A stretch of DNA of 64,000 bases. Origin: Isoetes taiwanensis. Its lineage: Eukaryota; Streptophyta; Lycopodiopsida; Isoetales; Isoetaceae. Both the position numbers and the translations under genes were made by a program. Of this stretch, positions 1 to 64,000 are shown one piece after another (positions within the stretch are counted from its first letter, which is position 1; each line of letters starts with the position of its first letter). The stretch lies in contig JAJEKV010000064.1 in the NCBI GenBank assembly GCA_021234155.1, positions 2,480,001 through 2,544,000 on the forward strand. The letters are read 5' to 3'. The notes under the pieces are model-generated. The model had not been told where the DNA came from and ran no database searches. It saw only the letters and a list, made by a program, of their open reading frames with translations.

Positions 1-470
1 CTTAGCGATGTGATAGACAACTCCAGGTCCACATCCGGCATTTGTTTTCTGCTTGCCAATGCTGCCATTGCTTGGATCAGCAAGAAACAAGGGCATGTAT
101 CTCTTTCATCCACTGAAGCAGAGTATGTTGCAGCATCTACAGCAGCCCCTGAGATCATTAGTTTCAAGGACTTTCTTACCGGCATTGGGCAACGCACTCC
201 TGGACTAGCAAGATGCTCATGGATAACAAAGGTGGCATTGATTGGTGCTCCGCTGAAGTTCGACATCCAAAATCTAAGCATATTCCCAAGCATTATCATT
301 TTGTAAGGGACCTTGTGGCTGATAAGCAGGTTCAAATTGAGCATGTTTCTACATGGGACAATACCGCAGATCTCTTGACTAAGCCTTTGGCTCGTGAGCT
401 CTTTGAGCGACATCGACTTGGTATTGGTCTTGATAGATTCCAGATCTCATCTCCAGGAGGAGGAGGTTGA
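1..470 (+). pseudogene. Ty1/copia pol 3' end (RNase H), cut by window edge
   Basis: This is the C-terminal RNase H end of a copia polyprotein; the rest lies left of the window. The first frame reads the typical STSG...AWISKKQ...SLSSTEAEYVA block (about 30-140). The frame then changes near 200-230 and continues with MDNKGGIDW...HPKSKHI and the classic copia ending HVSTWDNTADLLTKPLAR, stopping at 468-470. The known role is removal of the RNA template strand during reverse transcription. The frame change disables this copy unless it is a sequence error. It belongs with the LTR at 504-840. Confidence 0.9.
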
Positions 471-494
471 GCATGGAGATGGTGACCTCTCATC

Positions 495-840
495 AAGGAG
501 GAGTGTCGAGATATATGATATCGAGATCACCATCTTGCTGCTTGATAGCACTGACAGCACTCAGCACAGAGGTGCTGACTATGTGCTGAATCAGCACTTC
601 ATCAGCACCTACACCAGCCCACCCACTTGCCTTAATTAGCTACGGCACCGACTTGCCTTAATTAGTTACGGCATAATTAGGTGTGGTTGGTAACGGGAGC
701 AGTTATTATCTACTGCCCCTTTTTATATCTTGTATATCGGTATATCTTATTATCTACTCCTCCTTTTTATATCTTGTATAGCTTGCACTCTCGGATATCG
801 GTGTGTCCCCTTCTCTCCCTTTCTTGGTGCAACCTTGACA
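495..840 (+). repeat. copia polypurine tract and 3' LTR
   Basis: A purine run (AAGGAGGAG, 495-503) follows the pol stop and directly precedes TGTCGAGATA at 504. The LTR runs to ...ACCTTGACA at 840, giving matched TGTC/GACA ends and a length of 337 bp. It holds TATATCTTGTATA-type duplicated stretches (721-780). It abuts reverse-oriented copia reverse transcriptase sequence at 841, so this element inserted into an older copia. The matching 5' LTR would be outside the window. Confidence 0.8.
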
Positions 841-952
841 CTGGCTTGGTAATATTGAGGTAGATCAATGACCCAACAAGCTGTCTGAAGAGCGTAACAT
901 CACAAGAAGATTCTCGAGAATTCAAAGTAAGTTTATATGGACTAGAAGCATC
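841..952 (-). pseudogene. Older copia reverse transcriptase, downstream fragment
   Basis: On the minus strand this reads copia RT sequence ending in TLFRQLVGSLIYLNITKP, a conserved stretch just after the palm domain. It is the continuation of the fragment at 15531-16740: the intervening 14.6 kb is a transposon, and the reading frame is continuous across the join once one CATC target copy is removed. Its other side is interrupted at 840 by the LTR of a younger copia. Confidence 0.85.
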
Positions 953-978
953 GGGTGAAAGCATGTTGTAGTGGAACA
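953..978 (+). repeat. Left terminal inverted repeat
   Basis: The 26 bases match the reverse complement of 15505-15530 exactly; identity ends at the 27th base. CATC at 949-952 is the target duplication. Confidence 0.87.
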
Positions 979-1302
979 CCCTGGGTGTCCCCCCTGTCCT
1001 CCTAAAAATGTGGTGGGAGATATCAAATTTGTGGTGCGATTTTAAATGTTTGTTTGGCGCCTAGTGATGTACTGCCCGGATTCAATCATTTCCTGAACTG
1101 CAACAACCCGATTCCTACGCCACCCGTCCCATTCCAATTTCCTACGCCACCCGTCCCATTCCAATCTCCACCGAACCGATTTCTAAACCCACGACCCACC
1201 CGCGCCTTTCCCCGAAGCACCGCGGCTATGGCGCTTTAATCCGTTGTGGATCAATCCGGTTCATACCTTCAATCATTTAATTTGGAAGCAAATCTGCCAC
1301 AG

Positions 1303-1976
1303 GTAAGAGAAAGAGAACTCCAGAACAAGAACGGGATCATAAAAGACGCCAAAGGAAAAGACAAAGGGAAGCTAAAGAAGAATTAGCAAAAATTGCAACA
1401 GCAGAGGGAGGATCCACCAGAACGGCCTCTACCAGGCGTCGGATGGTATTAAAATTGTTATCTTCATTTCATAGCACCACTAAAGGCTTGTCTAACAACG
1501 ATAAGAAAGAGGTTTTACTAGATTATCTGCAGGATGACACAATGGACAGCGTACTTGGCGAAGAGCTGAAAGATTTGCAAGCCAAGAGCATTGTGGTCAG
1601 CAACCTCAGGGCTTCCATTCAACTTGTGAAGAAGTCTAACAGCAATGACAGTTTAGCAGCCAAGAGTAGTTGCCTTGCTATGGCCGAAAGCATTAATACC
1701 GAAAGTGCTAATCCTGTCAGTGCTCGGGGTTTTGGTAAACTGCTGGGTGTTCATCCTAGGAATCTTACCAAAGCAAAATTGAAGAGGGAAGAGATAGATT
1801 GCAAAGGGGGGAAATGGGTTTTGTACAAAAGAGTTAGAAGAGCAGGTCATAGAACTTGTGCAGCAATTTTGGACCGAAAAAGTAGGGTCTCTCCAAATGC
1901 AAAGGATGTTAAGTTCAGAAGATTGGAACGAAATGTAAGAGAGGATCATGCCACTCACTATCTGGAAGAATCACAG
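1303..1976 (+). CDS. Transposase-like exon (N-terminal half)
   Basis: One open frame runs from a splice-acceptor-like CCACAG (ending 1302) to a donor-like CAG|GTTATT at 1976. If no upstream exon is used, the first ATG is 1443. It begins with a very basic stretch (KRKRTPEQERDHKRRQRKR), passes a charged helical region, and ends with VSPNAKDVKFRR...HATHYLEESQ. I recall the last block from uncharacterised transposon-borne proteins of plants and invertebrates that also carry a YLSIIIDGMDQ-type motif; a sequence with the latter half lies at 16755-17540 in another element. Position just inside the left TIR supports a transposase role. The downstream exons of this copy are not seen. Confidence 0.5.
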
Positions 1977-2019
1977 GTTATTTCATTTCTTCATCTTCAC
2001 CACATTTTTTATTGTTAAT

Positions 2020-2560
2020 GTGGTATGTGGTTAGTGATTGCTTGTGATATGTGGTTGCTGTGGTTAGTGATTGCTTGTGGTGTGTGGTGCCTATTAATGC
2101 TGTGATATATGATATGTGCTGCCTAGTGTGGTGAGGCACGTGGTGTGAAATAAATGTTGTCAATATATGCTTTGTGGTGCCTAGTGTGGTGAATAACATG
2201 GTGTAAAATACATGCTGTAATATATGCTATGTGGTGCCTAGTGTGGTGAAAAATATGGTGTAAAATAAATGCTCTAAATATACGCTTTGTGGTGCCTAGT
2301 GTGGTGAATAACATGGTGTAAAATAAATGCTGTAATATATGCTATGTGGTCCCTAGTGTGGTGAATAACATGGTGTGGTGTCTAGTGTGGTGCCAGTGTG
2401 GTGCCTAGTGTGGTGCCTAGTGTGGTGCCTAGTGTGGTTAAAAATATAGTGTAAAATAAATCTTTGTAATATATTCTATGTGGTGCCTAGTGTGGTGAAT
2501 AACGAGGTGTAAGATGAATGTCTGTAATATATGCTATGTTTAATAGAAATCTCACTGTTT
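2020..2560 (+). repeat. Subterminal GTGGTG tandem array
   Basis: Degenerate tandem units of about 58 bp contain GTGGTGCCTAGTGTGGTG, then AATAACATGGTGTAAAATAAATGCTGTAATATATGCTATG. At 2370-2440 the GTGGTGCCTA core alone is iterated. Such arrays near transposon ends often serve as transposase binding sites; here that is inference. Confidence 0.75.
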
Positions 2561-3540
2561 AATTGTTGGGGGTGAAAGTGACACACAGAAAAATTACATT
2601 AAGGATGGACAGAATGGGACAGAGAATCATTGGAAATCTGTCACATCAAATGCAAGGTCAATCATTCAAAAGCCGGGTCAAAGGGAAGCATTGGGGAAAA
2701 TCATAAATCTAGTTTTGCATGCGGACATTGGCTTATCACAATCCAGCTATGGCGGAAGAAAAGCGAGAAGGAGAACACGAGCACAAACAATTTCACCGGT
2801 TCAAATGCGATCGCGATCTGGTAGGACCTATCTTGGAGCAAATAAACCCGAGGAACAGGCGGATATTACGGGAGCGGAGGACCCATGAATTCGAGGTATT
2901 CTAGGCTTAAAACATAGGTTAATTCACGATGGGCTTAAAGAATTAGAAGCCAAGGCGGTGATAGGCGTTGCCTTTCTTTGTAGTAGATGTTGTTTTACAC
3001 GGATGATGTTGTTTACAATGCATGATCGGGGAGACTTAGTGAGTGCGGTGAAGCGGGGTTCGGGGGTGGTGTATGATTCTCGAGGATGAGTTCTCAACTC
3101 TCCCCCAGGCTTGAGGAAGAGGATATGTTCATCCAACTAAAGCAGGAAATGATCCATGCTTCAGCCATTAAAAAGTGCTCGACGGGCGGATGCATGGAGA
3201 CACAACAACTGAGACAATACTTTATGAATCGTATCATAAGTGGGGAGCGAAACGAGAAGCTCATGTTTTAGTGTTCTTTGGATTACACCAACTATTCAGC
3301 AGAAACACTTGATGAAGTCTTGAGCGTACTTGGAAGAAGAAGAGTTCTGAGATCTCACAATGAGGATCCGATTGAGGCCCGATGGCGTGTATGTCATCTC
3401 TAATGCATTTTGATAATACTAGAAGCTCGGGGTTATAGTTTTCCCCGATTTTTTTTGCATACTTCATTTCATAAGAAGTATGAACTATTCTAGGGTATGG
3501 TAGATTTCCATATGTATTTTTCTCCCTTTGAAATATAAAA
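2561..3540. other. No recognisable gene
   Basis: Short open frames occur (for example 2719-2904 plus, 61 residues, charged, and 2924-3136 minus), but none matches a family I know and none has splice or promoter context. It may include decayed internal exons of the transposon. Confidence 0.5.
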
Positions 3541-4370
3541 ACAACGTTTGCATCACCACTTCACCACGTTTTCACCACGGCTTTCACCACAGATTTCACC
3601 ATAATCGGCCGGGGGCATTGACCATTTTGACCCGGTCAGGAAAATGGAATGGCTCTCAATTCACGATAGTATCTTGACTGATTTTGGTGACAGCAATATA
3701 TGGATCCCAAATTAGGTCCCTGAATTGATATGAAAATATTAGGAAAATCCACTTTCTTTGTGGCAATTGTGTAAAGGGTACTTTTATGAATATAAAAAGT
3801 TTCATTTTGCATTCTCATTTTTATGCTTCTTGATTCAAATTTGTACTTGAATGTTGAATGAATTCCAAGGTATAACTGGATTAAAACTGAATTAAACTTG
3901 CACAAGGCACATTAGACATATGGGTGAGATCAAAGAAAGGCACTAAGGCACTGTGGTATCCATTTTTAGAAACAAAACTGTGGTAAAAGCAATTAGAAAT
4001 TTACACAAGGCACAAATTTACACAAGACACAAAGCCATTATAAACTATTTTCTCGATTAAACAAAAGGCACAAGGCCTGGATTACAGTCGGCACAAGGCC
4101 ATCATATGTTAAAACAGAAGATACCAGAATACTTCAGAATTAGAAATTTACACAAGGTTCAAAAAGGCACAAGGCCATCATATATTCAAAAAGGCACTAA
4201 GGCCATCATATATTACAAAGAGGCACTAAGGCCTGTATCACAAGGGGTGAGTTCACAAGGGGGTGAGATCAAATGAAGGCACTAAGGCCTATATACCATC
4301 TGTTTTTCAAAAAAAAATACAAAGGCACAAAAGGCCTGTAGACTAACTTGATCAAAAGAAAAAAAAAGGT
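3541..4370. repeat. Degenerate CACCAC and CACAAGGC arrays
   Basis: TTCACCAC-type repeats (3555-3600) are followed by AT-rich DNA and then, from about 3900, by many loose copies of CACAAGGCACTAAGGCC. No coding signal is seen. Confidence 0.6.
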
Positions 4371-4464
4371 GGCACAGCCGGGACTTCAAGCTTCATCTGT
4401 AAGAAAAAGTGAAGAAAATTAGTTTAGAATACATAAAAGAAAGCAAAAATTTAATGCATGCATG

Positions 4465-4950
4465 CTACTTACTCTGTAGAACATTTTGGAGTTCCAAAAA
4501 AACTTCATGTTCTTCTTCGTCTTCTACCTCTTCTTCTTCTTCTTCGGTCTGGTCTTCGCTCGATTCGTTATCAGAATCTTGGGAATCAAATTGATCATCA
4601 GAAGAAGCTTCATCAGAGGAATCGAAATTAGAGGAGGATTCCACCTCTTCTGAAAGCTCCGAAAGATCTTCAGAGCTTTCAGAAGAGGTGGAATGAGACT
4701 CAGAGCTCTCAGGCTCAGGGCTCTCGGGTACTGGGCTCTCAGGTTCGGGCTCCAGCAAATGGTAATTTGGCCAAGATCCTATTTCATAACTGGCCATCAC
4801 CTGTGCCAAAGGAATTGAAAGCAGTTTCCGGCGCTTAGGGGAGGGAGAGCGAGAGGGAGAGGGAGAGGCAGAGCTGGAGGGAGAGCGGCAGCGGCAGCGC
4901 TTCGACATTCTGTTGGAAGGAATTGGACGATGCTTCTCCTTCACGACCAT
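4465..4950 (-). CDS. Hypothetical acidic Ser/Glu-rich protein, 161 aa
   Basis: An uninterrupted minus-strand frame starts at ATG 4950 (an alternative Met lies at codon 15). Residues about 15-45 are an RS/SP-rich basic patch (SPSPSRSPSPKRRK) that could be a nuclear localisation signal. Residues about 65-150 are almost all E, S, D and P, with an EEEEEE run, then a short hydrophobic tail (VFLELQNVLQ). I know no family for it. The composition resembles acidic nuclear chaperone-like or SR-like proteins, but low complexity can create such frames by chance. It lies inside the 14.6-kb transposon and could be cargo. Confidence 0.4.
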   Translation of the reverse strand: MVVKEKHRPIPSNRMSKRCRCRSPSSSASPSPSRSPSPKRRKLLSIPLAQVMASYEIGSWPNYHLLEPEPESPVPESPEPESSESHSTSSESSEDLSELSEEVESSSNFDSSDEASSDDQFDSQDSDNESSEDQTEEEEEEVEDEEEHEVFLELQNVLQSK

Positions 4951-4989
4951 AGCCTATAAAGGCTGGCGTGAAATTAATTTCGTAGGCTA

Positions 4990-5122
4990 CGATTTTAGGA
5001 TTTCGTACCATTAGCATCTTTATTCCTTAAGATTTAGTACCATTAGCATCTTTATTCCTAAAGATTTAGTAGGCAACTAATAATAACCTCGAAAGGACCA
5101 TTATTTTATTTTCTAAAAAACA

Positions 5123-5160
<38 letters not shown>
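4990..5160. repeat. 35-bp duplication and TA microsatellite
   Basis: The string TAGTACCATTAGCATCTTTA recurs twice (about 5002 and 5034), and an (AT)n tract lies at 5131-5161. Nothing else is visible. Confidence 0.8.
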
Positions 5161-5163
<3 letters not shown>

Positions 5164-5188
5164 ATCCTGAATTGGCCATTCATGAATA

Positions 5189-6085
5189 GCTCCAACGTGC
5201 CACCTACGATGCACCACATGATTCACCACATGATTCACCAAATGCACCACATGATTCACCACATGCACCATTTGCATCACCAAACATGTTGGTCAATGAA
5301 AGTCAAACATGTAACAAAGGTCATGTAAAGGCTCAAGCATGCCAAGGTGGCTCAAATATGCCACCTAGGCTCCAACATGCCAAGGTGGCTCAAACATGCC
5401 ACGTAAGCTCCAACATGCCACCTACGATGCACCACATGATTCACCACATGATTCACCAAATGCACCTCATGATTCACCACATGCACCATTTGCATCACCA
5501 AACATGTTGGTCAATGAAAGTCAAACATGTAACAAAGGTCATGTAAAGGCTCAAGCATGCCAAGGTGGCTCAAATATGCCACCTAGGCTCCAACATGCCA
5601 AGGTGGCTCAAACATGCCACGAAGCTCCAACATGCCACCCACGATGCACCACATGATTCACCACATGATTCACCAAATGCACCTCATGATTCACCACATG
5701 CACCATTTGCATCACCAAACATGTTGGTCAATGAAAGTCAAACATGTAACAAAGGTCATGTAAAGGCTCAAGCATGCCAAGGTGGCTCAAATATGCCACC
5801 TAGGCTCCAACATGCCAAGGTGGCTCAAACATGCCACGTAAGCTCCAACATGCCACCTACGATGCACCACATGATTCACCACATGATTCACCAAATACAC
5901 CTCATGATTCACCACATGCACCATTTGCATCACCAAACATGTTGGTCAATGAAAGTCAAACATGCCACGTAAGCTCCAACATGCCACCTACGATTCACCA
6001 CATGATTCACCACATGGTTCACCAAATGCACCACATGATTCACCACATGCACCATTTGCATCACCACATCTATCACGACATGTAA
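5189..6085. repeat. 218-bp tandem satellite, about 4.5 copies
   Basis: Copies start at 5189, 5407, 5624, 5842 and (shortened) 5973, giving a period of 217-218 bp. Each unit combines CACCACATGATT repeats, CACCAAACATGTTGGTCAATG, and CATGCCAAGGTGGCTCAAA blocks. Because stops are rare, open frames of 80-135 codons run through it on the plus strand; they are repeat artefacts. The CATGCCAAGGTGGCTC block recurs at 63.27-63.6 kb. Confidence 0.92.
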
Positions 6086-8550
6086 CACCACATTGTCATG
6101 AATCTTTGAATACATCAATTTCTTCCGAGATTTGAACTCCACCAGTGTTGCTCTCGTCAGCCCCGAAAAAAAGTCTATTGTATACAATAGTATACAACAA
6201 TGTACATTAGAGTGTCAATGAAAGAATAGGTTACAAGAATAACCTCTTTGGTTACAATAATACAAACATGTGATTACAAGTAAAGATCTATTGATCCATC
6301 AACCTCGACTTCATTACTACAAAGAACCGTGCTTCACAACATCAATCATCATTTACGGCGTGTCCAACATTTCGCAACTAGAAATTGGTACACCCTGCAA
6401 CAAACATATCGGGCCTCACATTGGATGAGTAATACCTTCAAATTCTGAACTCACCTTGCATTGGGATAGTATGTCCAAGTCTCGACATTCGCAGCCACAA
6501 CTTTCTTTACGAAGACACATATAGCGGGACCACACGACCAAGAATCGACGGTGAGTGGGGAACTTGTAATTTTCTTGTGGCGCAGACTTTTATGGTGCTT
6601 GGGAATTTTGTGTTTGCATCCTCAACAAAACTCATGACAGGCTCGGAGCCCTTGTACATTTCTAATTTAGGTCAAAATGGTACACACCGGCCGACATTTA
6701 ACCGGGTGACCTCCAAGACCTACAATGACATACACCGCCCGGTCTGCTGATAACATCTTTGGCGAGAATGGTACATTCGAAATTGCAAGTTGAGGGTGCA
6801 ACAGTTTGTCCTTTTGAAGCAAGCTCGTTCGACGATAATGTGTAAATGAGCGGATCCATGAAATGGAACCTGTTCCATGTCATGCTTGATGCAGAATTGG
6901 TGCATACACCGCCAAAGTCCAAGGTGCTGGTAAAACAAGATGATTTAAGAAACAAACGAAGACTTCAAATCTGAGTTGTTTATATTAAATTACTAACCTC
7001 ATGAAGAAATGGACTATCCCATCCTTTGAACCAATCCCTACTTTTCTCCAATATTCTGATTGCCTCTTGATCAAGCACAAGAGGCTCTAACATCCTTTAA
7101 ACACTTCAAGTGGCAAGTGTTACGGTAGGATGTGCGCTCTTAACAACTAGGTCCTCGTCTTTGGTGGTGTAAGTTTACATTCAGCAAATGGAAGATCATT
7201 GAAAACCTTGAGGAACATTGAAATAGCCAAGAAATGAACAATTGAAGTAAAACTTTGTTTATATTAAAAAGTCAAGAGAGGTTACATCATATACACAATA
7301 ATACTATTTCTAGGCTTTAGTTCTATGTTTTTTTTCATCATATTAATACAAATTTGACTCGATTGTCAAACATATTCAACATTTTGTTGCTTTTCGACAT
7401 AACTTTGCACATTCCGCCTTCAAAGAACCCCCTCAAGCCAAACCTTTAGATCATTCATGAGGAAATTGCCATCTACTCTGTCGGGGCTCCAAACCATTTG
7501 GACAGATCATGGTGTTTAGCGCATTGAGGTACCCTTTGTATCTCTTTGTCATCAATGAGAAGCACGTTCTCTTTTGTGAAACACGGAAATTCGTCGTAGA
7601 CCTTTTTCGAGGTGCTTCAAAAAAAATTGGCTTTTTTTGTTAAATAAATTTGTGTTGATACGGTGATCCCGACTCCATATGAACTTGAATTTGTCCTTGT
7701 GTTTCATCAATGCTCCCTTAACTATGACTCTCAAGTTTTGAGCCCGCAGGCTGGACCAAAGTGCTATATGAAAATTAAATTTGCACCAATCTATGAACTC
7801 GTGACTGGTCTAGTTACTACCCACTTGGTTACGGTTAAGTGTGATCAACTTAACATCATCTTCTTTGGCAGTGGGTATGGACTCACTCTTGTCATAGCTT
7901 CTACCCGTAACTCCATTGTAGTAAAAACAAAGGGATTGGCTTAACCTTGTAGCCTTATCGCATGGGACGAGTTGGTGCGGGGCTGGAAACTTCTGCTCAA
8001 ACATTTCTTGGTGCGTGGGGCTGGAAACTTACGCCCGGCATCTATTATTGCGCAGGGATGGAAACTTACGCTTGAGAATGTCTTGGAGGTGTCTTTTGCT
8101 TGGAATTACGCTCTTGCTTTTTTCTCCGAGACACTTCCGGCTGCAAAAAATTTAACATGATTCGGTAACTATATGGGTCAAATTAAAAAGAAGACAGGCA
8201 CAAAAGGTTGGAAGTTACCTTGTGACTTACATTCCTAAAACGATTTGTTCGGATCATAACCCGATGCATCTGCTGATTTGGCAGATTGGTGTGGAGCATG
8301 ACTTAATGCATCTGTTGATGCGGAAGATTCTTGTCCGGTTGGAGCACCCCATCGGAGCTTGACTTGATGCACCTCTTGATTTGTTGACATCTACCGATTT
8401 GTCAGAGCTTCCCGTAACCTCGATGCATCTTCCGATTTGCCCGAAGTTTCTATCTGTGTCTAATGCTTTCGAAGGGGTGCGAGTGTCTTGTCCCCCTAAC
8501 TGACCACATTGTACATCTTCTTTTTTAAAATGGGAGGGTGTTGGGTTTTG
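6086..8550. other. No recognisable gene; small local repeats
   Basis: I see no family match. Local repeats include GGGGCTGGAAACTTACG-like units three times between 7975 and 8070, and GACTTGATGCATCT-like units between 8260 and 8440. Both strands carry short open frames without support. Confidence 0.5.
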
Positions 8551-8554
8551 TGCC

Positions 8555-8588
8555 GGAACGCCGCATGTAACGCCGCATGCGGCGTTCC
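8555..8588. repeat. GC-rich perfect hairpin
   Basis: A 13-bp perfect inverted repeat (GGAACGCCGCATG at 8555-8567 and its complement at 8576-8588) has an 8-base loop. A second palindrome, CCCGCATGCGGG, follows at 8593-8604. Confidence 0.75.
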
Positions 8589-9129
8589 CTCTCCCGCATG
8601 CGGGACTATTTTGGTCGTATGCCCGTCTATTGTCTTCGTCCATTCATCGGATTTGAAATCAAAGACTCTTTCATTTGGCAATGGCACTCTGAGCTCCGCC
8701 GAGATTCTATTTGTTCTTGGTATAAACGTTCTGGAAGAAGGTACACTTTTCATTCATTTTTATTTGTGGCTGATCTTGCAGAATGCAACACTTCTGCAAA
8801 CAAGAGCAAGGCAAACATTCGTACTTAGGGTTTTAAGCGAGTGAAGCAAACGATACATCCTCTTATGGTTTTCTCAAGTTTTTATTTGTAAAGCACCTTC
8901 CTTCTATATCGTTGCTAAAAGCCCAGGTATTCGGTTTGGAGGATCGCCACTATCTAATACAAATTTTCTAATGCCCATTACACTGCTGCATCATTCGGCA
9001 CTGCTGCATCATTCAACACCTCTTTGTTCTACGAGATTGGCCAGGTATTCTGTTCTTCTTTTTCCTTTTTGACGTTTCAAGTGATGATTTGAACTTGCTA
9101 CGAAAAAATATGTTGTTTTTGCAGAAGCA

Positions 9130-11230
9130 AGAGTAATGCATAATTTTGGGCATGCTGGCTTACATTTTGGAGCCCAGGTATAAATATTGTCAAGGATTCA
9201 AGATGCGGAAGAGGGCAGGAAACATGGGGATGGGGAAGAAGGCAGGGAAGGTCTGCAAGAAGTGTATTCTACAGGGAGTCTTCTGCTCAAGGTTTTGGCC
9301 TGCTGTAAATATATGCCAGCTTATGATGTTAGCTTGCTGGGCACAGACCGCTATCATTTCGATGCAAAGGTATATTTGATGACTGTCTTTTAACGTTTTT
9401 TACACGTTTTTCATCGAATACCTCCATTCCAATGCAAGCATATAGCTGCTTCAAGATACCTGGTGCATGGGAGGGTTTTTGTAAGATGTTGTTTTCATGA
9501 TCCTTCTTTTATTTGTGAAGTTTCGTTGAATGAACTTGCTTATTCTCTTTTTAGGAATTAAAGCGGCATTCTATTCTGGAAGATTCTATTCTGGAAGTTT
9601 TCTTTGCTGCAGGGTAAGCAATACCTGTTGGTGGTATAGGGCAAGATGCAGCAGATTCAACTGGAGTTTTTTTGCTTAAATAGGGATTCTATGTTTCTCC
9701 TCATTTTGTCTTCTTCTAAGGTTTCTGTAAATAGTTCTCTCTTTAAGTTTGCTCTCTCTGGTCAAATGTTCCTTCTCAAAGGCTCCTTTTTTTGTTACCT
9801 GTTATTCCTTTTTTTACTATACGAGGTTCATTTTATGAGCATCCTCTAGAGAACTGTATTGCTAAGGATAGAGCAATGCAGATCAGGCTATGGAGGTACT
9901 ATTTCACTCTTCTCATTGTTTTGTTTTTTCGTCTAATACATGAGAACATGCAAATACAATGACTTCTGAATTTATTGTTTTTTTCCTTTATGTTTACAGA
10001 TAGAATATACACTATTTTTTTCAGCATATTGCACAACTAGACTTTTACATGGAGAGTCATGGCATTGCTTATTATGTATTGTTCCAGAATCGCAAGGTAT
10101 GAATTATTTTTGCTTATGTAAGGTACAAAATGTTTTGTGCTTTTCAAAATTTTAAATTGATCTAGAAACCCTTGCTTGCAATGTTATTCCTGTAGCACAA
10201 ACAATAATTATCTATTGGGAGCAATTTGCAGTGTTTCAGTTTTTCTTTTGTGCTGCATGCTTGAGATGCTCATCATTGCATGTTTAAGAGAAGCAGGACT
10301 TTGAGATAGGGCTTTGACATTTTGTACTTTCTCTTATAGAGCAGACTATACATGTATATTGCTGCGTCTTTGTTTATGCTGTTTTGAATACCATCATTTT
10401 TTGTTGTCCCTTTGTCCATGACTGCAGATGTTGCATATCAATGAAGCATTTATACCAAAGCTGGGAATTTAATGATGTTTCTTCTTTCCCAACCATCCCA
10501 ATGATCAAATTTTTTTAATCCTTGCGGTTGCAGAATTTGTCATCTACTTTGGGATACCATTCATTATGTGAAAGCACATTATTCTGGCAATGTTCAACCA
10601 GCTATTGCTGGCAATTTGCATCATGTGGGCAAAGAAGTCATATAGTGTCTGCCACGCTTTCATACAACTGGTATGCTTTAAGTGGTATGTGCAGTTTTCC
10701 TTTTTCCATTGTTTTATGTATACCAATGAAATTGTTGATGTATGCAAGCTTCTATTGTTAAAACATACACATCAGTGATTTTCTGCTGTCATCATGCCAG
10801 ATCTGATACAACAGGTTTGATGCGGACATCATTGGAATTTTGGCTACATGGACCGTGTATAACATGGATTTGCAGGAGAAAAAAAAATTAGAGATGAAAT
10901 CTGAGAATGGAGCAATGTTCCTACAACATGGGTACAAGCTTAAGGTAACTAACTAGAAAAGCGTTGGGCCCTGTATAGGCAACCATCTGGGTTATCTTTA
11001 ACACCTTTTAATTTATTCTTGCAGTGTGTGGTTCAATTGCCAGTTCAAAAGCTGACTTCAAAGGAAGCGAAAACAGAAGTTATTAAGGTAGATCCAAGGG
11101 GTCCAGAAATGGTATTGCCAAATTGGAAATTGGTCCTCAGACAGAGTGACAGAGCAGGACCATGTATGGGCAATACTGCCAGATGCACTGGAAACCAGGG
11201 TACATGCGTACACTGCAAAGTATGTCATAC
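9130..11230 (+). pseudogene. Spliced-looking exon series of an unrecognised gene
   Basis: Several short blocks are bounded by consensus splice sites. One ends at CCCAG|GTATAA (about 9178). One ends ...GTDRYHFDAK|GTATAT (about 9369). ELKRHSILEDSILEVFFAAG ends at GTAAGC (about 9613). HIAQLDFYMESHGIAYYVLF...K lies at 10026-10098 between TTTTTTCAG and GTATGA. Another starts after GTTGCAG at 10534 with in-phase HYVKAHYSGNVQPAIAGNLH. Others are DADIIGILATWTVYNMDLQE (about 10820-10945, then GTAACT) and a block from 11026. I do not recognise the protein. At least one block has an internal stop (after GKEVI), so this looks like a decayed captured fragment. It may be Helitron cargo, since a Helitron 3' end follows at 12556. 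Confidence 0.45.
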
Positions 11231-11239
11231 ACATTAACT

Positions 11240-11663
11240 TATAGGAAAATGATGTTAAAGTTCGTCCAGCTTCTGGCTTCAAAGCTCTACTAACCCATTC
11301 TAATAAATCAAGATGTGCTTCTTCAGCATTTTGTGCTGCCACTTTATCAGTTATGTCGTAGCGAATAGCCTAACCATGAGCAACACCCTTATAAACATAA
11401 ATATTTAATGTTTGTTGGACTACTAAGTTGTATTTCCTGTTAGGATTGCCACCTGCACATGAGAATTTACTCAACCTACTTTTCAAATGTTCTTGCCAGC
11501 ATGATGGAGACAACTTGGCCTCATATGCACAAACATTGCAAAAGCAAAATAGTGCTTTAAACCTCACGCTTCCAATCACAACCTGAGCAATGCCTAGAGC
11601 AAAATACTGCACTGCATAGGCTGACAAGCGCTCAACCAAGATAAGGGCAGATAAATTGCACAT
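11240..11663 (-). pseudogene. Unrecognised minus-strand gene fragment
   Basis: The minus strand reads NLVVQQTLNIYVYKGVAHG, a stop, then AIRYDITDKVAAQNAEEAHL and LLEWVSRALKPEAGRT in the same frame. The amino-acid texture looks like a real conserved protein interrupted by one in-frame stop, but I cannot name it. Orientation is opposite to the exon series at 9.1-11.2 kb, so two different source genes are likely. Confidence 0.35.
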
Positions 11664-12526
11664 TCAAGGTTCGAGATAATGATAAACATAGATGAGACAT
11701 TAATTTGCAATATTTCAAAAGAGGCTTATAGTGGACTAAAAAGAGGTCTTATAGTGGACTTTCAAAAGGTCTTATAAGTGGACTAAAAAGAGCCAATTTA
11801 CTAAGTCACGTTTAAAGCTTCTTATTGAATGTTTTAGGCTCATGCTCGCATTTATTGGATGCTTTTGTAGCATAAAACTTTTTATATAGATTATTTTAAA
11901 TTGGTCCATATTTTAGACTTGGCTCTCACACAACTTAACTATACAGTATCTTTTGGGCATATCATCAATCACATATGCAAAGCATTATAACCACACACAA
12001 TATCTGAGATTACACAATTTTTGAGATTGGAGTAAGCATACGAGGCATGAACAAAATTTGTAAGGACATATTGTTTGATAGACATATGTATAGATATATG
12101 AATATAAAGCAGTTAGTTGGGGATTTCACAATTACCATTGTACATCCAATTGTCATTGGACCTTCAAACACGGATCAAAGTTCAATGCTAATACATACCA
12201 TATTGACTTATGTATTGCTATGACAAACATCTTCTGTTTAGCATCCACTATTCACTCTCACAACTTCTAAAGCTAGCATGTTTTCCATATGTTTTGTCCA
12301 TCCCCTAGATAGAAATCAATTCAATTCATTTTCAACGTTTTGTTCCTACTTAAATGTAATGAATGTTCTCTCATCCATTTTCCCTCCCAATTCAACATCA
12401 ATTGAAGAAAATATCCCTCACATCTTCACACTTTGATTTATCTACATAGTATACAAGACAAATGTGCACATTTTGTCCCACTTACAGAATCCATCATGCC
12501 TACCCATTCCACACGTCCCGAGCTAA

Positions 12527-12556
12527 TGCCCGGCATCGCCGGGCACACGTTCCTAG
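12527..12556 (+). mobile_element. Helitron 3' terminus
   Basis: An 8-bp stem (TGCCCGGC / GCCGGGCA, loop ATC, 12527-12545) is followed by 7 bases and CTAG, then T. This is the Helitron 3' signature of a hairpin shortly before CTRR with insertion before T. It closely resembles the ends at 24570, 48096 and 54075. I could not find a convincing 5' TC end; the element probably includes the gene fragments to its left. Confidence 0.7.
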
Positions 12557-12835
12557 TCTATATCTACAAAGTAGGGATGAAGAAGTAAGCTACATATCCC
12601 AATTGCATCAAACAAGACTTGGTTACCTTTGAGGGTAGAAAATAATTCCCTTTTTGGTGTGCTAGATGGACTCACATAGTCATTGCCACCAGTATGAACA
12701 GTTAGACCTGAATTAGTAAACGGCACCATGCTCTGCAAACCTGGAATTGAATCACAATTGATTGTAACTATGCTTTGGTTTTTTTAACTAAGTTCCAGAC
12801 TTTTTTACTCTCTTTACGATGTTCCTGTTTTTATA

Positions 12836-13035
12836 TATCTAAAGTGTCCCCTAAAATGAGCGAGCGATCTCATCCCAGGGGGCACTTTAGATACACAAAA
12901 CGGGAGAAGCAAAAGAGACTAAGCCAGCCAGGATCTTGTTTTATGTCGGGCTTACTCCCTTTTCGAGTTTCCTGCTTGAGGTATCTAATTCGCCACCTGA
13001 GTGAGCGATGTCATCCTAGGGGGCAAATTAGATAC
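12836..13035. repeat. Two related foldbacks with differing stems
   Basis: Foldback 1 (12836-12893) pairs TATCTAAAGTGTCCCCT with AGGGGGCACTTTAGATA. Foldback 2 (12981-13035) pairs GTATCTAATTCGCC with GGGCAAATTAGATAC. Their loops share GAG-GAGCGAT-TCATCC. Downstream of each is GACTAAGCCAG...GGCTTACTC-CTTTTCGAG. Stem bases changed on both arms while pairing was kept. Confidence 0.7.
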
Positions 13036-13884
13036 GATAAACAGAAAACGAAGGAGACTAAGCCAGGCTTACTCTCTTTTCGAGCTACCTATAAGTGCTC
13101 ACCTGTAAGTGCCTCAGTAGCTTGAAGTTGCTTTTGATCCTCCCTACTCACACCTAAGGCTTGTACCCATGCTGTAGAAAATTCATGACAGCAATTCTCA
13201 ATGCAACGATGATTACAAAATCTCGCAAAGTGAACGCAAATTTGTCAATGAGAATACAATTATACTAAGCACTTCAGGAATTTTGTTATGAAGTACCTCA
13301 AGAGGCTGAGCAGACATGGAAGATGGTATTGGTGACTGCATTCAGCAATCAAAGTTGGTAGTGGTTTCCCCATCCAGGATCTTGCCACAGAATGGACAGC
13401 CACTACCATAATCTTCAACCTTATCAAGGTGCGGAAGTAGTGGATCCAAGACAAATAAAGGAAGGCGGTCCTTGCAAGGCGAAACCTCTCTAACCTTGGT
13501 TCCGGCACTTTCAATCTTTGTTGTATCCGCTTCCGGCCGGTGCCAGATTAAGCTCCTCGATTTTTGTCCGCTCAAGTTCCGGTAATAGTTCCTTCATTCA
13601 GCCTACGTATCTTGGCATATAGCGAATCACCGTACGCCACGACTTGGTTTATCCTTAATCATTCCTTCCCATTTTTTTAAATCTTTATTCATCTTCGGGC
13701 CCGGAACTCAAGTTCTTTGAACCTTCATTTGTAGCACCTGCGCAGTTTTGATCACAAGTTTGCAACCTTGCCTTACATCTTGAATCACTTCTCGATCTTG
13801 TAGAGTTGATCCATTCTCCCGGTGTCTGTTGAATTCATCCGAAAGTAATCCAAGGTTAGTACCACATGACACAACAGCACCACT
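13036..13884. other. No recognisable gene
   Basis: No supported coding or RNA feature is visible; minus-strand frames at 13260-13575 have no recognisable content. Confidence 0.5.
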
Positions 13885-14450
13885 TTACACACCACAAATT
13901 CCATCATGACAAACTTTGCACCACAAATAGCGTCATATTCACCACATGTGGTGTGGCATGTGGCACCAAACCGGTGCCACATGCCACACCACATATGGCA
14001 CCACAATGCACCCAAGGCACCACATATGGCAATCCATTACGCCCGCACCACAAATGGCGTCAAAGACACCACATGTGGTGCAAAATGTGGATCCATAGTG
14101 GTGCCACATTAGACACCACATGTGGCACCACAATGCCTGAAGGCACCACATCGTGGCATCCACCACCCCATATATGGCGGATAGCGTGGTGCAATATTTA
14201 GCGCAGTTAGATTGGCACCACATATGGCGGACAATCCACCATTCACAAGTATCACCATATCTAACATCACATATGACACTAAGTATAGAAACATATGGAA
14301 GCCAATTCACTATTCGGATAAGGTACCACGTTTGGTACTATATGTGACACTACATATGCTACAAACTACATTATTAACATATAAGCGGCACCATATGACT
14401 GTCACCAGTAACACATTTGGAGCTACATACTACTCGTGGAACTGAAATTA
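13885..14450. repeat. Subterminal CACCACATATGGC array with 22-bp palindrome
   Basis: Dozens of CACCACATATGGC or CACCACATGTGG-like units lie close to the transposon's right side, in inverse orientation to the GTGGTG array at 2020-2560. At 13946-13967 and 13973-13994 two 22-bp arms are perfect inverted repeats around a 5-base loop (AAACC). Confidence 0.8.
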
Positions 14451-14628
14451 TCCACCACAACTCGAAACTAGCAAAGACAAATTTCCTACACATAACTTAC
14501 AACACACCCAAATGAAGAAGTAAGTGGTGTACACGATTGTTCAAGCTTGCTAGACCTTTTTGGAAAATATTGGTTCAATATTAAATTGCATCATATGGTG
14601 GTTCCGGAAGAAGAGGGTTGAAAAGTAC

Positions 14629-14979
14629 CTATTTTTTCAATTGATTTTCCCCCGAGATTCTTCTTCTGACTTGAGGAGGCTTGAATTGTGGCCTAGTCAT
14701 TTCAAGAGAGGAAGCATCATCTGTGGGGGGTTGCTCTGCTTCCTCACTATTTGAAATGATTGCATGCTTCCTCTTACGTTGGGACGGAGAGGCTTGGACC
14801 CCTTTTTCTCTTAACTGTTGCCAGAAACTCAACCAATTTATTTCTTTTCCTTTTGTGTGAAGGTAATACGCAACAGCCATAGTCTGTGAGGCCATGCCTC
14901 CCCAGGCACACTTCACGCCTGTGATTTTTTTGTAAAGGCACATATATTCATTATACCTCTCCTTGCTCATATTCTTCAA
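14629..14979 (-). CDS. Hypothetical protein, 116 aa
   Basis: An open minus-strand frame from ATG 14979 starts MKNMSKERYNEYMCLYKKIT, has a hydrophobic-aromatic middle (INWLSFWQQL) and a basic QRKRKH patch near residue 70, then a polar tail. I do not recognise it. It sits between the right subterminal array and the right TIR, where a second transposon protein could lie. Untranslated flanks show no clear promoter. Confidence 0.3.
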   Translation of the reverse strand: MKNMSKERYNEYMCLYKKITGVKCAWGGMASQTMAVAYYLHTKGKEINWLSFWQQLREKGVQASPSQRKRKHAIISNSEEAEQPPTDDASSLEMTRPQFKPPQVRRRISGENQLKK

Positions 14980-15220
14980 CCCGCATGATGAAACAAAACA
15001 ATATTCTAAACAACGAGAGAATCATGGGCATCCCCGAATCTAGAATGCAACCCACTGCAAGTGGATTTTCCTAATACTTTCGGGTCCCCAAACAGACTCG
15101 ATTTCTTCTTGTGTGGCGTAATGCTTTTTTTCTTGCAGTACATTTCCTTGTAGGTGTATCCCGTGGCATTCAAGTCCGGTATGATTAGAGCCATTTCGTG
15201 ATCGATCTTCTTGCCAGAAA

Positions 15221-15340
15221 TCAGAAATGGTCTTGCCGGATTAAGGGAGCGTGATCAGAGTTTTTGAGGGTAAATGAAAATTCAGAATCAGAAATGGTCT
15301 TGCCGGATTAAGGGAGCGTGATCAGAGTTTTTGAGGGAAA
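15221..15340. repeat. 67-bp tandem duplication
   Basis: TCAGAAATGGTCTTGCCGG... through GTTTTTGAGGG occurs at 15221 and again at 15288, nearly identical. Confidence 0.85.
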
Positions 15341-15504
15341 ATGATCGTGTACGTTGCTGAATAAGCCTGAATAAGACTGAAAGGACAAAATTTTGAATAA
15401 GTAATCATGTGTATTTTTGAAAAAATAACTCCCTCTCCCACTACAAATTCGGTAGTTCCCACCACACTTAGCACCCAAAAATGTGGTGCTAAAATGCACG
15501 TTTT

Positions 15505-15530
15505 TGTTCCACTACAACATGCTTTCACCC
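15505..15530 (-). repeat. Right terminal inverted repeat
   Basis: Exact inverted copy of 953-978, ending ...GCTTTCACCC and followed by the CATC target duplicate (15531-15534). Confidence 0.87.
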
Positions 15531-16740
15531 CATCCTTGGTATCTTCCATGTGAAACCGCAGTAATAAATCCTTGATGTATTTCGTTTGAGTGAGGTGAAG
15601 ATATGTAGAGTGCTGCCAAACTTCAATTCCTAAACAAAAATGTAGAAGACCCAAGTCTGTAAGCTCAAATGAATTACCAAGATCAGCCTTTAACTTCCAT
15701 ATTAGCTCTGTAGCATCTCCTGTGATGATAACATCATCGACATATAGAGTAAGAATACATATCCGACCATCATGATGCTTATAATAAAGGCTAGGGTCTT
15801 TATGAGATCTCTGAAATCATGCAGCTAACAGAAATGCATTGATTTTATGATTCCAGCACCTTGGAGCTTGCATCAAACCATATAAGCTTCGTTTGAGCTT
15901 GCAAACTAAGTGTTCTTGTCATTGTTTAATAAAACCAGCAGGCTGTTCCATGTAAATGGTCTCCTTCAAATCTCCATTTAAGAATGCACTCTTAAAGTCC
16001 ATTTGCCATATTGGCCATCCCTTGGCAGCTGCAAAAGCTAAGACTGCACAAATAGTGTCCATCCGAGCCACAGGAGCAAAAACATTGGTATAATCATAGC
16101 CAAACTTTTGATTATAACCTTTTGCTACTAAACGCGCCTTATGCTTAGCTATAGATCCATCTAAATTGAATTTAGTGCGAAAAACCCATTTGCTGCCAAG
16201 GACATTATGGTAGGATGGACGAGAAACCAAATCTCGAGTCTGCTGCTTAACATTGAAATTTCAATTTCCATGGCAGTAATCCATTCTTTATACTTGGCTG
16301 CTTGTTTAAATGTTTGGGGATCTTGATGCTCTTGGTATTTAGCCATCAAAGCGAAATTACATGTAACATTCTCCGGTGGTAAGCCAGCCAATCTCCTAGA
16401 TCTTCTTGGAGATGTCATAGGATCTGGAATAGCAGGAATAGATGCCAAAGAATAGTCAGCATCCAAAGAATTTGAGGAGAAATCACTCTCGTATAGAGGA
16501 AAGGAAACTCCCTGGCCTACAAGTGGAATGCCATGGTGATCATCTTCTCCGAAGATGGACACCAATGAAGAGCAACGGGATTATATGTTCTCCACCCAAA
16601 GTTCTAAGAAATTTAAAGTGGATTTTATATAGCTCAAAAGCATGTTCTTCTGTAAGAAGAAAAAATCTTATGGATGAACAGAAAATGAGAAGAATTCTAA
16701 GAACTACATGCTGCTCATTGGGCTGCATTAACAAATTCAA
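15531..16740 (-). pseudogene. Older Ty1/copia pol fragment (linker and reverse transcriptase)
   Basis: Read on the minus strand from about 16565. The pre-RT linker has SPRRSRRLAGLPPE. RT follows with GSKWVFRTKFNLDGSIAKHK, QMDFKSAFLNG and LKRSLYGL, then the catalytic YVDD box at about 15740 (LYVDDVIITGD), and LGIEVW...FHMEDTKD. The gene is then cut by the transposon at 15530 and resumes at 952. It has a frame change near 16230 and two stops around 15830-15925. Integrase and LTRs are not recognisable; the right boundary near 16740 is approximate. The linker gives an intact-looking proline/serine spacer typical of copia polyproteins. Confidence 0.85.
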
Positions 16741-16754
16741 CATGGCTAAACTTC

Positions 16755-17540
16755 GTGCAGTTAGAGACAATTATAGCTATGACAATGGCTGACCAGAATG
16801 CCTACTTGGCTTATCATGTTAGACCAGACCGCCACACCTTCTTGCATTATATTTATCGTGAACAAGTGTGCCAGAAATGCTTTATGGTTGTCCATCGTTT
16901 GGGGGCCACTAGAATGTCTCGAATACATAAAAGGCTGGATAAAAACCCTGCAATTGATGATCATTGTGGGCCAAGGCGAGTTATAACAATGCATCCTCTA
17001 GCTGCTGTGTCTTGGATGGAAAAATACTTCAGAGAGACATGTGAAAAGCTGCCTAACAGTAACATGTACCATTTGACAGACAACATCACAGAAAAGGATG
17101 TCTTCCAAGAATACAAAGAGACATGTATTCAGTCACGGCACGTTCTCACACTTCACCAGACTATGGAAAAATGAATTTGGTCTTGTGAAAATTCCCAAAA
17201 GACATAGCCTGTCAGTTTGCTCAACATATGCAGAATTAAAGAGTCAACAAGAATCTGCAAAGACAGAGGTTGAAAGAAGTAAGTTCAAGTTCTTTAATCT
17301 CACGGTTGTTTCCCAGAATTGTTTTGACCTTATTCCTTCTACAGATATTGCGCAGCAGAACCTTGCCAGACATCGTGAACAACAAGCAAGCCGAGAGAAG
17401 AAAGCTTGCCAAGCACAAGAAAAAAGCTCTCGAACGTCCACTGCAATATATATCTGTTGTAATTGATGGAACCCACGAAAATCCTTCGGGGCAGGGGTTT
17501 TTTAATCCTGATGGTAATACATTACTGTCTCTTTGATTGG
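16755..17540 (+). pseudogene. Transposase-like C-terminal half, broken
   Basis: Plus-strand coding begins after a GTGCAG acceptor-like site with ADQNAYLAYHVRPDRHTFLH. After a frame change near 17110 it continues WKNEFGLVKIPKRHSLSVC. A clean intron follows (GTAAGT at about 17280 to CTACAG at 17345). A basic helix and, after another frame change, PLQYISVVIDGTHENPSG come next. The YxSxVIDG(M/T) stretch is a likely first acidic residue of a DDE-like nuclease in a family I know only as uncharacterised transposon proteins. It lies outside the 953-15530 element, so it is a second, older family member into which copia sequence had inserted. Confidence 0.5.
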
Positions 17541-18902
17541 ATTCCATAGGCCTATTGGCCTCCGTAGACATTTTAGTCCATTCATTACAATTTATTTCAA
17601 TTCTAACAAATTGAGGTTAGGGTTTGGAGAAAAGACTCATGATTATTGAGCTCTCCACAAATTGCAACAGTCTTGAAACTCGATAAGGGATAGCGCACAT
17701 GTAGACATTACTTATTGTTTTAATTTTTTGACTTGCTATTCAACCTGTTGGTGCTTCTCATTTATTGTTTGCGTTGTCTTTTCACAACCTCCATAATTTT
17801 CTAAATTCTTCTATATATGTTTAACAAATCAAGGTTGTTTTCATAACTTTTATACGCATGCTTTCAAAAATTTACAACTCTTACATTCTTTTCTAGCCTT
17901 GTCTTATTTTTTTATCCAGCTTTTTTATGTCTCCCTGCATGATTTCTGTTGTGAGTTGGTCTTGTAATTTCCCTTGCAACCAAACCCTTTTGTTGTTGCA
18001 ATCCTGAAATGATGCCGTAAAACATTAAAAAAACGATAAAAAGATAGTTGATTCCTAAGCCATACCATTGCCAACCATCTTTCCTACCAAATCCAACAGC
18101 CACTCAGGGTTGCATCTGAAAAACAAGGAATAAGACCTACAAATTGGCCATGGACTTGCGGATAAAAATACGAGCTCCTCCCAAATTCTTTACATCTGCC
18201 ATGGTTGCATAACCAAAGGGCAAAAATCCCTATAAAAAATCCCTCAACCACATACTGCCCTAATTCTAGAATGCTAAGTGTATCCCAGAAGTTCAACTCT
18301 AGCGTTCACATACACCAAGGCCAAAATGTTCCATAATGGCAAGTTTTCGAACCAATAGGACTAAACTTTATAAAGTCGGTCTAAACCCTAAATAGATCTT
18401 GTTATTGAATATCCTTACTTGCAAGCTTGGTCATTATACATTGGATTATTAGATTTTTGTTTTTGTATGTTATGGGAGATGTTATTAGCAGGTTTTCCTA
18501 ACCGGAGCTGCCCACTTTCCTGCAATTTTAGCTATGCCACGTGTCGTGCCATGTCATCTAAAACCATTTTGAGCCATCCGATTCTCTAATTTCGATACGG
18601 CCACTGAAATTAGAAAACCCAAGAAATTCTCTGCCGTGCCTCTGGTTTTTTCTTCTTTTCCTCCTTCTGTGCGTGCGACGGGCAGCGTTAGGGCATGGTA
18701 AGGCAGATCCAGGCTATGGCAGATCAACTCGCCTTCTACACGGCATGTTAGGCTACAGAATATTTTTGTTTTCTAGAGTTCTTGAAATGGATTTTGATCC
18801 ACAAACATGGCAGGATCTGGCGGTTTTAGCAGCAACCGGATATGGCAGAGATTTTGGCTAGGGCACAAGATCCGATTTTCTCAGAGCAAATCGACAATCC
18901 TT
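17541..18902. other. No recognisable gene
   Basis: AT-rich DNA with no family match. From about 18540 it resembles a leader (ACGTGTCGTGCCATG, pyrimidine-rich 18630-18670), and GGCAGATC units repeat between 18700 and 18850, but no long frame follows. Confidence 0.5.
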
Positions 18903-21900
18903 CTCTTTTTGTCTCTGGTTTTATTTTTTGTTCTACAGGTTAAAGATTCAGGTAGATTGGGGTTTTCGGCAGAGAAGACCTATCTTGGCTTTGGCAGTGC
19001 CAAATCGGCAGGATTATGGCCGATTTCATCCCTCCATAACTCTGTTTTCTTTTTATTTCACAGGTTAAGCTTCAACCCATTCGTTTTTCAGCCCAGAGCA
19101 GGCCGATTTGATATGCTTGGAGGATTCTGGCTTTTAATTGCTCTTAATCTATCTTAGTTAGGTTTTCAACAAAGAACAGATAATATAGATACTGCATTCA
19201 CAGGAGATGTCGGGAGGATGCAAAACGGCTCTATAGCTAATTCCTTCTCTGTTTTAACATTTTAAGGCAGTAGCCATGGCGGATTCTGTGAGAAAACATG
19301 GTTCAAACAAAGGCCTGAGATCATATCCTTGTTTTCTTTTTGATTCTTTTCATTCATTTACATTTCTTAACGTATCCTGCATTCAACAAGACATAAGTTT
19401 CTTGTTCTAGATTTAAACTTTATGATAGATTTCATAGCATTCAATAAATTTACAAAGATTTCCTTGACCAAATCCCGGTAGAAGACTGGCTTCCACATTA
19501 TCATGCTAATGTGTTTCTTTGCTGTCAAATACATATGCTAGCATAGAATGGAGGAGCTTGGGAAACGTGTGACCACATGGAAACAGCCTGCAACAGCATT
19601 GACGACAAGGTACACTTCTTTATTGATGGGGACAAAAGCTAGTCAACGCCATGTATACGAACTTGATATTCGGGAAATGCGGATAGGGACAAGGGAAATG
19701 CCCTTCTTCGTACTCAAGTTAGATAAAACAATGAACTTAGAGAAATTGTGCTTTGGATTCATTCATACTTGATCTTTGCTTCGAACAATCTTACATTAGA
19801 TCCACACGGCATTGATCCACACTGCAAACCAGGAGAGGCAAAATGGCTCAAAGCTTATACCAATGCAAGGTGTAATCAAAGCCCACCTTGCCATGTTAAA
19901 CTAAGTGTATGCATTGGTTTCTAATGCACTAAACACTGCTTTACTCCAGAGCATAGCTTGCAAAAGTCTAAAGTCCAGTAGTCAGCAGGGGTTTTCGACA
20001 AATAGAACGAAGAAGTTGCTTCATAGGTTCGTTGCTCTATTTTGAAGATTTTATTTGTTTCTTATTCTTATTCACCTTCATTTTTGCCGGATTCGCATGG
20101 AAGCTGCAATTCTTACCTTAGATTTTGCATTGACTAATTATTTTAAGAGAGCAAGGTTAACATAAATTGTTTTCGCAGATCCAATATTTATGTGTAGGCC
20201 TTATCTCTTGCATCTATCCATTGACATCACCGAGGTATTTAAAGTCTGAAGCATTGTCTATAGAGGAGTATTAAAGCGTGAAGTTGGAAGGTAGATTCAA
20301 CAGGTTGATTGGCTTCATCGAAGGTTCTCTCATGGTAATGTGGTCCAGGTCCCATCTCTTGCATCCATTCATCGATATCATCGAGGTATTTATTTAAAGT
20401 TTGAAGCACTGTTTATAAAGAAGTATTAAAGCGTCAAGTTGGAAGGTAGATTCAAGTCTTGTATGGATTTAAATCATTGTTGCTGCTTAAATAACATGTT
20501 GAATAGCTTCATTGAAAGCTGGATGTTCTCATGGTAATGTGCTGTTGTGATGTATCCATCATATTTGTGGTGTCCATTTAATCATGCATAAGGCCTTCAC
20601 CTTTGAAGTCGAACTCTAAAGCATTTGAAACTCATGGGCACAATGAGCATGTTACCGTAGTATTGTGAAAGAGGCGGATAACCAGGTAGAATTTTTGTTG
20701 AATTTCATAAACCAACAAAATTAACACCTTAAGGAACCCTGTTCAATGTGAAACACTGCTTAATCTCTGGTTTTGAGGTTGCATTTGGGGTTTTGGATGG
20801 CATTATTACAGGGCCTCCAAAGTTCTGTCCTGGATGACGTATTCAGATACGGAAAAGATGAGAAAAATGGTTGTCATTGAGCATTTTTGCCATTTGTAAG
20901 AGGCCACTGTTGATGCAAATTCGACATGTTGTTTTAAAGTGAATTACCCGAATCACTTTAAAGACAGCAGAGCTGATCTTACAAACTTGCTAAATATATT
21001 CTATGAAGGATGGATTGTTCGGAGCAAAACAACATATATTGATCAAGTTACTCTATAACAACATTTGTTTATTTGTTTATTTGGTTCCTCCTTTACAGAT
21101 ATCATGTCAATGCTTGCCGTATACATTGAAGATTGAGGAACATCACACATACAACAAGAATATGTGACCATGTTTTATATGCTAAAATAAGACAAACCAT
21201 ATATTAATTTGATAGATGAGTGATGGTGCAATTTTTTTGTGATAATCTGGAGTGCTTACCACAACTTACAATTGGTAGTAGTAATCATGATGTTGTGCAC
21301 ATTAATAGGCCATGTTGATGGAAAATATTGCTATAGATTACCATGTTTATAGCATCATCAAGCAAATGGAATTGAAGATCTCAAGCTAACAGGGCTCACG
21401 CTGCTTATTCACGAATATAACATATAATTTGTAGCAATATTTCCATATTTTCCTCTTGCTCCAAAGCAGTTCCACCACCATGACAAAAAGCTCCTTTAGT
21501 TCATTAGGAAATTGCATGCAAGCAATGAAGAACATTCAAAAGGGGCCTTCTTTTGTAGCAACACATACGTGTAGCTTGTCACGACGATTTTGCCAACTTT
21601 AAATTCAAAACCACGAGAAAAAGTTCACATGTTCTAGCGAGTAGCATGCACAATGGGCTACCCATTGCTCCTATGGTTGTTGCTCCTACCCATTGATTTT
21701 ATGTTGCATCATATTGTCCTTCAGATGGCGGATCCTAGCCTTACCTCTGAAACTATGAGGTGAAGAGTTGTCTGATGAGATAACTATCCTGAATAAGATT
21801 AACAAGGTCTAAATTTGTCCTTCAACGCCATTATTGAGAGCTTTATGTTATATTGCATAATCATTCATTCATATGATGATTCTAAATAGTAATATCTATT

Positions 21901-22493
21901 AAGCGTGGAGTTTGACACTGGAAATGTACCTTACAATACCACTGATATTTAAATCCATAGTCAATGCCAACTAATTTATAGCTTCATGTGACGATGTTGT
22001 TGAAACCATATTGAACCATTGGATTGAAAAGTATTCAATTGCATTCGTAAACGGCATCTTTACAAATCACTATGTTAATTAAAGCTCAACACATCCATTA
22101 GGGCATTCATCAATTATTAACGTGTTTTGCTTTAACCATCAATGACATGAGCTAGCTCATGCAATTCATGGTCTGACTTATATATTAATACATAGGTGGA
22201 GTTACATGCATCAAGACGAATATGTGCTCTTGCAATGTAAGAGAAATTTTTCCTTTAATAACCTTGTCTAACCTACACTTAGAGCATTAGGCATACGCAC
22301 ACATGAGATGGGTTGTCCTTCCATTGGTCTTTTCTCCTCGTGTTGTATTTGACAACATCCTAATTTCCTTTGTAACATCATTCCCTCTAACTTTTCTTTT
22401 GCCTCAACCCTGCATTTCCGCTAGTTTTCTTTTATTTGAAAAATAAATAAGAAATTCAAAAAACATTGGCAAGTTCATGAATCTATCTATATA

Positions 22494-24570
22494 TCTCTAA
22501 TATATAATTGTAATATGGAAGGTAAGGGGCCAGCTTAGGCGCTGGTGCCTTTACTGGAAATTTATGATATGAATTGTACACATGTCTACATAAAAAAAGT
22601 TTGGAAGACGGTAGTTTCTTCTGGAGGTTTCGAGTATGGACCTGAAGCTTTCGCCAATTTCTGGAAGTTTCCAGCCTATTATTTCAAGCATTATATATAA
22701 AAGGCAAGGGTCAGATGCTTCGATCAATGCAAGAAGAAGCCAAGAATTTGAAGAGGTTCGGAAAGGAGGCTGAGATTAATTAATATTTGAAGAAGCCGAG
22801 AAGAGGATCTTTGAAAGGAAAGTCGGATCTATAAGAGCGAAGTTCATCTACCAGTAGAAGGCATGCATCGTCGGGCTAGAAACAAGCCACGCTTCTAGGC
22901 ACGAGGTCTGTTCAGGCAAACAAGCCACGCTTCCGACCCACAGGCCCCTTTTCGGCCGAAGATTGATCCAAACCACCTCTTTTCTTCAAACTTTCCTAAA
23001 TCCGACCCTCCGAGCTGCTTGAATGCAAGCTCAAAACCTCATTTCTTCCTTTCTCAATATTCTTAATCCGGCTTCTATCTCTGAAACGCCAGCTATGGCA
23101 TCTTCCGGCTTCTGAAGGCTGGTTTTCATATCTGGATGTTTATCAGTCCTCACCATCGCCGATTCAAGTGAAGAAGCGTCCGCTGCTCCTTCTACTTTCC
23201 AGGTAGCTCTGGATTTGTTTCTTGCTTCAAATCATTGGGTTTTTTTTTTTTGCCATTTCTTTTTCAATTAGCGCTCTTTTTCCTCTTCGAGTAATGCTTC
23301 AATTGTTATAATCCAGATTCATCTCGTCTTTTGCAGCTTTTTGCAATTATTCACGATAAGCTATGAAGTAAGCTTAATCTGGAGCAGTTGATCTATTTTG
23401 GGCATGAATGCAGTGGATGCACTCCGTTTCAAAGGCTTTAGAGCTGCTCTTTATTGGGCAGCAGAACATCTGTCGGTATCCAGGTTCAGATGGAGTCAAA
23501 GATACATTTGAATTCTTATTCTTATTATTGGATCCCTGGTAATGCTTATCGGATGCTGACAAGCACCGAAGGTGGAAATGCAACATAACAGATGGATATG
23601 GGAAGGATTTAAAAGGATAATAGATTAATTCTCATATACTTGGGCCTTACATTTCACTATTGAAGCTGAATTAAGCAACCTATGCTGGTGCAGGGGTCAG
23701 TGTCAATAAGCATGTCCCTTCATCAGACAAGTTTGTGTTTTGTTTGCACACATCTAACGGCTGGAGAAAAAGGAGATGAATTTCGGCGGAATGCAGATGT
23801 GATAGAAATATTGCGTAAAACATACTTTCCTAGCTCATCCAAGTCATCTGAAGTAGGCCTATCTGAAAATTATTGACCACGAATATGTGACTTGAAAAAT
23901 GGTACTATTTTCATAATTGGGGGTTCATTTTGATAATTTCTTCTGTTTTTAAGTGCAGCCAGATTATCTGGTTTAAATTATCGGATTTCTCTACCATATG
24001 AGGAGACAAGAGCCTTGGTAACAAAAGAAGATTGGATTGTACGTTAGATACGTTGATAATAACATTAAAGATTGAACGCTAGTTGACTATCATTAGTCCA
24101 AGTTGACCACTAATAAATCCTAAGCCAAAATCGGAGAAGGTGCAAGATAAATGCTATATCCTTCTAACTAAAGAATAATGGCTAACAATTTATTATTGCC
24201 ATGTCCCAATCTGGCATTGTTATTGTTATTTGCAGATCCGTTCTCCAGCAATGCATACATTTTAAGCTTTGCATTTGCATCAAACTTGCACTCACAAGCA
24301 TTTTTCCTTCTGAAGAAAATTTAGACGCTATTATTCTATTCTATTGCATCATTAATTGATATAGATGCATCATTCAAGCTAAACTTTGCCAACACCTAAA
24401 TGAACGAATCCAATAGCATATACTTGGCAGCCGTTCATTTTTTATCCTTTGTATAGAAATTACGAGAAAAGAGTAAAAATGTTAAATTAATACTGTACGA
24501 TTTTCTCATTGTGTCTAAAACATTTACAGGCTCCCAAATTATGCCCAGCAACGCTGGGCACCATTACTAG
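22494..24570 (+). mobile_element. Helitron with captured gene pieces (copy A)
   Basis: The 3' end has an 8-bp stem TGCCCAGC / GCTGGGCA (24542-24560), six bases, and CTAG followed by T. The proposed 5' end is TCTCTAATATATAATTG at 22494, preceded by A, which gives the A|T insertion rule. The body holds a TATA-like box (TATATATAAAAGG, about 22690), a leader-like stretch with a donor (CCAG|GTAGCT, about 23201) and 5-phosphatase exons. It has no Rep/helicase gene, so it is non-autonomous. The 3' end is secure; the 5' end is inferred. Confidence 0.7.
23694..24040 (+). pseudogene. Inositol polyphosphate 5-phosphatase fragment (copy A)
   Basis: After a GGTGCAG acceptor the exon reads GSVSISMSLHQTSLCFVCTH, then HLTAGEKGDEFRRNADVIEI; these are hallmark blocks of plant type I/II inositol polyphosphate 5-phosphatases (substrate: 5-phosphate of inositol phosphates or phosphoinositides). 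A one-base loss breaks the frame at SENY/DHE. A second exon after AAGTGCAG at 23958 reads QIIW...NYRISLPYEETRALVTKEDW. Compared with the family's LGDLNYRI motif, about eight bases are missing, removing the GD pair. The catalytic core is therefore incomplete. It is Helitron cargo, in the Helitron's own orientation. Confidence 0.85.
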
Positions 24571-26215
24571 TTATATTATATTTTCATGATATTATATTTA
24601 TACAAGAATTTAGCGCCGGCGGAGCCAGCGCCCGATGCACCCCAGAGGCATCTGAATGGTTTAGGTAGGCTCTAATCCAACTATCAAGATCAAATCAAGG
24701 TAATTATTGCCTGAGATATATCAATGTCAGTACAGATGCTAAACAATTTAGCTGGTCTGATAATGCAAGCGATACATAATATAGGGGCTAAAAAATTTGT
24801 TCTGACCTCTCACAGCCCTGAGATGCCTCCCCATACCATAAATCTGATACGTAACAATGTGGTTAAAACAGAGGACTATACTTTCTCAACAAAGATGTTG
24901 AAGACTTCAACAAAGCTGTGAAAACCCAGATAGTACAAGAATAGTGATATATGCAAATTCATACAACTACATAGAAGCAGCAGTAAAAAACTCCGAAGCA
25001 TATGTTAAAAAAGCTCCACAATTCCATAATTCAAACCGTAACTTTGGATACAATTATAAAGTTTTGATTCAATTCAGAAAAAAGCTGTTAGCACCTTTTA
25101 GGTTTCTGAAACCGCATTGAATTTAATGCTGGAACTTAAATACACGAGCAAAGTTCGTCTTCTTATATCTGGTGACATATCCAACCTAAAGTAACTATTA
25201 ATTTGACAAATGCTACTATTATTATATGCCGGAAATCAAGTATTTAGATATCTTGGTGAATATAGCAAAAGTATCGCCAAGCTTCCACGTGAAGGACATA
25301 TGTTGTTAGTATCTTTGTTTTCAAGAGCAATGATGGCCTATAGGCAATGCATCAAATGCACAACCATTTTCGGATAATTCTACAAATGGTGTAATAATTT
25401 TACTTTCTTATTTTTCTAGCGTAAGCTAATAATCGATGAAATATATCATCTTTCTTTGTTTCAGCTCAAGCTAATAATTGATGACTATATCTATATCCAA
25501 TCACCGTGTCCTAAGAACACAATTCTTTGTACTTTTAGAACTTAGACATTCAAATGGGACACCAATCAATTCACGGCAATCCTATATGCCAATATTATCC
25601 TGTATGTCACTTGCATAATGGCTTCACTTCTTCGTCCCATTTTATCTCTCTTCCTATGCAAAGGGCAAGAAACCACCAACGAGCCTCATTTACTGACAAT
25701 GATTTAATAGAGACTTAGATAGAATATATCCACTAAGCTACGCAATTGAATGTGGCCTTACTTACCTAGATTTCTTCTAATGTCATATGCCTCCCAATAT
25801 TGTATCCATATCTCTCATGTTTGTATATATATATCTGCACGTGTAAAAGCAGATTACATTCTAGGAGGTCAGAGATGTGACATTCAATCAGGGTGTTGGA
25901 CTAAATGTAATAACAAACCGAACTGGATGTTATAACCATACCTAGATGCCATGTTCGTGGCAATAAAACTCCTTGCAAGCATAATTCAAACCTTAAAATA
26001 TGGCATTCCTTTCTTGTTTCCAATTAAATTGCACCTTGTATAGCCCATCAGTCATACACAAATTTTATATCATGTCGAGGCCTGTGAAAATAGATCAAAT
26101 TTTAGACACAAGCAATATTTTTGCGATTGATCTGATGTATAATGTCATTCTTATCTGGCTACATATTTCATGGGTGCTCCACTAACGTTATTCCTGAGAT
26201 ATCCCTCCACATATA
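24571..26215. other. No recognisable gene
   Basis: Just after the Helitron end is a 75-bp block (TTTCATGATATTATATTTAT to CCCCAGAGGC, about 24580-24652) also present at 48106 and 57367. The rest is AT-rich with no supported gene. Confidence 0.5.
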
Positions 26216-26457
26216 GTGTGTTTGCCTGAAAGAAGGACATTACGATCCTTTGTAACATCAGTCTGGTCCAGTTCAAAGATGGTTGGAGCAAGTGTGATAA
26301 AAATGAAAGACATGTTCATGATAGTAAGGCTCTTAGGAAGCTTTTTGGAGGATATCTTCTATATCCTCTTTTCTTACCTCCACTTCCAAAGCCCCAAAAA
26401 GATATCCTAGGTACTTCAGAAGCTACCAGAATCTCAGGTGCCTCAAAAGCTACCAGA

Positions 26458-27360
26458 TTGCTCAAGTATTGTATGCAAGAATCGTGCTGTAGCGGAATAG
26501 GTAAGAATGGAGCAATGATGTCCTTTAGTACCAAAGCTTCTAAGCTGGAACGTATTGCAAAAACAAGTACAGCAGAGCATGTGCTGAGTGAATTAGAAAC
26601 CAAACTCAGTGATGAATCTAGTAATACCATATGTGAGCTGCAAGCAAAGATTACGACTTTAGGCACTAAAATTGAAACAGCAGAGGGCTTAGTAAATGAG
26701 GTAGGGGATAAATTATCTAAAACCGAAAGCAGGGTATCAGAGCTAGAAACAGAACTTCATGCGTCAGGCACAAAGCTTAGGGCCGCTATGGTAACAAAGT
26801 TTGAGGCGAAACTAGCCCAAGAGAAAGAATGTATGTCCACTTTGAAAAATAAGGTTGTGGAGCTAGAAAACTCACTTCAAGCCATTGTTGGAAAAGCTAA
26901 TACAACAGAGCGAAGTGACAGACTTAGAAACCCAACTCTCAAAAGCAGCAGGGCAGTCACGAAATGCAACTTTCGGTTCCCTTGCGGCAGGTGAACAAAA
27001 GATCTCTAAGCTTGAAGAACTGCTGAAAGTATCCTCTCTAAAAGCCGAGGCAGTAGAAAGTAAATTGTGCGAGCTTAAAAAGAGTTACTGAGGAGCACGT
27101 GAAAAAGATCTCTCAAACCTTGAATAAGTTCCTAAAAGAGCCTCCGATAAATCTGATACAACGGAGGCAGAGTTGGCCCAAGCTAAAAACAATGTTTCTT
27201 ACTTGGAAGCTCAAATTGCAGAGTTAAAAACAAAATATGATACAACCCAGAGTAAAGAAGCAGATTTACGTACCAAATTAGCAAAGATAAGGACGAGCTG
27301 TCCGTGTTGGAACTTGAAAAAGCTGATAAATCGGAGGTTAAAGCTGCAGAACTGGAAATA
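26458..27360 (+). pseudogene. Coiled-coil protein remnant (copy A)
   Basis: A run of plus-strand frames encodes a continuous heptad-like coiled coil rich in K, E, L and T: LERIAKTSTAEHVLSELETK, GTKLRAAMVTKFEAKLAQEK, then after frame changes near 26905 and 27090, SYLEAQIAELKTKYDTTQSK. The original protein was probably over 300 residues of rod. I cannot assign a family, because long coiled coils all look alike. The matching copy is at 49989-50880. Frames differ between copies at several CHG-like sites, so the number of true breaks is uncertain. Confidence 0.55.
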
Positions 27361-27841
27361 GAGTAACCGGAACTCTGTACGAATTTCGGAAAGGGCATGT
27401 CCATTTGGCAGTTTAAGAAGATCCAAAATCTCACTCTTTTTTGCTTCTAGAGCTTTCAACGCTTACAAGGCAAATTGCATCAAGAATGTCCAAGGCGTTA
27501 AGCAAGCAATGAAACAGAAAGCGATGAAACAGATCCAAGGCTTGCTCGCCTTTGGCGCTGGACGTCTACCAACCCGGACCTCTGCCAAACAGTTGCAAAT
27601 GTACCTGCAATTTTGCTTCCGCTGCCATGGATCGGCTGGAACGAAAGAAAAGGAAGCGTTCATGCCACTGCCATAGGCCCGAACAATCCCTACCGTCAGG
27701 CACATCCCAGGTGAATCGTTGCCGTCTAATTGTCACTGGGCCTCACAAAAACCCTAAAAAAGCCCAACTGATCGCATCCGCTTACATAGAATATTTCGGG
27801 GCATATTATCCTCAAAACAAATCCAAGCCTTCAAACCGTCA
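27361..27841. other. No recognisable gene (end of copy A)
   Basis: A plus-strand frame (27552-27857) runs across the duplication junction and is therefore not a conserved gene. No other signal is seen. Confidence 0.5.
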
Positions 27842-28100
27842 CTCTTTTTGTCTCTGATTTTATTTTTTGTTCTACAGGTTAAAGATTCAGGTAGATTGGG
27901 GTTTTCGGCAGAGAAGACCTATCTTGGCTTTGGCAGTGCCAAATCGGCAGGATTATGGCCGATTTCATCCCTCCATAACTCTGTTTTCTTTTTATTTCAC
28001 AGGTTAAGCTTCAACCCATTCGTTTTTCAGCCCAGAGCAGACCGATTTGATATGCTTGGAGGATTCTGGCTTTTAATTGCTCTTAATCTATCTTAGTTAG

Positions 28101-29766
28101 TGTGACGTTCCAGGACAGTATACGGTCCCAGGACGTATACTGTACTGCCCCGTCACGCGTACACGCCACCCCGACTGACGTGTACGCCAACGTGTAGCTA
28201 GGCTAGTAGCCCTAGGGGGCAACGTGCAAGGAGTGTGCATTTATTAATGTGCACATTAAACAATGTGCACATTCACTTAGGTGCACATTTTCCCATATGG
28301 CCACTTCATGCCAAGTGGGCCACACCCATAGGTGCAATTAATGTGCACATCCTCCAATGTACACATTAATGTGGGCACACATTTCCATGTGGGCACATTT
28401 TGCCACCTATCCATTAAAGGCAAGTGGGCCCATTCCCAATTATCCCACATGCCTAAAGGGGATAATTGGAAACCCTAGCCAACCCCTTGTCTATTAAGGG
28501 AGGGAAACCCTAACTTGCCCAATTTTCGTTTCTAGGGTTTTGGAACTCTGTTTTGGCTGCCTCCACAGCCAAAACCGCCTCCCAGACTCTGCCTGAGAGA
28601 ATTGCACCCTTAGTTTCTCTTGATTCGAGCGTTTCAGCAGGATGGTCGAGCTCAGGTCAGGAGGAGTCCCTCAAGGATCGGGGGTATTTAGGCAATTTAA
28701 TAGCTTAAACCCTCCGTTAGCCATCGAATCGGTAGGGTTTAGCCTCTTAAATTGCCCATAGCAGCCCTCTAGATCTCTAGATAGCAGATTCTAACTAAAG
28801 AACCTAACTCTATGATGTAGATTAGATCTAGTTCTTTAGTTCTCTATGAAGTATATGGATGATGTATCTCTATGAACTCCTTGTATTGGGAAGGGGGGTA
28901 GAGACCCAAAGCTTTGTAGTTGATGCTCCTAGAGTAGCCTCTAGCACCTTGTAGATCAGAACATTGTACAAGAACCACACCAGGGTTGTGGGTGAAGGGG
29001 CAGGGACCGGCTAAGAAGGAGGTTCATGTCCCGACTCTTGAGCGATCCCTACGGTGTGTAAGGCCTACCAGGAATCATTGTGACTAGGTCTAATGGGTCA
29101 CCACTGAGTGCGGGTGAGGCATGGACTCGACAGAGTGAAGTGGTGTACACTTTCCAGTGGGGTTCGGTCGAATACACAGGCGGTGGCCCTCTAGTCACCT
29201 TGAGTCGGCATGTAGATCTCTGGAGGGAGTGATCCCTTCTGCCCCATCGGAACCGGGAGGATGAAACCTGTGAATAGCCCTTACGGCTATGCATCCCGCG
29301 GAACTCTGTCCCGACACTTTTCAGCCTACTCACGCAAAGTGTGCACGGGAGGGGCGGATGGAGTGGACAACCCTATGCCATGTTCATATGCCAGCCAAAT
29401 CCATTGCCATGAATTACATGCCCGCAAGGAACTCGGAGGCCCAAGCCGTCCGTCATTCCCTTGAGCCCGAGCCTTGGGTAGAACTCCCCATATGTATTGT
29501 GCTCACCTTGTTTATGCGGTGTATGATGGACCACCCTTCGAGGTGGATATATGCTTATGTTATATAACGACATGTATGTTTACGCTTCGCGACTAGGTAG
29601 GCCCCGAGGGGAGGCGGGGTAAAATGACCCCTTCACTCTTCCCAATGGAACCCGATCCACGGTTGCGGTGTTATGTGGAGGGCCCTCAGATCGGCATGGA
29701 GCCGGTATGGGGATGAACTCTGTTTGTATACGGTGAGTGCACCGTATACGAGTAGGGGACGTCACA
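28101..29766 (+). repeat. Chromovirus 5' LTR
   Basis: TGTGACGTTCC to GGGGACGTCACA. It nearly matches the 3' LTR except in the first roughly 95 bp, which are strongly diverged. Inside are iterated GTGCACATT motifs (28240-28400). A stretch with AACCCTA and TTTCTAGGGTTTTGG lies near 28465-28545, a plausible transcription-start environment. Confidence 0.93.
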
Positions 29767-29767
29767 G

Positions 29768-29781
29768 TGGTATCAGAGCCA
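29768..29781 (+). other. Primer-binding site, initiator Met-tRNA
   Basis: TGGTATCAGAGCCA, one base after the LTR, is the standard plant retrotransposon primer site complementary to the 3' end of initiator tRNA-Met. Confidence 0.95.
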
Positions 29782-29973
29782 AGTTCTTGGTGACCAAGAG
29801 CAAAGCACTGACCATGTTCCCAGTAGTACTAACTTGATAGGATCCTTAAACCTCGAAAAAATGGGAAAATTTTTTTCTCTTTTTTGTAGTTTTGCTAAGC
29901 TAGTAACAGTTAAAATGAATGAAAACGAAAAAAATATTAAGAATTGATGAGCCAACCTTCCAAAAGTAGGGTG

Positions 29974-30238
29974 GTCTCACACGTCGCGCCAGGGCAGATT
30001 TTGAGATTCTCAAAATCGGGCTGGGCGCAACGTGTGAGACATTCAGCTTAAACGCTTAAAAAGTCATAAATCACAGTAAAATAACGTGATAAATCTAAAT
30101 TTAAGCTAAGAATCATTAGAATTGGCATGTTACATATTTTAAAAGTACAAAATTTAGTAGTGGGTCCCACCATGTCTCACACGTCGCGCCAGGACAGATT
30201 TTGAGATTCTCAAAATCGGGGTATAGCAAATGTGAGAC
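29974..30238 (+). promoter_or_regulatory. Foldback pair upstream of the H3 gene
   Basis: Two foldbacks start at 29974 (67 bp) and 30174 (65 bp), 200 bp apart. Each is GTCTCACACGTCGCGCC, a spacer, the inner palindrome GATTTTGAGATTCTCAAAATC, then GGGCGCAACGTGTGAGAC (the second has a degenerate right arm). Outer arms, GCGCC/GGCGC and inner arms all pair, so each can form one long hairpin or cruciform. They precede a TATA box, so I infer a promoter role. Confidence 0.75.
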
Positions 30239-30312
30239 CTTGCTTAATTAGGGTTTTAGATGTTTTAAGCAACCCAAAAAGGTAGTTTAAAAGTTGACAT
30301 AAAATTGACCCC

Positions 30313-30320
30313 TATAAATA
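30313..30320 (+). promoter_or_regulatory. TATA box of the H3 module
   Basis: CCTATAAATAGACC lies 111 bp before the MARTKQ start codon, and the intervening leader has no ATG. The same layout recurs at 32290. Confidence 0.65.
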
Positions 30321-30423
30321 GACCTAGACCCCTCCCATTTCCACGTTCTGTCCTTAGAAAAATTGTTCGTGTCCGCCAAGGCGATCTTCCGGCGCTTAGC
30401 TCCGATCGACGAATCAGCAAGTG

Positions 30424-30582
30424 ATGGCCCGCACGAAACAAACTGCCAGAAAGCCTCGTCGAAGCGATTCATCCAGCGCCAGCGGCTCTGGCCTCTTTCA
30501 GAGAGTCCTTCAAGAGCGCCTTTTCCAGAAGGCGAATCTTCTTCGGCGAAGATACGGGGATCGGATCGGGCGACCCACATGA
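30424..30582 (+). CDS. Histone H3 tail exon-like start of the element's H3 protein
   Basis: The frame from ATG 30424 begins MARTKQTARKPRRSDSSSAS. Its first ten codons equal the universal histone H3 N-terminus, keeping R2, T3, K4, T6, R8 and K9; from residue 11 the sequence departs (PRRSDSSS instead of STGGK). As written it stops after 52 codons (TGA 30580). A neighbouring frame stays open to 30626 with a Ser/Pro-rich sequence, so a frameshift is possible. The same strand and module end in an H3 fold (31107-31700). I infer that tail and fold belong to one protein of about 420 residues, broken here by shifts or consensus errors. The leader has no earlier ATG after the TATA box. Confidence 0.85.
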   Translation: MARTKQTARKPRRSDSSSASGSGLFQRVLQERLFQKANLLRRRYGDRIGRPT

Positions 30583-30690
30583 ATCATAGGCGGCGGCCAG
30601 CCCGGACATCATGCATCAAATCCTAGAGGAGATCGCGGTGGAGGAGGAGGAGAGGACCGAGGAGCAACGGGAGCCGAGGGCAGCCAATAG

Positions 30691-31071
30691 TTGAAGAGCA
30701 GCTCAGGATCGGAGACCCACCTACGGGGAAGAACGAGGGGAGGGAAGAAAGCTGGCCTAACCAACTTAGCCCCCGCAAGAAGCGCAGATCTTGCGCGCTT
30801 CATCCGCAAGTACGAGGCCAAGGAGCGCCGTCGTGAGCAAAGGACGAAGAGTCGGGAAGACGACCCGACCACAGCCAGCGGGCCAAAGAAGAGGAAGGCT
30901 AAAGCCATCAAAGCGGGCAAAAGAAAGGTTGTGAGGGTTGGTAAGCGAGGAACGAGGATCAACATCAACGAACCATCAGGAGAAGAGACCCCGCCTTCTA
31001 CCGACGCGATTGGACGAAGACTACGGCTCGGCATTGAGATGGAGCGAGTTCGTCAAAACCCCCTTTTGTAG
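30691..31071 (+). CDS. Basic linker region of the H3-like gene
   Basis: This 126-codon frame lies in the same phase as the tail but is separated from it by TGA 30580 and TAG 30688. It is highly basic (KKRKAKAIKAGKRKVVRVGK near residues 68-87) with helical charged segments (ARFIRKYEAKERRREQ), and ends at 31071. I know no family for it. Between tail and fold, an H1-like or nuclear-localising basic linker is a reasonable reading. An overlapping frame (30938-31174) continues with DEDYGSALRWSEFVKTPF, suggesting another shift before the fold frame begins. Confidence 0.5.
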   Translation: MKSSSGSETHLRGRTRGGKKAGLTNLAPARSADLARFIRKYEAKERRREQRTKSREDDPTTASGPKKRKAKAIKAGKRKVVRVGKRGTRININEPSGEETPPSTDAIGRRLRLGIEMERVRQNPLL

Positions 31072-31106
31072 AGAAGGAAGTGCCCCAAAGTTAGACAGCA
31101 GTAGCT

Positions 31107-31700
31107 TTGGTAGTAGCACAGCAGGAGGAGGCCGGACAGGCGGTGAAGCCCCCACCGTTCCCGACGTGGGATAGAGTTAAAGCCCCGCGGCCACAACGGG
31201 AGGCATATGTGATAGACCCCGGCCAAGGTCTATCGAAGAGGATCAGGGAGCACAACACCTACATGGAGAAGTGGGAGGCATACAATGCCTACTACCAAGA
31301 ACACAGGGTGAGAACGATTGAAGGCGGACACCCGACGAGGAGTCAGACCCTGAAGCCCCCTCCACCAAAGCCCAAGCCTCCCAGAGCACCAGGAAAGAAG
31401 CGGGCCGGCAAGAAGAAGTTGGAGAACAGAGCCCTCAAGGAAATCCGGCACTTCGAGGAGAAGTCTGGACTCTTGATCCCCCGGGCACCGTTTCAACGTT
31501 TGGTCCGCGAGGTTACGCAGGAGTATAATACAGACATGCGGGTGACGGATGAGATGCTGTTGTGCTTACAGGAAGCAGCAGAAGCGAAAATAGTGCAGCA
31601 TTTTGAAGATTCGACGGCCTGCACGGTACACGCAAAGAGGGTCACCCTCATGAGGCAGGATATGTATCTTGCCAGGCACATCAAGGGAGAACGCCCTTGA
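31107..31700 (+). CDS. Histone H3-fold protein encoded by the chromovirus
   Basis: A 197-codon frame. Residues about 1-105 are a proline- and lysine-rich linker (KPPPPKPKPPRAPGKKRAGK). Residues about 107-196 are a complete H3 fold: ALKEIR (alpha-N), PFQRLVRE (alpha-1), LQEAAEA...FED (alpha-2), HAKRVTLM...D, LARHIKGERP (alpha-3 and C-terminus). By eye about 47 of 92 positions equal canonical H3. Loop 1 has canonical length and the end is GERP, unlike centromeric CENH3, whose loop 1 is longer. It pairs with H4 in nucleosomes in known biology. Possible roles here are packaging of element DNA or marking chromatin at integration sites. A poly(A)-signal-like AAATAAGG and AATATAAAG follow the stop. 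Confidence 0.92.
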   Translation: MVVAQQEEAGQAVKPPPFPTWDRVKAPRPQREAYVIDPGQGLSKRIREHNTYMEKWEAYNAYYQEHRVRTIEGGHPTRSQTLKPPPPKPKPPRAPGKKRAGKKKLENRALKEIRHFEEKSGLLIPRAPFQRLVREVTQEYNTDMRVTDEMLLCLQEAAEAKIVQHFEDSTACTVHAKRVTLMRQDMYLARHIKGERP

Positions 31701-31844
31701 ACTAATTGTAAATAAGGAACAATTTTGTTAATATAAAGAATTTTTGTGTAATTAATGTGTCTGATCTAGCTTAATTAAGTTAAGTTAGAGAATTCTAGTC
31801 TTTTGTTTTAGTTAATTTGGAGCTTTGAGCAAAATTGAGACGAT

Positions 31845-32110
31845 GTCTCACACGTCGCGCCAGGACAGATTTTGAGATTCTCAAAATCGGGTTGGGCGCA
31901 ACGTGTGAGACCATGCCCAAAAGTGCCCAAAACAGCTCCAAATCGACCAAATAAGGGGTCAATTCTGCCCCTAATCGACGAGTTTAGTGGAATTACGACC
32001 TTAAATCACCCAAATTGATTAAGTCTAGCCCAATTGGGACCCATGTCTCACACGTCGCGGGGACGTAAAAATGAGATTCTCAAAATCGGTCTGGGCGCAA
32101 CGTGTGAGAC
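31845..32110 (+). promoter_or_regulatory. Foldback pair upstream of the second module
   Basis: Foldbacks at 31845 (67 bp) and 32045 (66 bp) are again exactly 200 bp apart and share sequence with those at 29974 and 30174. The last has a changed left arm (CGCGGGGACGTAAAAATGAG). Confidence 0.75.
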
Positions 32111-32289
32111 CTCGCATCATTTTCTTCACCAAATGATCTCCAGTTTGCTGCAATAGGTTCATTAGTGTTCTTAGCATGCCTTAAACCAAAAATTAGCCTC
32201 CAAACACTGAATTGCACCTCCTAATAGGTCAGAATCGCCCAACTCCAGTGAATTCTAGGTCATCCAAAAATTAGGGTTTTTCACTTTTC

Positions 32290-32297
32290 TATAAATA
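32290..32297 (+). promoter_or_regulatory. TATA box of the second module
   Basis: TCTATAAATAGGCC lies 120 bp before ATG 32410. The following leader shares GGCGATCTTCC with the H3 module leader (30380 and 32349). Confidence 0.65.
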
Positions 32298-32409
32298 GGC
32301 CATCACTTTTCATTGGGCACCCCGCAAGTTTGCTCTCCCCTTTGCTTAGGCGATCTTCCAGCTCCCGAGGCGCTCGCATCCGTTTGATACTCCCTTCCTT
32401 GCTAGATCA

Positions 32410-32826
32410 ATGGCCACCGCCGACTTCACGCCGATGGTACGGTGCCCGGTGCCCATGCTGGCGAGATGTCAATGACATCTTCCAAGTCTTTGGCAAAGAA
32501 ATTGACATCAAGCTACGCTAAATGCAACCCCAAAGATATAGGCAAGTGCTAGCGAGTTTCAAGCTAGGGTAGGACCTTCCCTAGTTCAGGTTCCCCTTGC
32601 ATAGGCTATTTTGTCCCCGCCCATCCCTTCAAGCAGCCCAGGGGATGTCCCCAACATCGCCAAGTACCTAACCAACAAAGCGCCAAAGGCTGCCGGACTA
32701 CATGGTCCCCGACAGCCAACGGGACCAAGTACTTCTCCTACACCGGCCTTAGCCATCTTCTTATCCCACCGTGTCGACAACCCAACGGGGCAACCTCTAT
32801 CCCTCCGATGGAGGTGGACCCCATAG
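32410..32826 (+). CDS. Start region of second module protein, frame-broken
   Basis: The first ATG after the TATA box opens MATADFTPMVRCPVPMLARC and stops after 21 codons. A further frame (32611-32826) is proline/serine-rich and ends just before the long frame at 32848. Around 32830, GCGGTCTGAAGAAGAAG breaks what would otherwise read into EEEERMLCNIARARKR. I read these as the N-terminus of the 354-residue protein with small shifts, but separate or non-coding leaders cannot be excluded. Confidence 0.4.
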
Positions 32827-32847
32827 CGGTCTGAAGAAGAAGAGCGG

Positions 32848-33912
32848 ATGCTTTGCAATATCGCCAGAGCGAGGAAGCGTAAAACGAGGAAGAAGAGGAG
32901 TCCGACGAAGATAAGTACACGGCAACAAGCACAACAGGAGATGATAAACTTCGAGCAGAGCCGGCAGAACATCAGGGTTGCTCCCCCACTCGGGTTAGGC
33001 ATCACAAGCCTAGCCCCGATCATCATCAACGGAGAGGAATATTTACTCCTCAGCGACATCCAGAACCTTCCCGAGTGCAGGGAGAGGGAGCTCAGATTGG
33101 ATGAACTACTCCACCAGCTACGGCAGTCAGACTTGGACGACTTCATCGTCCGGGGAGCCTCGGACTTTCCGCTTCAAGTGAGGGAAGCCGACACTTATAC
33201 AGGAGAGGCGACTTCAGATATACAGGCCTACAGCAGTATCAGGCAAATGATGGAGGAGCAAGAGCTGCCAACGGAGGAGGAGTTCCTCGCCCTCCAGGAA
33301 CAGATGGGGATCCGTGGGAAGACCACGAGCATTTTAATGCCGAGGCCTTCGACACCACCTCCATCAAGAGGAGAAGGAATCGACCTCAGACGAATCGACA
33401 CCATAATCGAAGACTACAGGGAACTCACCGAGATAGGGGTCGACGAATACGCGGGACGACATAGAACAGGAGGCCAATCCAGCGGAGAAGCTTCAGCGAC
33501 GCACAATGACAGGTCCCTGAGGTACTACCTGCCACTACTGCTAGATGGGAGGATAACGGTAGTACACCGCAAATTCAGCCCCAGGGGCGAGGAAGGAGTG
33601 TTCATGCTGATTGCACTCTCAGGCTTCGGCAGGCATGCTCGAATAGCAGCAAATGTCGACTATGCTGTCCTGGTCAAGAGAGCAATGGCACTTGACCTCT
33701 TCGACTTCGCCATACCACATCGACGTCAGGCGAGATTAGCGGTGGCTGTGGCTCTCACATCCGACCGCAGAGTGGAAGACTTGGCAAGAGCCTTGCAGGG
33801 CGGCTCGTCAGCAAGCGTCTTCAGGAACTTGGGTCATTCGGTAGGAACGGCCCAAGTTAAGAAGTTCCTTGAGGACAACCCGTCTTACCGGCGATTTCAA
33901 GACTACTCTTGA
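32848..33912 (+). CDS. Unrecognised 354-residue protein of the chromovirus
   Basis: A long open frame with codon texture like its neighbours. Residues about 7-25 are strongly basic (ARKRKTRKKRSPTK), compatible with nuclear import or nucleic-acid binding. The middle is acidic and helical (RERELRLDELLHQLRQSDLD; QMMEEQELPTEEEFLALQEQ). A proline stretch near 165-172 separates a C-terminal 120-residue domain (RYYLPLLLDGRITVVHRKFS ... ALTSDRRVEDLARALQGG). I do not recognise it: it is not gag, RT or integrase. It shares promoter architecture with the H3 gene, so the two are probably co-regulated. AT-rich DNA with ATAATATATGAATACAAT after the stop may be its terminator. Confidence 0.7.
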   Translation: MLCNIARARKRKTRKKRSPTKISTRQQAQQEMINFEQSRQNIRVAPPLGLGITSLAPIIINGEEYLLLSDIQNLPECRERELRLDELLHQLRQSDLDDFIVRGASDFPLQVREADTYTGEATSDIQAYSSIRQMMEEQELPTEEEFLALQEQMGIRGKTTSILMPRPSTPPPSRGEGIDLRRIDTIIEDYRELTEIGVDEYAGRHRTGGQSSGEASATHNDRSLRYYLPLLLDGRITVVHRKFSPRGEEGVFMLIALSGFGRHARIAANVDYAVLVKRAMALDLFDFAIPHRRQARLAVAVALTSDRRVEDLARALQGGSSASVFRNLGHSVGTAQVKKFLEDNPSYRRFQDYS

Positions 33913-34276
33913 TCCCGGAGACTTTTTGTACTAAAATATTACATAATATATGAATACAATCTCTGCTGCACTTTAAATGTTTTGTTGATGTAATTTTGCC
34001 CCACAGCTATACCAACAAACATAAACAATGCAAGAGAACAAGGAAAACTAACCATATAGCCATGAATTACTTGTGTATGCAGTTAGAGGCCTAGGCTCAG
34101 GGGAACGACAACGCCAAGACCTTAGGGAAGAGCAGACCCGCCCAGACCACCCCGGCAAGGAACCTATTTGAAGATATGGAACCCATGACCCGAGAGAGGA
34201 GGAGATATCCCGGATGAGGGGACGGACCTTGAGCAGATAAAGGCTCATTAGCCGCACAAGCGGGGAGCGGGTTTCG

Positions 34277-35400
34277 GTGGGCAATGCTCAATTACCACAA
34301 GCATCAGCTCCGGAAAACAGGAAGGGACAAGAAGAGGAACAAGAGAAGAAGATCCCAGCTTCGGACTCCTCCGACTCAAGCTCAGAGTCGACTTCCGGAC
34401 CCGAGGAAGAAGAAGATCAGGCCCAGGACCTAACAGGACTTAAAGGCAAAGGAACACCGAAGAGGGAAGGCAGAGGAACACCCCGGATGGACAACAAAGA
34501 GACACTGGGGCCTCGACTACCGGAAGAAGGTAGATTCCGTGATTGGGCAATGTATGGAAGGCGGGAATCGAACAGTTCTCTGGGAGAACAAAATGTTTAG
34601 AAGCTAAGCATGGCTGGACGAAATGAGTGAGTACGGCAATGCTTATGGCATGAAGGATAAAGACAAAGGAAGAGTGGCAAATGACCAACTTGAAAGGAGC
34701 CGCACGGATTTGGTGGAAGGGTTATGCAAAGGCACATGGCTTAAGCAGGGATGCTTGTAAGTTCAGAAAGTTTGCTAAAGCCTTCAAGCGCCATTACGTC
34801 CCGAGGGAACATAAGTCTAGTATGATGCAGCAGTTCTACAGGTTGCAGCAAGGCAACAAATCTGTCCAGAAGTATACAGAGGAATTCATGAGGCTGAGGC
34901 TGTATGTGCCGAAATTGGGTGAGAAGCATGCAGTAGAAAGCTATATTGAGGGGCTGAATGAGGAGATCCGCAAGCTTGTGAGGGCAATAAACCCTAAGAC
35001 AGTATCAGAAGCAGAGTCCAAGGCTATAAGCTTGCAAGGGACGGGACCTCAGAATAGCGGGCAGAGGCAGCAGCATTTCCAGGACAAAGGCAAGGCGACA
35101 GGAAGCTATAGCCCTAGAGCAGCCAGTCCAGGTCCAGCTAGAGCCCCATATGGTGGCAACCAGGGGAAACAGCAGGAGAAGAAGCAGGTGTCCTTCAAGG
35201 ACAAGCAGGAGGGGTCAAACTACTCCAAAGCAGTGCGATCCTTTTTGCAGGCGATGCCCAAGGAAAAGAGACAGGAGTGCATAGAAAAGCAGCTTTGCTT
35301 CAGGTGCTTCCAGCCAGGCCATAGGACAGCGAACTGCCCCTACGTCATGAGTGCAGCGTTAGCGGAGTTGGGAGATTGGGACACTCTGTCTGACGACGAC
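34277..35400 (+). CDS. gag: gag (capsid and zinc knuckle), frame-shifted
   Basis: The N-terminal acidic part is open at 34277-34600 (SDSSDSSSESTSGPEEEEDQ). After a shift near 34600-34680 the capsid-like part follows (ARIWWKGY, FAKAFKRHYVP, MMQQFYRLQQG, VESYIEGL), typical of the gypsy retrotransposon gag domain. A CCHC zinc knuckle (CFRCFQPGHRTANC) lies at about 35300-35340. Gag forms the particle that packages element RNA. From 34681 it is continuous with the protease, so Gag-Pol is one frame there. Confidence 0.9.
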
Positions 35401-36133
35401 GGCGAGGAAGCCCGCGACTACATTCAGGGTGAGTGTCATATCTTTGCCGCAATAGATACAGAGCAAGCAGAGAGCCAGTATAAAGTAATTTCCACAGTAG
35501 GGAAGGCCAAGGCCAAGTCCTTCATAGTCTTGATAGACTCGGGAAGTAGCCATAACTTTGCATCCCCCAGAATGGTTCAAATGTTGAAGTTGAAACCACT
35601 AAAGTCAAAGCCAAGGCCCGTTGTCTTAGCAAGTGGTGCGATAAAAGCGATTTGCAGCAAGAGAATTAACCGACATCGACTTGCCGAGGGATTAAGATCC
35701 AGATGGGGGCAGAAGTAATGGGCATTGGCAAGTACGACTTGATCATAGGAATGGAGTACCTTGGACCAGCAGGGGCCATTATCGATTGTGGAAAGCGGAA
35801 GGTGACCTTCCCAACACCCGACGGCAAGATCATCGAGATCACAGGTAAAGAAGTTGTTCCCATCATGCAGTGCATGTCTTCTAAGCGGCTGTTCAAGTGC
35901 ATCAAGAGCGAGCAGGTGGCATACATCTTCAAGCTTGAGATTGAGGAGCCAGAATCAGAGGGAAGCAAGGAAGACAGGGTGCTCAGCAAGTTGCCGAAGC
36001 AAATAGCTCAGCTAATCACGGAGTTCCATGATCTCTTTCCAGATGAGATCAAGCAGCTTCCTCCTTATAGGGGAGTCGAGTGTGAGATAGCACTTTCGAA
36101 CAGGGAGCAAAGCCGACAAGCAAGGCTCCACTC
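35401..36133 (+). CDS. Aspartic protease region and linker
   Basis: The retropepsin-like core reads [20 protein letters not shown] with the catalytic DSG at about 35540 (a family-typical D-S/T-G). The frame stops at 35718. The second half resumes at 35703 with [20 protein letters not shown], the usual end of the domain, then continues as linker to 36137. The overlap of the two frames shows one shift near 35690. Another shift near 36095 separates it from RT. The protease matures Gag-Pol. Confidence 0.87.
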
Positions 36134-37171
36134 ATGACGACGCAGGAGTTGACGGAGCTGAAGAAGCAATTGCAGGAGTTGCTCGACCTAGGTTTCATTA
36201 GACCTAGTGTCTCGCCATTTGGAGCGCCCATTCTCTTTGTAAAGAAGAAGGATGGCAGTTTAAGGATGTGCATAGACTATAGGCAGTTGAACAAGCACAC
36301 CATTAAGAACAAGTATGCGCTCCCCAGATCAGATGACTTGATGGATCAACTCCAAGGTGCAAAGGTCTTCTCCAAAATCGACTTAAGGTTAGGTTATCAT
36401 CAGATTAGGATAAAAGAAGAAGATATCCATAAGACCGCCTTCAGAACGCGGTATGGGCATTATGAGTTCACGGTAATGCCTTTCGGCTTATCAAATGCCC
36501 CCGCGACGTTCATGAGGCTCATGAACGACATCTTTAGGGAGTTTTTAGACACCTTTGTGATTGTATTCTTTGATGACATTTTGGTGTATAGCAGATCCCT
36601 TGAAGAGCACGTACAAGACTTAAGGAGAGTGCTGGAGAAGTTGAAGAGGCACCAGTTGTACGCCAAGTTGTCGAAGTGTCACTTCGCAACGGAGAAGGTG
36701 GAATACCTTGGTCATGTGATCTCAGCAGAAGGAATCTCGACGGATCCTGCCAAGATCGAGGCCGTCATTCAGTGGCCGGCGCCGAAGAATGTGCATGAAG
36801 TCAGAAGTTTTCTAGGCCTAGCAGGGTACTACAGGAAGTTCGTGAAGAACTTCGCTAAGATAGCGGCCCCGTTAACAGACTTGACGAGGGCGGAAAAAGT
36901 GAAAGATTGGGCAGAGCATTGGCACAAGAAAGCCCAAGCAGGGTTTGAATTGTTGAAGGAAGCCTTAACAACCGCCCCAGTCTTAACCCTGCCGGACCCG
37001 GAGAAAGATAAGCTTGTAGCCACAGATGCGAGTAAGATAGCTACAGGTGCAGTGCTCATGCAAGAAGAGTGTGTGGTAGCGTATGATTCCAGGAAGATGA
37101 ACGACGCCGAAACGCGCTACCCGACGCATGATCAAGAATTGCTTGCGGTTGTCGTGGCATTAAGAATTTGA
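36134..37171 (+). CDS. Reverse transcriptase and RNase H start
   Basis: RT blocks appear in order: [56 protein letters not shown], the catalytic [12 protein letters not shown] (36560-36595), and [19 protein letters not shown]. The connection domain [20 protein letters not shown] follows, then RNase H with its first catalytic Asp in [15 protein letters not shown] and [11 protein letters not shown]. The frame ends at 37171 inside RNase H (LRI for the expected L-W-RHYL). ATG 36134 is only the first Met of the fragment; the natural protein is a Gag-Pol continuation. Confidence 0.93.
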
Positions 37172-37687
37172 GGCACTATCTTTTTGGGAAGGAAGTTCCG
37201 GTTGGATATGCACTCACCATGAGCCTCGGTATGTATTCACGCAACCACACCTCAACCCGAGGCGTAGAAGATGGATGGAGTTCCTTGAAGAGTATGACTT
37301 TGATATAGTCTACAAGCGGGGAAGCTCAATGTGGTAGCGGGCACTTTCAAGGCATCCACGACAACTAGAGTGCATTGCAATCCATTTCGGCGCTCTCCGG
37401 CTGACTTTGGTAAGAAGATTGAAGAGTCCTTGCCAACAGATATGGATTTCAAGGAAGTATGGGCAAGCCTCTCTAGGGAGGCTAGAACAGATAAGGAGCG
37501 GGAAGCCTTTAAACATTATAAGAAGGAAGGCAACCTGTTATACCATAAGAACAAGTTGTGCGTACCCGAATCATCAGGTGTAAGGAAATTGATCCTCCAC
37601 GACACGCACAACAGCCCAATAGCTGGCCATGCGGGATTCATGAAAACATATTTCAAAGTCTTGGCGCCTATTATTGGCCAGGAATGA
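37172..37687 (+). CDS. RNase H end and integrase zinc-binding start, frame-broken
   Basis: Between 37172 and 37330 the expected tether ([28 protein letters not shown]-like content) is spread over frames, implying at least two shifts. From 37331 one frame covers the end of RNase H (LNVVAG...) and the integrase HHCC start, with His residues in ILHDTHNSPIAGHAGFMKTY. It stops at 37687, just after a shift that moves the rest into the next frame. Confidence 0.8.
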
Positions 37688-38862
37688 AGAAGCAAGTAGC
37701 TCGCTACATCAGAGAATGCCAATTATGTCAGCAGACGAAGGCAGAGCAGCTTCGAATTCCAGGAGCATTAGAGCCATTGGCGGTGCCAAACGCTAAGTGG
37801 GAGGTGATTAGCATGGACTTCATCACAGGACTCCCAAGGACCGTAAGAGGGAAAGATGCTTTGATGGTAGTAGTCGACAAGTTGTCGAAAATGGCACATT
37901 TTGTGCCTTGCAGGACCACAGATACAGCTATGGATACAGCGAAGCTCTTCACCAAAGAAATTTTCAGACTTCATGGCATGCCAAGGGAGATTATCTCCGA
38001 CAGGGATCCGAAGTTCATGAGTGCCTTCTGGCAAGACCTCTTTACGACAATTCAGACGAAGCTATCCATGAGCACGGCATATCATCCTCAGACGGATGGC
38101 CAAACGGAGCGGACCAACAGGATTTTAGAAGACATGCTACGAAACTATGTCTGGAATAAGCAAGGTATGTGGGAAGAATTTATTCACTTGGTGGAGTTTG
38201 CATACAATAACGGCTATCAGTGCCTAACTCCAGACACTTGGCACAACCCCGTGTCAAAAGTGGAAGTTTCGCAGCAGATGTTGGCCGATATGCAGCAGCT
38301 TGTGGAAGAGGTTCGAGGGTATTTGCTAGCAGCAAGAAGTCGGCAGAAGAGCATCGCCGACAAGCATCGAACAGTAAGGGAGTTCAAAGTTGGAGATGAT
38401 GTTTGGCTCAAGATCAAGGTGAAGCGGTGGCTTCGAATCGGGGAATTGCAAAAGCTTGCTCCAAGGTGGGCTGGACCTTTCAGAATAGTCAAGAGAGTAG
38501 GTAATCAATCCTACAAGCTAGACTTGCCAGCACACCTAAAGATTCATAAGGTCTTCCACGTGAGTTTGTTGAAGAAGCACACTCCAAATCCAGACGAGGT
38601 CTTGGACTCTCCAACATTGTTGGAAATGACGGAGGAGCAGCTGGAAATAGTTCCGGAATTGATTCTTGATAAAGCTTTCAAGAAAACGAGGAGATCAGAA
38701 TTCCTCCAGTATTTGGTCAAGTGGAAACACTTACCAGTGGAAGACGCGACATGGGTACTTAAGAAAGATTTGGTAAAGCAGTACCCACAGTTTATGGAGC
38801 AATGGGACGGCAAGGTCATCTCCGAAGAAATCGGCTCAGGCATGTCGATTTGTGTAGATTAA
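37688..38862 (+). CDS. Integrase with C-terminal chromodomain
   Basis: An open frame that begins before 37688 (in phase from 37558). It shows the zinc-site cysteines (ECQLCQQTK), then the DDE core with Asp in ISMDFITGLP, Asp in IISDRDPKFM and Glu in TDGQTERTNRILEDML. After NNGYQ about 15-20 residues expected in the family are missing in frame, leading straight to TWHNPVSKVEVSQQMLADM. The GPF/Y-type module (APRWAGPFRIVKRVG) follows. Near the end RSEFLQYLVKWKHLPVEDATW is a chromodomain, defining a chromovirus. In other chromoviruses this domain recognises H3 lysine-9 methylation and guides insertion; that is inferred here. Confidence 0.92.
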
Positions 38863-39742
38863 TTCTATGTATAGTTTAGATTAATCTACGCATGCAACCT
38901 ATGCTAGGTATGGGTCGCATGCGTTGTGACCGATGATGAGACCACTACGGTGATCTCTAGGGCGTGGTGTAATGTCAAGGTAGGCATGACCGGCGTTTGG
39001 GCAGAAAGTGGAAGGTAGATTAGAAAGTCTACTACGTTCCCCGGAAGTAGGCGACCTCGAGAAAGGAGGTCATGAAGGAATGCACTGATAGGAAAAACAC
39101 CTCTAGCCCCATATATGCTTTGATAGGAGGAATCGGGGCCTTCACGCCCCATATATGGGAAGGACCTATCCCTATTTGGGCAACTAGGGTGTAGGCATGA
39201 GCGGCATATAGGCATATAGTATTTGTCTCCACGGACCATAATGGAAGATTCACCCTCTTCCCCTCGCCGGGAGATTAGCCATGCATCCATGTAGATAGGT
39301 GGGGTGGTCACCATATAACCAAAATTTTATTAATAATTAAAATGGTACTAGCGTAGTGTCGACACATGTAGGCCAATAGGCTCGGGAGGGCAAGGAGGTC
39401 GAGCTCTGAAGACTTGCAACACAAATTTTGTTGGAATGTGTTGCAAGGAATGAAGAATACCTCAGGGCGTTAATTTTAATTTTGATAAACTTAATTGTCA
39501 TGTTAAGTGAATTATTGAGTAACTTTGTTTTAATGATGTTATGAATTGATAAGTTATTTCATAATATAATGGCGTGATAATGTCCTAAAAAAAAAAAATA
39601 ATAATAATAATAATAATATTACCTTAAGGTAATCTTAATAAATGTGTAAGTACTATAGTAGTTATAGCATGTATCAGGTTGATTGCAGGTTAGGATGATC
39701 CCAAGGTGGGGAGACCCACGATCTTTGGGGACGACATCATTT
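38863..39742 (+). other. Chromovirus 3' non-coding region
   Basis: No supported gene. It contains CCCCATATATG repeats (39108, 39158), an A-run with an (AAT)n microsatellite (39590-39617) and a first purine motif CAAGGTGGGGAGA at 39703. Confidence 0.7.
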
Positions 39743-39756
39743 CAAGGTGGGGAGAA
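39743..39756 (+). other. Polypurine tract
   Basis: AAGGTGGGGAGAA directly precedes the 3' LTR and would prime plus-strand DNA synthesis. A near-copy lies 40 bp upstream. Confidence 0.85.
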
Positions 39757-41415
39757 TGTGGCGTTCGGGGCGATTATCACGGTCCGGGGCGTATCTTATC
39801 TTGCCGATCGCAGCGTACCGCGCCACCCGGCCCGGCGGTATGCCAAGCGTGTAGCTAGGCTAGTAGCCCTAGGGGGGCAACGTGCAAGGAGTGTGCATTT
39901 ATTAATGTGCACATTAAACAATGTGCACATTCACTTAGGTGCACATTTTCCCATATGGCCACTTCATGCCAAGTGGGCCACACCCATAGGTGCAATTAAT
40001 GTGCACATCCTCCAATGTACACATTAATGTGGGCACACATTTCCATGTGGGCACATTTTGCCACCTATCCATTAAAGGCAAGTGGGCCCATTCCCAATTA
40101 TCCCACATGCCTAAAGGGGATAATTGGAAACCCTAGCCAACCCCTTGTCTATTAAGGGAGGGAAACCCTAACTTGCCCAATTTTCGTTTCTAGGGTTTTG
40201 GAACTCTGTTTTGGCTGCCTCCACAGCCAAAACCGCCTCCCAGACTCTGCCTGAGAGAACTGTACCCTTAGTTTCTCTTGATTCGAGCGTTTCAGCAGGA
40301 TGGTCGAGCTCAGGTCAGGAGGAGTCCCTCAAGGATCAGGTATTTAGGCAATTTAATAGCTTAAACCCTCTTTTAGCCATCGAATCAGTAGGTTTAGCCT
40401 CTTAAATTGCCCATAGCAGCCCTCTAGATCTCTAGATAGCAGATTCTAACTAAAGAACCTAACTCTATGATGTAGATTAGATCTAGTTCTTTAGTTCTCT
40501 GTGAAGTATATGGATGATGTATCTCTATGAACTCCTTGTATTGGGAAGGGGGGTAGAGACCCAAAGCTTTGTAGTTGATGCTCCTAGAGTAGCCTCTCTA
40601 GCACACTGTAGATTCGGCCTGTGAACCACACCGGGTTGTGGGTGAAGGGGGCCAGACTGGCTAAGAAGGAGGTTCATGTCGACTCTTGAGCGATCCCTCG
40701 GTGTGTAGGGCCTACCGGGGAATCATTGTGACTAGGTCTAATGGCTCACCATCGAGTGCGGGTGAGGCATGGACTCGACACACCCGTGAAGTGGTGTACA
40801 CTTTCCGATGGGGTTGGTCGAATCACAGGCGGTGGCCCTCTAGTCACCTTGAGTCGGCATGTAGATCTGCGGAGGGAGTGATCCTTCACCCCCCATCGGG
40901 CTGGGAGGATGAAACCCGGGAATAGCCCTTACGGCTATGCATCCCGTGAGGGCTCTGATCAGTCCCGACACTTTTCAGCCTACTCGCAAAGTGTGCGCGG
41001 GGAGGCGGATGGAGTGGACAACCCTATGCCATGTTCATATGCCAGCCAAATCCATTGCCATGAATTGCATGCGCAAGGAACTCACGGAGGCCCAAGCCGT
41101 GAGTCATTCCCTTGAGTCGGAGCCTTGGGTAGAACTCCCCATATGTATTGTGCTCACCTTGTTTATGCAGGTATGATGGACCACCCTTCGAGGTGGATAT
41201 ATGCTTATGTTATATACTGACATGTATGTTTACGCTTCATGACTAGGTAGGCCACGAGGGGCGGGGTAAAATGACCCCTTCACTCTTCCCACTTTGGAAC
41301 CGATCCGCGGTTGCGGTGTTATGTGGAGGGCCACATATCGGCATGGAGCTGGTATGGGGGATGAACTCTGTTTGTATCACGGTGAGTGCACCGTATACGA
41401 GTAGGGGACGTCACA
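39757..41415 (+). repeat. Chromovirus 3' LTR
   Basis: Starts TGTGGCGTTCGGGG and ends GGGGACGTCACA, followed by target copy GTTAG. From about 39850 on it matches the 5' LTR closely; the first roughly 95 bp are only loosely similar. Small insertions and deletions versus the 5' LTR cluster between 40590 and 41360. Confidence 0.93.
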
Positions 41416-44400
41416 GTTAGGTTTTCAACAAAGAACAGATAATATAGATACTGCATTCACAGGAGATGTCGGGAGGATGCAAAACGGCTCTATAGCTAAT
41501 TCCTTCTCTGTTTTAACATTTTAAGGCAGTAGCCATGGCGGATTTACAGCAGAAAACATGGTTCAGCAAAGGCACAGATCATATCCTTGTTTTCTTTTTC
41601 AGATTCTTTTCATTCATTTACATTTCTTAACGTATCCTGATTCAACAAGACATAAATTCTTTGTTCTAGATTTAAACTTTATGATAGATTTCATAGCATT
41701 CAATAAATTTACAAAGATTTCCTTCAGTCAAATCCCGGTAGAAGACTGGCTTCCACATTATCATGCTAATGTGTTTCTTTGCTGTCAAATACATATGCTA
41801 GCATAGAATGGAGGAGCTTGGGAAACGTGTGACCACATGGAAACAGCCTGCAACAGCATTGACGACAAGGTACACTTCTTTATTGATGGGGACAAAAGCT
41901 AGTCACTGCCATGTACGAACTTGATATTCTGGGAAATGCCAGATAGGGACAAGGGAAATGCCCTTGCTGTACTCAAGTTAGATAAAACAATGAACTTAGA
42001 GAAATTGTGCTTTGGATTCATTCATACTTGATCTTTGCTTCAAACAATCTTACATTAGATCCACACGGCATTGATCCACACTGCAAACCAGGAGAGGCAA
42101 AATGGCTCAAAGCTTATACCAATGCAGGCAGAATCAAAGCCCACCTTGCCATGTTAAATTAAGTGTATGCATTGGTTTCTAATGCACTAAACACTGCTTT
42201 ACTCCAGAGCATAGCTTGCAAAAGTCTAAAGTCCAGTAGACAGCAGGGGTTTTCGACAAATAGAACGAAGAAGTTGCTTCATAGGTTTGTTGCTCTATTT
42301 TGAAGATTTTATTTGTTTCTTATTCTTATTCACCTTCATTTTTGCCGGATTCGCATGGAAGCTGCAATTCTTACCTTAGATTTTGCATTGACTAATTATT
42401 TTAAGAGAGCAAGGTTAACATAAATTGTTTTCGCAGATCCAATATTTATGTGTAGGCCTTATCTCTTGCATCTATCCATTGACATCACCGAGGTATTTAA
42501 AGTCTGAAGCATTGTCTATAGAGGAGTATTGAAGGTAGATTCAACAGGTTGATTGGCTTCATCGAAGGTTCTCTCATGGTAATGTGGTCCAGGTCCCATC
42601 TCTTGCATCCATTCATCGATATCATCGAGGTATCTATTTAAAGTTTGAAGCACTGTTTATAAAGAAGTATTAAAGCGTCAAGTTGGAAGGTAGATTCAAG
42701 TCTTGTATGGATTTAAATCATTGTTGCTGCTTAAATAACATGTTGAATAGCTTCATTGAAAGCTGGATGTTCTCATGGTAATGTGCTGTTGTGATGTATC
42801 CATCATATTTGTGGTGTCCATTTAATCATGCATAAGGCCTTGACCTTTGAAGTCGAACTCTAAAGCATTTGAAACTCCTAGGCACAGCGAGCATGTTACC
42901 ATAGTATTGTGAAAGAGGCAGATAACGAGGTAGAATTTTTGTTGAATTTCATAAACCAACAAAATTAACACCTTAAGGAACCCTGTTCAATGTGAAACAC
43001 TGCTTAATCTCTGGTTTTGAGGTTGCATTTGGGGTTTTGGATGGCATTATTACGGGGCCTCCAAAGTTCTATCCTGGATGGCGTATTCAGATACGGAAAA
43101 GATGAGCAAAATGGTTGTCATTGCACTGTTGATGCAAATTCGACATGTTGTTTTAAAGTGAAATTCCCGAATCACTTTAAAGACAGCAGAGCTGATCTTA
43201 CAAACTTGCTAAATATATTCTATGAAGGATGGATTGTTCAGAGCAAAACAACATATATTGATCAAGTTACTCCATAACATTTGTTTATTTATTTCCTCCT
43301 TTACAGATATCATGTCAATGCTTGCCGTATACATTGAAGATTGAGGAACATCACACATACAACAAGAATATGTGACCATGTTTTACATGCTAAAATAAGA
43401 CAAACCATATATTAATTTGATAGATGAGTGATGGTGCAATTCTTTTGTGATAATCCGGAGTGCTTACCACAACTTACAATTGGTAGTAGTAATCATGATG
43501 TTGTGCACATTAATAGGCCATGCTTGTGGAAAATATTGCTATAGATTACCATGTTTATAGCATCATCAAGCAAATGGAATTGAAGATCTCAAGCTAACAG
43601 GGCTCACGCTGCTTATTCAAGAATATAACATATAATTTGTAGCAATATTTCCATATTTTCCTCTTGCTCCAAAGCAGTTCCACCACCATGACAAAAAGCT
43701 CCTTTAGTTCATTAGGAAACTGCATGCAAGCAATGAAGAACATTCAAAAGGGGCCTTCTTTTGTAGCAACACATACGTGTAGCTTGTCACGACGATTTTG
43801 CCAACTTTAAATTCAAAACCACGAGAAAAAGTTCACATGTTCTAGCGAGTAGCATGCACAATGGGCTACCCATTGCTCCTATGGCTGTTGCACCTACCCA
43901 TTGATTTTATGTTGCATCATATTGTCCTTCAGATGGCGGATCCTAGCCTTACCTCTGACACTATGAGGTGAAGAGCTGTCTACAGTAGATAACTATCCTG
44001 AATAAGATTAATAAGGTCTAAATTTGTCCTTCAACGCCATTATTGAGAGCTTTATGTTATATTGCATAATCATTCATTCATATGATGATTCTAAATAGTA
44101 ATATCTATTAAGCGTGGAGTTTGACACTGGAAATGTACCTTACAATACCACTGATATTTAAATCCATAGTCAATGCCAACTAATTTATAGCTTCATGTGA
44201 CGATGTTGTTGAAACCATATTGAACCACTGGATTGAAAAGTATTCAATTGCATTCGTAAACGGCATCTTTACAAATCACTATGTTAATTAAAGCTCAACA
44301 CATCCATTAGGGCATTCATCAATTATTAACGTGTTTTGCTTTAACCATCAATGACATGAGCTAGCTCATGCAATTCATGGTCTGACTTATATATTAATAC

Positions 44401-45883
44401 ATAGGTGGAGTTACATGCATCAAGACGAAATTTTTCCTTTAATAACCTCGTCTAACCTACACTTAGAGCATTAGGCATACGTACACATGAGATGGGTTGT
44501 CCTTCCATTGGTCTTTTCTCCTCGTGTTGTATTTGACAACATCCTAATTTCCTTTGTAACATCATTCCCTCTAACTTTTCTTTTGCCTCAACCCTGCATT
44601 TCCGCTAGTTTTCTTTTATTTGAAAAATAAATAAGAAATTCAAAAAACATTGGCAAGTTCATGAATCTATCTATATATCTCTAATATATAATTGTAATAT
44701 GGAAGGTAAGGGGCCAGCTTAGGCGCTGGTGCCTTTACTGGAAATTTATGATATGAATTGTACACATGTCTACATAAAAAAAGTTTGGAAGACGGTAGTT
44801 TCTTCTGGAGGTTTCGAGTATGGACCTGAAGCTTTCGCCAATTTCTGGAAGTTTCCAGCCTATTATTTCAAGCATTATATATAAAGGGCAAGGGTCAGAT
44901 GCTTCGATCAATGCAAGAAGAAGCCAAGAATTCCGAAGAGGTTGCGGAAAGGAGGGTAGAGCCAGATTAATATCGCTGAAGAAGCCGAGAAGAGGATGCT
45001 GAAAGGAAAGTCAGATCTAACAGCGCAACGAAGTTCATCTACCGTAGAAGGCATGCATGCGTCCAGGCTAGAAACAAGCCCTGCTTCTAGGCACAGGTCC
45101 TGTTCCGGCAAACAAGCCCTGCTTCCAGCCACAGGCCCTGCTTTCGGCCAGAAGATTAATCCAGCCACCTCTTTTCTTCAAACTTTCCTAAATCCGACCC
45201 TCTGAGCTGCTTGAATGCAAGCTCAAAACCTCATTTCTTCCTTTCTCAATATTCTTAATCCGGCTTCTATCTCTGAAACGCCAGCTATGGCATCTTCCGG
45301 CTTCTGAAGGCTGGTTTTCATATCTGGATGTTTATCAGTCCTCACCATCGCCGATTCAAGTGAAGAAGCGTCCGCTGCTCCTTCTACTTTCCAGGTAGCT
45401 CTGGATTTGTTTCTTGCTTCAAATCATTGGGTTTTTTTTTTGCCATTTCTTTTTCAATTAGCGCTCTTTTTCCTCTTCGAGTAATGCTTCAATTGTTATA
45501 ATCCAGATTCATCTCGTCTTTTGCAGCTTTTTGCAATTATTCACGATAAGCTATGAAGTAAGCTTAATCTGGAGCAGTTGATCTATTTTGGGCATGAAAG
45601 CAGTGGATGCACTCCGTTTCAAAGGCTTTAGAGCTGCTCTTTATTGGGCAGCAGAACATCTGGCGGTATCCAGGTTCAGATGGAGTCAAAGATACATTTG
45701 AATTCTTATTCTTATTATTGGATCCCTGGTAATGCTTATCGGATGCTGACAAGCACCGAAGGTGGAAATGCAACATAACAGATGGATATGGGAAGGATTT
45801 AAAAGGATAATAGATTAATTCTCATATACTTGGGCCTTACATTTCACCATTGAAGCTGAATTAAGCAACCTATGCTGGTGCAG

Positions 45884-46230
45884 GGGTCAGTGTCAATAAG
45901 CATGTCCCTTCATCAGACAAGTTCGTGTTTTGTTTGCACACATCTAACGGCTGGAGAAAAAGGAGATGAATTTCGGCGGAATGCAGATGTGATAGAAATA
46001 TTGCGTAAAACATACTTTCCTAGTTCATCCAAGTCATCTGAAGTAGGCCTATCTGAAAATTATTGACCACGAATATGTGACTTGAAAAATGGTACTATTT
46101 TCATAATTGGGGGTTCATTTTGATAATTTCTTCTGTTTTAAGTGCAGCCAGATTATCTGGTTTAAATTATCGGATTTCTCTACCATATGAGAGACAAGAG
46201 CCTTGGTAACAAAAGAAGATTGGATTGTAC
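45884..46230 (+). pseudogene. Inositol polyphosphate 5-phosphatase fragment (copy B)
   Basis: Same two exon pieces as copy A: GSVSISMSLHQTSSCFVCTH and, after AGTGCAG at 46147, the NYRISLPYE piece. The frame break and the missing GD of the LGDLNYRI motif are shared with copy A, so the damage predates the duplication. A further one-base loss (CCATATGAGAGAC versus CCATATGAGGAGAC) is unique to B. Confidence 0.85.
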
Positions 46231-46483
46231 GTTAGATACGTTGATAATAACATTAAAGATTGAACGCTAGTTGACTATCATTAGTCCAAGTTGACCACTA
46301 ATAAATCCTAAGCCAAAATCGGAGAAGGTGCAAGATAAATGCTATATCCTTCTAACTAAAGAATAATGGCTAACAATTTATTATTGCCATGTCCCAATCT
46401 GGCATTGTTATTGTTATTTGCAGATCCGTTCTCCAGCAATGCATACATTTTAAGCTTTGCATTTGCATCAAACTTGCACTCAC

Positions 46484-47804
46484 GGCTGAAGGGAACGGAA
46501 ACCTGTGCGGCATGGGCGGCAACCTGTGCGGCTAGGGCGGCAAGAAGAGAGAGGGCCGCCCCTCTTTCTCTTCTATTCCGGCACTGCCACATCACCCATA
46601 TTCGAATCCCTTCTCTCTGGTGCTAGCCAGGGTTTGCTTTCTTGGATACAAAACTGTTTTCTTCATCAAAGGCTGCTGATTTCTTGGTTCTTGGGCTGCT
46701 TCAAGGCGGACTCCCTGGTTCTCACAAGATAAAACCACTAACGTGGTTTTTTGTTCTAATGCTTCAGATAAGCATGATGATCTTCTACAAGCATAGTGGA
46801 GATTTACAAGTAAGGTTTCTGCAGTTTTTTAGCAGTATTAGCTTCTTTGTACTTCACAAATGGAATAGGCATCTGGGCCCTTTCTCAGAAGATACATGTT
46901 AGTTAGCACTGAGCCGGCCTAAGAAGCTGCAGGACAGCTTGTTATTCCTTTTTTGTTTGTGGTTGAGCACACCGAAAAAGCACAGACGCTTATAAGGTGG
47001 AACAAAATTGTAGAACCTGCTGAGAGAAGGGGTTTCAGGTTCTTGAGAGATTTAGCAGTGTTACTCTTATTTCAGGTTTTGTTTTCAGATGGTTATTCCC
47101 TTCATCGCACTCTGTTTCCTTGCTAGCGGGAAGAGACAACTCATCTGGTAAAGTATGGTTAAGAGACAGGTATAATGAATTTTTTGTGTTGATGGCGAGT
47201 TCATTTGGAGGCTTCTTGTAGTGCATGAGAATGATGTACAGAACACATGAGCAGATAATCCCCACAATGCAGCATTTCTGTTACTAGGGTCCACTTCTGT
47301 TGGAGGGGCAGCCGATCGTGTAACCCCACAATGTGGCAGTATGCAAAGCTAGGGATTTAAAATGTTCTAACTAGAGCATTTTTAGGTAATTGAAAGGCCC
47401 ATTGATGCTCAAATCTTGATAAGCTTGAGCATACTAAATACTTAAGTCTTTGATGCTTAAGTAACTCAAGTACTAATATGCTTGAGTGGCTGTTGTTTTG
47501 GACAACATGCCTTGATCATCATTAAGGATTGCCTCTGAGGTTACTTCAAAAACAGGTTCTCAAGACAACGATCACATACTTGTTTATTTTCCTACCTCAT
47601 CGGGTGTTGTTACATGTTCTGGGGAGTAACTTGGTATGTAAATTTTCTATTTGTCTCATTAGGAGACTAAATAAGCACGCCAGGGGGAGATGAAGAAGTT
47701 GAGGTGTGAGCTCCTGTAGTAATCTCCTTCTGTGGTGTTGCATGTACTTTTATTACAAAAATTAAAAGTGGCACTTCCTTTTCTCCAAAAAAAAAAAAAA
47801 AAAA
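46484..47804 (+). mobile_element. Poly(A) retroposon, 1.3 kb
   Basis: Present in copy B and absent from the same site in copy A. It ends in an A-run from 47787 and is flanked by a 14-bp duplication AAACTTGCACTCAC (46470-46483 and 47805-47818). These are marks of LINE-machinery insertion of a polyadenylated RNA. The GC-rich 5' part has a repeated ACCTGTGCGGC motif; the longest frames (about 75-86 codons) match nothing I know. It could be a retrocopy of a non-coding or UTR-rich transcript, or a SINE-like element. Confidence 0.87.
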
Positions 47805-49988
47805 AAACTTGCACTCACAAGCATTTTTTTTCCTTCTGAAGAAAATTTAGACGCTATTATTCTATTCTATTGCATCATTAATTGATATAGATGCATCATT
47901 CAAGCTAAACTTTGCCAACACCTAAATGAACGAATCCAATAGCATATACTTGGCAGCCGTTCATTTTTTATCCTTTGTATAGAAATTACGAGAAAAGAGT
48001 AAAAATGTTAAATTAATACTGTACGATTTTCTCATTGTGTCTAAAACATTTACAGGCTCCCAAATTATGCCCAGCAACGCTGGGCACCATTACTAGTTAT
48101 ATTATATTTTCATGATATTATATTTATACAAGAATTTAGCGCCGGCGGAGCCAGCGCCCGATGCACCCCAGAGGCATCTGAATGGTTTAGGTAGGCTCTA
48201 ATCCAACTATCAAGATCAAATCAAGGTAATTATTGCCTGAGATATATCAATGTCAGTACAGATGCTAAATAATTTAGCTGGTCTGATAATGCAAGCGATA
48301 CGTAATATAGGGGCTAGAAAATTTGTTCTGACCTCTCACATACGAGATGCCTCCCCATAAACCGCTCTACGTAACAATGTGGTTAAAACAGAGGACTATA
48401 CTTTCTCAACAAAGATGTTGAAGACTTCAACAAAGCAAATTGAAAACCAGACGGTACAAGAATAGTAATATATGCAAATTCATACAACTATATAGAAGCA
48501 AAGATAAAAACTCAAGCATATGTTAAAAAAGCTCCACAATTCCATAATTCAAACCGTAACTTTGGATACAATTATAAAGTTTTGATTCAATTCAGAAAAA
48601 AGCTGTTAGCACCTTTTAGGTTTCTGAAACCGCATTGAATTTAATGCTGGAACTTAAATACACGAGCAAAGTTCGTCTTCTTATATGCAGCTGACATATC
48701 CAACCTAAAGTAACTATTAATTTGACAAATGCTACTATTATTATATGCCAGGAAATCAAGTATTTGATATCTTGGTGAATATAGCAAAAGTATCTGCCAA
48801 GCTTCCACATGAAGGACATATGTTGTTAGTATCTTTGTTTTCAAGAGCAATGATGGCCTATAGGCAATGCATCAAATGCACAACCATTTTCGGATAATTC
48901 TACAAATGGTGTAATAATTTTACTTTCTTATTTTTCTAGCGTAAGCTAATAATCTGATGAAATATATCATCTTTCTTTGTTTCAGCTCAAGCTAATAATT
49001 GATGACTATATCTATATCCAATCACCGTGTCCTAAGAACACAATTACTGTACTTTTAGAACTTCCGACATTCAAATGGGACACCAATCGAATTCACGGCA
49101 ATCCTATATGCCAATATTATCCTGTATGTCACTTGCATAATGGCTTCACTTCTTCGTCCCATTTTATCTCTCTTCCTATGCAAAGGGCAAGAAACCACCA
49201 ACGAGCCTCATTTACTGACAATGATTTAATAGAGACTTAGATAGAATATATCCACTAAGCTACGCAATTGAATGTGGCCTTACTTACCTAGATTTCTTCT
49301 AATGTCATATGCCTCCCAATATTGTATCCATATCTCTCATGTTTGTATATATATATCTGCACGTGTAAAAGCAGATTACATTCCAGGAGGTCAGAGATGT
49401 GACATTCAATCAGGGTGTTGGACTAAATGTAATAACAAACCGAACTGGATGTTAACCATACCTAGATGCCATGTTCGTGGCAATAAAACTCCTTGCAAGC
49501 ATAATTCAAACCTTAAAATATGGCATTCCTTTCTTGTTTCCAATTAAATTGCACCTTGTATAGCCCATCAGTCATACACAAATTTTATATCATGTCGAGG
49601 CCTGTGAAAATAGATCAAATTTTAGACACAAGCAATATTTTTGCGATTGATCTGATGTATAATGTCATTCTTATCTGGCTACATATTTCATGGGTGCTCC
49701 ACTAACGTTATTCCTGAGATATCCCTCCACATATAGTGTGTTTGCCTGAAAGAAGGACATTACGATCCTTTGTAACATCGACCGGTCCGGTTCAAAGATG
49801 GTTGGAGCAAGTGTGATAAAAATGAAAGACATGTTCATGATAGTAAGGCTCTTAGGAAGCTTTTTGGAGGATATCTTCTATATCCTCTTTTCTTACCTCC
49901 ACTTCCAAAGCCCCAAAAAGATATCCTAGGGTACTTCAGAAGCTACCAGAATCTCAGGTGCCTCAAAAGCTACCAGATTGCTCAAGTA

Positions 49989-50880
49989 TTGTATGCAAGA
50001 ATCGTCTTTGAGCGAATAGGTAAGAATGGAGCAATGATGTCCTTTAGTACCAAAGCTTCTAAGCTGGAACGTATTGCAAAAACAAGTACAGCAGAGCATG
50101 TGCTAAGTGAATTAGAAACCAAACTCAGTGATGAATCTAGTAATACCATATGTGAGCTGCAAGCAAAGATTACGACTTTAGGCACTAAAATTGAAACAGA
50201 GGGCTTAGTAAATGAGGTAGGGGATAAATTATCTAAAAAACCGAAAGCGGTGGTATCGAGCTAGAAACAGAACTTCATGCGTCGGGCACAAAGCTTAGGG
50301 CAGCTATGGTAACAAAGTTTGAGGCGAAACTAGCCCAAGAGAAAGAATGTATGTCCACTTTGAAAAATAAGGTTGTGGAGCTAGAAAACTCACTTCAAGC
50401 CATTGTTGGAAAAGCTAATACAACAGGCGAAGTGGCAGACTTAGAAACCCAACTCTCAAAAGCAACAAAGCCCGGTTCTGAATGCAACTTCGGTTCCCTT
50501 GCGGCCGGTGAACAAAAGATCTCTAAGCTTGAAGAAGCTGGCGAAAGTATCCTCTCTAAAAGCTGAGACAAGTAGAAAGTAAATTGTGCGAGCTTAAAAA
50601 GAGTTACATGAGCACCTGAGAAAAGATCTCTCGGCTTGAGCGGTTCCTAAAAAGAGCCTCCGATAAATCTGTTACATAAGCGGAGGCGAGAGTTGGCCCA
50701 AGCTAAAAACAATGTTTCTTACTTGGAAGCTCAAATTGCAAGAAAGTTAAAAACAAAATATGATACAACCCGAGTAAAGAAGCGATTTACGTACCAAATT
50801 AGCAAAGATAAGGACGAGCCGTCAGGTGTTGGAACTTGAAAAAGCCGGTAACCGGAGGTTAAAGCTGCAGAAGCTGGAAA
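49989..50880 (+). pseudogene. Coiled-coil protein remnant (copy B)
   Basis: Matches 26458-27360. LERIAKTSTAEHVLSELETK and MVTKFEAKLAQEKECMSTLK are kept, with additional breaks (after GDKLSKKPKA, and past 50560). Many differences from copy A are CG versus CAG/CTG changes, so the extra breaks may be consensus errors rather than mutations. Confidence 0.55.
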
Positions 50881-51370
50881 TAGAGTAACCGGAACTCTGC
50901 ATTGAATTCCGGAAAGGGCATGTCCATTTGGCGGTTTAAGAAGATCCAAAATCTCACTCTTTTTTGCTTCTAGAGCTTTCAACGCTTACAAGGCAAATTG
51001 CATCAAGAATGTCCAAGGCGTTAAGCAAGCAATGAAACAGAAAGCGATGAAACAGATCCAAGGCTTGCTCGCCTTTGGCGGCTGACGCGTCTACCAACCC
51101 GGACCCTCGCCAAGCGATTTGCAAATGTACACGCAATTTTGCTTCACGCCATGGATAAATTTTGGAACGAAAGAAAAGGAAGCGTTCATGCCACTGCCAT
51201 AGGCCCGAACAATCCCTACCGTCAGGCACATCCCAGGCGAATCGTTGCCGTCTAATTGTCACTGGGCCTCACAAAAACCCTAAAAAAGCCCAACCGATCG
51301 CATCCGCTTACATAGAATATTTCGGGGCATATTATCCTCAAAACAAATCCAAGCCTTCAAACCGTCACTC

Positions 51371-51798
51371 CACCCTCCAACAAGAGGGTTGCCCATAGGG
51401 GGCTACTAGCGAATCTACAGCGGAAGCTCTGGTCATTAAACGCTTCCTAAGACAATGTTACATGATGCTTCTTATAAATGACGTGCTTAAACGCATAGAT
51501 TCGCTATTGAACGCTTAAATAGACGTGCTTAAACGCTGTAGATAGCTTCGCCATATCCATATCTACAGCGATTAAGCACGTCATATTAAATAGCGAATCT
51601 ATTGAACCCTATCTACAGCGGAAGCTATAGATTCTGGCTTAAACGCTTAAATGACGTGCTTAAACGCGTTCTGGCTATTGAACGGTTCCTAAGACAATGT
51701 TACACGATGCTTCTTATAAATGACGTGCTTAAACGCCAAACGATGAATATAAAGGCCCAAGAATACTTGTCTTCTTCAGTTCATTCTTCAGTTCAAAA
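51371..51798 (+). promoter_or_regulatory. Upstream region of subtilase gene with repeated motifs
   Basis: GACGTGCTTAAACGC occurs at 51480, 51522, 51653 and 51722, with an inverted partial copy at 51571. A 57-bp block (51438-51494) recurs at 51680-51736. A TATA box (TATAAAGG, 51748-51755) lies 51 bp before the start codon. The ACGT-cored motif resembles bZIP-type sites; this is inference. Confidence 0.65.
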
Positions 51799-54056
51799 AT
51801 GGATACTTCACTGGCTCACGCATCTCTGGCCATCCTTTTTGTTACGATGCTTTCCCTATCTAGCCCAGTTTCCGGACTTAATGATGTCTCTTCTTATATA
51901 GTCCTCATGGATCAGACCAAAATGCCTGCAATTTTTAACCACTATGAAGAGTGGTACTCTAGTCTGACCACCAAATTAACCTATGTCTACAACAACAAAT
52001 TCCAAGGCTTTTCGGGGCAGTTGACAGCGCTCCAAGTGGAAGCTGTACAGAAAATGAACGGATTTGTTGCCATATTTGGAGAAAGGGTGCATCAGTTGCA
52101 TACAACACGCACTCCAGAGTTCTTGTCTCTAAATTCCAGCGCTGGAATTTGGCCAGAGACAGACTATGGAAGCAACGTGATTATTGGGTTTCTGGATACA
52201 GGCATATGGCCAGAGAGTGCAAGCTTCAGAGACACAGGCATAGGCCCAGTACCTACAAAATGGAAAGGGGTATGCGAGGCAGGAGTTGGGTTCAATTCTT
52301 CTCATTGCAACAACAAGCTAATAGGAGCAAGGTACTACTACAGGGGCTATTTGAGTTGCTACGGTGCTCTAAATTGGAGCACAGAATATGATTCTGCAAG
52401 AGATAGCCATGGACACGGTACTCACACTGCTTCAATTGCTGCGGGAAATTATGCTACAAATGCAAGCTTGTTTGGGCTTGCACAAGGCACTGCTAGAGGC
52501 ATGGCCCCAAAAGCCAGAATTGCTGCTTACAAAGTTTGCTGGGAAGAAGGTTGCGCCGATTCTGATATCATTGCAGCCATGGATCAGGCTGTGGCAGATG
52601 GAGTTGACATTATTTCTATGTCCTTAGGATCATCTTATGCCAGTAATTATCAGTCTGATCTAATTGCTATTGGCGCCTTCGCCGCCTCGAAGAATGGCGT
52701 ATTCTTTTCGGCCTCGGCTGGAAATAATGGACCATACAGTTACTCTGTAGTTAATACTGCACCATGGATTACAACTGTTGGAGCATTGACAGGTCGTTTC
52801 CTGCCACTGCTGTGCTTGGAAATGGAGTTACTTTTAAAGGCCAATCTCTGTGCAGTGGAAAAGGTTTAGAAAATGTACAGGCGCCTCTTGTTTACTTGGG
52901 TTTCTGTGGTTCAGAAAGTGTGAACTCTAGTGTGGCAAGTGGTAAGATAGTTGTGTGTGACATTTACTATTCAGTTTTACAAGGAATAAGGGTTTCAAAG
53001 GCAGGAGGAGTTGGCATGATTGTGGTGATGGATTACACCCTTGGCAATAGCACATTTCCTGAAAGCTATACCTTACCTGCAGTTGCAATTACCTACACAG
53101 ATGGTGTTGAGTTGAAGATGTATATTAACTCAACACAAGCTCCTACCTCAACTATCACGCTGTATGGTACATTCCTCGGCGCTAAGCCCGCGCCGCAGGT
53201 GCCTTTCTTCTCTTCCAGGGGTCCTAATAGCATCACCAAAGATGTGCTAAAACCTGATGTCATTGCACCTGGTTTTGACATCCTGGCCTCCTGGTCTGGC
53301 ATTGCATCACCATCAGGTCTGCTTGATGATCCCAGAAGAGTTGAGTATAATATAATCTCAGGAACCTCCATGTCATGCCCTCATGTCAGTGGCATTGCTG
53401 CTCTGTTGAAAGCAGCTCATCCTTCCTGGAGCCCTGCTGCAATCAAATCTGCCATCATGACTACTTCCTACATATCTGATAACATTGGTGGCAATATTTC
53501 TGAGGCAACAACAGGCCAGTTTTCTAGCGTTTTTGCTTATGGATCAGGACATGTGGATCCTCAGAAAGCTCTAAATCCTGGACTTGTCTATGATCTAACA
53601 GAACAAGATTACATCAATTTCCTATGCAGTCACTATACCAGTCAAGACCTGCTAACCATTACTCAGAACTATTCTGTGTCATGTCCTGCAATAGTACCTC
53701 CAGCCCAAGAGTTCAACTACCCATCCTTTACTGCCGTCTTCAACTACAGCTTATTAAATTACAGTGGTGGTGAAGTCTCCACCGCCTTTGGAAGAGTGGT
53801 GACCAATGTGGGAGATGCCAATTCCACTTATACTGCTAGTGTTGTAGCTCCCAATGAATTGAATGTCACGGTTAGCCCTCCTTTGCTTGCATTCACAGAG
53901 CTAAATCAGACCTTGAGCTTTCGTGTCCTGGTGACTGCCCCTGCCTTGGTTGAATGGCACTCTGATTTTAAGAGTGCGGTATTGAGTTGGTCTGATGGGG
54001 TGCACGTAGTCCAAAGCCCAATCACACTCTTGATTTCCTACTACTATTCATCATGA
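51799..54056 (+). CDS. Subtilisin-like serine protease (plant subtilase, S8A), one frameshift
   Basis: An intronless gene of about 750 codons, the usual plant subtilase length. A signal peptide (residues 1-26) is followed by an I9 propeptide (SYIVLMDQTK to about residue 105). The catalytic domain has Asp133 (GFLDTGIWPES), His206 (SHGHGTHTAS) and the oxyanion Asn309 (SASAGNNGP). The frame shifts at about 52785: after TTVGA the reading moves to IDRSFPATAVLGNGV. Compared with the usual GASTIDR the gap fits a 7-base loss. Then come the protease-associated domain, catalytic Ser (GTSMSCPHVSG, codon at 53367), and a fibronectin-III-like tail ending at TGA 54056. Such enzymes are secreted and process proteins in the cell wall. 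All four key residues are present, so the gene is intact apart from the shift. Confidence 0.92.
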
Positions 54057-54954
54057 TCGTGATATTATATTATACTAGTATGGGTGCCCAGCGTTGCTGG
54101 GCATAAGTTGGGGAGTCTCTAAATGTTTTGGTCATGCATGTTGTTGAATGGTTTTTTGTTGTTAACGAAGAAGTCCATATAAAGTATACTTTGGCACGTG
54201 GCGCAAATGCCAAAACTATAATCATCTACAGGTAATTCCAATGCGGATTGGTAACTCATTTGATGAAATAATATTCGATATTTGTAGTTAGTTTCTAGGC
54301 ATGTACATCAAAGCGGATGAGCATTCCAAGCAGCTAAGGAAATTTAATGTTAATCTATGTTAATGATTCGTGTGCGTCTTAAGTCCCAAGAAATTCAGTT
54401 TCCTTAGAAGATAGTTTGTCTCACAACTATTTAATATTATGACAACCTTTCTAAATTAAAATTGAAATCAAGAAGTTCATATGCACAGATATGAGACATT
54501 GGAAACTTATGCCCATCGATCCTTCAACCTGGAAAAATGCAAAAGATGTGCAGATTTACGTCAATTCTTAAAGAATATCTTAAAATCCCCTGTTGATTAC
54601 AATAACATTTACATTTATTTATGCCCTTCTAGAATTTGATGTAGTCTTGTTTTGTTCAACGTGCATTGTACATAACAATTTGTTTTGACCATTTTACAAA
54701 CATTTGTTTTGAGCAAGCTTAGAAAGGAATATCCTTCTCCAATATTGACATTTGTATTGCGTAATTATTATAATTACTCACCGCACTATAACCTTATTCA
54801 ATGTCATGCCAAACTTGTTTACATAACTATGTTGCACGCTGCTCCCCGGCAGCTCTCCCTATGTTTCCGACTTCTCTCGGGCATTTTAAAAGAAATAACA
54901 TTGCAAAGAAAAACTATGCCGCACCGCTTCACATTAATAACTTTGCTTTTTTTA

Positions 54955-55050
54955 CATGAACAATGCTCTCCTTTGGACAACTGCTATTGCATGCAATTCT
55001 TGGCCTTCCCGCTGCCATTCCTTCAAGTGGAACAATGCCAAAGTGCTCAT
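54955..55050 (-). pseudogene. ALG2-type mannosyltransferase exon fragment
   Basis: The minus strand reads DEHFGIVPLEGMAAGRPRIA, then CNSSCPKESIVHV. EHFGIVPLEAMA...CNSGGPxE is the donor-sugar-binding motif of family-4 glycosyltransferases, and this version is closest to ALG2, the alpha-1,3/1,6-mannosyltransferase of N-glycan precursor synthesis at the ER. An acceptor-like ...GGCAAG precedes it. Gly-Gly of the motif is replaced by Ser-Cys, and only this exon is present. It lies in the Helitron's orientation. Confidence 0.75.
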
Positions 55051-55888
55051 CTTGCCAACAAACAATGTAAATCTTGTTCATAATAAGCTGGATTTCAAGA
55101 ATATGAGTGAGTCCCAAGACCATTCATCATTTTTTATAAGCGCAAGACAATATGCAAGAAGGTTATTTCTTTGAGAGATTGAACATGAATAAATTAACAT
55201 AACATGCTCATCTATTCCATTTTCGAGAAGCTAGCATTGTAACACTTTGCCAAATTTCTTGTACATAGATTGTATATAAAATTTCCTTATTAGAGTGTAA
55301 GTTGTGGCTATCTAAGTTTATGAAAAACGAATATGACATACCCAGGTTTGTTGATCTCGGGATCATTAACAAACAATCATTAAACACGCCTCATTTATGC
55401 ACCAATGCTCGAGATTTTGTCTCTTAATAGTGTTTGCTCTTTGGTCGACGTTTGAAATCTCGCATAATATATGAACACGATATGCACGATAAAAAGAAAT
55501 ATCGAAACATTAGAAATATTGAGAAACAAAATATTTCCTTTGATGCAAAAACCCCAAGTAAAGAGGAACACGATGAAATGGCCTTGAGTAACCATCCAGG
55601 TCATTTTATAATCCCAAGTATCTACACGCCTTCTTCAACGATCTTTGGATTACGTGCTTCTAAGAGCGCATAGATGAACACAGGATCCTTAAATATTTTG
55701 CATGATTGTAGAGATGAATCATGTAGAAAAGAGTCTAGCCTTACATGTATTAGAGACCCCTGCTGCGTGCTAGATTTGGCAAAAGAAAATGGTCCCTTTA
55801 GCATGTACGGCATCAAAATTGGTTTCCAAGCTTGAACCTGTTTCGTCTATTTGAAATTCTGGTAGCTTCGGTGATGATAAAACGCACG

Positions 55889-56260
55889 AGTGCCCTTTGT
55901 GAGTAATATAATGCAGCATATGGCGGTGGCATTGCATTATGTGATCTCTGTCTTGTAAGTAGAGCAGGGCACCGGTCTGCAGCAGTAATCTGATGCATGA
56001 ATTTTCGTAAATGTAAAAGAAAGGAGGAGGGTTTGTACCTTGATTGAGATAGAAGCGCCAAGCTCATATGGCGTCAAATGAAGTTCATAAGCTAGCCAAT
56101 CATGTAAGAAGAGCAATCAAGGAGATAGATCAAAAGGGTGATAAACCGCCTGGAGTGCCCCTTTGTGAGTAATATAGTGCAAAGATATGGCGGTGGCATT
56201 GCATTATGTGATCTCTGTCTTGTAAGTAGAGCAAGCACCACGGTCTGCTAGAATACGGTG
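55889..56260. repeat. About 100-bp direct repeat inside the Helitron
   Basis: GTGCCC(C)TTTGTGAGTAATAT through ATATGGCGGTGGCATTGCAT to CACCGGTCTGC occurs at about 55889-55985 and 56155-56255, with small differences. Confidence 0.8.
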
Positions 56261-56927
56261 CAAGAACCCATTATCTTGCATCGTAGAAAGAAGGGTTTGC
56301 CTTTGCTATTGTATCTCTTGCATCAAGCGCCGCAACATGTAAGCTCCTGTAATTTTCGGCATCTAGTGTATAAATCTCGCTAAGCCCGTCAAAAGTCTAC
56401 GGGTCGATTATGCGGTGAAGCTAGGAACGATGCCAAATGTGTTCATCACCTCATCAAAGCTAGCAAAGGAAGTGCTGAAAACCGACAATATTCGGCGTCA
56501 AGGCCTCCAACCCAATTCTCCAAAATCATGATAGCCACGGGGCCACGACATGGTGTGGATACAGATGGGCGAGAAATGGCGGGAAAATCAAAAGATCTGG
56601 CAACCAAGGCTGGCGTGCGCAAGCGGCTGAAAGCGGTTCAAGCATATCCGAAAGCACAACATCGCCAGTTGATCCACACCCTCAATTCCCGCCCAAACAT
56701 TCTACCCCGTTGTCCTAGGTTTTCCCTTGGGCACCGGCTCGCCGTGGGCCGCCATAGCCACAAAAAACGAACAGAACCCTAATACGTCCAAACCTTTTTT
56801 TTTTTGCTTTTTTTTAGCTAACTAAAAGGCTTTGACGTGACATCATCTACACCGTTGGGTAGATTAATCCGGACCGCCCAATTTAGGGCACGGTTCACTA
56901 CTTACACCAAAACATTATAATATAAGA

Positions 56928-57437
56928 TTTACATGGTACGACCATATCATATGATTTCATATGGTACGACCATATGATATGATATCATATGTATTATTAT
57001 ATTATTATCCTCCTATATATAAAATTACTAGCTGCCTTTTTGGAATTATATATATCTATCTTTCCGGCATAAAATTAGTGTAATTTTTAGTTTTTGGAAT
57101 TAGTGAGTTTTTAGAATTGTTTTTCCGGCAGCTTTAGTCTGCTATATTTTAGTTTTGATGTTGAACAAGTACAGTTGGGGTTGCACCGATTTCTTCATGT
57201 TACAGTTCAGAGATGCACCAGTTCTTAGTTCTTGGCACAATATTCTAACGGCCGGAATATTTTGTAGCGTTGCTTCCAGGTCTGAGTTTGATAAGATGTC
57301 TGCTTCTTGACAAATTTTTCTTCTGTATTGGCTTGAAAGCCAGGAATTTTATTATATAATATTATTATATTTTCATGACATTATATTTATACAAGAATTT
57401 AGCGCCAGCGGAGCCGGCGCCCTACGCACCCCAGAGG
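56928..57437. other. Palindromic AT-rich DNA and shared 75-bp block
   Basis: CATGGTACGACCATATCATATG and a near-copy form overlapping palindromes (56932-56990). At 57367-57434 is the block (TTTCATGACATTATATTTAT to CCCCAGAGGC) also found just after both Helitron copies at 24.6 and 48.1 kb. No gene is seen. Confidence 0.6.
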
Positions 57438-57906
57438 CTAAAGCCAAGTGTGCGACGTGTAGAGGGAGCATCGATCCCCATGTATCAAGATATATCTTGC
57501 TTGATTTTTTCTTTGCCAGATTGTCGTCGCCCATGAATCTGGCTCCAATTCCTCTATTATGATCCTAATTAAGTAACTGGTCAATTGTTTGGGCAATCTC
57601 CTAGGCAAACTCTCGTTCAAGTTCTGGTGAAACATTTGCCAAATCTGTGGTTGGTTGTTATGATAGTAAATCAGTATGTTATGCATGGTATTATCAGACT
57701 CTACTACATGCACTAGATAATTGGATAGTGCCATAATTATTAGCATAGATGCAAATGGTATCGTTTATAAAGATAGTTACTTTAAACTCTTGTGCACATA
57801 GGCACTTACTAAAAACCACCAACCAGTGGCGGCGAAGGCCTCCACGACAAATTCTTGTAATACTAAAGCCAAAATAAGATGATAGTTTGTGCGCAATCTT
57901 GGCCAT
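57438..57906 (-). pseudogene. Possible gene fragment, unrecognised
   Basis: Minus-strand frames (57438-57746 and 57694-57906) contain QIWQMFHQNLNESLPRRLPK and EELEPDSWATTIWQRKN, with a protein-like composition. I cannot assign a family and see no clean splice sites. This may be chance. Confidence 0.2.
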
Positions 57907-59202
57907 TGAAGTTTTTTAATTTATTTTAATCCTTTGATTTATCGGTTTATTTTGCGCCCATGTAATTGGATGTCATTGGGAAACCTCAATCGGGAAAAAC
58001 TCAAATCAGGAGATGATTTTGTAATATTTATCTTCGTTGGCACTAGACTCAATGAAGCAATGGGAAAGCCTTATTGAAGTCTTTTTCTAGCAAATACATG
58101 TCACTGCATTCTTCTTGGTCAAGACATCAAGAACCAATTATGGAACAAAAGCATGTAAAATGATTCTTTGTCATGACCTATCAGTATTTTGAAGTTAGAA
58201 GATCTGTTTGCTGTTTTGATTTGCCCTTTTTCATTCTATCATATCCACTTTAATGTTGTCTATTCATTCAACTAATTTTCATATGTGATATGCACTATAC
58301 AGAGGCCTAATTTTGATGGGAGCTCGCAATCAAAGGTAAAAGAAGAAGGGAGACCTTTCTTATTCGCCCCCCCCCCCCCCCTGGGCACTTTATACAGACT
58401 AATACCACATATCTTGATAATTACACATCAGCAGCAATGTTTGGCTGGCGGGCGGATTTTTTAGCGCCGTCTTTTTTTGGCCCTCTTTTTTTTTTTGCGC
58501 AACAGCCTAACCCTGGGTGTCACTTTATCTCGAAGCCTAGGCTATCCACCTGGCTTAAATTATGAGTTGAGCTTTTCTTACATCATTGGATCATAATCTA
58601 TGTCAATGGACGGCAGAGAAAAATATCCATTTGATGCCTCTTGAAGAACGTCGCGGCACGGCCGGCATGTTTGGTTTGCTTTCTTCTCAGTGAATTCAAT
58701 ACTCTGAGATCAGATTCAACTCCAACAGATCCATATCTCCCATTTGCAAGCATTTTCATGCCCTAGCCCTTTTTGTTCTTCTTTCTTACGGTATTCCCGT
58801 TATAGCCATAGGCAAAAATCTCATCGAAATCTTGGCACATCACATCGTGGAGATATGCATTGCGATGCTTCTGCAGCGTAATGCACGACGATGAAACAAC
58901 TTTCTCAGGTGGATGCACTCTTATCAGGTACATTTTCTCGGGTAGATGCAATCTTATCAGGTACACTTTCTCTTATTAGCTTTCTCAGGTACACTTTTAT
59001 CTCTTTCCTTTTTTCTTACCCGTTCTTATGCATTCATTTCTTTTGAAGAATTCTGCCAAATATGCATTATTACTGGATGAGTTCTCCAAAACTGTATTCC
59101 AACTAGAGTTCATGCGACGTAATACTGCAATCGAATTTTTTTTGTTAAAGGGAAGTCGTACCCTTCAGAATGGGATGATCGCATTATGGAACTGATTTTT
59201 GT
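57907..59202. other. No recognisable gene
   Basis: Contains a C-run (58366-58381) and short repeats of ATCAGGTACA(T/C)TTTCTC (58925-58990). No supported gene. Confidence 0.5.
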
Positions 59203-59216
59203 GATTGCTTCATTTC

Positions 59217-59220
59217 TTTT

Positions 59221-59251
<31 letters not shown>

Positions 59252-60700
59252 GAAGGCACGGTAGATTTTGTATTCATTCATATGATATAAAGTTACAGCA
59301 CATACATGATTCCATAAGAATCATATTGGAAGAATTCCAGCACATAAAAAAACCCTGAATATCTAGGGGGAACCCAGAAGATCCAGGGAAAAATAAGAAA
59401 CTACTAACATAAAGTAGAATGAATGGACAAGTTAAGTACTACCAATGGAGTCATTCAACATCTTCTTCGGCTTCAACATACTATAGTGGTAAACCATCCT
59501 TCTTCTGCTAAAACTAATTACTATAGGAACCTCTCCATGGTTTCCAACAACCCGATCCATTTGTTAGCCCAATCATGTAGCAACCACCGTTACCCTTAAT
59601 GGCCACATATAGATTAAGCCCAAGAAAGATTTTCAGCGTCCTTTGCAAACTGGAAGAGTAAAACATGAACCAAAATCTGGAGGAAATAGAAAAAGGACAT
59701 CTAGACAAATAATTACCCAAGTCTTATGCCTGAAGACGAACATTCCCATTATAAAGGCAGTGCAATCTCCTAGCTCGCCATAAATCTGAATCCAATGAAT
59801 ACCAACTAGACCATAGCCCAGCCCTAAAAATGTGATCCGAAAGATGGTGCATTGTTGGAGATGCCTCTAGATCATCATGTTCACTTACAAGTAAGAATTC
59901 AGTAGCTATCCATCCACAAACCCTCCATCAGAAAATGAAATCCAAGGTCTCCCGCCACTTGAATTTCAAGTCTTCGGATCTAGTAAACTGATCACAGCTG
60001 CTAGGATACATAAAAATCTCCACATATACATAGAATATATGGATGGAAGCAACAATAAAATTAGAATAGGCTGCCACACTATTCTTAAAGCTGCCACAGG
60101 CTTTTAAAGTTCTAATTCTTTGTAACCAAATGACCTCCTGATCATCCAAAATTCCTTAAATTGATGGAAAAATTACAGAGACTTCAAACAATCATCTTGA
60201 AGCTGGTTAGACTTAGAATAAGCCCAACCCACTAGACTACTCTCCAGAGCCCAGCCTTAAATTATAAATTGTGAGAAGACACCTAATATGCCAACAAGTC
60301 TTGAAATCTGACTAATCAATCTGCCATAGCTACATAAAGGATCAGAACTTGTTGTCTCCATCTTCCTATTCTATGTACATTCTGCCAGCAAGACGTGGAA
60401 AAGGAAGGAAGGTTCCTGCCAGATTATTAGGATGAAATAAGGATCACCTGGATGAAGCCACGATCCTTGTTGCTCAAAATCAAAGCAGGAGAAATCCCTT
60501 CGGCTGGCTCCAATTGAGTCGTTGCTGCCCTTACCCATCCCTCCACCATCCAAAAAGAACATGGCGATCTCCTCTGGCATGGCCGAATGTGGGCAGGCAG
60601 GGCCGGATGGGCATGTACGGCCGTAGGGCAAAGCCCTAAGCGGCCAAGCGGTGCGCCAGTTCCAAGAACTCTGTCTTCATAATATTGTTTTACGGGTATC
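59217..60700 (-). mobile_element. Poly(A) retroposon on minus strand, 1.5 kb
   Basis: A long T-run (about 59221-59251, the poly(A) tail on the minus strand) and a 14-bp duplication GATTGCTTCATTTC (59203-59216 and 60701-60714) bound the insert. This shows LINE-type retroposition of a polyadenylated RNA. The 5' part (60430-60700, minus) is GC-rich with 85-95-codon frames of no known family. No RT is encoded. It shares no obvious sequence with the retroposon at 46484. Confidence 0.87.
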
Positions 60701-61036
60701 GATTGCTTCATTTCACTGTGGCAAACAATGAAGATTCTAGAATGCTATAGAGGTTTGTGGTGCAAATATTTACTTTTTTATGGAAGCATAGGTTTGGAGC
60801 TATTTAAAAAGAGCCAGCAAACTGAAAAACGTGTTTGCTGAAAATTGTGTGCATAATTGTTCGTGTACTTGTGCTCTGAGCACAGATATGTAGCAGGATT
60901 TCTTCCACGTGCGATCTATACATCTAGAAAATCAACATCTGGCACTGGTTTAACAGCTTCAGTTGTGAAGGAGCCAGAGACCGGCAAATTATGTTGAGGT
61001 TGCAAACTTTGCATTTAATGCAATGCTAGTTGTTTG

Positions 61037-61337
61037 TGTTAGAATTCAAGCTGTACATTTAGAGTACATTGATGTACATTAGATACATTGATGTACATTA
61101 GAGTATATTAGTACATCATGTACATCTCTGGCCTTTGGCCTTCTGTTTCCGGCTGTTGGCCTTTCAGTGCCATTCATTCCATGTACTTATATATTACAAG
61201 CTAATACATAGAACATTCAGATTGTTCCTATTCTATTCCTATTGTCTCTTCCATTCTTGCTTTCGCTTTGGCTCACTCTGTGCTATAGGTTTGTATTAAT
61301 CCATAGCTGATACATTTTCCAACATGATATCAGAGCC
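61037..61337 (+). repeat. copia 5' LTR and primer-binding site
   Basis: LTR 61037-61324 starts TGTTAGAATTC and ends TTTTCCAACA (288 bp). Inside are repeated GATGTACATTAGA units. TGATATCAGAGCC (61325-61337) is the initiator-Met primer site with one mismatch. Confidence 0.85.
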
Positions 61338-61346
61338 TATTGGCAT

Positions 61347-62420
61347 GTGAAGGGAAGTTTGACAATAGAGGAACTTGGGAGAACAATTCTGGAAGAATAC
61401 TTATCTGAGCAGGAGAAGGTCATGGAGACCAGATCTGTATCAGCAATTCTGAAGCCACCTATGTTTGATGGCAAAGGGTTTCAAGGCTGGAAGAAATCCA
61501 TGAAGTTATATCTAATGACAGAGGATGTCTGGGATATAGTGAATGGGTCTGAAACTAAACCAAAGAATGCGCTGGGACAGCTGCTCAAATCAAGCTTCAA
61601 AAGGATTGGCAGCGCCGTGATAATAGAGCAATGGCTTGCATATGTATGTGTCTTTCCAGAGCCATAGTCATGCAAGTAGATGTGGATCAGGGCAGCTATT
61701 CTCTTTGGATTTGGCTTGAAGATAAGTATGGCACCAAAACAGAAGGTGGAGTTATGCATTTGTATACACAGATTAGGAATTGCAAGTATGTGGAAGGAGC
61801 TGATCTGAATACACACATAAATCAAATGAAGGAGATGTTTGATATATTGGCAGCAGCAGATTCCAAGTATGCAGTTCCAGAGGGGCAATAAAAGCTCCAG
61901 TTATATGCTTCTCTTCCCAATTCATGGGAAAACTTTGTTGATTTCTTGACAACTCAAAGTAGTCTTTCATGGGATGATGTCGTCTCTAAGCTTTTGCAGA
62001 AAGAGATGCGCTTGAAAGACAAAGTGGAGGATTCCAAGCCATCACAAGCCATGCTTGCACGGGGGAGGCAAGATAAGAAGCCTCATTATAAAAAGCAATC
62101 AGATGAGAAGGTGGAGGGATCAAAAGGAGCACGTCGTAAGAAAGTTTATGCCAAGAGAGGGCAATGCAGGAACTGCCTTGAATATGGCCATTATGCAGCC
62201 GATTGTCCGGAGGGAAAGAACAAATCAGAAAAAGCACACCTAGTTGAAGCACAAGTCATCAAAGGAGAGGCTTCTCTTGTGATACAATCAGATAAGAGTC
62301 TCAGAATTAAAGGGGAGGCTTCTGTTGTGGAAACGAGTGCATGTACTACTGCTGGAAGGAAGGTTCTTACAGTGGATTCTGCATGCACATCAGTGATGTT
62401 GAAGGATAGGGATCACAACC
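61347..62420 (+). pseudogene. gag: copia gag and protease start, truncated
   Basis: The capsid part begins PPMFDGKGFQGWKKSMKLYL and shifts frame near 61630. It then reads SYSLWIWLEDKYGTKTEGGV, hits a TAA at 61889 and continues LYASLPNSWENFVDFLTTQS. A CCHC zinc knuckle (CRNCLEYGHYAADC) is at about 62166-62210. The protease starts as VDSACTSVM, where copia elements usually have DSGC, and the homology ends at about 62420, where simple repeats begin. RT and integrase are missing, so it is a dead 5' fragment. Confidence 0.9.
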
Positions 62421-62429
62421 ACCCCAATT

Positions 62430-63180
62430 CTGGATCCACACCTAAAAACAACAGTAACAAAAAGACCACATGTCGTTGTTCCAAAAAATCTACATGTGGT
62501 TATGTGGAGGTGTGGTTTATTAAGGAGGCGGTGTAGTTTTTTTTATGGAGCTATAGTTTTTTTTTTTTGAATGTGGTCTTTTTTTGAGGTGTCATTTTTT
62601 TAAAAGAAGTGTTGCTTATTTTTTTGAGGGGGTGTTGTTTTTAAGAAGGTGTTGTTTTTTGAGGTGTAGTTTATAACTAGATGTAGTTTTAAGTAGTCAT
62701 TTTTTATGGAAGTATAGTTTTTTTAATGTGGTTTATAAGGAGGTATAGTTTTTAAGTGGTTGTTTTTTAGGAAGTATGGTTTTCTGAAGTGGTATAATTT
62801 TTTTCAATCGAGGTGTTGTTTTTTGAGGTGTCGTTTATAAGTGGGTGTAGTTTTTAAATAGCTGTTTTTTAAAGAAGTAAGGTTTTTTGAAGTGTGGTTT
62901 ATAAGCGGGAAGTATGGTTTTTTGAAGTGGTGTAGTTTATAACTAGGTGTAGTTTTTAAGCAGCTATTTTTAAGGAAGTATGATTTTTTTAGGTGTGGTT
63001 TATATAACTAGGTGTAGTTTTTAAGTAGCTGTTTTTTAAAGTAAGTGTGGTTTTTTGAGGTGTGGTTTTTAAGTGGCTATTTTTTACAGAAGTGTGGTTT
63101 TCTGAAGTGGTGTAGTTTTTATGTAGCTATTTCTTAAGGAAGTATGGTTTTTTTTAGGCTATTTCTTCAACAAAGCACCA
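62430..63180. repeat. GTGGTTTTT / TAGTTTTTAAGTAG degenerate array
   Basis: Loose repeats of GTGTAGTTTTTAAGTAGCTG and AAGTATGGTTTTTTGAAGTG fill the region; no gene is seen. Composition resembles the GTGGTG arrays of the 14.6-kb transposon. Confidence 0.75.
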
Positions 63181-63264
63181 CCACCTGGAATATTGTTTGT
63201 GTGCTCAACTTTGGGAATGTATTGTATTGTTTTACATTCGTGAAAAATAACTTCAACGGTTAGA

Positions 63265-63610
63265 TCCAACATGGCTCAAACCTGCCACGTGGGCTCCAAC
63301 ATGCCAATTAGGTGCCAACATGCCAAGGTGGCTCAAGCATGCCACCTGGGCACCAACATGCCACCTAGGCTCAAACATGCCAAGGTGGCTCAAATATGCC
63401 ATGCGGGCCCCTATATGCCACCTATAGGCTCCAACATGCCATGTAGGCTCCAACATGCCACCTAGGCTCCAACATGACACCTAGGCTCAAACATGCCACA
63501 TGGGCTTCATGCCAACATGTCAAGGTGGCTCAAACATGCCATGTGGGCTCCAACATGCCACCTAAGCTCCTGCCTGCCAAGCTGGCTCAAGCATGCCGCC
63601 TAGGTTACTT
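63265..63610. repeat. CATGCCACCTAGGCTC array
   Basis: About 17-20-bp units (GGCTC(A/C)AACATGCCA plus CCTAGG or AGGTGG) repeat throughout. They match a block of the 218-bp satellite at 5.2-6.1 kb. Confidence 0.85.
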
Positions 63611-64000
63611 GAACGACGGATTCAATGGTCGGATAGGAGAACCGAACTCCGAGAGGGGGGGCATTGGCATTCGGCCTTCCGGAGGAGCGCTGGCAGGAAA
63701 GGCCACTTGTGGCAAGAGGAGCAGTCCATAGCGTGAACCCGCTCTGACCGGTAGGTTCCCTCACGTGGCCCACTGTTAGGTGGAAACTTCGTAGAACATG
63801 CAGCAGGGGAAGAACATGCAGAGCGATGTAGCAGGGGAAGTACATGCCAGCGATGCAGCAACAGTAGAGCGATGCAGCAGTAGAGCGATGTCGGCGTGAC
63901 ATTCCTCCCTTTTATGACCTTCAATCATCTCCGCGATCGTCTCCATGTGCTTCCCCATTTTTATAATCCAAAGGAGCCGCCCCAAACCCCTAATGTTAGC
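63611..64000. other. No recognisable gene
   Basis: Short GCAGCAGGGGAAG(A/T)ACATGC and GAGCGATG repeats lie at 63797-63893. No supported gene before the window ends. Confidence 0.5.

What the first reader, a model, noticed from the sequence alone, without database searches (positions are those of the whole stretch)
31107..31700. A Ty3/gypsy chromovirus encodes a histone H3
The sequence shows a complete H3 fold (PFQRLVRE, LQEAAEA, HAKRVT, LARHIKGERP) in an open frame inside the LTRs, in sense orientation, between the primer site and gag. Roughly half of 92 core residues match canonical H3, including structural ones, while loop 1 and the C-terminus are canonical rather than CENH3-like. I know of no standard plant retrotransposon gene content that includes a histone. 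The element could package its DNA into its own nucleosomes or place its H3 at integration sites.
Basis: partly seen in the sequence, partly recalled or inferred. Interest (0 to 1): 0.97.

Follow-up and report, generated by a model that had tools for sequence, protein, structure and literature searches.

The report
Jumping gene carrying its own histone
A large family of jumping genes in what is almost certainly the quillwort genome carries a gene for a modified histone H3, the protein that packs DNA, and the pattern of mutations shows that the protein has been kept working, so a retrotransposon seems to have taken over a piece of its host's chromatin machinery.

Summary
Confirmed and larger than reported. 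The window holds a 13.3-kb Ty3/gypsy element (28101-41415, TSD GTTAG, chromodomain integrase). Between primer site and gag lies an H3 gene that starts at 30424, not 31107, with the exact H3 tail MARTKQTARK, runs through a ~300-residue linker and ends in an H3 fold (PDB H3, E 9e-28). This copy's frame is broken; other copies encode ~420 residues uninterrupted. The host assembly matches Isoetes taiwanensis in size. It has 868 exact matches to a class-specific H3 peptide (control 0). In 41 copies the fold has dN/dS 0.086 (shifted frames 1.7 and 3.2; RT 0.16; gag 0.26). The H3 gene and a second unknown gene ("X") each have a TATA box and paired hairpins. A less diverged H3-fusion class in the same genome is followed by an X homologue at the one locus examined, so H3+X looks like a conserved cassette. 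I found no report of a retroelement-encoded histone in the open-access library searched. Most likely function, inferred: the element puts its own H3 into nucleosomes to change chromatin in its favour. Untested: expression, H4 pairing, chromatin incorporation, and whether class II has gag-pol.

The parts
28096..28100 (.). target-site duplication GTTAG, left (right copy 41416-41420)
   Evidence: flanks
28101..29766 (+). 5' LTR, 1666 bp
   Evidence: 115 of 1642 aligned sites differ from the 3' LTR, 38 of them in the first 100 columns
29768..29780 (+). primer-binding site TGGTATCAGAGCC (initiator-tRNA-Met type, recalled)
   Evidence: sequence
29974..30240 (+). two ~67-nt hairpin repeats (GTCTCACAC...GTGTGAGAC) upstream of the H3 gene
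30313..30320 (+). TATAAATA box, 111 nt before the H3 ATG; a TATAAATA is present before the H3 gene in 20 of 20 fetched copies
30424..31700 (+). H3-fusion gene (frame broken in this copy; about 420 codons in copies with an uninterrupted frame)
30424..30453 (+). H3 tail MARTKQTARK
   Evidence: exact in 25 of the 35 copies where the start was found (40 examined)
31413..31697 (+). H3 histone fold
31845..32110 (+). two more copies of the hairpin repeat, upstream of X
32290..32297 (+). TATAAATA box, 120 nt before the X ATG; present in 17 of 20 fetched copies
32410..33912 (+). gene X (broken near its start in this copy; 511 and 508 aa in L016 and L028, whose frames are uninterrupted), unknown fold
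34681..35718 (+). gag (capsid, zinc knuckle) and start of protease; in other copies the frame begins further upstream
35703..36137 (+). rest of protease (weak Pfam match, E 0.016)
36134..37171 (+). reverse transcriptase and RNase H
37558..38862 (+). integrase with C-terminal chromodomain
39746..39756 (+). polypurine tract (own reading)
   Evidence: sequence
39757..41415 (+). 3' LTR, 1659 bp

Best explanation
SHOWN: a high-copy Ty3/gypsy chromodomain element encodes a histone H3 variant that has been maintained as a protein during the family's spread. The gene consists of the exact H3 N-terminus ARTKQTARK, a long faster-evolving linker with an NLS-like basic stretch (own reading), and an H3 fold. 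With the neighbouring gene X it stands between primer site and gag; each of the two genes has its own TATA box and hairpin repeats. INFERRED: the protein enters the nucleus, pairs with host H4 and is built into nucleosomes as a substitute H3. It keeps most of the core, the H3-H3' bundle residues C110, H113, R116, D123, L126 and the DNA contacts R69, R72, R83, K115, R116, T118. It has changed residues at the DNA entry/exit and elsewhere on the DNA side (41-46, R49K, R63P, K122Q), and the linker replaces tail residues 10-40, so K14, K27 and K36 are gone while K4 and K9 remain (with P in place of S10). Such nucleosomes should hold DNA more loosely and could not carry K27 or K36 marks. I think the element uses them to keep element-bearing chromatin open for expression or reintegration, with X as a co-factor (perhaps a dedicated chaperone or loader). 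Roles of single residues are recalled from nucleosome structures.
For: H3 identity. Element anatomy and TSD. Same position in other copies. At least 868 motif copies. Purifying selection with frame-shift and non-coding controls: (fold 0.086 [0.051-0.137], non-coding 0.69). Tail kept exactly in 25 of 35 found starts, 40 examined. Residue table. Promoter-like motifs. H3 followed by X in a second, diverged class (one locus examined); class II fold dN/dS 0.031 in 5 copies. Precedent for a viral histone that joins host nucleosomes and changes expression by its N-terminal tail: bracovirus H4, PMC5423620 (abstract and outline seen).
Against: No expression, protein or chromatin data. The copies for dN/dS were picked by H3 match, which favours conservation (fold 0.030 in the 20 best, 0.093 in 20 from the end of the list by the first, rougher script); nearest-neighbour pairs give a median of 0.25. 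46 of 95 fold positions differ from plant H3, so nucleosome assembly is not certain. K9 is kept, so the protein could still be marked for heterochromatin. The AF2 model is of modest confidence and no complex with H4 was modelled. Class II lacks the ARTKQTARK tail, so the tail is not essential to every H3+X pair. 3 of 9 RT matches in the covered range had no motif match within 30 kb upstream and one had it only at 17 kb. X has no recognisable fold.
Confidence: 0.45

Rival explanations
1. The H3 works on the element's own cDNA: it packs the double-stranded cDNA or marks the pre-integration complex, so that the DNA enters the nucleus already chromatinised or is steered to chosen chromatin.
For: The gene lies in the element upstream of gag; the fold keeps DNA-contact residues R69, R72, R83, K115, R116 (roles recalled); the linker has basic stretches.
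Against: Internal TATA boxes suggest separate nuclear transcription rather than gag-coupled supply; among the seven element frames scanned with Pfam only P0001 matched a core histone, and P0122, the X homologue, matched none. The chromodomain lacks the usual first aromatic cage residue.
Confidence: 0.18
2. The tail is the active part: ARTKQTARK is a histone mimic that occupies writers and readers of H3K4/K9 methylation, and the fold only anchors or dimerises it.
For: The first ten residues are exact in 25 of 35 found starts while the linker varies.
Against: The fold is more constrained (0.029) than residues 1-32 (0.232) in the same 14 copies; class II has the fold without this tail.
Confidence: 0.15
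3. The fold serves as a protein-protein module unrelated to nucleosomes, for example pairing with X or Gag in particle assembly.
For: H3 is followed by X in two diverged classes (class II seen at one locus); about half of the fold positions have changed.
Against: The H3-H3' bundle and loop-2 DNA-contact residues are kept (roles recalled), as expected of a nucleosomal role.
Confidence: 0.16
4. A host H3 gene was transduplicated as passive cargo and amplified by hitch-hiking.
For: Plant LTR elements do capture host gene fragments (recalled); many single copies, including this one, are broken.
Against: dN/dS 0.086 against 1.7 and 3.2 in shifted frames and 0.69 in the spacer; 868 copies of the same decapeptide, with 21 different spellings among the rows typed; TATAAATA kept in 20 of 20.
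Confidence: 0.04

Closest known systems
Viral histones of DNA viruses (bracovirus H4; histones of Marseilleviridae and Medusavirus; H3-like phycodnavirus proteins with ~170-residue N-terminal extensions): PMC9145170 (passages), PMC5423620 (abstract), listing
   Same: A selfish genome carries a core-histone gene; bracovirus H4 joins host nucleosomes and changes expression by its N-terminal tail; two H3-like proteins of phycodnavirus MAGs have long N-terminal parts of no known homology.
   Different: Those are DNA viruses. The review has no occurrence of 'retrotransposon' or 'retrovirus'. Here the carrier is a reverse-transcribing LTR element with an H3 fusion, next to an unknown gene X.
Plant chromoviruses (Ty3/gypsy with integrase chromodomain)
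   Same: LTRs, PBS, gag-PR-RT-RH-INT order and a C-terminal chromodomain.
   Different: Two extra genes with their own TATA boxes between PBS and gag.
CENH3 and H3.3 variants
   Same: H3 fold with a diverged N-terminal region; class I and class II have L90 as plant H3.3 (H3.3 signature recalled).
   Different: Not a host single-copy gene; the insertion lies between tail residue 9 and the fold; no loop-1 insertion (gap-free alignment).

Membership tests
Ty3/gypsy chromovirus | LTRs with target-site duplication, PBS, gag, protease-RT-RNaseH-integrase order | tested here: met
Ty3/gypsy chromovirus | chromodomain at the integrase C-terminus | tested here: met
   Pfam Chromo 3.3e-10, residues 365-417 of the 434-aa frame; PDB chromo domain protein 1, 4.4e-6
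Ty3/gypsy chromovirus | RT phylogeny places it in a named chromovirus clade | not tested
   no reference RT set was at hand
H3K9me-reading chromodomain (CHD_I) | three aromatic cage residues (Y24, W45, Y48; PMC3350952, passages) | tested here: not met
   the first is replaced and the W kept (own reading of the alignments); resembles CHD_II as described
Histone H3 | H3 histone fold by profile and structure comparison | tested here: met
Histone H3 | canonical N-terminus ARTKQTARK | tested here: met
   exact in 25 of 35 copies with a detectable start, 40 examined; not in the five class II copies read
Histone H3 | 135-residue length with the tail directly joined to the fold | tested here: not met
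   398-439 residues, ~300-residue linker
Histone H3 | forms nucleosomes with H4 | not testable with these tools
   needs reconstitution
CENH3 | longer, diverged loop 1 (recalled) | tested here: not met
   gap-free alignment to H3 through loop 1
Passive transduplicated cargo | no selection on the captured frame | tested here: not met
   copies chosen by H3 match

The most novel reading that the evidence does not exclude
Lycophyte LTR elements carry an old, self-contained chromatin cassette: an element-owned H3 variant plus a dedicated partner X, both from internal promoters. The cassette re-writes nucleosomes on element or target chromatin as a counter-silencing or reintegration device, and exists in at least two diverged classes (class I with the H3 tail kept, class II with a new ~300-residue N-terminal domain in its place).
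Probability: 0.35. Interest if true: 0.97.

Novelty: categorically new. Interest (0 to 1): 0.93.

Why it matters
Host silencing of transposons works through histones, and this element encodes one of its own. If the protein enters chromatin, it is the first retroelement-encoded nucleosome component that I know of, and it makes a concrete question testable: can a transposon change its silencing by supplying a histone with an altered body and tail? It also gives a natural series of hundreds of H3 copies (868 motif matches) showing which H3 residues can change once the host's constraints are lifted. If one counts DNA-virus histones as the same kind, it is still a new variant (reverse-transcribing carrier, H3 beside an unknown partner gene).

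Tried and rejected
REJECTED. Host pseudogene inserted once. CENH3 (no loop-1 insertion). Chance ORF. TTG 31107 as the gene start (tail at 30424). Self-reading by the element's own H3K9me chromodomain was considered and lowered, because the chromodomain is of the cage-poor type.

LED NOWHERE. Viral-contig scans with P0001, P0085 and P0122 found no relative; the class II protein found one distant H3-like locus (L058). AF2 of X was useless (pLDDT 35). X has no Pfam, PHROG or PDB-profile match and one database homologue, P0122. The search with a full-length class I protein returned, in the 120 best rows listed of 2485, H3 multi-fusions and H3-like proteins aligned over 29-48% of the query, no homologue of the linker. 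Whether class II lies in an element with gag-pol: the 3 kb after one copy hold X but no gag, and more letters were not available. A first dN/dS script mixed wrong-frame matches for gag and RT and was replaced. A wrong start position was corrected. A script failed and was repeated. The deep forks of the H3 tree are not resolved: class I is one clade (100/100), the one distinct class II row falls among ordinary H3s, so one capture or two cannot be decided.

I therefore lowered the best explanation from 0.50 to 0.45 and the novel case from 0.40 to 0.35, and raised three rivals by 0.01-0.02.

PAPERS. Seen: search listings; passages of PMC3350952, PMC8566536, PMC9145170, PMC10541799; abstract and outline of PMC5423620. 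'Not in print' rests on these searches of an open-access library only; the find tool counted no occurrence of a word beginning with histone in the main text of either Isoetes genome paper.

Full report
WHAT IS THERE. The window lies in a 1,658,258,908-base assembly of 1110 contigs. Isoetes taiwanensis was published at 1658.30 Mb in 204 scaffolds plus 909 unplaced contigs (PMC8566536, passages), so the host is almost certainly that quillwort; the tool gave no name. The element runs 28101-41415 (13,315 bp) with 1666- and 1659-bp LTRs and the 5-bp duplication GTTAG on both sides. The LTRs differ at 115 of 1642 sites, but unevenly: 38 differences fall in the first 100 alignment columns and none in columns 100-499 (one gap there), so dating from the mean is unsafe. 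Pfam finds capsid/zinc knuckle, protease (weak), RT-RNaseH, integrase core and a chromodomain in order.

THE H3 GENE. AF2 gives helices in the H3 order with modest confidence, and the Foldseek rows shown are nucleosome entries. The gene starts upstream at ATG 30424 with MARTKQTARK, identical to the H3 tail; in this copy the frame is then broken. Copies elsewhere read without a stop from such a start to the end of the fold: 15 of the 20 fetched 10-kb copies, chosen partly for long frames, with lengths 398-439 aa (one of them, L014, is open but shifted in its middle and was dropped). The host assembly was built from nanopore and Illumina reads, so some breaks could be assembly errors (inference).

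A FAMILY, NOT AN ACCIDENT. P0001 scored 150 matches (cap; 11,247 first-look candidates), 79-100% identical. A 30-base degenerate pattern for the class-specific peptide KRVTLMRQDM (plant H3 has KRVTIMPKDI) gives 444+424 = 868 exact matches, and 0+0 for the reversed control. In 20 of 20 fetched copies blastn finds the middle and C-terminal parts of the gene, in 19 of 20 the tail region, in 18 of 20 an LTR before it; in 14 of 20 X, gag and RT follow in order within the 10-kb piece, and the other six are truncated or rearranged there. Starting from RT (117 scored matches), 35, the window included, have a top-150 H3 upstream on the same strand within 30 kb: 28 of these at 3.8-5.5 kb, 2 at 8.4-8.6 kb, 5 at 16-26 kb; control placements gave 1 pair. 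In the contig range covered by the motif listing, 5 of 9 RT matches have the exact motif within 10 kb upstream, one at 17 kb, three none. So many RT relatives carry it; that all do is not shown.

SELECTION. Over 41 copies (40 plus the window) the fold has dN/dS 0.086 (codon bootstrap 0.051-0.137), the pre-fold part 0.111. For comparison, X gives 0.204 (19 copies), gag 0.264 (18), RT 0.161 (14), the window counted in each. The same fold DNA read in the +1 and +2 frames gives 1.72 and 3.24, and the spacer after the gene 0.69 (20 copies). Caveats: copies were chosen by H3 protein match, and nearest-neighbour pairs have a median of 0.249, as expected if single copies decay after insertion. In 14 uninterrupted copies the fold gives 0.029, the pre-fold 0.086, the linker 0.234, residues 1-32 0.232. 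The first ten residues are exactly MARTKQTARK in 25 of 35 copies where the start was found (40 examined); 3 have MARTKQTTRK and 7 differ more.

RESIDUES. The commonest class I residue equals plant H3 at 49 of 95 fold positions. Kept in 40 or 41 of 41: R69, R72, R83, C110, H113, K115, R116, T118, D123, L126, I130. Changed: positions 41-46, R49K, R63P, K64R, L65A, K79N, K122Q, R129H. Tail residues 1-9 are kept, S10 is P, and the linker stands in place of residues 10-40 (own reading; the aligner extends weakly into the linker). The functional meaning of these positions is recalled from nucleosome structures. My reading is that tetramer formation and inner DNA contacts are kept while the entry/exit grip is weakened, that K27 and K36 are lost, and that K4 and K9 remain.

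OWN PROMOTER-LIKE MOTIFS AND GENE X. A TATAAATA box lies before the H3 gene in 20 of 20 copies and in the window (104-113 nt before the ATG in the 18 copies where the script matched the ATG), and before the X gene in 17 of 20 and in the window (121-124 nt in the 16 where the X ATG was matched); ~67-nt hairpin repeats, mostly paired, stand upstream of both genes in most copies. X reads 511 and 508 aa uninterrupted in L016 and L028. It has one database homologue, P0122 (501 aa, about 50% identical, from a 2-kb contig of unnamed origin), and no match to Pfam, PHROGs or, as a profile, PDB.

A SECOND CLASS. Six were fetched. All six end in the same fold; five read as an uninterrupted 409-413-aa protein and one (L053) is interrupted. 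In the one scanned (L052) the N-terminal part has no Pfam match. Their fold has dN/dS 0.031 in the 5 uninterrupted copies. In the one case where the next 3 kb were fetched (L059), they encode a distant X homologue (tblastn with P0122 E 3e-10, window X E 4e-9, with one internal stop). So H3 followed by X is seen in both classes. No gag was seen in those 3 kb; whether class II is itself an LTR element is open. Proteins of a third kind, with a near-canonical fold and an altered or extended N-terminus (P0085 begins MARTKQTARK; the other six do not), come from unnamed public contigs of 10-117 kb. They share H53, F54 and C91 (6 of 6 tabulated) and K49 (5 of 6) with class I (F54 also in class II), but their context could not be fetched.

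MECHANISM. Shown: an element-borne H3-fusion gene, under constraint, with promoter-like motifs. Inferred: nuclear expression, pairing with H4, incorporation into nucleosomes, and an effect favourable to the element. The precedent for the last two steps is bracovirus H4, whose tail changes host expression after joining nucleosomes (PMC5423620, abstract).

NOVELTY. The viral-histone review PMC9145170 has no occurrence of retrotransposon or retrovirus. Listings from searches for retrotransposon-encoded histones showed no report of one (titles and abstract starts seen), and the two Isoetes genome papers have no occurrence of histone in their main text. The library is open-access only, so this is not proof of absence.

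Noticed in passing
window 28101-28200 against 39757-39856: The first 100 columns of the two LTRs differ at 38 sites while the next 400 have no mismatch; looks like conversion, recombination or an assembly patch.
   Followed up: partly
window 29974-30240 and 31845-32110: A ~67-nt imperfect hairpin occurs twice before each of the two extra genes, and in most copies; possibly a shared enhancer or insulator.
   Followed up: partly
window 51799-54056: Two overlapping frames that look like one subtilisin-like protease without introns, split by a frame change (own reading, not searched).
   Followed up: no
window 16161-16565 (-): Frame with Ty1/copia-like polyprotein residues (own reading, not searched).
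   Followed up: no
L058 1054-1338 (IMG/VR contig IMGVR_UViG_3300033144_007251): A 4-kb viral contig encodes a distant H3-like protein (37% to the class II fold).
   Followed up: no
P0085, P0081, P0075, P0083, P0096, P0108, P0121 (public contigs): A group of similar H3 proteins with extended or altered N-termini from unnamed contigs, sharing derived residues with class I; perhaps repetitive elements too.
   Followed up: partly
window 37558-38862, residues of the chromodomain: Chromodomain of the cage-poor plant type although the element codes for an H3 with an intact K9 region.
   Followed up: partly
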